Part shown: positions 1 through 64,000 of the stretch, piece after piece
Numbering within the stretch: position 1 is the stretch's first letter
Layout of the letters: each line of letters starts with the position of its first letter
NCBI GenBank assembly: GCA_033439265.1
Contig: JAVTVX010000002.1
Location: 816,001-880,000 of the forward strand
DNA: 64,000 nucleotides
Source of the DNA: Dillenia suffruticosa
Lineage: Eukaryota; Streptophyta; Magnoliopsida; Dilleniales; Dilleniaceae
Reading direction: 5' to 3'
Program-made: the position numbers and the translations under genes
The notes under the pieces: generated by a model
Databases searched by the model: none
The model's input: the letters and a program-made list of their open reading frames with translations, nothing else
Told to the model about the DNA's origin: nothing

Positions 1-916
1 AAAACTTGTTCCAAAAGTTATATGGATCCATGCATGTGTATATTTTGCCTCATATTGCATTTTGGTAGCTCTATTTTTAGAAACTACACTTTGCTACTTT
101 TAGTTTGCACCTTTAAGGCATGACATTAGAACTGGCCTTTAGACTTAAACAACCTCACAACAAGAAGTTATGTTTTCACTTGGTGACCTAAAATGGCATA
201 TAAGGAATGTAAATGGGATTTAGCAACCAATGTGACTTGTGGACTTAATTCTCTAGATTTTCATTTTGTTGTTTATTAAAAGCCTGTATTGAATTATAAG
301 TTTTCAACTGAATATAATTAAAACATAAGTAATCGTGTCGAAAAAATTATAATCATTTAAAATTTTTAAATTTTAAATTTTCAGTTTTTAGGTCTCAGAT
401 TTTTGAATAGATATGCTAAATTTCCGAAAAATAAAAATCTTTTCAAGCAAAAATTGAGAGAAATATTAGAAGATGAGATGAATAATTGGGTGGGTTGCAT
501 ATAAGTGGTTCAAATTGTAACATAAATAAATCATCATAATTTTTATAATTCTTTTTAATTTTTATTTTAAGAGATTTTGCTGTAAGTTCTTATACACTTT
601 TTTTTTTTCATGTCTTCTCCTTCCTCTCATTGTAATCTCTTTAATTAATTTTAGAGTTTGCAAGATTGACGAGAGAGAATGGAGGAGAGAAGATATGCCT
701 AATTTTAATTTGAACCATTAAAAATATATATATATATATTTTAAATATAACACCATCAAGCGAAACATTAAAATAATTTTTTTTAAAAGATATTAAAGTG
801 TAATTAAAGATAAAATACATAAATTTACTCATAATTTTATCCCTTTTGTTTTTTTTGGCTATTTACATGAGAAAATTGTTAGTATCCATATATAAGCCTC
901 TCACTATCACAAGTTT

Positions 917-1009
917 AAAAGAAAAATTAAGTATTAATTATTGATCGATATTTTAACCATAAATTATGGTTAAAATATCGATCAATAATTAATACTTAAT
1001 TTTTCTTTT
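917..1009. repeat. Perfect inverted repeat (46-bp arms, 1-nt spacer)
   Basis: Left arm 917-962 and right arm 964-1009 are exact reverse complements around a single A at 963, by direct reading. The arms contain the self-complementary motif ATCGAT and are very AT-rich. No coding frame overlaps. It could be a foldback/MITE relic, a recent palindromic duplication, or a hairpin artefact of library preparation or assembly. Confidence 0.9.
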
Positions 1010-3299
1010 TTTAATAAAAAGAGATTTTTTTGGCAAAAAAAAAAAACCCTATGGGGGAGGGATGATAGCCCTAATTTATTTTTTTAAAAAATCAAATACA
1101 AGGAGGGGGCCTTAAATCTAATCTCCTAACAACAAAATGAAATTTAAGAGTAACACTAATATATAAAGATTATTCCACTAATGTAATTAAAGAAAGAGAT
1201 ATGTGATTTAAATTACAAAGACTTTGTGTAAGCTGTGGAATCCGAAAAAAAATCAGAAAAAATACTATCCGAGCAATAACTTACCACAAAATGTCTTATT
1301 TAATTATAGTATATTTAATTTGAATCATAATTATTATTTTTCAAAGAAAATCATTACTATACCTTTCATGTCGTATGATTTCTCTATTATCTCAATATAC
1401 TTTTGTAAATAAATAATTTTATTATATTGAAACCCTCACTTGAACATCCAAGAAAGTATAGGGAGAATGAAATTGTGGATGGCTAACCAATGGCACAACC
1501 ATGATGCCCAGAGGCTTTTGCGCCTTCAATTTTGCTCAACTTCCCAACATAATATTGAGAAATCTAAAATTTTGCCATAAAAATTGGAATTAGCAAATAT
1601 TTTAATCAACCCATAGACATAAGCAGCCCACAGATTAAAAGCGACACAGAGGTAGTATATTAGCATAAGGGGGTTACAGTACAACTTCCAAGGAGACTGA
1701 CCTGCCATGTGAGAGACATGGAGAGAGCTCCAAATTTTAGAATGTCTTGGAGTTTGGGAACTCAAGTCTGCAAATGTACGGAAATCCCTTTTAAAAATTT
1801 TAGGATATTTCAGACCCAGTTATCATTGGGTCAGACCCCTCGCATGTTCATCACATGACATACCAGAGAGAGAGAGAGAGAGAGAGATAGATTTGGATTT
1901 TGAACTAGAAATGAGGGCAAAAGGAATTTGCTAATGTCATTGCCATATGAAATTATGCAAGGACATTAGTAATATGTATTTTCTAAAATGAAGGTAACCA
2001 TCCATTCGAAAATCATAATTTTCTTTTTATATTTTTTTATTAAATTTAAAAAACAATCATTTGCTCCGAATTCAAAAGAGAGGTTGGTATGATTTTAACT
2101 TGACAATTATAAAGATAAATACTTTAATTATTTTATATTTAAAAATCTAAAGCATTGAAAATATATAACATCTCTATAGTTGTGAAATTGTTATATTTGT
2201 TCGTTGTTGCGGGCACAGTATTGTTTTAGAAGAAGTTTATCTCCAATAGTATTGAACACTTGCAGTCAGATTTTTATATATTATTTCTTGGAAGGGGTTT
2301 CTTCCTTTCAATGATATAAAGTTATTTGTTTGATTGGTTCATATAATCTGTCTCAATACAGACCCCTCCCTCTGAAAGTTCAACTTTCTCTCTGTCAATA
2401 AATAGAATTTCAAGGGATAATGATATTCAATGGTCAAGAAACTGGCAATTTTGCAGTGCATAAAAGGTAGAGGTCAGTGACCAGAACCCCTTTGTCCCAT
2501 CTCTCTCTCTGAGAGGAAAATGGTGATGTGGGATAAGAGAGTTTTTATCGGGGAGGAGCTGCAAAGGGCACGTGATTGCCATTTGAAAATGGAAGAAAAG
2601 ATTAGAGAGAAGCCATGATTTTTGGGTGGGGGACGACTTCACCATTCCATTCCATTCAATGTCTCCCTTCGATTTTTTACTTTTTCCCCCTTTCCACTTC
2701 TATCCTTTTCTATCTTTCCAAAAACACCTCTCTCTCTCTCTGTCTCACTAATTTGGGCTGGTTAAGTAAATCATGGAACGCAACGAGCCCAGCACGAGTT
2801 AACTTTTTTCCAACAAGAAGACACCATAGGAGTCAAGCCCCAAACTATTTAAATGCATTCTGGTTCGAATTTTAATTAAATAATTTTTTAGTACATAACT
2901 CCGGTTTTTGTAATTTAGTGTTTATTTAGAGGATGATGTTGTACTTTTATCCGTATAGGTGTTCTCTTTTGGGATCTAAATTCTTCCTCTCTCATGTCAT
3001 GTCAGAAATCTTTCATACTCTTTTGGTTGGTACATCTCATAAATAACCTCCCAAGGACAAGAATCTGTGAATAAGGCAATTTACCCACCCTAATTTTCTT
3101 TTCCAATTTTTTTTCTCAATCTACTCTGAAATTCTCGTTTGTGTTCAAGAAAGACCCAAATACTATCAAACTCCTATAGATATGGTATGATAGTAGCATG
3201 ATATTTTTCCTTAATTATAAATCTTGAAGCGGCAATGAATGAATAATTGAAAAAACTAATTCCTTATTATTTTTTTTTTATCATAACTTAGCCATCAAC

Positions 3300-3470
3300 T
3301 CATTATTCGGAGTTTTATTTCGATTAATCTGAGTCGACCGTTTACAGAACCCACTTTAGGGACAGGTCTTCCAGCGTTGATTTTTTCGTTTCCATAGGGG
3401 ATCGAAACCCCAACTATAATTAAAAGCCATTAATCTCCGAACCAATTGAGCGATTAAGATAAAAATCTAA
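3300..3470 (-). mobile_element. Degenerate tRNA-derived SINE-like sequence
   Basis: On the minus strand a box-A-like motif (CGCTCAATTGGTTC, about 3440-3458) is followed about 35-45 bp later by a box-B-like motif (GGGTTTCGATCCCC, about 3395-3409). This is the spacing of an internal RNA polymerase III promoter. There is no clear poly-A tail or target-site duplication, so borders are approximate. A degraded tRNA pseudogene is the alternative. Confidence 0.4.
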
Positions 3471-4747
3471 ATATCGTATTAATTGAATCAAGGTAACTTG
3501 TAAAAGTTAACTCCTTATGAGCTAAAACGTATTAATCGAACGAATCTAAATATCGATCAAGGTAAGAATCTTTTTGCACAAAAAAAAAAAAGGCTGAAAT
3601 ACCCAAAACCTCGTTTTGGTCGATTTGTTTAGTGCTCAACTTGAAGGAAAACTGATTATTTTCTGATCATTATTATAGCATCTAATTAAAAGCATTATCT
3701 TAGTAACTTGTAAGACCTATGAAAAATTTCCAAGGTTGCAGGTTTCACAATGACTAGGCCACTGGTGTTGTTCCGGACTCGAATAAACCCTTACCCTTTT
3801 GATACGTAATATGATATTTTGAATTTCTTTTTAAGATCAACTTCACATTTTACATTTCTTTTTGGCAAAAACACTTTTTTTAAAAAAAATATTATTGCAA
3901 TGTGCTCAGATTGCATTACATACATAATCATCCTCACATCACATGAAGAAACTCTAGCTACCGTATAGCATATTTTATAATCTTTAACATTAAAAGTAAC
4001 TTAAATAAGGATAATTTACATGATAAAAATATTTCAAAAATGGGTATAATTAACTTTTATGTGCTCAGTATATTTTTCAGTAGAACAGATTTGAATATTA
4101 GTAATTGTGATTTATTTAGTAATTAAACGAAAAGGGTTACTTCTATTATATAATTTTGGGCATTACTAGCTTCTTAATAAATAAATAAAAGTGGCAATAA
4201 TTCATGGTTTATGAAATGCTCCTAAACATGGTTATAATAATTATGAAGAGAGCGTTACTATTACACTACACTAATAGAATCATTTTGAAGCCGGGGCTGT
4301 CAACAAATATTCCTCAATTAATCTTACTATGTGATGACCACATGTGTAGAATTTGTTTACCGGTAGTTAGTGAAAAGTGAAAATAGGTTAATGACCAATT
4401 GCAACCTCCATTCACCCCCACAGAAAAAAAAAAGAAAAGAAAAGAAAAACAACAATTGTTTTGTCATTTCGATTAATTAGGCTGCTATATTGGTAAATTA
4501 TAAGCATGTCCAAATTGCTGAGAGCATTTAATGACCACCTGTTTTTGGAAACACCTTGTGGTTTAGATGTTGGCGCATATCACATGCACAAACATATGTA
4601 AGACATGCCACCCTGGGTTAATAGTCCCACATTGTCTGCCCAAAGAGCACATTGGATTCCTAGAGAGAGAGAGAGAGAGAGAGAGACGGGGGTTTGATGA
4701 TGGGAAAAGGAACGAAGGGAAGTTCCCTTCTGGCTGGGATTGTTTTT

Positions 4748-4813
4748 ATGCATATGTTGTTTAGTTGGTCATTATTGGTAATGCATATATTGTTTAGTTG
4801 GTCATTATTGGTG
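4748..4813. repeat. 33-bp tandem repeat, two copies
   Basis: Copies 4748-4780 and 4781-4813 differ at two positions, by direct reading. It lies between two (GA/CT)n tracts in intergenic DNA. A simple replication-slippage product is the likely origin. Confidence 0.85.
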
Positions 4814-5697
4814 GAAATGTATGTGAAGCAAAAGGTAGGGGGTCGGTGGATACCGAGAAGTCAGAGCAGAGCTATGATTGAAACTGCAACGTAGAGTTAA
4901 CAGAACCTTTGCATATCTCTCTCTCTCTCTCTCTCTCTCTCTGTGATTCAGTGAGAGAAGAGCTGCAAGGACACGTGACGCCCATTTTGTTGTGGAAGAG
5001 AACCTAATGGGACCATAGCTTTTGCATTCTCTCCCTCTTTCATCATATAATTGGGCAGATGGCAACCTGACCCTCCTTTGAGATGCTCAAAAGACACTAA
5101 TTTTGGCCCGTCTGCAGTTTGAAAGGATCTAGCACGTCAACTTTGTCCAACTTGATCATATAGAAAGACCCATCTCCAAGACAAATTAGTGTGTGCTTCT
5201 GAGCTGTATCTGCTCAAACAAAGCACGATCCAATTCAACACTGCACCCAGAAGAAACATCTCCCATGAAGTGGAGTGGAGAAAAAACGTAGGATTAGTCT
5301 GCAATATAATGGTATAGACCTGAAGCAATGAGTTCCAGAAATCATCAATAGGTTGTAGAATTGGATCTCACATTTACACCACGAATGATCAATGAGGAAG
5401 AGTACATATACGGATGTGTATAAGCAATATAAATCATTACTCTGGACAGCAAGTCTTTCCCCCAGAAAACAACCTCTTTGATGATATTATATGTAACACA
5501 AAAATGTTTCAATTGTTAGTATTATGTTTGCTTGGGGAATGCTATCATCACAGAGTTGGAACAACTCAGAGGGAGAGAATACAAAAAACTAAAGTGGCGA
5601 TAAAAACTAGACTAATCTGTAAATGAGGCCGAGGAGGAGCATCTCTTCAATATACCTCCAATGTACCAGTTCGCTGAGAAATGAATAACACAATATA

Positions 5698-8600
5698 TTA
5701 ATCATCGGATGGAAGAGTTGGACTATTTGAGCAGCTATCCTTTTGATGAAGTTCCAATAACTTCTGTTCTGGGTTACAAAGTCCTGCAGAGATACAAGTA
5801 TTGTGATGTTATAGATGCATGCAACATACAATACCGCATTGGACACCAAATTTGGAGCACAAAAATATTGGCTTTTGTATCTTGTCAAATACTATTTTCT
5901 CAATGCATGTCAAGTTGCAAACCAGTTTACTCCACAATTCACTCACTAACGATTCACATTGGTGTCAGAAAATAGTTTTAATCACAATTGTGTTTCTCAT
6001 CCACTTTTAGGTTTTTGTCAGCTACAACCTGTTTTTAATAGAACTAATGGGACCAACAATAGCAAAAACTTTAAAGAGACAGTGATGTGGCTTCCATAGA
6101 GCCAAATGAAAAAGAAGGATTTGTATAGCTGAACCCAACTAAGTTGGGATGAAGTCATAGTTGAGCCGAGTTAAGATTTCAACAAAGAAATTGAAATACA
6201 TACCAGAACACTTGGGAATATCCCAGACAGCAATTGCTGATGGTGTACACTCTGGTTGACATAAGTTGCTTATGTGCTCATGCTTGACATTCATTGCAAG
6301 CATCCGTGCACCAATTGTGACATCCTCATTGCTGAACATTCGAAAGCTACATTTCCAGAAAACATACACCACATTCATTAGCCACAAATTGCTTTCAAAA
6401 AGGAAAAAGAAAAATGACCAGCATGGGATCGACATCTAACAGATACTAATTTCAAGATGTTGATGTGTGCATATAAGATCTTTTATCTCCAAGAAACCAC
6501 CACAAAAAGAAACAATCTCCATTTATACAATGTTATCAGACTTAATTTTTCGTTTTAAGGCAAACTGTTTTCTTTCTGGTATCTGGTTGGGGGGAAACCC
6601 TCTCATGGAATCTGCCCCCAGTTTCCCACCCAGCAAGGCTGGTAAGATGTGATTAGGTTTCTTCTGGATGCAGGGAGGTGCTTGCATTAGCAAGCCATTG
6701 AGAAACCATAGCATGGCCAATGCTTTAAACATTACATGGTAAGGTATATGCCAAGTAGTATAGTTTTGGGAAGAGAGGTTTTTTATGGTATTAAATCATC
6801 ATTGAACTTGCCTGTCATTTCTTAAAGCAACCAAGCTTGCAACAACATCAGCTGAAAGAGCATATATTGGACCATAAGCATGGAGAAAGTACTCCTTCCC
6901 AAGCAAAGAGCCAAGCGGCTCATACCTACAAAATTTCAATGTTGTATTAGTGAGTTCATCATCGAGTACACAGTGAGTACATTCCTCAATCAAACTATAC
7001 AATCAACTTGATGTTTATTATTTGATAGCTGATTCGGCTGACGAAGGAAGAAGCAGCAGGAAATTTTACCTTGGCCTAATAAAACAACAATACCAATAGC
7101 AATGAGCAACTTTTTTTATGCTTGTGAACATAATGTACACAATTTATCCTTTAATAGATTTGAAGCCCAATGACAATATATAAACTTCCAAACCAACTTA
7201 TGAGAAAACATCTTTTGATGTGAGCTTAAAGGCTTCTTTACTAACAATGTAACAGAATGGATGAAAAACCCACCATTATGCTAAACCTTGCGACAGCACC
7301 ACAAAGAACCTTAAAATCATTTCCATGGAAGTGTAATCTCTTGTGACCATCACTTACAAGAATTTAGTGTGAATGCTGAACTACTCATCATTTATACCTC
7401 TGAAGGAAGCAGGGAAATTTCTCATTTTAAAAATGTGATTTAATACTGCTTAATGAAAATGTCAACTTAACGTACAAAAGGTCCTAAAATTCACGTTTAG
7501 TTTTCATATGTTTAATGAAGATATTGCAGCTGGAACAAGAAGAATTGCTTCTGCATTCAACTTATGTTCCTGTATCCATGTCCTTTCTCATTCAGCTTTT
7601 TATATAAAGGGTCCCTCATCCTTCATTAAATTAACTGACATAACCAACCACATGTTTGAGGAAAACAGCAACCCACCATTGTCAATGTGTTTTAATTAAT
7701 GATTAATGTATATAACATTGCCGAAATAAGAACTGATATTATCATTGTCAGAATAAAATTCTAGTATTCACAAACACATAAGTTAGATTGAAAGTATAAG
7801 CTTACGAACCATTTAAGATTTGGGTCAGTAAAAACAGGACCCTGTTTCATGCACCCCAGATAAGTTTGAGGGTGGGAACGCTCCTTGGCCAATAGTAGAG
7901 AAAGGCGATCTGGCAATTAATGATAAAAACAATAAGGTGATTGCAAGGATCTGCAAATGAGAAAAATAGTCTCAGGAGCATGACAAACAAACACATTGAG
8001 AGACAAAGAAATACCATAAAAGCAATTACCTGGCCTTAAATAAATGTCATCATCAGCTTTAACATAAAACTCGGAATCATATAGTGCATAGGCTGCTTTA
8101 AAGAAAGCTAACCTGTTAAACACAGGATTGATTTAGACAACAAATTTAAAACATTAAAATGAAATCTTCATCATAAAAAACACTCACGTTTTGTAAGGAA
8201 GTCTGCTATACTCCTCCTCCATATCCAAAAGAATGAAATCATCATACTCGTCCACCTCCTTTCTGAGCTTCAACATCTTTGGGTTATCTTTGGTTTTTCC
8301 AATAATAAATCTAAAAGCCAGACCGGTACTTTCTTCCAGGCTGCAATCCAGCATTTGAAGTTGACATAATACAAATGGGAATCATTATTCAACCAAAATT
8401 CTTGATGATAACGCAAATTTTTAAAGCAAAAAAACATGCCATTTGATCTATTTCTAACAAATACCACCAAATCCTACATTGCTCCTTAATCAATGAGATT
8501 CAGCTCAATAGCTTATTAATGCTCTCCAAGATTGCATATATCATAATACGTTCATCCTCTCTCTCTCTCCATACATCACAACCAAAGAAACCCATATGAA

Positions 8601-9003
8601 CCGTACATTCAATTTTTAATAATCATATAGATATAAATTATCAAAAAGACGAAAGAATTTACCGCCGTAATCCTTGATGATCAGAAGGGAACCAAGTCTT
8701 CCTCAAAGACCTTCTCCTTCCAACAGATCCAAACCCAGTGAAGATCCCAACAAACCCCATTACTTTATGCCTCTTCGCATCATCACTCCTCACTCTTTTT
8801 TCACCATCTTCTCTGCTCCAAACCACAGAAACCGATCTGGGATTTCCATTTTTACACACAAAATCATTTCGCCTACTAATGGCAATCAGACCGAACAATA
8901 ACCCCGAAATCCCGATCACAAGACACAAGATCGTGAATGCCGATGCTCGAAACCGATAAGAGATCGAAGGACGAGTGTAGAACAATTTTGGAGATGAAGG
9001 CAT
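5698..9003 (-). CDS. B3GALT13: Beta-1,3-galactosyltransferase (GT31), 7 exons
   Basis: This gene encodes a predicted Golgi type II membrane enzyme that transfers galactose to glycoproteins. Exons on the minus strand are 9003-8663, 8340-8188, 8112-8030, 7909-7810, 6925-6812, 6346-6204 and 5783-5698. They join in frame to 339 aa, close to the roughly 340 aa of Arabidopsis B3GALT12-14. Residues about 20-43 form a single hydrophobic anchor after a short cytosolic tail. [11 protein letters not shown] segment near residue 185 carries the metal-binding DxD motif. The FSNEDVTIG and IPKCSG motifs near the C-terminus are typical of this GT31 branch, and several Cys are conserved. The start is the first Met of exon 1. 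The fifth intron uses a GC donor (AG|GCAAGT). Acceptor specificity (hydroxyproline-linked or other glycans) is not shown by sequence. Introns were placed by reading frame and family similarity. Confidence 0.93.
6117..6150 (-). repeat. Dispersed-repeat fragment in intron 6
   Basis: The minus strand reads CCCAACTTAGTTGGG followed by a short tail ending AATCCTTC. The same palindromic core and tail occur on the plus strand at 33622-33665. The motif resembles a 3' end shared by many plant short retroelements (recognition from memory). Only a fragment is present. Confidence 0.45.
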
Positions 9004-9248
9004 TGTGGAATTATTGAAACGCTAAAATTCTAGGTTTTCGCATTTGAAAAAGAAGGGAGTTTGTGAATTAAAACCGGTTTCAGGTATTCTGAGAAAAATT
9101 GAATTGGGGGAAGTAACTGATTAGTGTGCGAAAGTGTAATTAATGAATTACTTATTCATAGCAGTCTGGACAGAGTTTTTAATTTGAGTTTCAGAAGACG
9201 CAGAGAGATGAAACCGCTCCAAATTGACAGGGATCAGAGAAGGAAGGG

Positions 9249-9286
<38 letters not shown>

Positions 9287-10650
9287 GGTCGAAAAGCCCA
9301 ACTAGGTTGACTTTGAGGCCTCGTCCGGTTTGTAATCGGTGCAAACTGAATAACAGAATTTATAGCTACATAAATGAGCTTTGGTTTTACTCGGATTTTT
9401 AATATCATAAGTTCAGTTTTGATTGATATTTAAGGAAATTTATATTTTTTCTTATTAAGATAGAAACATTTTTAATTTATTATGGTTGGTACTGATTTAG
9501 TTTTTTATTAAAGAAATTAGTATTATTTCTATATTTAAATCATAGAATATGTGAATATATATATATATATATGGGATTTTAAATGTATAATAAACCGACT
9601 GTTATGTATATATTACGATATAAATTATATATAATTCCTTTTCTTATAAGTGGATATGGTTATCATAAATTTTATTTTATTTTTTTATTCAATAAGAGAT
9701 CAGTGAGTTTGAAATTAGACGGTGAAATATTTTTCTCAATACAACTATAGAAAAACTAGAGTTACTAATAAAATTCAAACTTACTTTTGCGAAAAGATTT
9801 ATCGGTACATTTATCGCTCAGTTATACCTAAATATGCCTCATTCTAGATTTTTACTTCTTAGCTTCTATTTTATGTAGTGGATAAAAATTTATTAGATTA
9901 AATCTAGCATTTTTTTTTTTTTTTGCTTGTGATGAAAATCTAAATTTTATTTTAAATAAAAAAGCCATATTTTATTGCCACATCTCCCAAATAGCACTTA
10001 TATGCTTAATCATAATATCACATTTATTATCGTAGTAGAGGAAATCTTTGATAAGGTGAAAAAATCGATATAACATTAACGATGATAACAAACTGAGTCT
10101 TAATTTCAAATTTTGGGGTCAGCACTATTGCTGGGCTAACACTGACGTTGAGAGATGAAAGCAAGGGGAGATAATGAGATTAGATATTATCCCCATACTT
10201 GAATTGACTTTATATTAAGTTTGTTTGAGCTTGATTGTTATGATAAACAAGTTATATTCTATTTAATATCAATATAAATTTAAATAGAATTTTTTAGATA
10301 TTATTTAATTACGATATTTATTAACAATAACTATGAAAAGCACAAAATGATTTTCATTATTCCATCTCGATGCAAGTATGCGGGGGTTTCTTCACTTTGT
10401 TTCTTTCTTTAAACTTTTCGAGTGCATAAAAGGTAAGTATTGAGTGGAAACATTTTAAATTTAGATATAACTTTTAATATTAATGGATGGAGACACATGA
10501 TGTCGGAATTAACATTGAAAAATTACTCTAAAAGTTCAAGTTTTAATGGTCAAAACAAAATGGGCAAGCAGCTTGAGTATATATTCTTTCATTATAGATA
10601 GAAGGGCAACACCCAAATCTCTGAAGCGCCCAAAATTACCAAAACCTAGA
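9004..10650. other. 5' flank of the galactosyltransferase gene, then AT-rich spacer
   Basis: The first 200 bases upstream of the start codon are presumably 5' UTR and promoter of the minus-strand galactosyltransferase. They include a (GA)14 tract at about 9255-9282. Two parts, about 9018-9215 and 9855-10000, recur with moderate identity at 13355-13880 and 14610-14770. The remainder is AT-rich with (TA)n at about 9558-9572 and a poly-T run at 9910-9923. No coding sequence was seen. Confidence 0.6.
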
Positions 10651-11814
10651 GGGTTACATTTAATTCTGGAACTAAGGATCCAATTTGTCCATCCTCAGCA
10701 CCCAGAGGTGTTCCAGACTTATTTGCAACAGTGACATATAAGTTTGTTCCCAACACTATCCTCGCAAACTGGTGAAGCAATGTAACAAGATCCTTCTCAT
10801 CGTTACCATTTGAGCTAGGTACTCTGCACAAGTAAATATCCACATCAGCTACATGACCCTCTGTCGATTTCAACTCCATCGGCTCAGCAGATGACAACTA
10901 GATGTAACACCCTGCCCAGACGATTCAACCAAACAATGACAGGTTCCATTTGACAATTAGTTTGATCATCTGGATCTGGATAGGGCATAGCACTACCCGT
11001 TTCTGTTACACACCGATGAAGTCGAACGCCTCCCTAAGGAACGCTCAACATTAGGTAATTTGTCAGATGACAATTTTATCCGTTTTGCCTTTAAATCATG
11101 CTCCTTTGTTCCTACTGTAGCACATTCTTCCCTTGCGAACCTGCTTCCAGAAGTACCTCTTGAATCTTCAATTGCATTGGTAGAATCCTCTCCGGTTGCA
11201 TCTTTGGTTAGGACTCACCGGTTACAGCTGACCTATCACTATTTATATGGTGTGGTGCAACTGTGCGCTTGTTATAACTTTTAAAGTTGACAAGCCTAGG
11301 AACAAGACACCTCTTATTAGTCCTACAAACGTCTTTTCCAAAGACGACCTCTTTAAAATTTCCCTTGCGAGCCTTGGTATGAATTGCCGCTAATTGAAAC
11401 ATATGATTCTGACATGTGACATCAAAAAACTACATTGATAGTCGTATCTTAGATTTTTCAAATGCAGTTATAGGCATCTCTTCTTGAGTTGTAGGATGTG
11501 TTCGAAACAGAACAGATAAATATATGAAATCGATTTTCAGGTAGCATTAGATCTTTAAACAATTCAGACAAATGCCACCGGTCATACCTGATGGATGCTG
11601 CAGATATCAGTACATCATCTCTTTCCAACATCATGATGTAAAAGCCATTGAGAAAAATCCGACCAGCAGATTAGGAAGAATGCCAAAGGCAAGAATCAGA
11701 AAAGTTAACGGTTTCAGCTTTCATAACCATTAGATTTTTAAGTGACCAAATTGCAAGAGGAAAACATGTATTCAGATGAATCAAATACATTTAGCAATTG
11801 CAATAGAAAAGTAG

Positions 11815-11995
11815 GTCGCTGCGTCCCTTAATCAAGGTCGCGAATTCGACTTGCGACTTGGGCATGGAGTCTACTACGTTGGGAGACTCCTACCCCCCTA
11901 AGAGGGATCTCAGTCGGGTCGACCCGAATTAGTGGGGATGAAACTCTGGACACCGGGTGGTAGACCAAGTCCAAGGGCACCAAAAAAAAAAAAAG
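11815..11995 (+). mobile_element. tRNA-derived SINE with poly-A tail
   Basis: The insertion begins just after the host sequence at about 11814 and ends in a run of 13 A. Near its start GGTCGCGAATTCGAC resembles box B of a pol III promoter, as in plant tRNA SINEs. The homologous paralogous intron at about 18040-18080 lacks it, so the paralogue is an empty site. AGAAAAG occurs at both edges and is a candidate target-site duplication. A box A is not clear, so the 5' end may be truncated. Confidence 0.65.
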
Positions 11996-12118
11996 AAAAG
12001 AGAGCAAAGAACAAGCAAACACAAGATTTTCATGGTTCAGTTTGTAAGCCTACATCCTGAGGCCAAGAGAAGCCAGTCCACTATCAAGGAGCAAGATGTC
12101 TGAGGTACAATGATGGAT

Positions 12119-12146
12119 ATCTCTCTCTCTCTCTCTCTCTCTCTCT
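12119..12146. repeat. (CT)n microsatellite
   Basis: A run of about 14 CT units lies inside the pseudogene block. The paralogous intron near 18190-18230 does not have it, so it grew after the duplication. Confidence 0.8.
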
Positions 12147-13354
12147 TCGGCTTTTCTAAAACCCTAGATGAACACAGGTATATATATATATACTAACTTG
12201 CCAGTACCACAAAGCAAAATGAGTGGGGTGGGTCCATATGATACGTACGCATTCAACCCGGCCCCTCCACCCTACGATCTCTCAATAAGTATCAGAATTT
12301 AATTCAGGACGCATTATAGAATTCAAGTGAAAACATAAACACAGGAAAGGAAAACCTAGTCTAAAATAGAAACCAATAATTACAAAACGATGTATACAGC
12401 ACATGATATTGTCATTTAAGTGGAGATATATTCTAAAAGTTTCATCACACTTGTATCTATTCATAGTCCAAGTGTGTTCTTCTGTAAGCATGTTTGCCAT
12501 TAGATACACAAGCAGTTTTTATTTCCTCATCCTAAGAAGGAAAGTTGAGCATAAGAAGATAAAAGAATGGGAAAGAATACCTACTTGCAATTATACTAGA
12601 CATGGGGTTTATTCCTGTTCTAGGATCTCCCATCGATAGAAAACACTCCTCAACAATAGCAGGAGGAACCGCTAGTTTTGCATTGCACTATTCTCTCTGG
12701 GCAATTTGATGAGTAGAACAAGTTTTCTAATGCCATGAATGCACCTAAGGAGAGTCCAAGAGAAGCCATCATCAATGCTGTCCATGGACCCAACATGAGC
12801 CTGAAGACTTGAGTGTATCTGCATAGATGAAGGAATTAATCAAGAGAAGGTCTGGCAACAAGCCAAACGGGGCAACCTTTTTATTCATAGGAAATGGCTC
12901 GCAACAAGCCAAACGGTAACAAAGCGCAGGATGCATGAACTATTTGTCTCCACATAGACACACCATCAGTAAAAAGAATACCATAGTTTACTAAAAGAGA
13001 AGAACTTAAAACACATAGTGTCATATTGTTCGAAATGGCAAAGCCAAATCATTAACATCCATGGCAAACTTCTCTAGCAGATATTCCTCCGAAACCTCAA
13101 AACAGAACAAATGAGAAGATTCTTTGTTTCTTATATTCTAGGTGTTACAAGGCAGAGTAAGAAAGAAGAAACAGAAATTGCATTGAAAATGATCAAACAA
13201 AGACTGGCACAACCAATAAACAAGGAGAAAATGATAGCATATTCTTATTTTTCATTGAAGACCAATACCAACAACATTGTCAATTCAAAACATAAACTTC
13301 CAATAATTACTAGAAATCCTGTGAATATGCCTCATGACAGCTTCTGCCGCAAGA

Positions 13355-13748
13355 CCCTAAAGTTCTAGGGCTTCGCATTTGTAGAAGAATCTTTGAATTG
13401 AAACTGGTTTCAGGGGTTCTGGGAACAATCGAATTGGGGGAAGTAATTGATTTAGGGCTGTAAACGTAATTGATGAATTACTAATTCATGGCAGTGACAG
13501 AAGTAGAAGATGAAGAGCAACTAAGGATATATCTAACAAGGAAGAACGGAAGCAGAGGGCAGAATAATAGCTGCTGGGAAGAAGGCTTAAAACGACACAA
13601 AGAAGATTGCAGCGTAGTCGTTTCATCGTGAGTTTGTGTCGTTTAGGAATTTATAGGTGTCGTTTTGAATTGTAAAAGAAACGCTGCGTTCTCTGAGCCT
13701 ACAAGGGGCAAACCGGTAATGAAACATGACAGAGTTGGAGACTCTCCC

Positions 13749-13794
<46 letters not shown>

Positions 13795-14770
13795 GTAGAA
13801 TTCCCAGCTCAAGGTAGTGTACTCAGAGGGTTTTAAGTTTCAGAAGATGCGTTCCCCCGAAACTGCCATTTAAATTTATAAAAATTGGGTGGGAGAGAGA
13901 GAGAAAGGTTGGTATCGATAAGTTATGACACAATCAATATTCCCTCTCTTTTTAAAAATCTCAAATTCAAATATCTTATATACCGATAAAAAAAATCGAT
14001 TAAAAAATCCAATTTAATCCAAATTTTAAATCCCAATCCCGTTTGTGATAAGTAAAAATAAGTTTTTTTATCTTTTTATCTTACAAATAACTTTTGAATA
14101 AATTCTTTAAAGAAGAGTTTTAACCTATTAATTTACTTAATTAATAGATAAATAACTTCATGAACGAGTTTAGGCTTGTTTAACATCTTAAGTTTGGTTC
14201 CATGCTGTTATTCAAGAAATTTTATATCTTTATATATTAATATTAGAAATATTATATAAATGCCTTATTGGTCGGTATCGGTACTTCTTAAACAATATTT
14301 TGAATTTTAGTATTTTTTGTGTGTGATAAATTCTAGTATTATTTATAATAAAAACAGATATAAAAAGAGTTTTATTTCTTAAGAGTCTAATCTGACTCGA
14401 ATCATATTTGATCCGATATAATATAATTATCGAATATCGATAGTTTATCAGATTTAATCTGGATCAACATGTTTATTGCAAACGGGTGGTTATGATTTAG
14501 TCTTAATTAGTATTATAAATTTGTACCATATCAATAAAAGTTTTAATTACATAACAAATTGACTTTCCTCGATTTCCGATTTTACCCTTGTGAATGGAAT
14601 AAATCTTATTCTACATTTTTTACATTTTGACTTTTATTTTATTGGGCGGACAAAAAATTTATAATATTAAAATCTATTTTTTTTTTTTTTTGGCTTGGTG
14701 ATGGTAATCTAAGGTTTTATTTTAAATGAAAAGGAAAAGCCATATTTCTTGCCACATACTTCTTAGTTGC
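13355..14770. repeat. Second copy of the galactosyltransferase 5' flank
   Basis: 13357-13500 matches the sequence directly upstream of the galactosyltransferase start (9018-9166), about 80% by eye. 13815-13880 matches about 9172-9225, and 14610-14770 matches about 9855-10000. No galactosyltransferase exon accompanies it. Copy-specific material (13500-13800) includes three AAACGACAC-type motifs in both orientations (13590-13665) and a C-run followed by (CT)n at about 13747-13790. It looks like a duplicated promoter region left by the rearrangement that made the IDM1 pseudo-copy. Confidence 0.75.
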
Positions 14771-16063
14771 GTTACTATTCATTTATTGTGCATTTTCTCT
14801 TCTTTGTGTGAATATTTAGGGGAAGAATAATACATATACGACCATTTTCTCCCTACCCCCACACTAAATCAAGGAGTAGTTTATATACGGGATAAGCCCT
14901 TTTTGGGTATCAAAAACTAAAGTTATTTAGGTAAGTTTGTTCCTTGGCCTAGTCTTGGACTGTATCATGTTACGTGATTAGCTACTTTGATACAAAATAG
15001 AAATTATTAAATTTAAATAATTTTAAATTAATCAAAATATTTTTAAAAAAATTAAAATATATTAAAATAAACTGTTATATTTAGAGCAAATGGGGTTTGA
15101 TTCAATTCAACTGGTTTCTCTGATGTTATTCTTTTAAATGACCTAAAATGGTTAAGTAGAGGAGTCAAATCTTAAAACAAATGGCAAACATGATAAATCA
15201 TTACATAAAATTCAAATTATTTGCCCTCAATTTTTTTTTTCTTTTAGAAATTCATGAATAAATGAATCAAATCCCACAACATATTAAAAATTATTTTAAT
15301 TAGGGTAACGTTCGGATCCAATTTAATAATTTTAACATCTCATGACATAAAATAGGACCAATAATCTTATTGAAGATCAGAATAGACCAGACATCTACTC
15401 AAAACATGGGACCAGTGGTTTAATCCTAATGTAATCCCCATGAGCAGCAACTAAAATTTCTTGTTGAGTAAATATTAATAAAAACAGGCGCTGCACTCTT
15501 TAGATAATAAGTTTCAGGTTCGAGTTATCGGAATAAAAAAACAGAATTTGAAAAAACAAGCCTCTAATTTAATGAAACTCGAATATCAGTTGATGATAAA
15601 TAATATACTAACACCTAAAAAAAATACGAATCAAGAAATGACAATTTTCCAATTTCATAATGGATTTATATTCAAAACCAGCAAAACCACTTTTTCCGAG
15701 CAATAGGTAAACTAATTTCCCACCGCCAGCTACAGATTAGGCATGATTAGTTAAGAGAGAGCCCGCCTCACCATACTGTGGTCCAAAAATGATTTCAAAG
15801 GAATAACCAAAACTTTTCTGGCCTTTATGGCACATATTGTTGCCCTTCCCTAGGGTTTAGCACCAATGGACTGATACTAAATTCCCCCTTCCATCATTCA
15901 TTCGACTACATTTCTTTTGCTTTTGTTTTTGTTTAATACTTTTTTTTTTCAATTTTTTCCCTTTCCACTTCTTTTTTCCCCCTACATTTTTTATATTGCC
16001 ATATATGGCCATAAGATGTCCTAAAAAAAGCCTGATGAACAAATTAAAAGCTAACATTTTATT
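14770..16063. other. Intergenic AT-rich DNA and 3' flank of the IDM1-like gene
   Basis: No coding sequence was recognised. The last 200 bases before 16064 presumably contain the 3' UTR of the minus-strand IDM1-like gene, with T-rich and GT-rich stretches. No transposon ends were seen. Confidence 0.55.
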
Positions 16064-19000
16064 CTAATCGCTACTTACAGTGCAGGCTTTCTGCAACTTT
16101 CTAGTCAGAGAGAGGTTTCTCTCAGCATACACAACTAGTTCTACACCCGATCCCGTCTTAACCACAGTATCCCCAATCGATGAAGCATCGCAAGTCTGAT
16201 TTGGAGAACTGGCTGCGACCTCCACTTCCATTCCCAAGCCTGGGGAGTTCCCACCAGATTGCTTCAGGGATTCAGCATTGCCTTCAGCTTCACATGTGGT
16301 GGCTGTGGTTGCTTCATCGAGGACCAATGCTGATGCAACAATAGAAGGCCCTAAATCACAAACAATTTAAAAAGCTGAGTTTCATGAGAAACAGAACAAG
16401 AATCAGAGAAGCCAACTCAACAGGTTGATGGGTTCTTGCTCACCGGTTTCTTCCTCGCCGCACAGTGGCTTCTTCAACCATACTGTGCCAGGGAATACCA
16501 TCAAGTTGATATCATTTAGTTTTTGTTTATCTAAGTCCTCCATGATCTCAAAGCCGAAACCAACTGTCCAAGTATCTACCAGACTCGCAATGGCAGCTAC
16601 TACTAGCATTTCAACCTTGAAGGACCTCAGCATCTGATGTCACAACAGACAAAAAAGCAGAAAAGAAATAAGAATTGGGCAAAACACGATTCTCTGACCA
16701 GGTAAAGAATGTACTGGAAATGTCAGAACTTTAAAGAACAGAATAGTAGCATGGGAAAAACATGTAAATCAGTTGCTTTTCAATCAGCAACACCTACAAT
16801 AAACTGTGTTAACTACAGGAAAACAGATGTTTATTTGGGGAGGAAAAAAATGCAAGGAACTGCAGTTGCATAGATGGAATTTTTACTGTAAAATGTTCAC
16901 TAGGAAATCAGGTAGCCATACAAAGTCACTGCCCTGATATCCTGACTAGGAAAAAATTTGAAGATGGACTCAGATAAACAGTAAAATGATTAAATAAATA
17001 AAGAGATACCCCTATTATAACATCCATCAGGCGTCGACACATTCCCCGGCGACGGTATTTGCTGCAGGTAGCTACAAGGGGCATTTCGGCAACCCTGGCC
17101 CCATGAATTCTGCATGAGAATTGATTTTTAGATTGTAGTTCAGCATAATTGTCAGCAAGAAGATTTGGACATTAGCGAGTTCGGGATGACTCAAATAAAC
17201 AAATAGAAGAAAACTTTCAAAACAAATAGCACAAAAGAGTCCGCAGACGAACACTTAGTTAAAACATGTTTTAATGTCAATGTTAATGATGGAAATCAAT
17301 ACAAGAAAAAAAAAGAATGCACTCCACGCTAAGGACGCATGAAGGTTGAATTTTAGAACAGCGGAGTAGGATTCAAGCATTGGATCACAAAACAAGGTGT
17401 AGATTTATAAAAGCGGTCTGAACGAAAACCATTAGCAGTGCAGTTTCATACTTCAAAAATAACACTTAAATATAACACATATTGTATTTCACTTTTTAAG
17501 GTAATTGGCTCTATAATCTAACATATGCCTGAGATTTCATACGACCTATTAGTATCTACAATCAACTCTTGATGAGCAACCATATAGGCTGTCCTTCATT
17601 AAAGTGAAGACTTGGAATAAACTGTTGTCAATTGAAGCATATGATAATGACACGTGACATGAAAAAACGACATGGATAGTCATATCTCATATTTCAAAAA
17701 CAGTTACAGGCATCACTTCTTGAGTTGTAGGATGTTTTCTAAACAGAATAGATAGATATAAAAAATCAGTTTCAAAGTAGCATTAGCACGTTAAACAATC
17801 CAAACAGTACCACCGATCATACCTGATGGATGCTGTGGATATTAAAACATCATCTCTTTCCAACACCATGGTGTAAAAGCCACTATAGTTAAGACGAGCA
17901 AAATCAGACCTGGAGATTAAGAAGAACATCAAAGGCAAGAATCAGAAAAGTAAATGGTTTCGTCTTTGATAACCATCAGATCAAAGTGACCAAGAGGAAA
18001 ATGAGTATTCAGATGAATCAAATACATTTAGCAATTGAAATAGAAATGTAGAAATCAATCCAAAAAAGTAAAAAGAAAGAAAACAGACAAAGACAAGCAA
18101 ACACAAGATTTATGTGGTTTCGCTTGTAAGCCTACATCCACAGGTGAAGAGAAGCAATCCACTATCAAAGAGAAGGAAGACAGAGCTACAATCCCCAGGT
18201 TCTCTCACATGAAACCCTAGACCCAAAACACCCATACTCCCAATTCGGCTCTTCTAGAACCCTAGACGAATATAACATATATACACCAACTTGCCGGTAC
18301 CACATAGCAAAATGAAGCAGGTCGGGTACACAAGTTCAGCCTGATCCCTCAACCCTATGATCTCTTAATAAATATTGGGATTTAATTTATGTGCAATAAA
18401 ATTCAAGTCACAAAATAACATTTATGGACACAGGAAAAATAAACCTAGTCTAAAGAGAAACCAATAACTACAAGAAGATTTATGTAACACATTGATATTG
18501 TCAAGGAGTGGTAATATATTCTGAGTTTCATTGCACTTGTCTCCATTCTTAGTCCAAGTATATTTTTCTGTGAGCATGTATGCCATTAGATACGCGCACA
18601 AGCAGTTTTTATCTCCTCATCCGGAGGAGAGGGAAGTTGAACATAAAAAATATGAAAAGAATGAAAGAGAAAACCCACCCCCAATTGTATAAGACATGGG
18701 GTATCATGTTTATTCCTGTTCTAGGATCCACCATCGGTAGAAAACACTCCTCCATTATAGTAAGAGCAACAGCCAGTTTTGCATTGCACTCTGCCTTCTG
18801 GGCAATTTGTTGGGGAGAACATGTTTTCTGATCACCATGAATGTACCTAAGGAGAGTCCAGGAGAAGCCATCATCAATGTTGTTCATGGACCCAACACGA
18901 GCCTGAAGTCTTGAGTGTATCTGCATAGATGAGGTAAGCAATCAAGACAAGATCTGCGAAAAAGCCAAACTGGGTAACATTTTTATTCATAAGAAATGGC

Positions 19001-20749
19001 TTGCAATTAATCTGTGCATGGCATAAGATTCCATTCTACAAAACATAATATACAGCAACGAAGAGCAGGATGCATGAACCATTTGTCCACATATAGACAC
19101 ACCATCAGAAAAGTGAATTCCATAATTTACTGGCAGTTAAAAAAAAAAAAAGAAAGATTAGTTTCATATTGTTCTGAATGGCACAGCCAGATCATTAACA
19201 CCTATGCTACTTCTCTGGTAGATATTCCTCCAACACCTCAAAACAGAATAAATGAGAAGATTATTTGCTTCTTTTATCCTAGGTCTTAGAAGGCGGAGTA
19301 AAAGAGGAAGAAATAGAAATTGCATTGAAAATGATCAAAGACAGACTTACACAACCAATAAACAAGGAGAAAATTATAGCACATTCTTATTTCTCATTGA
19401 CAATTAATACCAATAACAGATCCACACCTGGCTTCTTCTAATCAACATCAATTAAAAAACAAAATTCCAATTATTAATGGAAATCATGTGAAGAATATAC
19501 CTCATGACAGCTTCTGCCGCAAAACCATGTATCAGAACCATTGCCTCCGTCAACACCCTTTTCTTTTAAGCATGCCTGGTGATCTAATTGCAAATATGAG
19601 AAATTAATTTAAAAGGGGTCAATCTAAAAAAGGGCCAGTTGGGTAAACATGAAATATTTATTGAAAAGAGAAAATTACATGAAATAAATGCTAGAAGCCC
19701 TAGGAGAAAGGTTTCAAACTACTTGAGTTTTGTGAGTATCTGTCCAACTGAATAACTACTGAGAATAAGGAAAAGTCAGCCCCATGCAAAATTCATGTGT
19801 GAAAGATGTACCTCCCATCGGATAAATAGTGGATAAGTGAGTTGTACTTATGAGCGTTGGCCCAATGCCCACTAGCTTAAGCTTTTGACTATCATGCAAT
19901 AATTCCCTGAGTATTTCGGTGTTGAAATTCAGAAACAATCATGGCAGATATTTAGTTTTTACCTTACTTTTCAATGTGTCCAACATTAAAGATCTCTGGA
20001 CTATTAGTTTAGTTTGGAAGCATTTATAAGTTTCTTTTTAAAGTTCTCCCTAGAAGATTGAGAGGGTGCATAGCATAGTTATTGACAAGTTTCATTGATG
20101 TGGAGACATCAAACTCTTGACTAATGTTGATCACCAATGAGGTCAAGGATACCAAATTGAAAAACAAATGCAATAAAATTACTTGTATATCTGATATGGA
20201 TACTTTTTGTTGAGAAATTTTATTGCCATCTTAATGGATTGTATTCCATGGCTAACAGAGGGAATGAAGTGAAAGCTGCATCATTACACCGTTCTCTTTG
20301 TGATGATTATAGAAGTTTCGAGCAAGGTGCCCCTCAGAGCCATGTGGTTAGCTTTGTGGTTTCTCAGCGGGAAATAGAAAGAGAAGTCTGAGGATTAATC
20401 ATTTTCTAGTGGCAGATCATAGAATTATTTTCCACTGCGGCAAGAAGCAGATTCTTCATTTGAGCTGATTGGCCTTGAGATCTATTGGCCAATACAGTAT
20501 TTAATCCTATCAGAAGTATATGAGAATGGAGAGGAGGTAACTATCGTTTCATGGATTGTAAATTTCGCCAATCACCGAGGCTTTCTTTAATGGCCAAATA
20601 CAAAATCAAGGCAACATGGAATAAGAAGCTAGGATGTTGGAAAATAAGAAGCATGTTGGAAGAGGAGCTATATCTCTAAAGGGGGAAGAAGCACAGTCAC
20701 GGTTAATAGTTTGACAATGCTTGTAGTATATTTCGTGTCTTATATATAA

Positions 20750-20792
<43 letters not shown>

Positions 20793-23700
20793 ATTTTTTT
20801 TTTTTTTCCCTATCCTCCGCTTCCCATCAGAAGATATCTAGGGAAAAAATTCTTTTGGGGGCATGAATGTATAAATTTTCAGATTAAATGTGAAATGGTT
20901 GATAGGCCTATCCAAAAAGGAAACTGAGAATTAGGTCATTGCAGGCCTCCCTGCTTGCCAAGTGGCTTTGAAGAATCATGGCGGAGAGACACAATCTTCA
21001 GAAGACAATCAGTAGCCAAGTTTTCGGTCATCCACAATGCAGTGGCTGTCTAAAGTCTGCAAAAGACCCTCAAAAGCAGGAGCTTGGAAGACTATAAGGA
21101 AGTTCAGAAATCAATATTTTAATAAGAGTAGAATCCAAGGCTGTAGATGGACCTCAATTTTTTTTTTTTAAGGGTCCCCTGGCATGGTATTTTTCCTCTA
21201 ATATCATTTTTAGGATACCAACCATTGTCTACACAGATACAAGTAGTGGAAGTTCCTAGTCATTGTATATCAGTGATTTCATAAGACCCACATTATGGAA
21301 AACTGACACTTTCTGCCCCTAGTTTGAAATTTTCTAGTAGTAATAAGGTGCAAGAAGAAAAGGTGGTGTAGCAAGGATCAAATCCAGGATAACTTTTGAG
21401 TTAAGAGTTATCTCTTGAATTTGAGCTGCAAAGACCAAACTATAGGGAGGAATGGTTTTTCCATGAAGACAAATTCAGAAGTCTAGTCTCATTTCTTTAT
21501 CCAAAAGGCATCATGAGAAATGAGGATTTACAGCAGGAACTTGTGACAAAAGGGGGGTACTCCCGGAGTCCAAGTAAAACGCAAAGTCAGTGCTTCATCC
21601 TTTAATGCATTGTCGTGAATGAGTCTTGTGAAAATGTTTTCATATAGTTCATATTCCTTGTGGAGCAGCAAGTTAAGACTTGGAGGAAGGAGAAATTTTG
21701 TAGAGATAGAAGGAAATTTACTATCTAGATCCTGTAGGTAATGGTTTTTTTTTTGCTTAGCTAAAAGTGGGAAGAATAAACAGATTTCTAACGGGCGTGA
21801 GAGACCTCTCTCGTATTCGGCAGAATCTTGGCTCAAATATTTTCATTTTCTTTTCTTTTGCCTTAATTATTTGTGATGGGTACTCATCTTGCTTATAAAA
21901 GGAGGTTTGAATTATAATTAACCTATATTTGACACGCTTAAGCCCACAAAGGCCCAAAAACCCAAAGGTAGGAGTAAAATAAGAGTTTATCTCAAACTTG
22001 GGATTAGAGTCAGCCCTTCACCCCCCCCCCCCCATTCCACGAACCACTAAACCTTTAATATATTTCTGATGTACCAAATATGATGCCTACTTTTAGACCA
22101 CTCAACTTATTCAGGCCAACAATGCACGATCTGCATTTCTAATGTTGAGTATGAAATGAAAATGTATTAGCACAAAGGTCTGTGTAGATTGTACTTTAAT
22201 GGAAACAAAGTAGCCAAATATCAGCAATATATAGTAATCTGCAAACAATACAAAACTTCAGAGAGGTAATAATTAGGAAGCCATTCTCACATTAGAGGCA
22301 TTTGTGTCAATTCCAACCACAAGATAAAAGGGCAAGGCTTACATTTATGTTCGCATTGTGAACATTTTAGGCCAACATATGAACTTGAGGCTTCCTTTCC
22401 ATTAGCCACATCTCCACAAATCCGACAGGTACAATTTGGGCAATACCAATTGCCTTCTGGGAGCTCCTGAATCAAAGAAAAAGAGTTCCATCCATCTGTT
22501 TCCGCTATCATGAAATATTTCAAGCAATATTGACAGAAAACCAAAGCATAAAGCCCTTCAGACTATTTTTGAAGGCTCGATTTCACCACAGCAAAGAGAT
22601 GATTCAGCATTCTTTTTGAAACCATAAGCTCATTTACTAAATCAACTTGTTTATTAATGTTTTTCCCATTTTTGTCACTTATTTTATTACATAAACAGAA
22701 ACCTGATGAATTAAATTTTGCAATGCTTTCTTATTCTACCCAAAACTTCTGGAAATTCTTAGGTACAACTTAGTAATTGTGCTTGCATGTTTGTGCCCAT
22801 GGGCACACAAACATAAGAAAGCAAGTATTTCCACAAGTAATATAAGAGTGCTAGCATGCCAAAAACCTTCATTTATTTGGAGAATCCTAGATTTTAACAA
22901 TTTTTAATGTTCATCAATAGTCTTAGAGTTTAAAATCTAATGTTACTTTACACAAACAAAGGAGGGCAACATCCACACACTGGGACACAAAACAGCTAAT
23001 ACAGAGGACTTCGCATCATTTACAGATTAATTGAAGGCATAAGTTGAATCATCTTTTCACAAACAAAAATGATTCAAGCAAGTTAAATTGAGAACTATAT
23101 TGCTGTCCGTGCATATTATCTTAGTGCTCTCCACTTCATCTGAATGTTGCAGATCCAGTCGATGCATGTTTGCTTTCCAAGGTCCACAGGGAAAAAACTA
23201 ATCTGCTTTTCTAGGAGTAAGATTTGATCACTCCCCTCCCCCCCCCCAAAAAAAACCAAAAAATAAATAAAAAAATAAAAAGAACAAGAAACCTAAAGCT
23301 TAACATGAACACAATGTGGAAGTGAATGAAGAAGATGCTTTATGTCTCATTCAATACTAAAATTTTACATTAAGATTTATCATCTAAAAAATGCATGTTA
23401 GCTAATAAGTTGTTTACACCCATGTCTAGAGCTGGGTCAATTTAATTCCACATTTTTAGCATCCTGCCATCCATGCCTTTGTTCTCCTTTCTTTGCAAAC
23501 TTCCAGGTCCAACAACAATTATGTTTGCAATATAATTGGCTCTTTTAAGCTGGAGGGATAATTATATTATATTAAGATATGGAGGACCCAACACATCTGA
23601 TATTTATTTTTCCCCATATAATGTCCTCGAATCCCCAAACCAACAATTTTGAGATATTTGGAGATTCACTTAGTATTACGGAGTTAAACATTCCCCACGC

Positions 23701-26700
23701 AAGAAATACATGGAAAAAGAAAAATGGATTGACAAGCTCAACCTTTCAAAGGATTGTTCCGATGCATTAAACATTAGCATCGGTCGACAGATGATATTGT
23801 TTGTAATACTAATCCCAGTCGATACTATCAAAGGCACATTTATGATTTGATCATACAAGAATCTCAAAAATCAAATTATGAGTTACAGAAGCAAAATATT
23901 GGTTAAAAGAAAAATGCTAAAAGAACAACATATTTTTTATATTATTGAAGCTTAGAATAATAGAACCATGCAGTGAAAATGAGATAAGAAATCCAACCAA
24001 ACAGGATAGTGTGTCTGGAACACATGGTCTGAAAGGGTTATCCAGAACTAAAACTAAGAAAGAATTGATATAGTATAGCTTAGGCAGAACATAAGTAGCA
24101 GGAAACAAACCTGTGAAGACAAGCAAGGCAGATGATAAGTAGATGGGCAGTTGTCACAGCATATTAACTCTCCTCCATCACCACATAATCCACAAGTATC
24201 ATCATTTTGATCTGTCTCATAATCATCTAAGGGACAAACAACTTTTTTTCTGGCCTTGAATTCAGCTGCACAGGCCTCAAGCTGACAACATGTGAATGTC
24301 ATATCACGTTTTTCCATGTAAAGATTCATGCATGGACGATTAAGCATAAACCCAGCATGAACCTTAAAGCCAGAAACTGAGAACACCTCCCTACAACACT
24401 TGCAACGTATCCCATCCCTTGTAACCAAACCATATTTTACCACCATATCAGTTTTTGGATTCCGATATTGAATCACCTCATTTAGTGATACGAATCCAGA
24501 AATAAGTAACCAGGACAAAACTGTCCTTACACCTGAAAAATATGCTTTTCCATCAATGAAATTCTTACCTCCCTTGCCCAGGCTTCGAGGGAGCAATCTG
24601 CACCTTCCCTTTTGCTTAAGATTCCTCTGACCCTTGGATTTGTGGGCTTTTTTCTTCCCTCTTATAAATGTAGTAATCAAGAGTGCATCATCATCAATTT
24701 GGCAACTAGTTGATTTCTTTTGTCCAGATCTTCCCTGATTTCCAGACTTTCTCGATTTGGCATCTTTCCAACTATTTTTAGAGCTATTTACATGGGGAAT
24801 GGAAATAGCCACACCATATTCAGTGTCAGGACTCTCCAAGACCTTGCCATCACAAATGAACTTACCCGACTTTCCGGAACTACTACAATTATGATAAGAT
24901 TTCTCAGAACTCAATTGATTTATCTCCCTTTGATGATGATAAGCACTATGGGAGGAATTTCCATTGTTTTTGTCATGACTAACAAAGCACTCTTGAACTC
25001 CACTTGATGCCAGCTGAGCACCATTATCCTCTGAATTTTGCAGCTTAGGCAGATAGAATGTCAAGAGCCCTGACCTTCTATCTCTCTGCAACAAATTACA
25101 ATCGCTGTGTTCATATGAGATTGGAGAACCTGTGTTACTATCCTGATGGGGTGAACCACTATTAGAAACACCAGGCAAGATATTATTGGAGTGATAACGA
25201 ACACCTCCTGACCTACTAACTGCTTTTGGCTCCATCAACTGAATTGATAGACCACCAAATGAATTCACAGGTCCAACCTTCTTCTGCATGCCACATTCTA
25301 AGACCCTTCTATCAACAAAAGGATTGGGATGTATGTGGTTGTTGCCCTCTGAAACTGTCAACCCACTTTCAGCAGCAAGAGAAGAATTATATAGCACGAG
25401 TACCATGTTTTTCTCAGCAGACCCAATACCATGATCAGCCACAGATTTTAAGGCCCTACACGTCATATCAACTGCCAAACTTCTTGGTGCTTTAACTAAA
25501 TGCCCTTTCCTCAAAGCACCAATCTTCCTGTAAACAAATACCACAGTCACAAAAGGATCAAGAAGACACCACTGGTGAGCCAAAGCAATAGTAGTTTCTG
25601 ATTTTCTCATTTCTTTCTCAATATTTAACAATGTCTTTGAGAGGTCAGACATGAACTGGTCAACATCATTCCAATGCATTCTATCATTCTCCTGCACTAA
25701 CTCGATGCCATCACAAAACAAACTTGCGCCACAGGATTTCCAAGCCCTAGTGACTTCCCAAATAGACTTTCCCCCTGGTGATTTATAAACAGACTCCTCA
25801 TAACGCCTACATGGTCTTTGTACCCTCCCAATGTCCCAGCCTGCTTCCAACAGTATACGATCAATATGGCAGCGGAGAAGCTGTCGGGGATCATTCTCAT
25901 CCTCATTTTTCAGTGAGAAGTTAGGAGCATCTAGTTCTGGAACTAAGGATCCAATTTGTCCATCCTCAGAACCGAGAGGTAATCCAGGCTTATCTGCAAC
26001 AGTGACAGGAGTTGCAATTATAAGTTTATTCCCAACACTGTCCTGGGAAGCAGGTGAAGCAATAGCTTTACCTGTAGCAAGATCCTTCTCATCATTACCA
26101 ACTGAGCTATGTAGTCTACACAAGGAAATATCCACATCGGCAACATGACACTCTTTGTCAATTTCAACTCGTCGTCTCAGCAGATAACAACTAGATGTAA
26201 CACCCTGACCAGAAGATTCAACTAAACGACAAGTTACTATTTGAAAATTAGTTTGATGATCTGGAATGGACATAGCACAACCAGTTTCTGTCACAGGCAC
26301 TGATGACATCAAACACTTGCCTGAGGAATGCTTGTCATTAGGGAATTTGTCAGATGACAATTTGATCCGTTTTGCCTTTAAATCCTGCTCCTTTGTTCCT
26401 ACTGTAGCACATCCCTCCCTTGAGTACCTGCTTGCAGAAGTACCTCTTGAATCCTCAATTGCAACGGTGGAATCCTTCACGGTTAAATCTTTGGAGGAGG
26501 ACTGACCAGTTACAGCAGAGCTATCACTATTTACATGGTGTGGCACATTTGGGCACTTGTAATCATGCTCAAAGTTAATGAGACCAGTGACAAGACACCT
26601 CTTATTATTCCTGCAAGCGTCTTTTCCAAAGAAGACCTCTTTAAAAATTTCGTATTCCTTATTTGAACCATCAAAACCATCATCGCATAAAACCTCAACT

Positions 26701-26717
26701 TCTTCCTTCGATAACAT
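16064..26717 (-). CDS. IDM1: IDM1/ROS4-like PHD-finger histone acetyltransferase
   Basis: IDM1 in Arabidopsis is a nuclear histone H3 (K18/K23) acetyltransferase that licenses active DNA demethylation by ROS1-type glycosylases (established knowledge). Coding exons on the minus strand are 26717-24111, 22466-22343, 19583-19501, 18920-18679, 17909-17823, 17109-17010, 16633-16444 and 16350-16064, joining in frame to 1239 aa (Arabidopsis about 1190). In order: a conserved N-terminal [19 protein letters not shown] segment; a long low-complexity region; the LLPRS segment and a Tify/TDBD-like domain at about 730-800; a PHD finger beginning [18 protein letters not shown] near 845 and continuing over the next two exons with a second Cys/His cluster; then a GNAT domain at about 940-1140 with an acetyl-CoA-binding-like RRRGMCRRL. 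The C-terminal tail is acidic. The start is the Met giving the family N-terminus; no upstream in-frame Met is available in the 5' exons. Confidence 0.93.
20752..20788. repeat. (TG)n microsatellite
   Basis: About 18 TG units followed by a poly-T run lie in the 2.8-kb intron between the second and third coding exons of the IDM1-like gene. Confidence 0.85.
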
Positions 26718-26751
26718 TTCTAGTGACTCTCTATGAGCAACTTTGTGAAAT

Positions 26752-26763
26752 CTGCAGCAAGAA

Positions 26764-26810
<47 letters not shown>

Positions 26811-29800
26811 CAACCAAAATAAAGTAAATAAAAAAAGGGTCAAGAAAGACCCTTCAAAACTTGAATTGCAACAACATTCATAAGAAAGGGGGACAAGGAT
26901 AATGTCGCAATGCTTATTAAAGAGATAAACAAGTTACCCAGGAACATCATATAGAACTTAAAACTCAAGGATAGTTTAGAACAAGTAAAACAACTTGCAA
27001 GGAAGTTGAATCCCCACAATAGTATGTGCAAACACATCAAAATGCTAAACATGTGCATAAACATGCATGTTGATGCCTCTCAACAATCAAAATAAAAATA
27101 ATAATAATAATAATAAATAAATAACATGCATATGCAAGCAGAAATATACAAAGATTACACTACGAAAAAGAAAATTGCATGATCAAAATAAATAACTAGA
27201 AATCATAGGAAGAGAACAATTGAAAGCAATGGTCCTTCTACTTCTGCAAAAGATAGATAAGAAAAACAAAGAACACATAACATGCAGTAGCAACTTAATA
27301 TCACCTGTCCACAAAAAATCTTCAAAAAGAAAATGATACAGAAAAAAATAATATCTAAAGTAATCAAGCGGATGCAACCACGGCCACTGGGAGATAATTC
27401 CTCTTCTTGATCACGTCAACTTTCCAATAGTTTAGTCAAGCTAATATCAGTAGATGAAACATGAAACAAATTCTTTTGCTTTCTCGAATTGCAAATAGCC
27501 CCATAGTGATAGATCAAACAACATATACTGGAGCATGGCTATTAATACTAACATTTGTGTCCCTCCCATCTTTCATTGTCACACAAATATCCTTTTAGAG
27601 AATATGATTAGATGCAGTTGACCATCAAAGGATTAAACATTTTCGAACTGCAAAGGATGTATTCATATATTTGTTAACAAATGGAGTTTGAACACAAATC
27701 CAAAGACTTATTTAAGTATTTTGGTTTGCTCGAGACAGATCCACTCATTTAACAGGAAACAGAGGTGAATTTGAACAAAACATAGAGATTTGTTACGATA
27801 AATTCAAGCTTCTCAACTCTATTGATGTCCAATTACTTATTTAAGTTCAGTTTTTTATTTTCTTTTTCTCTGATGAGTCGTTTTAAATCCATTTTAAGGC
27901 ATCCCAATTCAGCTAGACTTGGTGTATCTGCTTCAATGCACGTAAATGTCAATTCAGGAATAAAGCCAACAAATATTATAGGAAGTACCTTTTAAGTTTA
28001 TGCAATAAAATTTGGGCAGGCCCAACTTCCTGGACTTAAGGCAAAGGGCTTCAAGCATTTTCAATCTTTGCACACTAGTATAAAAGGCCTATTTGACAAG
28101 GATTACTAAATATAGAAGAGTTGTACTGCTACGGACCCAAAACCTATTAGACGATTATGGCACAATTGCAAGGATTCACATTTAGCAAATTGTGGCAATT
28201 ACAATTCCATTTTTCTTTATTATAGTTTTCCACAATAAGTAGTTAAAACGTTGAGACTTAATGGTTGAGGCTTTCCTTTGTTACCGTTTTCCAAACAAGT
28301 CTAGCTAGAATCTTGGCAATTTGTCTTTTATTTGTAGCAATAACAAAGTAAGTTATTATGTCTCCCTTTTATATTTAAAGAAAGATTATCAATCAAAAAA
28401 AGCAAGAAAAAAACACCCTCAAGATTTAAGTCCCCAAAAAACTCAGAGATTCTAAGGTTCTCTTGAACGTGTCTTAGACATCATCGAGTTCTCCCTAACA
28501 AGTCCTTAATATATTAATGAATGTAGGTTACAATGGTAGAAACTCCATAAATCAAAACGGGGCAAACAATCTCTATTCATTACCAAGTTAACCGCCCTAT
28601 AACTCAATCCCAATCCCAAGACCGTAACAAGTACCCACCTTGGATGTGTTCCATCAAGTGTCACTACAACTCAATTTCCACACTGGACTTATGCAAATAA
28701 TTTCCTCAACCAATTGGAAACAAAATTAAGAAGTGAACAATTTATTGGCATTAATAACTAAACAATTTTTCTCCCCATTGCCCATAAAACAAACAATAGA
28801 ATTTATTCCCACCATCTACAAAAAATTGCTCTATTTCACCACCTAGGCTCTATCCAGCATGACTTCAAGCAAGATAACAATAACTAGACTAATAGGACTC
28901 AAGAAAGAACGAAAAAACAAGAAACAAGTGTAAGAAGCTATTATAACTAGACTAAATCAACTCATTTCCATCAAACATTAAATCGCATTTAATGGCATTA
29001 CCCATTGGCCATTGGATCTTTTTGTTATTACTATTTACCATTGATTCAACTCAATCTAAGCCTGCTTATCCAAAGAGAATGCAAACTACCATAGCTTCTA
29101 CATGGAACATGATACAGCAACTTTCTAAAATTTCTCTTTGTTTCTATTGATGCCTTCAATCCAGGTACCATGAATCCTCCAAATTACCACATTTGTTAGC
29201 TCATATTTCATCTAAATGATTATGCAAAAGACGTATATTAGCTAATAAGGAAAGGATCCATCATTTTGCATTTCAGCAAAGGACACCCCTTACTAGAGCT
29301 CATTCAAGATAATAGCTATTCATGGTTGAAGAGAAGCACGTGGGACCTAAAGCTTCTACAAAAAATTGGATTTACAGGAACAAAATAGCGCAGCCAACAT
29401 ACCAATGTGTCAGGGGTAAGTGTCATAGAAAACATGGGAAAATTTGCTACAAAATAAAATCTTGATTAGCACGACACGGGTAACCATGAAAGGTTTAAGC
29501 AAAAGGCATAGCACATTGCTCATAATCACATTCTAGTAGAGAACACCTTGATTTATCTGCCTGAACTCAAATCAATTGAGCTCAAAAAGAAGTCCGCAAG
29601 TACAAAACAAATAAATTGTATCATATACACAACAATTATGTTTAGTCAAAACACCTACCAGAATACTTCCACTATAATTTTTTGCATACGTAGAAATGCC
29701 GCAGCCTTGCTGCCTTCACTGTTAAATAGTCAAGAGGCTTTCCTCCAAAATCATCAACCAAATTTTCCCAAAAATCTCCACGGCTGCACTGACACAAAAA

Positions 29801-30260
29801 AAGAAATAAATATAGGCCGCCTAAAAATGGCATCAACCTGCAGGGAGGAGGGGAAAGAGAGAGGGAGGAAGGTAAAGACATTGCGATGAGATTGGATCCT
29901 TCAAAAGTCTCAGCTTTGATGGAAATCGGCGTCCAAACACCTAAACAAGGCAAAAAAGTGGAAAATCAAATTTTCCTTAACATTTCCACAAGCCAACATT
30001 CCACAGAAGGCCGAAATCAGAGAAATGAGACAACCCAGAAGCACAAATCAAAAATGCAAGCAAACTTACCAATTAGGTCGAAAGTGGTTCTCAAAATTCA
30101 AACTTTTCTCAAAATTCCACAACCCCCAAAGCGGAATATTCAGAAATCAAAAGGAGGGACAAGAAATTAGGAGGAAAAAGTTGAAAGAATTAGGGTTTGC
30201 TTTGTGGGTGTTGAGAGAATGTGAAGATAAGAGCCTAAAAGGCGTCTCCTTTGGCTGACC
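26752..30260 (-). other. 5' UTR introns and leader of the IDM1-like gene
   Basis: Upstream of the start codon the exon begins at 26751 after a good acceptor (CTGCAG). A probable middle non-coding exon is 29783-29700: its acceptor GTGCAG follows a T-rich tract and its donor is GTATGC. A first exon of about 30260-30070 ends ATTG|GTAAGT. In the frame of the protein the middle exon has a stop, so these exons are non-coding. The intervening introns (about 2.95 kb and 0.29 kb) contain (AT)n at 26768-26803, (AAT)n at about 27095-27118 and otherwise unremarkable AT-rich DNA. Only splice-site and composition evidence supports the model. Confidence 0.5.
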
Positions 30261-30277
30261 ACCAAAACCCACCTCAC

Positions 30278-30290
30278 CAAGTTTATAGAG
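30278..30290 (-). promoter_or_regulatory. Candidate TATA box of the IDM1-like gene
   Basis: On the minus strand TCTATAAACTTGG lies about 25-35 bases upstream of the proposed leader start near 30255. There is no experimental start site, so this is an inference from position and motif. Confidence 0.35.
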
Positions 30291-30299
30291 AGAGGGGCT

Positions 30300-33040
30300 T
30301 TGGAAAACCCGAATTGTGCTCTCTCGCTTCTACAACAGATGGCGGGGGAGGAGAAACTACTCTCCCTCTCTCTGTATGTGTGTGTGCCCTCATCTCTCGT
30401 CCTTGCCCTTGCATTTGTCACTTTCCTTTTTTGGGTTTTTCAAATCTTTCCACGACAGATCAACTCAACTTCAGATTTTATTTTCTTCCCTATTTATTCT
30501 CGAAATGTTATTGTTGTTTGCAAGTAAATACAATTTACTTTACCTTTTCACAAAAGAATCTAGCATCACAGGAAAATTTTTTGAAGGTTGTGACCTTAAT
30601 AAAGTACAACCCAATCACTAAAACCTTATTCAAAAACCTCAACTAAATTTAATTTATACATACTTATCTTTAAGTAATTTTTTGCAAAATATAAATTTTA
30701 TATAAAAATTAAAATAAAAAATTATTTATATTAATAGTTATCTAAATTAAAAATCGTAACCAGTTTCATATTAGTTTAATTTTAGATTTTTTGAAATCCA
30801 AATATGTAATACTAATATAGAGTTTTTCTATTAAAACATGGTGTAGAGAGGAGGAGAATGAAAGAAAATCGTTATTGAATGGGATTATATCCGGGAGATA
30901 TGCTCCAAATTATGAAAAACACTGACTTTTGTGATTTGGTACACATTGTATTTTAGAAAACTGTTTTGAAAAAGTACATATTTTGGCACTTAAATTACAG
31001 TACAATGCACTTTGGGCTCTACTAATTTGTTCCATCACCGTCATGCATGGGAGGGAGGGAGGGAGGGAGAGAGAGAGAGAGAGAGGGGTTAGTTGACATT
31101 GATGTTGCTTTTGTGTTAGGTGGTATGCGGCGAAAACCAAAGTCAGGATGCAAGGCCATCAGGTTGGCATTTTGTTTTGTAAATGGAAGGTTGTACGAAA
31201 CGTGGAACTACATTTAGAAAGAAAATGATAGATTTGTTTCCCACTTTGTTAAACAGGATAATGTACTTCTATTCTATGTTAATTAGTATGAATATCTCTA
31301 AAAATAGTAACCACAATAACCCATACTTATAACTCCTCTAGTCTTTTAAACCTATAGTATTTATATGCAATTTTTGCAAGGCGAATATGGTACTTAATAG
31401 TTTCTCAAATAAGTGGGTTAATTCACAAATACAGATTTTGTACAAATTAGGTCTCTTTTCAATTTCAAGTGGGTATGTTATAAATTATGTACTCTTCCGG
31501 AGATATAATTTTGTGATTTTTGTAACTTTTTTTCGGTTTTTTTCTTTGAACACTAACATAGTTATTTAAAGTGTTATTATAAGAGTGTGACTTAATGCAG
31601 TTATTATAAGAGTGTGACTTAATGCAGTATGTTTTATTCATATAATAATAATAATAATAATAATAATTATTATTATTATTATTATTATTATTATTGTTAG
31701 AGTTTGATATCGTAAGTATGTTAAAAGGGCTAATGGTTTTAGACCCGTTTTCAAAATTTTATTTAATTTTGGAAATTAATAATTTTGGTCTTGCTCAATG
31801 TATTTGTTTATAGATTTTAATTAAATTTTGATTCGATGTTAAATGATGACACAATTTAAAAAACTTTTAAAATTGATTGGGTGGAGATTAAAAGCCATTG
31901 TCGGATTATGGTTGACTTAATTTGAACACCCAGCTTAATATATAACAAGAATCCGTGAGAATTGAAGGTTTTGTTGTCCAATTAAAGAGAGGTTTAGAGA
32001 TTTTTTTTTTTAATATATCACTGATATTTGATAACTACGTTAAATTTAATTAAATTTGATTTAAAATGGAGATTAATTATTAGAAGGTAATTTTTTTTTC
32101 ATATATAATCTGAGATCTAATTTAAAAATAAATAAATAGTGGCCGACCATTAAAGTAATTTAGCATTGGTTCGGAGTTCACATTAATAATTCAATCGAGG
32201 AGAGAATAACAATCTTGATAATATAAGAAGCACGCACAAGTGCTTGGGGCACCTGCGCCGAAAGGGCGCAGCCTCGCCATGCGCAAAGCTGGCACTTTGG
32301 GTTGACTTGTCCACTTTATCTTTTTTTTTTTTTCCTCTTTTTTTAATAATAAAATAAAATTAATTAAATTTATTTCGAATTGAATTAAAAATTTAAGAGA
32401 TAAAACTCTCATAATATTTATTTTATTCGTATAAAAGAGTTGAATTTAAAATTTTATTTAAAAAATATCAGTATTCAATCATTGAATTTATTAAATGTTA
32501 ATTTGGATTGACTTGTCTGCTTCGAGTTCTATAAAACTGTATTTAACTTAATTTTAAACCTTGATCTTAAAGCCAAATAAAAATTAAATTTTAATTTAAA
32601 AACACTAAATGTATCTAATAAACCATGAATTAAATTGAATAAATTTAATATAACGGTTTATATCAATATATATTAATTAATTTTAAATTAAATATTTATT
32701 ATAATTGAATAAAATATATTAATAATATAGTTAAAAATTAAATAAGATGTAATGATATAAATTGTTAGGTAAAGAGTAATTCGTCATTAATTATTTTATT
32801 TAGCTTTACTGATTTCATTTTATGTATGCCCCGAATTGAACCAGCCCGGCCGACGAATTTTAACTCGGACTTATCCCCAGCGGTTCAAAAATACCGGTCC
32901 CTCCAGCACCAAAAAAAAAAAAAAAATACCGGTCCCAAAATAATATTCCCCAATCCGAAACCGGACGTGATCCACCGACCCAAGTCCAAAATCCTAATTT
33001 ACAATCTTGAGTTCGGCCCACCCCCTCTCTCTACTCAAAA
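30300..33040. other. Intergenic DNA between divergent IDM1-like and DJ-1 genes
   Basis: The stretch is AT-rich, with a GGGA/GA repeat at about 31048-31084, a perfect 27-bp tandem repeat (31574-31627), and an (AAT)n to (ATT)n snapback tract at about 31640-31694. No gene is recognisable. The last 100 bases hold the DJ-1 5' UTR, with a CGGCCCACC site II-like element at about 33013-33021. Confidence 0.6.
31574..31627. repeat. Perfect 27-bp tandem duplication
   Basis: 31574-31600 and 31601-31627 are identical by direct reading. They lie in intergenic DNA just before the AAT/ATT snapback tract. Likely slippage. Confidence 0.9.
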
Positions 33041-33538
33041 ATGGCCACACGTCACACCCTTCTCTCACGCATCCCTCATTTTCCAGGACCTCTCTCTAGA
33101 AAACCCAAACCAAGACCTTCGTCACTCGCTAGCCCTTTATCTCCTCGACGAGCTTTCTCTGCCGCTGCCACTACAGTGTCAATGGCGAAGAAGGCTTTGG
33201 TTCCGATCGCGAATGGAACCGAGCCATTGGAGGCTGTTATCATGATTGATGTTCTTCGCAGATCCGGTGCTGACGTCACTGTGGTTTCTGTTGAGGATAA
33301 GCTTCATGTCGATGCTTGTCATGGTGTTAAGCTTGTTGCCGATGCCCTAATCGCTGATTGTGCTCACACTGCTGTTGATCTCATCTCTCTTCCTGTAATT
33401 ATGTCTCGCTGTTATCTTATTGCAGTTCTTTTTTTTTTTGAATTATGTATTGTGGTTCTTTGTCTTTGGATTTTGATACTGAATTCTGCTTATATTGATG
33501 GACTTGAATTACGCTTTTCAGATGCTGAAGCTTAACTT

Positions 33539-33612
<74 letters not shown>

Positions 33613-36600
33613 ACGCTTATTCCCAACTTAGTTGGGGTCTGGTTGACTATGTGAATCCTTCCTTTTCAGCTGTGTTTGTATTATATAATATGGAAACTCA
33701 TTGTTAAATGGATAGACAAATAGGGATAGGGCGTATCATGTTAGTATTCTGAGGAGTGCATTGAAATGCTCTGAGGGACTAGCCTTGCGAAGTTTCTCTT
33801 GTTAACAGTATTGGTAATCGGGAGCTGATTATTTTATATCTTATAGATTGTGGCCCCTATACTTTTCGTAATGGTGTTGTGAAATTCCTTGATTTTATCA
33901 GTTTTGATCCTTTGTTCTATTAACGTGGTTTCTGGATCTAAGGGGTTTGATTTTATGCTGCAGGGTGGAATGCCGGGGGCTGCCACGCTTAGAGATTGTG
34001 GAATTTTGGCAGGTATGGTGAAGAAGCAGGCAGCGGATGGGTTGCTTTATTCTGCAATATGTGCAGCACCTGCTGTTGCTCTGGGGTCATGGGGTTTGCT
34101 GAAGGGCGTGAAAGTAAGTCTACCATGTTCACTAGAAATTGCAGCTTGATTCTTATTTGTTGAATCAATTATCATTGTCAGAGGGAGGATTACATTTATG
34201 GATCTTTGTTTTTCACAGGCAACTTGTTATCCATCATTCATGGAGCAGTTGTCAGGTACTGCAGAAGCAGTTGAGAGCAGAGTGCAACAGGATGGGAAAG
34301 TTGTGACAAGTCGCGGACCTGGAACAGCAATGGAGTTTTCTGTTGCCCTTGTAGAACAATTGTATGGGAAAGATAAAGCTGATGAAGTAGCTGGTCCTTT
34401 GGTACTAAGCCTTTTCTTAACACTTACATTTGATAATCGTATCTGCTTAAGCTGACCTGGTAATGGTACATGGGATCGTCTTGTGAATGATGCATTAAAG
34501 ATGATCATTTAATGGAGCAGGTGGAGGGTGATGGTTGACTACCATGATAGAATTACATGAGATTTTGTGAGAGGCTGACATGTTTGCATGAGAATTTGTT
34601 GCTTGGTGCAGAGTCACAGTTAAGAAATTTGAGCTGCAATTAAAAGAAGTTAGCATGATTATGAATGCTAAAATGTGTGAGGCAAATTGCAAGATAGAAA
34701 TCTTTCCAAAGTCCATGCAAGAGAGATGCTTTGAACATAAAGGAATACATCAAACAAACTGTCATTACATCTTGATAGAGTGGCAATATTATCAATGTGT
34801 ATTGTAGGATTATTTGTAGAATTTTGTTTTACAAGCCAACTTGTTGTCATGTTGTGGAACTAATTGAGTAGAGTATGGTGCTAGTGATGAGAGTACTGCA
34901 GTTTAGTAATTTGATTCTTCCTTGACTAGCCACAACTTGCGAAAGAATACCTTTCTGGAATATAAGTGGGAACCGGTGTGGTTGGTCAACCGCATTCGTT
35001 TTTTTTATTTGTGTGCTTGTATGATGTTGCATTGCATCCTATATGATTAGGGACATCTTAAGTTCTCCTCGTGATTGGGGACCAACATTGAAAATCTTGT
35101 CCAACTCTTACTGAGAATAAGTGGTTGTTAGTGTCATGATTTAAGTGATCGCAAGATCTACCCTTTTTTTATTAGGATAGATAGTTGGGGGTCCATGTGA
35201 TTGTGCTGAATTGAATTTGTTTTTGAGTCAATCAATCCATGCCTTTAACTCCTCGTTTTTGTGTCTTCCAATATTCTGGTGTTGTGGTTTCATTTCATTT
35301 GAGCTTAATTTCTAAGTGTTTTCATGGCAGCTAAATTGAGGCTGGATGCTAATTTATGCATATGTTCTCACCATTATACAAAACACTTGGTTAAAATGAT
35401 ATCGGAAGCTTTAGGCTTCAATTTTGACTTGTACATACCACTATGAAATGTCAAGTGCTACACTATTTTATGCAAGTACTTGTCTCGAGAAGACTAATGT
35501 GCATGACAGTTATTTTTCCTAATTGACTGGGTGCATTATCAAAAATGAGCACTTCAGTTATTCGTGTTATGGATCATGCTTTCAGGTTATGCGGGATAAG
35601 CATGGAGTGGATTATACCATTACAGAACTAAATCCAATGCCATGGACATATGATACTTGTCCTCGGGTGAGAAATGCTATGTTTTACGTCTCTGTTTTCT
35701 TCACGTCAATATATTTGATCTATTGTTTTGTTTGTTAGCATTCTTCTTTTTTTGTTTGGGGGTGAGGGGTGCAGGAGGGCGGAAGCTATGTAGGATGTGA
35801 AGTGCTCTCTCTCTTTCTCTCTCTCATTGTTTTGTTTCTGAATGGCCCTGCATGTGCACTTTGTCTTTCGGGGACATGCGTACGGTTGAAAATTCCACAT
35901 CTAGGATGGTAGGCACAACATACATAACCTTTCTTGTGCTTCTTGAAGCTTTAGATGCTGTGAATTTGTTAAAATGTAACGCTGGGGAAGTATCCAATTA
36001 TTTTAATGCTTAGGCTGCCAGAGTCTATAGTGATGATGCACGGAAACTTCTCAACACTAATGTTTCCCCATTTCCAAAACGTTTCCCATTTCCAAAACAT
36101 TTTTGAAATGTTTTAACACGCTAAATTAATTAATATTTATACAAAAGTCCTTATGTTTTTCATATTTACACATTTTTTAATATTTAGTGAATTATTTATT
36201 TATAATTTTATATTATTGGTTTTATAATTAATAATTAAATATTTGATCATTTTAGATTTTTATTATAAAATATGATTATTCTATTTTTTTATAAAAGAAT
36301 TAACATTTACACAAAAATACTTATATTTTTTATATTTATGTATTTTTCCACGTTTCCTTTTTCTATATTTTTACAAAGTGTCGTTTCCTCGTATCCATTT
36401 CCGTTTTCCCGCTTCCGTTTCTGTGCAATCTAGTTCTATAGTTTGCTTCAGTTTCCCTTCTTGGGTCAATAATGGTGGTGATTCAATAATTGAAAAATAT
36501 GGCTTTTGCCAATTTTAATGGGCAGCCGCTGTTGGCTGAGTTTGAAGATAAATTAAGGAAAAATGCTATTGATGTAGTTGGGCCCTTGAATTATATTTAT

Positions 36601-38494
36601 CTTGACCTTTTTCAGCTTGCCAGGGATAAAGTGACCCTTTTAGTTAATATTATTCTCATAATTTGGGAAGGAGATATTAAGTACTGAATTTTTAGGACTG
36701 CCCAAAATTAGGAATCACGGAGGTTTATAGAGTTCTTGTCATACTCTGCAAAGTTTGAGTCCACCAATAGACTACTGTGTGATCTTGAACAGCAGCGTGA
36801 TTTAAGAAATGGCTTCCCAACAAATGAAGAGGTAAAAATTTTTTCCATAGATGTGTGTTATGTTAATGTACCGCTGAATTGGTTAATTATCTTTTGAGTA
36901 AGAGGGTTTGGTTCAGAGGCACTAGCCTTCATCCTGGAACCAAAGAGGTTCTGTGTTTCACTCTCACCATTGGGATTTCCCATGCCCCTTTTTTTTCTTT
37001 TTTTTCCTTTTCCCTGATTCTGTTCTAGGCCTACGTACCTCCTTTGTAACCGAAGGAAAAAAAAATGGTCAAAATCTGATGATTTAGAATAATGTACATC
37101 ATCTCTCTTTTGGTGATCACATCTGAGGCTTTACAGCTCCCAACCTAGTGGAAGCTTCAGATGTAGCAAATGGAATGACATAATTTGATCCCTAGAGGTT
37201 GTTTACTTTATTATTATTATTATTATTATTTTTTGCCAACTTTGAAGGAAGAGAAATTAGAATGTTGCTCCCCTTGGGTCCTCACGAGATTCCAAAATGC
37301 ATGTGAATCCCCTGGGCTGAAGCAGTTTTCTTATCTAGGGTTGGTCTCTCTGTTTTTTTTTTGGGGGGGGGGGGGTGGTTATTCACCCTCAGTTGCAGGT
37401 CTCATTTTGTAACGCATGGAAAATGTAATGCAAATGTTCTTTTGGAGACACCTAAAGGAAGTGCTTGTGCCTTGTGCAGTATTCACCACTTCCTTTTTGG
37501 TACTTTGGTCATGGTTCTGATTTTTGTTATTCTCTCACGATATTTTCTCCAGATACTTGTTCCCATTGCTAATGGATCAGAGGAAATGGAAGCTGTTATA
37601 ATTATTGATGTATTGCGAAGGGCTAAAGCTAATGTTGTGGTGGCCTCAGTTGATGATAAGCTCGAAATTGTGGCTTCTCGGAAAGTGAAGATGGTGGCAG
37701 ATACATCCCTCAATGAGGCTGCTAAATTCTCATATGATCTAATTGTCTTGCCAGTAAGTGGCATTTTGCCCTAAATATCAATTCATTTACAAATTGATCA
37801 TGTTTAATGGAGACTGCATTTTCTAGGGCGGGCTTGGTGGTGCTCAGGCATTTGCTAACTCAGAAAAGCTGGTCAACATGCTGAGGAAGCAGAGCGAAGC
37901 GAACAGACCATATGGTGCAATATGTGCTTCCCCAGCTCTAGTCCTTGAGGCTCATGGTCTACTTAAGGTACAACCTGTTTGAAGCTTCTTCGCATCGTTT
38001 TACTATTTAAAGAAGTTACTTGTTTCTTTAAGCTATATTTATTTGTGATTTTTGTCAAACTTATTTTTTTATATTAATTTTATGCTAATTCTCTTTCTGG
38101 GTAGAATAATGCTAATTCTGAAATATATATATATTTTTTGATTTGAAGTGGTAGATTTATTGGGCTCTCTGGCATCTTAATATCATTAATTCTCTATTCA
38201 AAGTTTTGCCAAACAATAAACTATAGTTGTTCATTCCTTACATTTTCCAGAATTGTGGTTTTGTTTCTGATATCGCTTGGAATGCAGGGCAAGAAGGCCA
38301 CAGCTTTCCCGGCCATGTGTGAGAAGCTCACGGATAAGAGTGAGATTGAAAAGAGAGTTGTTGTTGATGGCAACCTCATTAGCAGCAGAGGACCCGGAAC
38401 TGCCATGGAGTTTGCACTTGCAATAGTGGAGAAGTTCTTTGGCCGTGAGAAAGCACAAGAGCTGGCAAAGACTATGCTTTTCAAGCACCCTTAG
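33041..38494 (+). CDS. DJ1B: Two-domain DJ-1/PARK7-like protein, plastid-type N-terminus
   Basis: DJ-1 family proteins act as glyoxalases/deglycases and redox-stress protectants; the plant forms carry two tandem DJ-1 domains. Exons are 33041-33394, 33964-34113, 34219-34401, 35586-35666, 37553-37753, 37827-37967 and 38288-38494. All are phase 0, giving 438 aa, the same length I recall for Arabidopsis DJ1B. Residues 1 to about 47 are rich in Ser/Arg/Pro and look like a plastid transit peptide; a second Met at 48 could start a cytosolic form like DJ1A. Domain 1 (about 50-235) has GTEPLEA (Glu61) and the nucleophile elbow AICAAP (Cys151). Domain 2 (257-438) has GSEEMEA (Glu266) and AICASP (Cys356). 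Both catalytic Cys/Glu pairs are therefore present. Each domain is split by introns at matching points (after LP and after LLK), as expected from an internal gene duplication. A polyadenylation-like AATAAA lies at about 38689. Confidence 0.95.
33541..33607. repeat. (TC)n microsatellite in DJ-1 intron 1
   Basis: About 33 uninterrupted CT units form one of the longest pure microsatellites in the window. It lies in intron 1 immediately before a dispersed-repeat fragment (33622-33665). Confidence 0.95.
33622..33665 (+). repeat. Dispersed-repeat fragment in DJ-1 intron 1
   Basis: CCCAACTTAGTTGGG followed by a tail ending AATCCTTCC matches the minus-strand fragment at 6117-6150. It resembles the conserved 3' end of a plant short retroelement. 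The adjoining (TC)n may mark its tail or insertion site. Confidence 0.45.
36034..36430. mobile_element. Candidate MITE in DJ-1 intron 4
   Basis: An AT-rich insert of about 400 bp is bounded by imperfect inverted ends: TGCACGGAAAC on the left, and TTCCGTTTCTGTGCA on the right, whose reverse complement begins TGCACAGAAAC. It carries repeated TTTCC(A/C) motifs near both ends and has no coding capacity. No clear target-site duplication was seen, so the superfamily is unassigned. Confidence 0.4.
36905..37045 (+). mobile_element. Degenerate tRNA-derived SINE in DJ-1 intron 4
   Basis: TTGGTTCAGAGGCACTAGCC resembles box A. About 25 bases later a GGTTCTGTGTTTCACTC segment resembles a decayed box B, with the intervening CCTTCATCCTGGAACCA typical of plant tRNA SINEs. 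A T-rich stretch follows and the sequence ends in an A-run near 37065. Both boxes have mutations, so it is unlikely to be active. Confidence 0.5.
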
Positions 38495-40863
38495 AAAAGT
38501 CTCAGAAAGGCTTCTCCTCATCCGCACATCTTTTGCATAGTTTTTCTCCATAACCGTGTATACTAGTCTCCTGTGACTATAGAACGGAATGGTGGACTGA
38601 ACCTCATGGTCAAACCTGTGAACCAGCAGCCCAGACCCCAGAGAGAGAGAGAGGTGTATCTTAGTATCATGTGTAATATTTTGCTACAAAATAAATGAGA
38701 TCATCAAATGGGAATAAAGCCGGGTTTTGAACTAACAATTGCATCATGCTTGTTATCATGTGCGTCCTAGCAAATTTATGTACCTGACAGCATGAGCGTC
38801 TCCGGTTCCGTTGACCTGGAGCTTTAGGCCCTCAAGGTGTCTCTAGCGCAGACTTGACCTTACAAGTTTAGTACGATCGGTTGGATCTCGAATTTGGTGG
38901 ATCCAGAAAACGACATCGTGCATCTTTCCATGGTAGTATGATCTTTTCCCACGTAGCCTTTTCCGAAGTTTGAATGTAAACGTGATGTGATCGTGATACT
39001 TGTTTGGTGCAAATGATCTTGACTTTGCCTTTTTAGTGTGTAATTATTTTTCAGAGTTTGATTTTTATCCGGAATATTTTCCTTTGCCGATTGAAAGGGT
39101 GGGATGGTAACTTGAATTGTTCTCCCGTTTCAAGTAGGATCTCACGTTCTTCAGATATGTGCATTTTAGAACATAATTATTGCCTTGGGGTAAGCCTATG
39201 ATGACGATTATGGGTGGCAGCTGGGCGAGTTTGCCCGAAATCAAACTGGAACAGATCATGTTGGGCTTACCCAATTTCGATTTCAAAAGGCAAACCGGAG
39301 GAGAGTTTACGATCGGGTAAGTATCTTCAATGGATGGACAATATGCTACGAACGCTGAGAGATCTCATTTGGAGATACTTTTCATCAATATCAGTTTCAA
39401 TTTGCTACGAGAAAGTCCTCTCAATCTCCCCTCCCCCAATAATCTTTCTCCAAGTCCTCTAAACATTTTATAATATGCACCAAAACATGTTTTCGTAAGC
39501 ATTTATTTTCTTGGCACGATCTCGATATGTTCTCGCTTGTTATAGCCTTAGCACTTTCACTTGGTCGCATGTTGGTGGCTATTCTTGATTCAGTTTCAAA
39601 GAATTCTTAATAACAGTGTGAATCCCTTTAGTTATTCCTAAAAATGGAAATCCCATAGGTGGTTTACACATTTGGATGGCTAGCTCCTAAAAAACTTCTA
39701 CCCGATTTCTTTTTCTATATTTATTCCTTGTCCACACCATAGATGAATCCAAGAAAAATGGAACAGGAAACACCCACACATACGACTGGTACTAGGAAAG
39801 AGCAAAATCCAAGAGGAAATTCAGACCTCCATCTTGGACTATATACTCTTACTGAGGACCTTTTTTTTAATTAAAAAAAAAAAGAAACAAAAATGAGATT
39901 GAGAATTGGCAACCTTCACTTGGCATTTGAATAATCACATTGCCTAAACCAGCGTGGAGGTTTGAAGCAAATAACAGTCACCTTATCTCCTTTTTCTGTT
40001 TCTCAATTGGGACCGTCTTGCTTGACTTTTCAAAGACTTATGCAACTTGAATATACGAGAAACGTTCGAGTTTTGACCCATTGCATCTCTCCTCTATTCT
40101 TCGGTAGAAGTCAAATTCTCTCTCTCTCTCTCTCTTTCTCTCAGATTTTGATTGCGTCAACAGAGAATTTGAGGTGAGTTTTCTGCCTGGGTTTTCTTAA
40201 TTCTTGATTTCTCCGATAGCGGATATTCGCCTATTTAGTCAGAAACAGTGTTTCTGACCGTACATGGTTGTGAATCACATGGACCCAGAATTCGTAGCAG
40301 CTCACCCAGAATTCGTAGCAGCTCAAATTTCTAAAACTTGTTGTGTTTTGGCTTAAAAGGTATGACTTAGTTCGAAATGTTTTTGGGGAACCTTATTTTT
40401 CCTATGTAGTCGAAGAATTTGATGTATTTTTGTCCGGGTTCCAGATCAGAAATAGTTGATTTTTGGCAAATTCTGCCTTTTTCTGATCTCCTTGAGAATG
40501 CACTTCCACGTTGCTTTACCCTCCTCATGGTTTTCTGTTCTCCAAAGTTGAGGATATTTGATATGAAACATTGACCATGCCATTTATTGTCACATACAAT
40601 GTGTGGGTGCAGTGTGTATCCGGTTCTTACCGAGAACATAAGACATACACTCCTTTATTTGTTAATTCCTTGAAGAACATAAAATTAAAAGAATGTTATT
40701 GTTATGATGCTAACAAAGGGTTCTATTCTAAAGGTCCTTAAAATTCATTCTGCGGCATTCCTTATGCTATTGAGGATACTAAAAACATAATTTTGTCATG
40801 ACAGGACTGCAAACCTTAACTTTTGGTGCTACCGAAAAGTTCGGACTGGTTCATCATACAGAC
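38495..40863. other. Spacer between DJ-1 and kinase genes
   Basis: It begins with the DJ-1 3' UTR (GA-rich, AATAAA near 38689). It ends with probable 5' UTR and promoter of the kinase, including a CT tract at about 40119-40141 and a possible leader exon ending at a GTGAGT donor near 40174. A 19-base direct repeat (ACCCAGAATTCGTAGCAGC) occurs at about 40284 and 40305. No other gene was recognised. Confidence 0.5.
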
Positions 40864-43624
40864 ATGAGTTGTTTCTCATTTCTTTTCAGGAAGAAACGTT
40901 CTCAGCCACCCAAGAGTGGTGTTGATATTGAAGGTGTGTAACACCAAATCTCAATGTGCTTTTTTCTTCCTGTTGCCCCTGTGTAGAGACCCATCTTCTA
41001 GCAATCAAGGCCAGCATACAAAATTTTATTTTTACTCTCAAACTGGTATCTTGAACTTTACTTTCTTCTGCACTTGGGCTTTCCAAATTAGAAATGGAAA
41101 TCTTTGGAATTACATTGATTTCTGAACTTTAGAATTTCAAAATTGTTATTTCTCAACATGTTATGGGTGTATGATGCATGGAAAGGCATTTTTGCACAAG
41201 TATCCTCCCAACATACCTTGCAATTTATCCACTTACGGATATGTGTTGTGCATACAAGCTATCTTACGATGAGGTTTCATATGTCACAGAGGTTTCTGGC
41301 ATTCAGAATGCAAAGCTCTTTAGTTACAGAGAATTGCAACTTGCAACTGAAAATTTTAGTCTGGCGAACAAAGTTGGCGAAGGGGGTTTTGGTATTGTAT
41401 ATAAGGTAAAATTGCTCCTGTGATTTTCTTCTTCCAGTATGTTTTTGGTAGCCCCCAAATCAGTTGCTAGTGGTCATTTTGGTCTATGATTAAATCATTA
41501 TAAAAATGGGCAGGGAAGGCTCAAAGATGACACTTTGGCTGCTATAAAGGTACTTTCTGCTCACTCAAGGCAGGGTGCAAAAGAGTTCTTGACGGAATTA
41601 AATGTCATCTCAGAGGTAGAGCATGAAAACCTAGTAAAGTTGTATGGTTGTTGTGTAGAAGGAGATCACAGAATCTTAGTCTACGGCTATCTTGAAAACA
41701 ATAGTCTTGCACAAACTCTTCTAGGTAAGTTAACTTCTTGTTTCTGATTTCTAAGATACGTTTATGCATGCTGTGTTGGGAAATGATTTTGGTTCTTTTT
41801 TAACCTTCTAAGGTGGAAGGCACTGCAGTATCCAGTTTAATTGGGGGACAAGGCGTAAAATTTGTATTGGTGTCGCACGGGGGCTTGCATATCTTCACGA
41901 GGAAGTAAGACCACATATTATTCATAGGGACATCAAAGCAAGCAATATCCTCCTTGATGAGGACCTTACACCGAAAATTGCAGACTTTGGGCTTGCAAAA
42001 CTTGTGCCTCCCAATGCGACACACATCAGTACACGTGTGGCTGGAACAATGTAAGCTTAAACCCTTTGGTTCTATTGTATGAAAAAATGTATCCGATCTT
42101 GGTTATTACAAATGAATAAGCTCCTTCTTTTGAGCAAGAAGTGCCGTTTATTAGCATTGCTAGGAGTTGTCCAGACTAAGTAGTCTTAACTCTGAGTTAA
42201 ATTACACTGCCAACCAACCCAGATGGTCCTAAAAATTTAAATGGTAATCTTTCTAGTGGTCAAACTTTACCTTGATTCTGGGCATAATATTTGAAGACAC
42301 ATAAACAATGATCTTTTTTGAGCAATTTACGGTAGCAATAATCTGCTTAAGTCCACAAAAGATTGGTATATATCTATGTATATGAGTGTTATCTGATATG
42401 GAGGTCTTAACATTCGATGAAACTGGTTGGAAGTTCTGTTGCTACACCACAAATTACCAAATTTGCTATCCTTAATAATCAGGTCTTGCATGGTTTATAG
42501 TTTGTGTGAAGCCCTAAATGCTCATATGCATTTTAGGACAGTTAGGAACTCTCATGCCCTCTCTGATCTGTGGTAGTGTGTGTATGTCCATGCAGAGGTT
42601 ATTTGGCTCCTGAGTATGCACTACAGGGTCGGGTGACAAGGAAGGCGGACATATACGGTTTCGGTATTCTTCTTTTGGAAATTGTTTGCGGGAGATGCAA
42701 CACAAATAAAAAATTACCTCCGGCAGACCAATATCTTCTTGAAACGGTATGCCTTCCTTAATCTCCTGTTCTAGCAATATGTTATTCTTGACCATTGCAC
42801 AGATGCATTATTAACATTTATTGGAGTTGATTCTGAGAAACATTTCTGCACAGACTACCATCTTCAATAGAGTAGCATTACTTTCTTCTTTTGTTCTTAG
42901 TCTGATAACTTCTGCAGTCATTCTAGTTCTAAATAACAGATAGGTTTATTAAAAGATCACTTAAATTTCCCAGTTGACAGAATAAGACATTCTCCTACAA
43001 TCCTTTCCTATCTCTGATTTTTGAAGTTAGGGTAAATTTAAAGTTAAAGCAAGGCAATACTTCAGTTTGCCACCAAACAAATGTGCAGGGGTCATCAAAT
43101 TGATGCCTACATTTTGTTGCCGCGCTTATTACATCTTCAGAGATCGTTTTAACATGTGGTTCCCATAATTAGTCCACACTTGCCTGAAATTTTCTGAAAT
43201 GTCCAAATTCCCGAAAATAGAACATGAAATCTTACTAAAGAACATAAGCATGTAGCAGGTCTGGATAGCATATGAAAGCGGAAAGCTATCGGAGTTGGTG
43301 GACGTGTCAATGGGTGGAGATTTTGATGTTGAGGAGGCTTCCAGATATATGAAGATTGGTCTCCTATGTACCCAAGACTTGCCAAATAATAGACCAAGCA
43401 TGTCTATTATTGTCAAGTTGCTGACCGGAGAGGCAGATGTCGATCAAATGAAGGTATCAAGACCTGGCCTGATTGCTGAACTCATGGGCATAAGAGAGTT
43501 TCGAAAAGATATGTCGAATGATGCTTTATTCACAGAATCATCACCTGAAAATGATACATGCTTGTCATCACAAGAGGCATCATGTGCCACCATGACCTTC
43601 GCATCAATATATGACAGAAGCTGA
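40864..43624 (+). CDS. Receptor-like cytoplasmic Ser/Thr kinase (CRPK1-like)
   Basis: Exons 40864-40933, 41290-41405, 41514-41724, 41813-42050, 42596-42746 and 43259-43624 join in frame to 383 aa. The protein has no signal peptide, ectodomain or membrane segment, so it is a cytoplasmic kinase. The first residues (MSC, then a basic stretch) might allow acylation. Kinase landmarks are complete: Gly loop [10 protein letters not shown] (53-62), Lys74 in AAIKV, catalytic HRD at 170-172 followed by IKASN, DFG at 190-192 and GYLAPEYA. It should therefore be active. The order and exon structure resemble Arabidopsis At1g16670 (cold-responsive protein kinase 1, about 390 aa), which acts in cold signalling; whether this gene shares that role is inference. 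It has no counterpart between DJ1A and MORF8 in the Arabidopsis gene order I recall, so it is probably an insertion here or a loss there. Confidence 0.9.
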
Positions 43625-44140
43625 AAATAGACAGCAAGACCTTGTAAACATGCTGAGATATATTCAGAGACATCCACTTCATTTGCAAGCCTTTGCATGC
43701 TGTAAATTCAATATCTCCCAAAGAAAAAGTAGTTGGGGATGGCACCTGATTAGTTGTTTGGTAGGCAATGCCCTGTCGGAATATAACCCCTTAAGAGTGG
43801 ATAAGTGAGTGGTAGAGTTGTTATACTGTTTGATTTTGAAATAGTAAATATATACCATAGTTTGCCCCCTTTTTTTTACTTTCTTTGCACATGGTTTTCT
43901 GTTTTCGTCATGACCATGAGATACATCTATTAGGCAGTGTTTAGGGAAAACATATTTAAAAGAAGAAAAGGATATTATTTGGTTCCATATGAGGCTTGGA
44001 TTGGAATCCAAAATCCTTAATATCCTTATTTGAACCATGGTTCCCGAATTTGGGGATCACTCAAAAACATGATATAGGGGTCTGAAACCAAAACAATATA
44101 ACAGAGAAATTTTTTAGATTAAGTTTCCCACGAGGACTCT
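43625..44140. other. 3' flank of kinase and spacer
   Basis: Presumably kinase 3' UTR followed by anonymous DNA up to the ABCG fragment. No features seen beyond a poly-T run near 43869. Confidence 0.5.
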
Positions 44141-44600
44141 AAAATAAAGCAGAGCAACTGCAGGATCATGTACTAATTCAACTCCAATTGATACCCTTCT
44201 TTTTTCTCCTCCTGAAATACCTTGATTTGATCCTTCACTAATCCTCGAGCAGGCAACATGATCCAATCCAAGCTCTTTCATAAGTTCTCTCACTCTGCAG
44301 ACAACCTCCTTGGTCCCTCCATGCAATCTAAGTTGTGTGCACCATACAAAGTGTTTCCTCAACTGTGAGCAAAGGAAATAGAGCATCATCTTGTGTAACA
44401 TAACCTGAAATTCTCCGAAAACTTCTTGTGTCAATTGGCTTGTCATTGACCAAAACTTCGCCCCAGATCTCACTTGTTGGTGTTGTTCCTGCAAGCACTT
44501 CAAGCAGTGTGGTTTTGCCAGCCCCACTAGGATCAGCTATTGCTGTGATCTCACTAGGCCTAGCTACACAATTCACATCCTTCAAAATGTACCTTGAATT
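44140..44600 (-). pseudogene. ABCG half-transporter fragment, frameshifted
   Basis: Minus-strand frames encode the N-terminal part of a WBC/ABCG nucleotide-binding domain, resembling Arabidopsis ABCG5/ABCG10. They carry an [20 protein letters not shown] segment, [19 protein letters not shown] (Q-loop region) and the ABC signature [19 protein letters not shown]. The frame changes between the Q-loop region and the signature (near 44335). Walker A reads DPSGAGKTT, with Asp for the usual first Gly. Sequence stops matching right where Walker B should begin (near 44140), and the transmembrane half is absent. These three defects make it a truncated pseudogene. Confidence 0.88.
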
Positions 44601-45344
44601 CTCCTTATTAGTCTCACAACAACATCCCTTCTAAATTCCTCAACTTGGCTCACGAGTTTGTGGCACAAGTTTTTGGCTTCTATTCTGAAGGGAGGGGAAC
44701 TCCGTTTTGAATTGGTCTGTTTACTGTTTCTTTTTGGAAACTGATATTTTTTTTTGGGGGGGGGTGTTTTCTTTGCAAAGTTTTTAAGGAAAAAAACGCA
44801 GATTCAAATTGGTGCTTGCTTCTGATGCTTTTCAGGTGAACTGAAATTTGACTATGTTATATCTTACATGCGTTGGTCTTAGTTGCCTTACCATTTTCCA
44901 CCTCTCTATAATGACAAATTCTGCAGATTTAATTGGAAAAAATTTCGACAATAAGGTTGTATGCTTTTCAAAGTCCATCAGAAATTAATTTTGATGATAA
45001 CTACAGAACAGTTCTAGTTGGCATTGTCCTTGTTTGCTTGAAGTCTTATACTTTCTTGTAATTAAAAGTAAATTTTGGTAAACTTATAGGACCAGTAAAA
45101 CACTTTATCAATATCAAAACAAAAACAGGTATATTCTTTTTCTTTAATTCCCTTTTTTGAGTTTTTCTTTTTCTAGATTCATTTCAAATCTAACTAATTT
45201 CATATGTTAAAAGAATATTATCTACCAAAATAAATAAGTAATTTATTTGATTTAAAAATATTTAACTTTATTTATTTTTTATATTTCCATATTTATAATA
45301 ATAGGTTTTCTATATAAATTAAAACTATTATAATTATTTAATTG
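44601..45344. other. AT-rich spacer
   Basis: It contains a T9/G10 run near 44750 and strongly AT-rich DNA at 45060-45340. No gene or element ends were recognised. Confidence 0.5.
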
Positions 45345-46282
45345 AAACCAAAAGATTATTAAGGTCTAATGTGCTTCTGCATATAATGCTGTTTGCAAGA
45401 TTCAGCATACAAAAGTTCCTTCCTGCAACAGCATTGGTAATATTTCCAAGTCTTATTCTCTTTGGCACAAGATATTGCTTTTGACAATCTTCTGGCAGCC
45501 CAACCAATAAAGGAGCCATGATGGGAAAGAATGTCCTTGATATTTACCGTCAACAATCCCTTCTTCACGTAAGCAGTCATAAAGTTCCAAAAGGCATAAC
45601 TTTATGTATCCTTTGATCCTTTCAAATGAACACAAAACCCACATACTGACTGCCTACTTCCAACCACAACACTCTTCTTGACCCCTTAAAATTGGATCAG
45701 TTTGTTTATCAACTGACTCATCTTGAAGCAAAGTCGGGCGCTTACCCTTTTCATAATAGTTCAATCTATACTTTCTTCACGCTTTCCTGCCTCGATCAAA
45801 CCCAGACAAAATTTTGATTTCTTGATTAAGGATTGAAGCCTCATCCAAATATCCGAATTTTTCAAATTCCACAGTTCACCATTATGTCTTTCCTCAAAAG
45901 GCTCCTTTAAAGAATAATCCAATAATCGAATAGAGAATGCATGCTTGCAGACCTTTACAACCTCCCCAAATCCTGCCCCGACCATCGACGTGTCATACAG
46001 CAATTTCCCCAAGAAATATGCAGCATCAAGCGAGTCAGGCGAGAAAGGAAAGGTTATTCGACCGCACTCAACAGCCTCCTTTACATTACCCACATTCTTA
46101 AACATAAGACCGTACGAGAAATGAACTACACCGGACGTGCCATATCGTGTGCGCAAGTGGTTCATGGTCCTCAAGGCTTCTGTTCTGTCTCCGTGTTTGA
46201 AAATTCTAATTGCATATTTGCACAAATGCAATGCCGGATTGCGAAACTCATCGGGTGATGAATCTGTGGTGAGGGGATTCAT
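45345..46282 (-). pseudogene. UCH-related (DUF627/DUF629) gene remnant
   Basis: The minus strand has a 173-codon frame (46282-45761) with a TPR-like DUF627 pattern (HGDRTEALRTMNHL, then FSPDSLDAAYFLGKLLYD). A second frame (about 45590-45345) matches the start of DUF629, with FWNFMTAYVKKGLL, NIKDILSHHGSF and a CxC..C..H zinc-finger-like end. These domains occur together in large plant proteins related to inactive ubiquitin C-terminal hydrolases (usually over 1000 aa). Between the two frames the sequence continues in a third frame with stops (e.g. after EESID), and nothing follows the finger. The catalytic-like UCH part is absent. It is best read as a decayed 5' fragment, although the first frame alone could still be expressed. 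Confidence 0.75.
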
Positions 46283-47627
46283 TGTGTTAGTAACTCAAGT
46301 CAATCACTTTGTTTTTGAATTAGATTCAATTCAATTTGACAAAGAAGTCATGTAAATTAAAGAATACATGAACCCCACCAAAAATGAACATGAATTATCT
46401 AATACTAATAATGAATGAGGAAAAGGAAGTGAGAATGAAAATATAAATTAGAGCCCCCCCATCCCCAACAATGGTTTCTTGTCTTTCTTTCCAATTTTTG
46501 GTCGCTCTGGTGCAATCTGACCAAGGAAATTCGTCAAACACCATGTATGTTGTATCCCATTAATAAAATTTGATCCCCAAAATTTCGCAATTTGGTCTGC
46601 GTGACACTGCAACATCTCCTTGGAAAACAAGAAAATCTCTCTCTCTCACTTTCTCTGAATATATATATGAGAGAGCACTTTATGTGAGGTTAACCCCAAG
46701 ATTTTGTTTGAGAGTATTTGAGGTGAATCTCACCTAGCAAACGATTAACATGGAGAACTAATGCTTCTCTCCAACAAGAAAATTCGAATTCTCTTTTTCT
46801 ATTTTAAATGATATATGAAAAAGCTTTCAGCTTTCACATACATATTTTACAAACCACCGCTGGAATGAAATTGGCTGCGATGGGGTTTATACTACACTAC
46901 TGTCTCATGCCAACATGGGACAGCAAGACATGGAGTGCGCGCGCGAGAGAGAGAGAGGGGGGGGGGGGGGTTTGTTCCATTATTTCTGGTCATGTATACG
47001 TTTTTTTATTAATTTTTTAATGTGATGAGATAATTTATAATTTTATAGGTATCATAAGTGAGAATTTTCGCTCTTCGTAAGGGAAGAGTTTTTTAGGATT
47101 AATTGAATCGTTAGGGTTTCAAATTTTAAACTAAAAAAGAAAAGTTCAAAATTCCCCATAAAGAGCGTTAGTGCATGAAAATTTAGAGCACTCTAATTCA
47201 TTAAAAAAAAATGTAAAATTTTGTATTTTTTTTGGAGTACCTTAGCATTCTTTGTTGGGAAATACTGATAATTTAAGTAAAATATTACAGACTTGATTCT
47301 AAAGGCCGAGACTGAATTAATATCGATCCTTTTTTTGGATGCATGAGATTTGACCCGATAGCCCGCGGGCCGTGATTGGGTTCCATGGACTCATGATTGG
47401 CCCAGAACAATTTCTGGACTAGGCCAGGCCCAAAAGGAGTGTACACGGTAGAAAATAGGTAGGTAGAAGAGATATTCTACGTATATCTCCCGGGACACGC
47501 TCGGCGTTTCTACATTTCTGAGGGACATTTCTTGGACCTCGACTATAAAATGCCCAAAACCCTCACCCGACTCTCTATCCCTCTCGTCCTTCTCTCTCTC
47601 TTCTCTCTGTGCTAGGGTTTTACGAAA
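46283..47627. other. Intergenic region and MORF8 promoter
   Basis: 46283-47380 has no recognisable gene. It includes a GC/GA/G-run tract (about 46938-46971). 47390-47627 is promoter-like for the gene that starts at 47628: GGCCCA site II elements at about 47399 and 47427, a TATA box near 47544, then CT-rich 5' UTR and a TAGGGTTTTA telo-box-like motif just before the ATG. Confidence 0.6.
47395..47627 (+). promoter_or_regulatory. MORF8 promoter: site II, TATA and telo-box-like motifs
   Basis: Two GGCCCA motifs (about 47399 and 47427), CTATAAAAT at 47543-47551 and GCTAGGGTTTTA at about 47611-47622 lie in the order expected for a plant gene for organellar or translation functions. Site II plus telo-box pairing is common in nuclear genes for mitochondrial proteins (established knowledge). 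Inferred from motifs only. Confidence 0.55.
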
Positions 47628-50600
47628 ATGGCGACGAAGTTTCTTTCTCGAGTCTCTCTTTTGTCTAAACAACCGTCACTCTCCTCTCTTCTCCTTTCTC
47701 GTTCCTCAATATCCACTCTCTCTCTCCCCTCACCCTCATCTTCTCTCTCTCTCTTCCGTCTCCGTCCTCTCGTCTCCATCACTTCACACCTTCGTCAAAC
47801 CAGTCCTCTCTCCTTCACTGTTCGAAGCTTCGCGACTCGTCAGACATCGTCTTCGCTCAATGACCCGAACCCTAACTGGTCGAATCGTCCACCCAAGGAG
47901 ACAATTTTGCTCGACGGATGTGACTTTGAACACTGGCTTGTCGTCGTGGAAAAACCTGAAGGTGAACCCACTCGAGATGAAATCATTGATAGTTATATCA
48001 AAACCCTAGCCAAGGTTGTTGGAAGGTATATACATATTTCGCTCTTATTTCATTACCCCTGTCTTGTGTGTTACTATTTGTATAATCACATACTTGTGCT
48101 TTTATTTATGTCTACCTATTGTAATTAATGGGAAAATGTTCTTTATGGATCCAATCATTGTTTTGTTTTGCTTTGTGGGTATGCTTGCATTTTATTTGTT
48201 AGGGTGTAATTGGGGGTACAATGAGGACCGTAAAGAATTTCACATAGTGTTGACTCTATATCTGAACTTGGGACTACCTATAAAGTCATAACCAAATTGA
48301 CAAAATCTGAGGGTGTTGTAAAGTTAATTAAATTCATCATTTAGATTTAATGAGAAAAGAAATAACACAATAGATTGGATTTTGTGGATTTGGGTCATTG
48401 ACTTGTTTGGTCCTTATAGCATTATTCTTTTCTTTTAGATTTCATAGGCTTTGTTTGGTTTTTCTGATTGTGTTTTTGATGATTAAGGACTGTGATGACT
48501 TTCGCATGGATTAGTTTTTACAATTAAACTTGGACTTGGAGTTATTAGTCTATTGGGCTTTTTTCTGCTAAGCACATCTTCTTATAAAACAATTGAGTTT
48601 ATTTTTTATGCATCTGAAGTTGCTACTAGCTCAAGTAATGACATTTGAGGCTTGGCAACTTCAATATTGAGATGATTTGCTGATGTAGAGCATTATGCAC
48701 ATTCTTGCCCTCTGCATCGAGTTCTATGATCAAGAGAATTACAATGTTTACTTTGTGTCACAACATTAAGTCATGCATTGGCTTTAGATGATGCATCATT
48801 TTTGGTGGGAAATTGAGACTGAATTCTTTTGTTTCTTCATGAAGATGAATGGGACAATCTTCCTAAATGGTGCTAATATGGGGGCTTTCTTTGAACTTCT
48901 GGCACGTTGAGCTAGTTGCCAATGTGAACTCAATTATCTGGGATTTATACTTTTTACTGTACCATAGTCTTGAAAAAGTTGCTTTGAAGATGAAAAATGA
49001 TATCCTATAAGCTTGTTTTGAGGATGGAAAATGATATCCTATAAGCTTATGGAGTGAGAGGTTCAGCACTTGATAATCTTCTTCAACTATGTGTAACAGT
49101 CCACATGTTTGGAGCGTGAGGGGAAAAAGGGGATCTTTTGATGGTTTCTTTACCCATTTGTGGTTTGTTTAGAGAGTGTAAAAAGGAGGATTTTTCATAG
49201 GATAAAAGCCTTAGCTAGATTAATTGATAGTTTGTAAAATCTCTTTATTTTTTGTCTTCCTACTAATCTCTCTTTATACAAATGGGTTGCTGATTTTCTA
49301 AATGCTTTAGTTTTTCTTGTTTGTATCACCCTGTAGCTTTTTGTTTAATGAAATTCTTCTTTTTCCTATACAACAATAAGCATATCCCTCTTTGAGTTGT
49401 CAAGGGCCCAACATATGACTTGGAGAGTTAAGGTAAAGATTAAACATACCTATGACAATTAGGTAGTGTCACAATTGTTCGCTGCATATATGTGTTGAGC
49501 TATGACCATACCACTATTGCTGTATTTGTTTCAGTGAGCTGCTCAGAGCATTATATTGCTGTACTAACGTTAAACTTGATCAGTTTATGATCTAAAATCA
49601 CTTAATTTCTTTGGTGATGATTTTGTTCTGTAAATTTTGTCTAAAGTGAGGAGGAAGCAAGGATGAAGATATATTCAGTTTCAACTAGGCATTATTTTGC
49701 TTTTGGTGCTCTGGTATCTGAAGAACTATCATTAAAGATTAAAGGTACACTAAGTTGTAAGTTGTGTTTTTGTCCCTTTTGAAACTTTCTTTTGACTAGA
49801 AACTCTAATGGTTCGGTCTAAATGGAAACAGAGCTGCCTGGAGTTCGTTGGGTTCTCCCTGATTCTTATTTGGATGTTAAAAATAAAGATTATGGAGGTA
49901 TGAACTTACTTGTTGTCCTGAGTTTCTTGCAATATTAATTTTCTGTAAGATGTTCATGGTCCACTGGGCTTTGCATCAGTTTTATTATTGGCCATTGTTG
50001 AGGTGATTTTCATGCATGTCCATGTCACCGCAGGCATGTGCATCTTTTATTTGAAAATTTAGTGGCCACTAATAAATTTTGAATTTCCATATCCAAGTTC
50101 ATGTGGGGAAGTTTTTATTGGCAACATTAATTCCCCAGGTTGTTTGTTTGACATAATAAAGTTTGCAATGTATTTGTGAGCATGCAAATGATTTGGGTAT
50201 GTCTTTCAATGTGCACTGGCTAATCTGGTGTATTATTTTCACATTCTATAGGGGAACCTTTTATCAATGGTCAAGCTGTTCCCTATGATCCCAAATACCA
50301 TGAGGAGTGGGTGAGAAATAATGCACGAGCTAATGAGAGAAATAGGCGCAATGACAGGCCACGCAACTTTGATCGGTCAAGGAATTTTGAAAGAAGAAGA
50401 GAAATGCAACAGAACCGAGATTTCCAGGGACCACCACAAGGCAACATGGGAGGACCCCCACCAAATAATATGGGAGGACCTGGAGCACCACCTGGTAATA
50501 TTGGCAGAGGACCCTTCACTGGTGGATTGCCTCCAAACACAATGGGAGGAGGACCTGGTGCACAGCCTAGCAATATCGGTGGAGGTCCCAATACGGGTGG

Positions 50601-51045
50601 AATGCCTTCAAACACAATGGGAGGACCTAATATGGGAGGTATGCCCACAAGTCCAATGGCAGGGGGCCCTAACATGGGTGGTGGAATGCCACCAAACAAC
50701 ACCGGTGGAGGTCCCAATATGGGTGGACTGCCTCCAAACACAATGGGAGGAGGACCTAATATGGGAGGTATGCCCACAAGTCCAATGGCAGGGAGCCCTA
50801 ACATGGGTGGTGGAATCCCACCAAACAGTGGGGCGGGTATGCCCAATCAAGGCTGGTCCAACAACATGCCCAATAGAGATTTCCAGGGCAGGCCTGGACC
50901 TAGTGGAGGTGGCATGCCTTACCAAGGGAATCCAACACCCAATTATCCACCCAACTATCAGAATGCCTATCCACCAAATGCCGGAAATGTGCAAGGTGGC
51001 AACCAATACCAGTCAAGGGACATGCCGCCACCTCCAAACTATTAA
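47628..51045 (+). CDS. MORF8: Multiple organellar RNA editing factor 8 (MORF8/RIP1)
   Basis: MORF8/RIP1 interacts with PPR proteins and is needed for C-to-U RNA editing in mitochondria and plastids. Exons 47628-48025, 49647-49744, 49832-49897 and 50252-51045 join in frame to 451 aa. Residues 1 to about 70 are Ser/Leu/Arg-rich with almost no acidic residues, as in a dual organellar presequence. The MORF domain runs from about 85 to 205: [20 protein letters not shown], the [18 protein letters not shown] segment, [14 protein letters not shown] and [20 protein letters not shown]. The C-terminal 220 residues are Asn/Met/Gly/Pro-rich with tandem repeats ([12 protein letters not shown] twice) followed by PNY at the end. 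This tail is longer than in Arabidopsis (about 395 aa total). The first intron is 1.6 kb. Confidence 0.95.
50620..50815 (+). repeat. Coding tandem repeat in the MORF8 tail
   Basis: About 50625-50685 and 50745-50805 are near-identical, encoding [12 protein letters not shown](G/S)PNMGGG. They alternate with PPN(T/N)..GGGPNMGG units, giving a higher-order period of about 120 bp. Length differences between species are expected in such a tract. Confidence 0.8.
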
Positions 51046-52246
51046 CTAGTGCATGGAGTTGAAGAATCTAATCTGAAGAGTTATTCAAAAGCACTTAAGG
51101 CCGGCAGACTTCATTGTGGTTGCCATGGTATTGTGCCAAACCTTTCTAAATCTCACTTGTAAATCCTATTATGGAGTTTAGATCTTTCTGCAGTCCTTTG
51201 TAATGCATTAAGATACTACCTTGGGGGTTCTAAAAGATGTCTGATGTGGACAAGAATAGTTTTGTGGTTGGTCCCAGTGTCAACTTTGCTAGTTCTTTGT
51301 TCTGAAGTTCAGTTTTAATGATTTTATTCTACTTTTCTATATAATTTTTGGTTATAACATGGAGTTCTTAGAGTAAGCAATGTAAAGGCTTACTATTAAT
51401 TCCGAGGCTCTAATGAACCTGAAGTGTAATGGGTTGCGAGGGTTTTTATGTAAGATGCAAATGTCAGTGTCGGGCTTCATGCTTGAGAGCGCTTAATGAG
51501 CTGCAACGGGCAATGACTTGCATTGTTGTTTACATAAAGATTTTGACAGGGAGCAATTCTTAAAATGACTGCTGGATCGAATAATAAGTTGTTGCATGAT
51601 CATGCAAAAACGACTCACCCCGGGTGTAGGCTATGTACAAGGTTCAGACCAGTTTTTTCCTGAATTTTTTTGCTGACAATAAAGTCATTACGATGGAGGC
51701 GATTATATCAAGCCTTGAGTTTCGGTCTGCAAATCCTAGTTCTAAAATGGATGTCAACTACCATCATTTACCAACATTCTTTGCAAATCCCACATTTATT
51801 TCTATGAAGCTTTGACGATTTCTGTAGAATGTGAAGGGAACAAAGAACTGCTTGCAGGGCATTCTTCAGAGATTTTGTTTTGCGCCACCAAAAACTTTAT
51901 CTGGCTTAGAAAGCTTTACTTCTGCCAATGTTGACATGAAAAATCGAAATAAGAGCATACACTAGAAATACTCGCAACTTCCTGCTATAATAAAAGTAGA
52001 TATTTGAGAATCCAGACACTAAACTCTACTTGCACAAGTATTGTTTCTTTAGAGGTTTGAGAAGATATAGAAGAATGCTGAGAGTTCCCACACTGACAGT
52101 TCCAGATACATGGATTACAAGACATTAAGACAAATTTATAAACAATCGAAGATATTAAGGACAGCACAAACATGCATGGCGCCATCTTGTTTCTGTAATC
52201 TTAGTGATTCCTGTAGCTGTGTATTGTGGAGTCAAGCTTATTCTCC
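51046..52246. other. Convergent spacer between MORF8 and the NUMOD3-motif gene
   Basis: It contains the 3' UTR of MORF8 (from 51046, probably to about 51330) and, near 52200-52246, the 3' UTR of the opposing gene. No other gene or element was recognised. Confidence 0.5.
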
Positions 52247-55200
52247 TCATCTGGTATCAGAAAAGTAACCAGCAGATATGGTACCGTCCACAAATTCTGC
52301 TCTTCTGTCCTTGGCAGCTCGGATCTCATCTTCGAGAGAAGCTTCTCTTCTCAAATGATCTCTCTTTATGATCTTCATGTCTAGTTCTTCCCAAGATGGC
52401 CTATGAGATGATGCCAGGTCCCATTCGCTTCTGACTTGACCACCCACTGGTTTCTTTTTGTAAATCTAAAACAGATAGAGCAATACAATTCAGAAAAGAG
52501 AAATGATGGAGAGAACATGAAAGATAATGTTGTACCTTTGTCAATCTTTCTCTAAGTTTCAATGCGCGAGCAACTGCTGATTTTTCTCTCTCTTCCTTTG
52601 ATTTCCCTCGAGCTTTTCTCGTTCTTTCTCCTCTCACTTCAGCCATCTGTTCCATGTATTTTTTCTTTTGAGCAAGTCTGGCCATCTTCTCTGCTTTTGC
52701 CTGTGCTGCCTTTAGTTTTCTCATCTTTGTAATTTCCTTTGCTTTTGCCTTTTCTGCTGCACGTTGGAGCTGTTGAAGAGTGATCGCATCTTTAATCTTG
52801 TCATAAGTATCCCAAGACAGATCTTCTTGATCATCAAAACCTTTTTTGGCCGCCCTTGCTATGTTTTCTACCCACAACAGAAAAAATTTCTCCCTCATTC
52901 GTTTCCATTTCAAACGCTCTGCCCAGAGCTGCCTAAGTGAAGAACGGATTCTTGACTTGGTCTGCTCACTGCAAGATACGTCTACCACTCAACTTCTATC
53001 TTGCAAATAGTAAGGAAATAACTAAAGATTCAACATTTATGATAAACTTCAGTGAGTTAAAAATTAATGCTCAACAACAGGAAGATCAATTCAAGCTGAG
53101 GAGAAGAGACAATCAGTTCTACAGAAAGACTTCAGCCAGCCGTAACATTCTTATTATCAGTCATATACGTTAATAGAGTTATAAAGACTGACCCTGAGCA
53201 TATCAAATAAGTTGTTTCAAAATGTTGCTAGAAGAATCTTGACCACCACATCTGGGGAATGATGACTTCCAAGTTAAGAGATTAGGCATGAAGCATGTGA
53301 TTATTGATGCTTTACAACTGAAGAAAGAGATGAGGAATCATTCATACTTTGGAAAACTTTTACAAGTATATCATAAAAATTAATAGATGGTGCAACTAAA
53401 GTATATCATAAAAATTAATAGATGGTGCAACTAAGCTTGAGCTGATTCTGGGACAATTATCTCTGGTTATGTTTTATCTAACATCTGGTATCGGAGCTAT
53501 TAAGCACTATGGGGGAAGAATGACTTTCAAGTTAGAGATTAAACATGAAGCACCTGAGAATTGATTCTTTACAACTGAGGAAGGAGATCTGGAGTTATAC
53601 ATTACTTTGGAAAACATTTACAAGTATATCATAAAAATATATTGATGGTGCGATTAAGCTTAAATTTATTCTGGGACCAACATTTCTGGTTAGCTTAAAC
53701 TGATTCTAGGACCAACATTTCTGGTTATGTTTTACCAAATATCTTGTAATAGTCATCCCATCCAACAACAGTAATCTAACAGGGATGCCAGATTAGCTCC
53801 CTGGGACCAATTGTAATAGTGAATTTTTGTTCCATGTGGGCATTCGATCCATTGACAACAATCTAACAGGGGTGCAAGATTGTCCCTAACTTCTACCTGA
53901 TTGTCCTATTCATGAACCGTTCCTGTTTTGTACCTTTCTTTGTTCACTAAATTTCAGTTCCAGCATTAGGCACTTTAACAGCATTAAGATTTCTTTGCAA
54001 ACTGATTTTATTGGAGCAGGCCTTCTGAGTGGATAGGTTGCAGATGTAGGAACACTCATCTTTAAGGTGGGCTCATTTGGAAAGCCTATCATAATTGGAG
54101 AAGAGAAACCTTATAAAAAAGTAAGGACCAATTGCAATCAAGAGTTATGATTTATTCCCAACTGAAAAGGCTTTAATCTGGGTGTTATTTAATCTGAGTT
54201 CATGGAGTGGCCATGAACTATATACAAGAAAGAAATTGGATCCACCAGGTGGCAAGAAAGGAAAGGGTAAAATGAAATAGAGAGAGGAAGAAGAGAGAAT
54301 GGAGAGTCAATTCTTTATGGTCGTCTTCATGCAGTTCCATCTGTTTCTTCACTCACTCAATTGTTCTTTGAATTTGCTTTCTAGAATTTCACAGTTTACC
54401 AGCTCATCACTGTCTCAATTAGTTTATAGCATTTTGGAAGCAATAGATCAACCAGCATTCGTTAACGAGCAAAGGAAATGGAAGTATTTCACGAGACAGA
54501 ACACTTACTTGTGAGCGCGAGGATATTCAGCCATCTTCTTTCTGACCTAAAAGATAGGGAGAGGATAATTTTCAGCATAAAACCATGATTGATCAAGAAA
54601 CTAGGAAATTCTTGTTGCAATTCCCTCCTTTTCTATTGTAGGGGAGGGTTGGAAATGAGTTTGAGAAAATAAAAAATAAAATAAAAATAATAAAAACAAG
54701 GAGGCATATATGGCTTGAGAATCAATAGAATCAAGTGTACAACAACAACCAAGCCTTTATTGTTGTACACATGGTTCTGTTGATTCTCAAGCCATTTTTA
54801 TTTTCTCAAACTCATTCCCAACCCTCCACTGCAATAGAGCGATGTATAATTGAACATAAATTTCTATATAAATATGCTCAGTTGACTACTTTTGTATCAT
54901 CATCTAGTTCTTAGTGCATGTAAAATCGGCATTTTATCACTCTTTCAAGCCATTATACTGTACATCTCTCATCCTATCCTCAATAAGAGGTATTCCTAGC
55001 TTTTTCTACAAAGCAACTATAGAATCCCTGAAAGAGAGACAGAAAATATCAAAACTGACTGATTCTTACATGACTTCACCTTGGGATTTCTCAAGGCTTC
55101 TATTGTTCTCTGTTTGATCCTTTCACGAGTCTCTGCATGTGTGGAATGACAAATTTAGAATCATACATAGTCAAACTGTGACAACAAATTGCCAGGATTT

Positions 55201-55611
55201 ACCTGCACTATGTTTCCTGCCTTTGTTCCAAGGTACTTTTCCTTTGTTTGCCAGTGCAATCCTTCTTCTCCGCTCACTTTCCTTGTGATTTACCTTACTT
55301 GAAACTTCAACAAAGTCAGAATCAATATTTGATTGAATTAGCCCATTGAAGGTTTCCTGCTGACACAATTTTGCATCAAGTTTTTCCTGGTCACATTCCT
55401 TAACATCAGATAGCTCCTGCAGAGCCACATTCATGTCCAGTGCTCTAGGAGAAGGAAGCCTCTCCAAGGAACCAAAAGATCCAAAGTGAAAATGCAGATT
55501 CTTCAAAGGAGCAGCTGGATATTTCACTTGCATCACATGCGGGTTGTATAGCTTGCACTCAAGCTGATAGCTTGAATGCTGCCTTATAAGTGTGTATTGG
55601 ACCCATTCCAT
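52247..55611 (-). CDS. NUMOD3-motif basic coiled-coil protein
   Basis: Exons on the minus strand 55611-55203, 55132-55080, 54546-54509, 52968-52536 and 52465-52247 join in frame to 383 aa from this Met. The middle has ERRRRIALANKGKVPWNKG, then ETRERI, EALRNPKV and RKKMAEYPRAH, i.e. tandem NUMOD3 motifs (PF07460), first described in homing endonucleases and also found in plant nuclear-encoded proteins. Next is EQTKSRIRSSLRQLW and a long Lys/Arg/Glu/Ala-rich helix that looks like a coiled coil (about 230-310). The C-terminus is conserved-looking (RREASLEDEIRAAKDRRAEF). Function is unknown; nucleic-acid binding is inferred from NUMOD3. The N-terminus is uncertain: an overlapping frame upstream (55747-55559) encodes family-like residues and ends in a stop, so a frameshift or unrecognised splice may exist. 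Its large second-last intron carries repeat elements. Confidence 0.8.
53252..53745. repeat. Diverged ~250-bp direct repeat with PBS-like site
   Basis: A unit at about 53252-53485 recurs at about 53503-53745 with moderate identity (shared ATGACTT.CAAGTTA, CTTTACAACTGA, TTTGGAAAAC, TCTGGTTATGTTTTA). Between them TGGTATCGGAGC (about 53487-53498) is close to TGGTATCAGAGC, the complement of initiator Met-tRNA used as primer-binding site by plant LTR elements. The first unit ends ...AACA just before it. This could be a miniature LTR (TRIM-type) remnant or an ordinary tandem duplication. The first unit also contains a perfect 35-bp tandem repeat (53364-53433). Confidence 0.5.
54632..54838. repeat. 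Foldback (inverted-repeat) element in an intron
   Basis: The left arm (54632-54745) and right arm (54760-54838) are reverse complements with few mismatches around a 14-nt loop. The left arm holds about 37 extra A/T-rich bases (54674-54710). Paired parts include GAGTTTGAGAAAATAAAAA with its complement, and GGCTTGAGAATCAA with its complement. It lies in an intron of the NUMOD3-motif gene. It could be a small MITE, a snapback duplication, or a hairpin RNA source. Confidence 0.8.
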
Positions 55612-56547
55612 ATGTGGAGGTAGCCTGGTGGATATCCATATGATGGTTATCAGAATTTTTTCCTTGAAAAGTACTAACTTTAAATATTAAAAATAAAACG
55701 ACTTGCTGTAATTTTGGTGCCATGGTGATTCTAACAGTCAAACAACTCATTCATTTTTCAACTAAGTTTACATGTTCTTGGTGTATTCAGTCATTGATAT
55801 GCAGAATAGTGTTTGCCTGCAGTTCAACTCAGCGGGGCACTCACTGGATTAGTCTTCAAAAGTTTTATCTGTTAGTTCTCATTCATATCATACAATATGA
55901 TTCATATATGTCAAAGTCAGTGGTACATCGTATAACTATATGGAGGAAAGCCATGACTAGCACAAGGTATAGCAAAATTGATCCATCAAACATTGGTTTC
56001 TCTAATCAAATCACAGAAAAACTCCAACCTAAAACGGGACATATGGTCTTCCGAGCTAAGGGCAATATAGTGGTTAATGCTCCACGATACAAACCATAAG
56101 CCGCATATTGAACTCAACTAACTCTATGTTTACAATTTAGTCCGCAGTTCATATGACCAACATAAATCATAAATTCAACCCTAGAAACCTTCTCTTCATG
56201 TTTGATTAGGTCAATTTTTGTCCCACATCCATAAATTGTGCAAATTTGATGAACCCAGAAAATCATTGGTCAAATTTGAATCCTCGGTATGATGTTCTTG
56301 CCAATGCCTTACATTCGTACAGCTATGAAGTAGACTATCAACGTAAACAGGCAATATCATAGAAGGTATACCCCCATTAACGCACAAAATTTTTGAAACC
56401 CCAGATCCCTAGTTGCAAGAACCCACAAATCCATTACTGGGTTTGCTCAAACTAGAGATCAAGAATTGTAATGAACGACTAATGCACGATAAGAGAACTA
56501 ACTGCTGCGAAATTTGAAGAGAGAGAGAGAGAGAGAGAGAGACTTAC
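55612..56547 (-). other. Probable 5' UTR intron of the NUMOD3-motif gene
   Basis: A donor-like GCTT|GTAAGT on the minus strand ends a putative leader exon at 56548, so most of this stretch would be a first intron. (GA)n lies at about 56517-56541 next to the donor. The acceptor was not fixed with confidence. No other gene is visible. Confidence 0.4.
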
Positions 56548-56780
56548 AAGCAAATGAATGGCATTTGGAAATCAGATATTATGAACAGACAACAACATGA
56601 GATTTATCAGAAATTATATGCGCCGAACGCTGAAGATAGCGGTACATTCGCTGAACCCGCTCGCTTCCTGACGTCTGGTCTTGCGGTTCGTGGCTATATT
56701 TGGAGGAGCACCCGTGATTTAAAACGAAAAAAGACAACAAAAAAAAAAAAGTATTTTGCTTCTTTTTTGATATCATAATT
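56548..56780 (-). promoter_or_regulatory. Leader/promoter of the NUMOD3-motif gene, start of tandem duplication
   Basis: The minus strand carries the putative first (non-coding) exon ending at the 56548 donor. The tandem-duplicated unit begins at about 56623 inside it, at CCGAACGCTGAAG on the plus strand. On the plus strand a frame here encodes [17 protein letters not shown], the same residues that end the truncated UBA2C copy at 60.3 kb. In this copy those residues have no UBA2C sequence before them. Confidence 0.5.
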
Positions 56781-58270
56781 CTGTTAAAGTTTTTCACTTT
56801 TGGCATCATACCTTAATCTTTTTCTTGGTACACACACCCCCTTTGATTAAAAATAGCTATGCACCACTAAAAAAGATCATTTTTTTTTAATAATTATAAA
56901 ATAATAGTAATTTTCTCTAATATATTAGAATATTAATCAAAATTAATAGTTTGGTTACCTGTTCTTTCTAGGTAATTAGAAGTAATCATTTATGTAAGTG
57001 AAAGTATTTCGTGTTACAGTTTTATACCACTCCTACGATATCTTCTTGGCACAAGAGCTTTTGGCTATTTTTTTTTCTTTTTGATAATTAAAAGTTAGAA
57101 TAAGTTTGTATAATTATGGTTATTATCACTTTTATCTTTATATCTTCGGCGTGCAACAATGGCTGCTTCTGCTTTTTGGCTGGATACACATTAACATTTT
57201 ACTAATGTGTGAGTTCTTATTATCTTCACATTTTTGTTCTTTCTTGGCAATGGGCATTTGAAATATATATTCATTCACTTGGGTTAGATCTTTTGCTTTC
57301 ATATTCTAAACATTTTGACTGTGATTCAATGTTGAAGTTAGGATTTTGACCTTCAGAGAAAAGTATATATGCATGTTTATAAAGATAGGAATTCATGAAG
57401 ATAAAGTATATATTTAGGGGGTAAAATAATTTGATGGAATGACAACAAGAAGAGAAAGAAATCTGACTTTTTGTTCTTCTCCCATGAGGGTGGCAACTTG
57501 CTCTACTCAAGTGGTTACAAGTTAACGGTAGAGTCACTTCATTTTCATTCTTTATTTTTTCGATTTAATCCAGTTTGATTATATTATTTTATAAAATAAA
57601 TAATAATATTTTATCGATTTGAGAACTTATAGATAACCTAGAACATCAATTAACCCCAATTATATCCACTATTCATCAAATGTCTTGTTGCGCCATTTCC
57701 TGTATTTGCATGCATACAAGTTAACAGTGTACAAAATCAAAAGTTTGCAAGTACATAGAAAACCAATTATCTCAGATTATCTCTACTTTTCATTCTTTTT
57801 TGGTATTTGAAATTAAAAAAAAAAAAATTCATTCTTCCTTGTTATCTTTCCTTACTACATCCTCTTTTCATGTTCCAAAAGTTTGACTGTGATCAATTAA
57901 TTGCAATCCCTGCAATTGGTTTGTTGCAGTTTATAACACACACTCCTCTCTGAGTAATATCTAAATTAATTATATATAAATTAAATGTGTATATCAATTT
58001 AGTAATAAATTAAAAATATTAAAAATATTAATTTGAAAGTTTATATATAAATTAAAAAAAATCAATTATCACGATTATGTTTACTTATTTTAACATTTAA
58101 CATGTATTTATTCTTTGGAAAAAAAAATATTTTCATTAATTTTCTCCTTATATTCCCTTAGTTCTCCATCTTTGGTATTCTAGAGATTTGAAACCCCCGA
58201 ATCATTTACCAATATATATCCAAAAAAATTTTAAAATAATCCCTAATAAAAATTAATTCCGTTTCTAATC
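56781..58270. other. AT-rich spacer in duplication unit 1
   Basis: No gene was recognised. It is homologous to 60330-61890 in unit 2 with scattered substitutions and small indels. Poly-A/T runs and AT-rich stretches are common. Confidence 0.6.
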
Positions 58271-58284
58271 CTTATATGTCACGG

Positions 58285-58860
58285 GTTGAACCCACGACAT
58301 GGGTTCCTCTCGCCACTCGCGACTCTCTCCCTCTCTCCCCACAACCTGTGACATGGGTTCCCTCGCCGCCTGCGACTCTCTCCCTCTCTCCCCACGCGGC
58401 TTTCTCTCTCCCTCTCCTGCTCGCGGCTCTCTCTCTATCTCCTCTGCTATCGCTCGCGGCGCTCCTCCCTTCCTCTCTCTCCCGCCTGCACCTCTCTCTC
58501 TCCCCCTCCCCCAACCGCCCACGGCTCTCCTCTCTCCTTCACTCCCCTGCCCATGTCTCTCTCTCTCTCTCTCTCTCTCTTTCTCCTCCCCGCCGCCTGC
58601 TGCTGTCCTCCCCCCCACGGCAGTCCTCCCTCTCTCCCCCCTCGGCTCTCTCTCTCTCTCTCTCCCCCCGCGGCACTTCTCCCCCCCTCCTGCAACAGTC
58701 CTCCTTCCTTCCCTCCCCCCGCGGCAGTCCTCCCCCTCCGCGGCTCGCAGCCTCCCTCTCTCCCTCCCCTGCGGCAGTCCTCCCTCCCTCCCTCCTTCCC
58801 CCCGCGACACTCGTCTCTCTCTCTCTTCCCCTACGACACTCCTCCCCATCCGCAGCGGAG
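58285..58860. repeat. Pyrimidine-rich block upstream of UBA2C copy 1
   Basis: About 575 bases are almost entirely C and T on the plus strand, made of CTCTCTCCCTC-type units interspersed with CGCGGC-type triplets. GC content is far above the flanks. It opens with an inverted repeat (GAACCCA, 5-nt spacer, TGGGTTC, 58288-58306). Lack of stop codons creates long Ser/Pro/Leu frames on plus and Arg/Glu/Gly frames on minus; these are compositional. Unit 2 has a shorter version at 61920-62380, missing at least two segments of about 55-60 bases. Confidence 0.85.
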
Positions 58861-58908
58861 TGCCGTGAGAGCGAGAGAAGCGCCGCTGGCAAAGGATGTC
58901 GCGTCTCG

Positions 58909-58975
58909 GAGACACAAAACCTTGTGTCGCATCTTAGAGACACAAAACCTTGTGTCGCATCTTAGAGACACAACT
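58909..58975. repeat. 28-bp tandem hairpin repeats
   Basis: 58909-58936 and 58937-58964 are nearly identical 28-mers, followed by a partial third. Each contains GACACAA-AACC-TTGTGTC, a 7-bp stem with a 4-nt loop. The pair recurs in unit 2 at 62431-62486. Confidence 0.88.
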
Positions 58976-59336
58976 CGCTGTATTCTCTGTTATGATGACA
59001 CGACACCATATCGCGGTATCACGATTCTACACATGATAAATAAGAGTTATTTTTAGAATTATTTACCTCAAAGTTCATTTAAATTTTCTTTTTCTCGGTT
59101 TGCCCCCCCTCCCCATATTAACCTTCATGCCTGCAACTCAATCCCCAAAAATTACAACAAAATATCAAAAAAGAAATACATTTGAACCCAAAAAAATAAA
59201 AAGGCCCCGTAAAATATCTCAGGGTCGCTCCCGTCCCGGTTTTAAAGGCAAGCAGCAATTTCTTTCGTTTTTCTACGCAAGTAAACAAACCCCTCTCTCC
59301 TCTCGAGCGCCCATTCCTCTTGCTCTCTCTCTTTCT

Positions 59337-59357
59337 CTAGGGTTAGGGTTAGGGTTT
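59337..59357 (+). promoter_or_regulatory. Telo-box array in the UBA2C copy 1 leader
   Basis: AGGGTTAGGGTTAGGGTTT, three telomere-type repeats, lies about 70 bases before the start codon after a CT-rich tract. Telo-boxes are common near transcription starts of plant genes for RNA and translation functions. The same array is at about 62863-62882 before copy 2. Confidence 0.75.
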
Positions 59358-59422
59358 TTCTTAGATTTCTCCGCCTCTCTCTCTATCTGAAACCACTCTC
59401 GCCGGCTTGTTTCTGTCCATTA

Positions 59423-60328
59423 ATGGACCCAACCAAGAAGAGAAAGCTCGAGGAGAACGGCTCCACACTCCTCTCCACGGAAACCACGGACTCTTCAGCC
59501 CAAGCCCTAACTCCTGACGACGTTCGCAAAATCGTCGAGCACTTCACGCATGACCAACTCGTCACCATCATCCAAAACGCCGCAAATCACAATCTCGATG
59601 TCCTCAACGCCGTCAGATCAATCGCTGATCGAGACCCTTCCCAGCGAAAGCTCTTCATTCGTGGCCTCGGTTGGGACACCACCACTGATGGTCTCCGAAA
59701 GTTGTTTTCGACTTACGGTGAGCTTGAAGAAGCCGTCGTGATTCTCGACAAAGCCACCGGAAAATCCAAGGGTTATGGATTCATCACTTTTAAGCATGTT
59801 GATGGGGCTTTGTTGGCCTTGAAGGAGCCGAGTAAGAAAATTGATGTCCGAATGATGGTTACCCAGTTAGCGGCTGCCGGAATTTCGGGTTCTGGGAATT
59901 CGGCGAATGCTGTGGACATTAGTTTGAGGAAGATTTATGTGGCGAATGTGCCGCATGAAATGCCGGCGGATAGGTTGTTGAATCATTTTGCGGCGTATGG
60001 GGAAATTGAGGAAGGGCCTTTAGGGTTTGATAAGCAGACGGGGAAGTCGAGAGGGTTTGCTTTGTTTGTGTATAAGAGTGTGGAGGCTGCGAAGGCCTCT
60101 TTGGTTGATCCGGTGAAGAATATTGATGGACATCAGTTGGTTTGTAAATTAGCGATTGAAGGCAAGAAGGGGAAGCCCGGAGGGCCGCCCGGTGGAGACA
60201 TGCCTGGGGGCGATGGCATTGGGATGCCGCCTCCGAACGCTGAAGATAGCGATACATTCGCTGAACCCGCTCGCTTCCTGACGTCTGGTCTTGCGGTTCG
60301 TGGCTATATTTGGATGAAGCACCCGTGA
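59423..60328 (+). CDS. UBA2C: UBA2C-like RNA-binding protein, copy 1, truncated with chimeric tail
   Basis: UBA2 proteins are nuclear hnRNP-like proteins with two RRMs (partners of UBP1) acting in mRNA handling, senescence and stress. This uninterrupted frame is 301 aa. RRM1 (about 75-150) has RNP2 LFIRGL (77-82) and RNP1 KGYGFITF (116-123). RRM2 (about 169-245) has IYVANV (171-176) and RGFALFVY (210-217). After residue 272 (PPPN) the Gly-rich tail of the family (about 400 aa in Arabidopsis) is replaced by 29 unrelated residues ending WMKHP. The nucleotide sequence of that tail is the start of the next duplication unit, i.e. the opposite strand of the NUMOD3-gene leader. Compared with copy 2 it differs at about 8 of 272 residues, including Val142 where copy 2 and the family have Gly (KIDGR). 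Both RRMs look foldable; without the tail, protein interactions may be lost. It may be a pseudogene in the making. Confidence 0.88.
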
Positions 60329-61919
60329 TTTAAAACGAAAAAAGACAAAAAAAAAAAAGTATTTTGCTTCTTTTTTGATATCATAATTCTGTTAAAGTTT
60401 TTCACTTTTGGCATCATACCTTAATCTTTTTCTTGGTACACACACCCCCTTTGATTAAAAATAGCTATGCACCACTAAAAAAGATCATTTTTTTTTAATA
60501 ATTATAAAATAATAGTAATTTTCTCTAATATATTAGAATATTAATCAAAATTAATAGTTTGGTTACCTGTTCTTTCTAGGTAATTAGAAGTAATCATTTA
60601 TGTAAGTGAAAATATTTCGTGCTACAGTTTTATACCACTCCTACGATATCTTCTTGGCGCAAGAGCTTTTGGCTATTTTTTTTTTCTTTTTGATAATTAA
60701 AAGTTAGAATAAGTTTGTATAATTATGGTTATTATCACTTTATCTTTATAGCTTCGGCGTGCAACAATGGCTGCTTGTGCTTTTTGGCTGGATACACATT
60801 AACATTTTACTAATGTGTGAGTTTGCAAATAGACCAAAACAATCAAAAAACCTTTATTATCTTTATATTTTTGTTCTTTCTTGGCAATTGGCATTTGAAA
60901 TATAAATTCATTCACTTGGGTTAGATCTTTTGCTTTCATGTTCTAAACATTTTGACTGTGATTCAATGTTGAAGTTAGGATTCTGACCTTCAGAGAAAAG
61001 TATATATGCATGTTTATAAAGATAGGAATTCATGAAGATAAAGTATATATTTAGGAGGTAAAATAATTTGATGGAATGACAACAAGAAGAGAAAGAAATC
61101 TGCCCCCGTGAGGGTGGCAGCTTGCTCCGCTGGAGTGGTTATAAGGTAACGGTAGAATTACTTTATTTTTATTTTTCTTTTGTTAATTTAATCTCATTCG
61201 ATTATATTATTTTATAAAAAAATAAAATTATAAATTCGAGAGCGTATAAATAACCTAGAAAATCAATTAACCCGATTATATCCGCTATTCATCAAATATC
61301 TTGTTGCGCCATTTGCTGTATTTGCATGCATACAAGATAACACTGTACAAAATCAAAAGTTTGCAAGTACATCACAAAATCAATTATCTCAGATTATCTC
61401 TACTTTTCATTCTTTTTTGGTATTTGAAATTAAAAAGAAAAAAAAAAATCATTCTTCTTTGTTATCTTTCCTTACTACATCCTCTTTTCATATTCCAAAA
61501 GTTTGACTGTGATCAATTAATTGCAATCCCTGCAATTGGTTTGTTGCAGTTTATAACACACGCTCCTCTATGAGTAATATCTAAATTAATTATATATAAA
61601 TTAAATGTGTATATCAATTTAGTAATAAATTAAAAATATTAAAAATATTAATTTGAAAGTTTATATATAAATTAAAAAAAAAATCAATTATCACGATTAT
61701 GTTTACTTATTTTAACATTTAACATGTGTATTTATTCTTTGGAAAAAAAATATTTTCATTAATTTTCTCCTTATATTCCCTTAGTTCTCCATCTTTGGAA
61801 TTCTAGAGATTTGAAACCCCCGAATCATTTACCAATATACATCCAAAAAGATTTTAAAATAATCTCCAATAAAAATTAATTCCGTTTCTAACCTTTATAT
61901 GTCATGGATTGAACTCACG
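60329..61919. other. AT-rich spacer in duplication unit 2
   Basis: Counterpart of 56720-58300. No gene was recognised. It contains the duplicated promoter side of the NUMOD3-motif gene, now without that gene. Confidence 0.6.
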
Positions 61920-62385
61920 ACATGGGTTCCTCTCGCCACTCGCGACTCTCTCCCTCTCTCCCCACGCGGCTTTCTCTCTCGCTCCCTTGCTCGCGGCTCT
62001 CTCTCTCTATCTCCTCTGCCGCCGCTCGCGACGCTCCTCCCTCCCTCTCTCTCCTGCCTGCACCTCTCTCTCTCTCCCCCAACCGCCCGCGGCTCTCCTC
62101 TCTCCCTCACTCCCCTACCCGCGGCTCTTTCTCTCTCTCTTTCTCCTTCCCGCCGCCCGCTGCTGTCCTCCCCTCCACGGCAGTCCTCCCTCTCTCCCCC
62201 CTCGGCTCTCTCTCTCTCTCTCTCGCTCCCCCCGCGGCACTTCTCCCCCCTACGCAGCTCCCGCAACAGTCCTCCTTCCTTCCCTTCCCCCGCGACAGTC
62301 CCCCCCTCTGCGGCTCGCAGCCTCCCTCTCTCCCTCCCTCGCGGCAGTCCTCCCTCCCTCCCTCCCTCCCCTCGCAGCGGAATGC
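61920..62385. repeat. Pyrimidine-rich block upstream of UBA2C copy 2
   Basis: Shorter counterpart of 58285-58860, with the same C/T-only composition and opening inverted-repeat remnant. Length differs by about 110 bases from unit 1, the largest difference between the two units. Confidence 0.85.
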
Positions 62386-62430
62386 CGTGGGAGCGAAAGA
62401 AGCGTCGCTGACGGAGGATGTCGCGTCTTG

Positions 62431-62486
62431 AAGACACAAAACCTTGTGTCGCATCTTAGAGACACAAAACCTTGTGTCGCATCTTA
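62431..62486. repeat. 28-bp tandem hairpin repeats (unit 2 copy)
   Basis: Two units (62431-62458 and 62459-62486) with the GACACAA-AACC-TTGTGTC hairpin, matching 58909-58964. Confidence 0.85.
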
Positions 62487-62862
62487 GAGACACAACTCGC
62501 TATATTCTCTGTTATGGTGACATGACACTATATCGCGGTATCATCATTCTACACATGATAAATAAGAGTTATTTTTAGAATTATTTTACCTCAGAGTTCA
62601 TTTAAATTTTCTTTTTTTCGGTTTGCCCCCCTCCCCATATTAACCTTCATGCCTGCAACTCAATCCCCAAAAGTTACTACAAAATATCAAAAAAGAAATA
62701 CATTTGAACCCAAAAAAAATAAAAAGGCCCCGTAAAATATCTCAGGGTCGCTCCCGTCCCGGTTTTAAAGGCAAGCAGCAATTTCTTTCATTTCTCTACG
62801 CAAGTAAACAAACCCCTTTCTCTCCTCTCGAGCGCCCATTCCTCTTGCTCTCTCTCTTTCTC

Positions 62863-62882
62863 TAGGGTTAGGGTTAGGGTTT
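62863..62882 (+). promoter_or_regulatory. Telo-box array in the UBA2C copy 2 leader
   Basis: The same AGGGTTAGGGTTAGGGTTT array as before copy 1, about 65-85 bases upstream of the copy 2 start codon. Confidence 0.75.
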
Positions 62883-62947
62883 TTCTTAGATTTCTCCGCC
62901 CCTCTCTCTATCTGAAACCACTCTCGCCGGCTTCTTTCTCTCCATTA

Positions 62948-64000
62948 ATGGACCCAACCAAGAAGAGAAAGCTCGAGGAGAACGGCTCCACACTCCTCTC
63001 CACGGAAACCACGGACTCTTCATCCCAAGCCCTAACTCCTGAAGACGTTCGCAAAATCGTCGAACACTTCACGCATGACCAACTCCTCACCATCATCCAA
63101 AACGCCGCAATTCACAATCTCGATGTCCTCAACGCCGTCAGATCAATCGCTGATCGAGACCCTTCCCAGCGAAAGCTCTTCATTCGTGGCCTCGGTTGGG
63201 ACACCACCACTGATGGTCTCCGAAAGTTGTTTTCGACTTACGGTGAGCTTGAAGAAGCCGTCGTGATTCTCGACAAAGCCACCGGAAAATCCAAGGGTTA
63301 TGGATTCATCACTTTTAAGCATGTTGATGGGGCTTTGTTGGCCTTGAAGGAGCCGAGTAAGAAAATTGATGGCCGAATGACGGTTACCCAGTTAGCGTCT
63401 GCCGGAATTTCGGGTTCTGGGAATTCGGCGAATGCTGTGGACGTTAGTTTGAGGAAGATTTATGTGGCGAATGTGCCGCATGAAATGCCGGCGGATAGGT
63501 TGTTGAATCATTTTGCGGCGTATGGGGAAATTGAGGAAGGGCCTTTAGGGTTTGATAAGCAGACGGGGAAGTCGAGAGGGTTTGCTTTGTTTGTGTATAA
63601 GAGTGTGGAGGCTGCGAAGGCCTCTTTGGTTGATCCGGTGAAGAATATTGATGGACATCAGTTGGTTTGTAAATTAGCGATTGAAGGCAAGAAGGGGAAG
63701 CCCGGAGGGCCGCCCGGTGGAGACATGCCTGGGGGCGATGGCATTGGGATGCCGCCACCCAATTCCATTCCGGGTTCTGGATATGGCGGGCCGGGCGGGC
63801 CTGGTGGGCTTTCTGGGTATGGCGGCTTTGGTGGGCCAGGCGGGCAGCCTCCATTGGGTCATATGGGGCATCATTTGAGCTCAACTTTATCCTCTGTTGG
63901 GAGTCAGGCACCATCTTCTTTGGGTGTTACGGGAGGATATGGTTCTGGTCTTGTTGGTGCTTATGGCGGTTCACAGTATGGAGGGCCTGGTGGGGCTGGT
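62948..64000 (+). CDS. UBA2C: UBA2C-like RNA-binding protein, copy 2 (runs off window)
   Basis: The frame is open from the Met at 62948 to the last base: 351 codons, incomplete at the 3' end. Residues 1-272 match copy 1 with about 8 differences (A26S, D32E, V47L, N55I, V142G, M145T, A151S, I166V, copy 1 to copy 2). Here the family-conserved KIDGR is kept. Both RRMs are intact (RNP motifs at the same residues). After PPPN it continues into the native tail: [12 protein letters not shown], then Gly/Tyr/Phe/Ser-rich low-complexity sequence ([21 protein letters not shown]), as in Arabidopsis UBA2C (about 404 aa). This is the functional-looking copy. Its promoter is the duplicated one in unit 2. 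Confidence 0.92.

Follow-up and report, generated by a model that had tools for sequence, protein, structure and literature searches.

A 3.6-kb unit near the right end of the window, the 64,000-nucleotide stretch of Dillenia suffruticosa DNA analysed here (C2:816001-880000), is present twice on its contig, head to tail. This is a real partial tandem duplication, and it carries a chimeric open reading frame in which the 5′ part of a UBA2C gene runs into the presumed leader of a neighbouring gene, read antisense. The truncated first copy is probably an unconstrained, dying chimera rather than a new functional gene, and an intact UBA2C stands beside it as the second copy. The gene is presumably UBA2C, the label of an earlier reader, which fits its two RRM stretches, its Gly-rich tail and the general features of the family; no database match bearing that name supports it.

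Results

The window was compared with itself and with the 596-Mb genome in 37 contigs. The duplicated unit, its junction and the neighbour are laid out as follows.

56548..56730, minus strand: presumed leader or first exon of the NUMOD3-motif gene (model by eye; outer limit approximate)
56623..60231, plus strand: duplicated unit, copy 1 (alignment to copy 2, ends refined)
60232, single base, no strand assigned: junction base T, matching neither parent (junction alignment)
60233..63756, plus strand: duplicated unit, copy 2, which runs on into the rest of the intact UBA2C (alignment)

The copies of the unit differ at 129 of 3469 aligned columns (3.7%) and by 28 gap runs, of which 14 fall in 56730-58290 and 8 in a CT-rich stretch at 58291-58860. 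Among the blocks compared, the coding block is the least diverged, at 1.2%. Copy 1 of the unit is made up of a piece of the neighbouring gene's presumed leader, some 2.7 kb of intergenic DNA and UBA2C as far as codon 270; the left unit end thus lies within the presumed leader and the right end inside UBA2C. The neighbour carries a NUMOD3 motif (PF07460) at 55174-55686 on the minus strand, with 22.5 bits where the cut-off is 20.4. A GTAAGT at 56542-56547, adjoining the presumed leader, is its presumed first splice site.

The UBA2C match stops at 60231, the second base of codon 270, and the leader match opens at 60233, in a plus-strand reading that is antisense to the minus-strand NUMOD3-motif gene. 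The base between them was either inserted singly or arose by substitution next to a 2-bp CC microhomology. When 200 bases spanning the junction were searched against the whole genome, five matches were returned, and the only full-length one was the junction itself. Three of the five covered the UBA2C half only (copy 2, together with a gene and a pseudogene on contig C5), and one, the left copy, covered the leader half only. The locus combines the features of a partial tandem duplication: the repeat is head to tail and one of its boundaries lies within a gene, the new junction occurs once, and the parent is intact. The anatomy proposed in an earlier note is confirmed. End joining appears likelier than repeat recombination as the source, because the breakpoints share no long homology.

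A homeologous segment on C5 does not carry the duplication. It holds an intact UBA2C of 432 aa, with its first 270 codons at C5:5921370-5922179, and, on the corresponding side, DNA resembling the NUMOD3 gene region, with order and orientation as on C2; the similarity goes on downstream of UBA2C. No second UBA2C occurs within the 20 kb examined at this locus. Similarity to C5 ends at window position 56475 and returns weakly from 57697, and the NUMOD3 leader cannot be aligned to C5.

A UBA2C pseudogene (L013) lies elsewhere on C5, at C5:5767753-5768506, about 153 kb from the intact C5 gene, with which it groups (27 sites of that pattern). Like copy 1, it is an extra UBA2C that shares a contig with an intact one and is apparently relieved of constraint. 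Unlike copy 1, it stems from a separate event, and its frame is already broken by in-frame stops and deletions. Spare UBA2C copies thus seem to be in decay on both C2 and C5.

The reading frames around the junction are the following.

59423..60328, plus strand: chimeric ORF (copy 1), 301 aa, UBA2C to codon 270 followed by antisense-leader codons (ORF call; RRM_1)
60239..60325, plus strand: new tail of 29 residues, 273-301 (protein comparison, Pfam)
59919..60257, minus strand: reciprocal ORF, 112 aa, from the leader fragment into the antisense of UBA2C copy 1 (ORF list)
62948..64000, plus strand: intact UBA2C copy 2, 433 aa, continuing past the window end to a stop that ends at C2:880249 (window 64249)

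The chimeric frame is present as the note had described it, with both RRMs kept: RRM_1 (PF00076) matches two stretches of the chimera, with 89.8 bits, although the best stretch is shortened from 77-143 to 77-137 in copy 1. The intact copy 2 has two RRM stretches and a Gly-rich tail, the latter contributing 161 aa from residue 273, 58 of them glycine. In copy 1 this tail is lost and 29 other residues, encoded by the antisense leader, stand in its place, again as described. These residues have no Pfam match at E 0.1. The junction had been placed at about codon 272, which holds for the protein in that the first differing residue is 273, P271 and N272 being the same as in UBA2C by coincidence; at the DNA level the junction belongs at codon 270/271.

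The copy 1 frame is open through all 301 codons, its copied part contains no disabled frame, and its truncation is caused by the junction alone. From the junction, 31 codons are open here compared with 51 in the left leader copy, and it is a 1-bp length difference between the leader copies that sets the stop of the tail after 31 codons. Since the leader cannot be aligned to C5, this difference is not polarised. The other two phases past the junction reach a stop after 15 and 2 codons. Mononucleotide shuffles of 156 bases were open for at least 31 codons in 13% of cases, and the open tail was accordingly rejected as evidence that the product is functional. Poly(A)-like hexamers of the plant type occur past the chimeric stop, whereas none of five such hexamers searched for occurs in the 700 bases past the native stop, so that the hexamers are neutral on function. 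A bacterial promoter/terminator scan of 60200-60900 is irrelevant for plant DNA. The minus-strand ORF at 59919-60257 is not thought to be a gene.

Differences between the two UBA2C copies were polarised over codons 1-269, with the C5 UBA2C as outgroup. All nine differences lie on the copy 1 side and none on the copy 2 side (two-sided binomial p=0.004). Eight are replacements (S26A, E32D, L47V, I55N, G142V, T145M, S151A and V166I) and one is silent, giving a dN/dS of 2.4. Between copy 2 and the C5 gene there are 6 replacements and 34 silent changes (dN/dS 0.048), and the two ratios, 8:1 and 6:34, differ strongly (Fisher p=5e-5). Because copy 1 shares the silent site, at codon 39, with the C5 pseudogene, the side of that change is uncertain, which leaves eight clear changes; with codon 39 dropped, the comparison becomes 8:0 against 6:34 (p=8e-6).

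Two other origins of these changes were rejected. Copying of sequence into copy 1 from another UBA2C does not account for them, as eight of the nine are absent from both the C5 gene and the C5 pseudogene. Positive selection on copy 1 is likewise dismissed, as a dN/dS of 2.4 is not above neutral; the simulated probability of at least 8 replacements among 9 changes was 0.18 with the transition:transversion ratio of the whole unit and 0.31 with a ratio of 3:6.

The replacements vary in the positions they affect. Residue 142 in RRM1 is G in copy 2, the C5 gene and the C5 pseudogene and V in copy 1, yet it is N in three paralogues (L005, L006 and L008) and so is not invariant across the family. Residue 47 is V in two of these paralogues and I in the third. 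Not all copy 1 changes therefore strike invariant residues, a comparison drawn from three of the five UBA2-like sequences at 46-49% identity, inspected at the eight changed residues only. As a post hoc observation, codons 56-141 and 167-269, which make up most of both RRM cores, are free of the nine changes. Copy 1 has no coding indels in 807 bp, though the unit as a whole has its 28 gap runs.

The copy 1 coding changes comprise 3 transitions and 6 transversions, compared with 94 and 25 in the noncoding part (p=0.006, or p=0.017 once the CT-rich stretch is left out). This transversion richness (59423-60229 compared with 62948-63754) involves small numbers.

The amount of change depends on the yardstick. 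The 5′ flank (59100-59422) offers 307 ungapped columns, with 73 gapped columns left out, and has 4 changes on copy 1, 3 on copy 2 and 2 unresolved. At this rate, which is based on just 7 changes, 9.2-10.5 changes are expected in the 807 bp of copy 1 and 9 are seen, whereas copy 2 has 0 against 7.9-9.2 expected (p 1e-4 to 4e-4). By the 5′ flank yardstick, copy 2 is thus constrained and copy 1 is not. When the two copies are contrasted directly, with 9:0 in the coding part and 4:3 in the flank, p is 0.06.

In the wider noncoding DNA of the unit the copies differ at 119 of 2659 columns, a rate at which each copy would be expected to carry 18.1 changes, against the 9 seen (p=0.015). Leaving out the CT-rich stretch lowers the expectation to 16.5 (p=0.034), and the unit's first 600 bases, used alone, predict 5.4. 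That the wider noncoding DNA predicts more change than is seen slightly weakens the reading of copy 1 as decaying and slightly strengthens the dominant-negative alternative discussed below. The open frame offers no argument for function, since 9 random substitutions left it open in 80% of simulations with the unit's transition:transversion ratio and in 70% with 3:6.

Taken by the usual signs, copy 1 lacks the mark of purifying selection, having 8 replacements to 1 silent change and a rate close to that of the 5′ flank. The loss of constraint expected of a pseudogene is found, with the reservation that copy 1 changes more slowly than noncoding DNA overall. Residual or weak constraint on copy 1 is possible; its slowness relative to noncoding DNA, its excess of transversions, the spared RRM cores, the lack of coding indels and the p of 0.06 leave residual selection some room.

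Three further observations concern the rest of the window. Stretches at 9019-26933 are repeated at 77-83% identity. Some of them extend into a minus-strand ORF of 959 aa, in which a Tify domain binding domain scores 53.1 bits (PF16135) and a PHD-like match falls short of its cut-off; related copies of a gene may be clustered here. At 47616-51045, an ORF with a MORF domain (PF21864, 39.1 bits) precedes one rich in Gly, Pro and Met. The second ORF is probably a later exon and contains a direct repeat (50571-50698 and 50697-50827, 92% alike). An ORF at 33011-33535 has a DJ-1/PfpI match (PF01965, 43.3 bits) and is probably a first exon.

Discussion

Chimeric genes formed by partial tandem duplication are already well described. 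In Drosophila, tandem duplications that yield chimeric genes and recruit non-coding sequence have been described and counted (PMC4503668). The present locus resembles those cases in having a boundary within a gene, with the 5′ part and non-coding DNA combining into a new ORF beside an intact parent. It differs from that survey in being a plant locus in one assembly, with about 1% coding change on copy 1, which is apparently decaying. Compared with plant UBA2c/AKIP1-like hnRNP-type proteins, copy 2 and the C5 gene are full length with a Gly-rich tail and copy 1 keeps the RRM part; copy 1 departs from these proteins in having no Gly-rich tail and 8 replacements in 269 codons.

The history that best fits these data would begin with divergence of the homeologous C2 and C5 segments, followed by the tandem duplication. 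An event of the end-joining type, with at most 2 bp shared at the breakpoints or one added base, would have copied the 3.6-kb unit with its right end in UBA2C and its left end in the presumed leader of the divergent neighbour. Copy 2 would have remained whole and constrained. Copy 1 would have retained the entire intergenic DNA, its own 5′ leader and codons 1-270, lost the Gly-rich tail and gained 31 antisense-leader codons through chance. Transcription of copy 1 may persist. Its coding sequence would now be drifting under little or no constraint, as an incipient pseudogene with a frame unbroken so far, and its product presumably has no function. The earlier note had offered a dominant-negative RNA binder or a dying copy as alternatives. 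The dying copy is favoured by the nine of nine changes on copy 1, the eight replacements among them, a rate close to that of the 5′ flank and the dN/dS of 2.4, and the dominant-negative role finds no support here.

The foremost rival, though an unlikely one, is that a tail-less UBA2C binds the same targets through both RRMs but, lacking the Gly-rich, prion-like tail, fails to form the condensates that depend on it, and so damps UBA2C. In Arabidopsis, UBA2c is reported to require its prion-like domain to form gel-like nuclear speckles (review, PMC11435361). Wheat UBA2C reportedly requires both RRMs for cell death and H2O2, and RRM1 for speckles (PMC11847341), and is reported to recruit defence pre-mRNAs (PMC8959173). 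For potato UBA2s, RRM1 is reported as required for cell death (PMC4473998). The reported roles of the RRMs and the prion-like domain suggest that a tail-less protein with two RRMs could compete with the full protein. Both RRM matches persist in copy 1, most of both cores is unchanged, and copy 1 has changed less than the noncoding DNA as a whole, all of which suits such a role. It is opposed by the 8:1 ratio on copy 1 compared with 6:34 between the intact genes, by a copy 1 rate close to that of the 5′ flank, and by the changes G142V and T145M in RRM1. A literature search for truncated RNA-binding paralogues acting as dominant negatives found nothing relevant.

An antisense role is more doubtful still. 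Here the orphaned promoter and leader of the neighbour, from 60233, would fire leftward into copy 1 and yield RNA antisense to the RRM coding sequence. Such RNA could base-pair with UBA2C mRNAs and be a source of small RNAs that target copy 2 and the C5 gene. Through the duplication, UBA2C copy 1 is indeed faced by another 5′ end of the minus-strand gene, without the presumed first splice site at 56542-56547, which lies outside the duplicate, and the two copies differ at just 9 of 807 coding bases. The limits of the leader and promoter are themselves inferred, however, and the C5 counterpart of the leader is unalignable.

It is about as improbable that the duplication is an assembly artefact in which two haplotypes of one locus were joined head to tail. 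Haplotypes of a heterozygous plant can reach 3.7% divergence, the level seen between the copies. Nevertheless, assembly error is unlikely because the pattern of replacements is lopsided: alleles of so constrained a gene would hardly differ by 8 replacements and 1 silent change, all on one side (Fisher p=5e-5), while the 5′ flank changes are balanced at 4:3. Such a pattern might also come from random base errors confined to one copy, yet there are no indels in 807 bp.

The most far-fetched of these readings is a two-way device in which a tail-less RRM competitor and orphan-promoter antisense RNA would both lower UBA2C activity, overexpression of UBA2 being reported to cause cell death (PMC4473998).

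The locus is a polarised example of the birth of a chimeric ORF by partial tandem duplication, caught with its frame still open; the intact sister copy and the homeolog without the duplication serve as its controls. It also carries a warning, in that a chimera of this kind, its frame open and its domains recognisable, would receive a gene annotation even though its substitutions reveal little constraint. If harm from extra dose drives the loss of spare UBA2C copies on C2 and C5, the locus could serve as a test of that idea.
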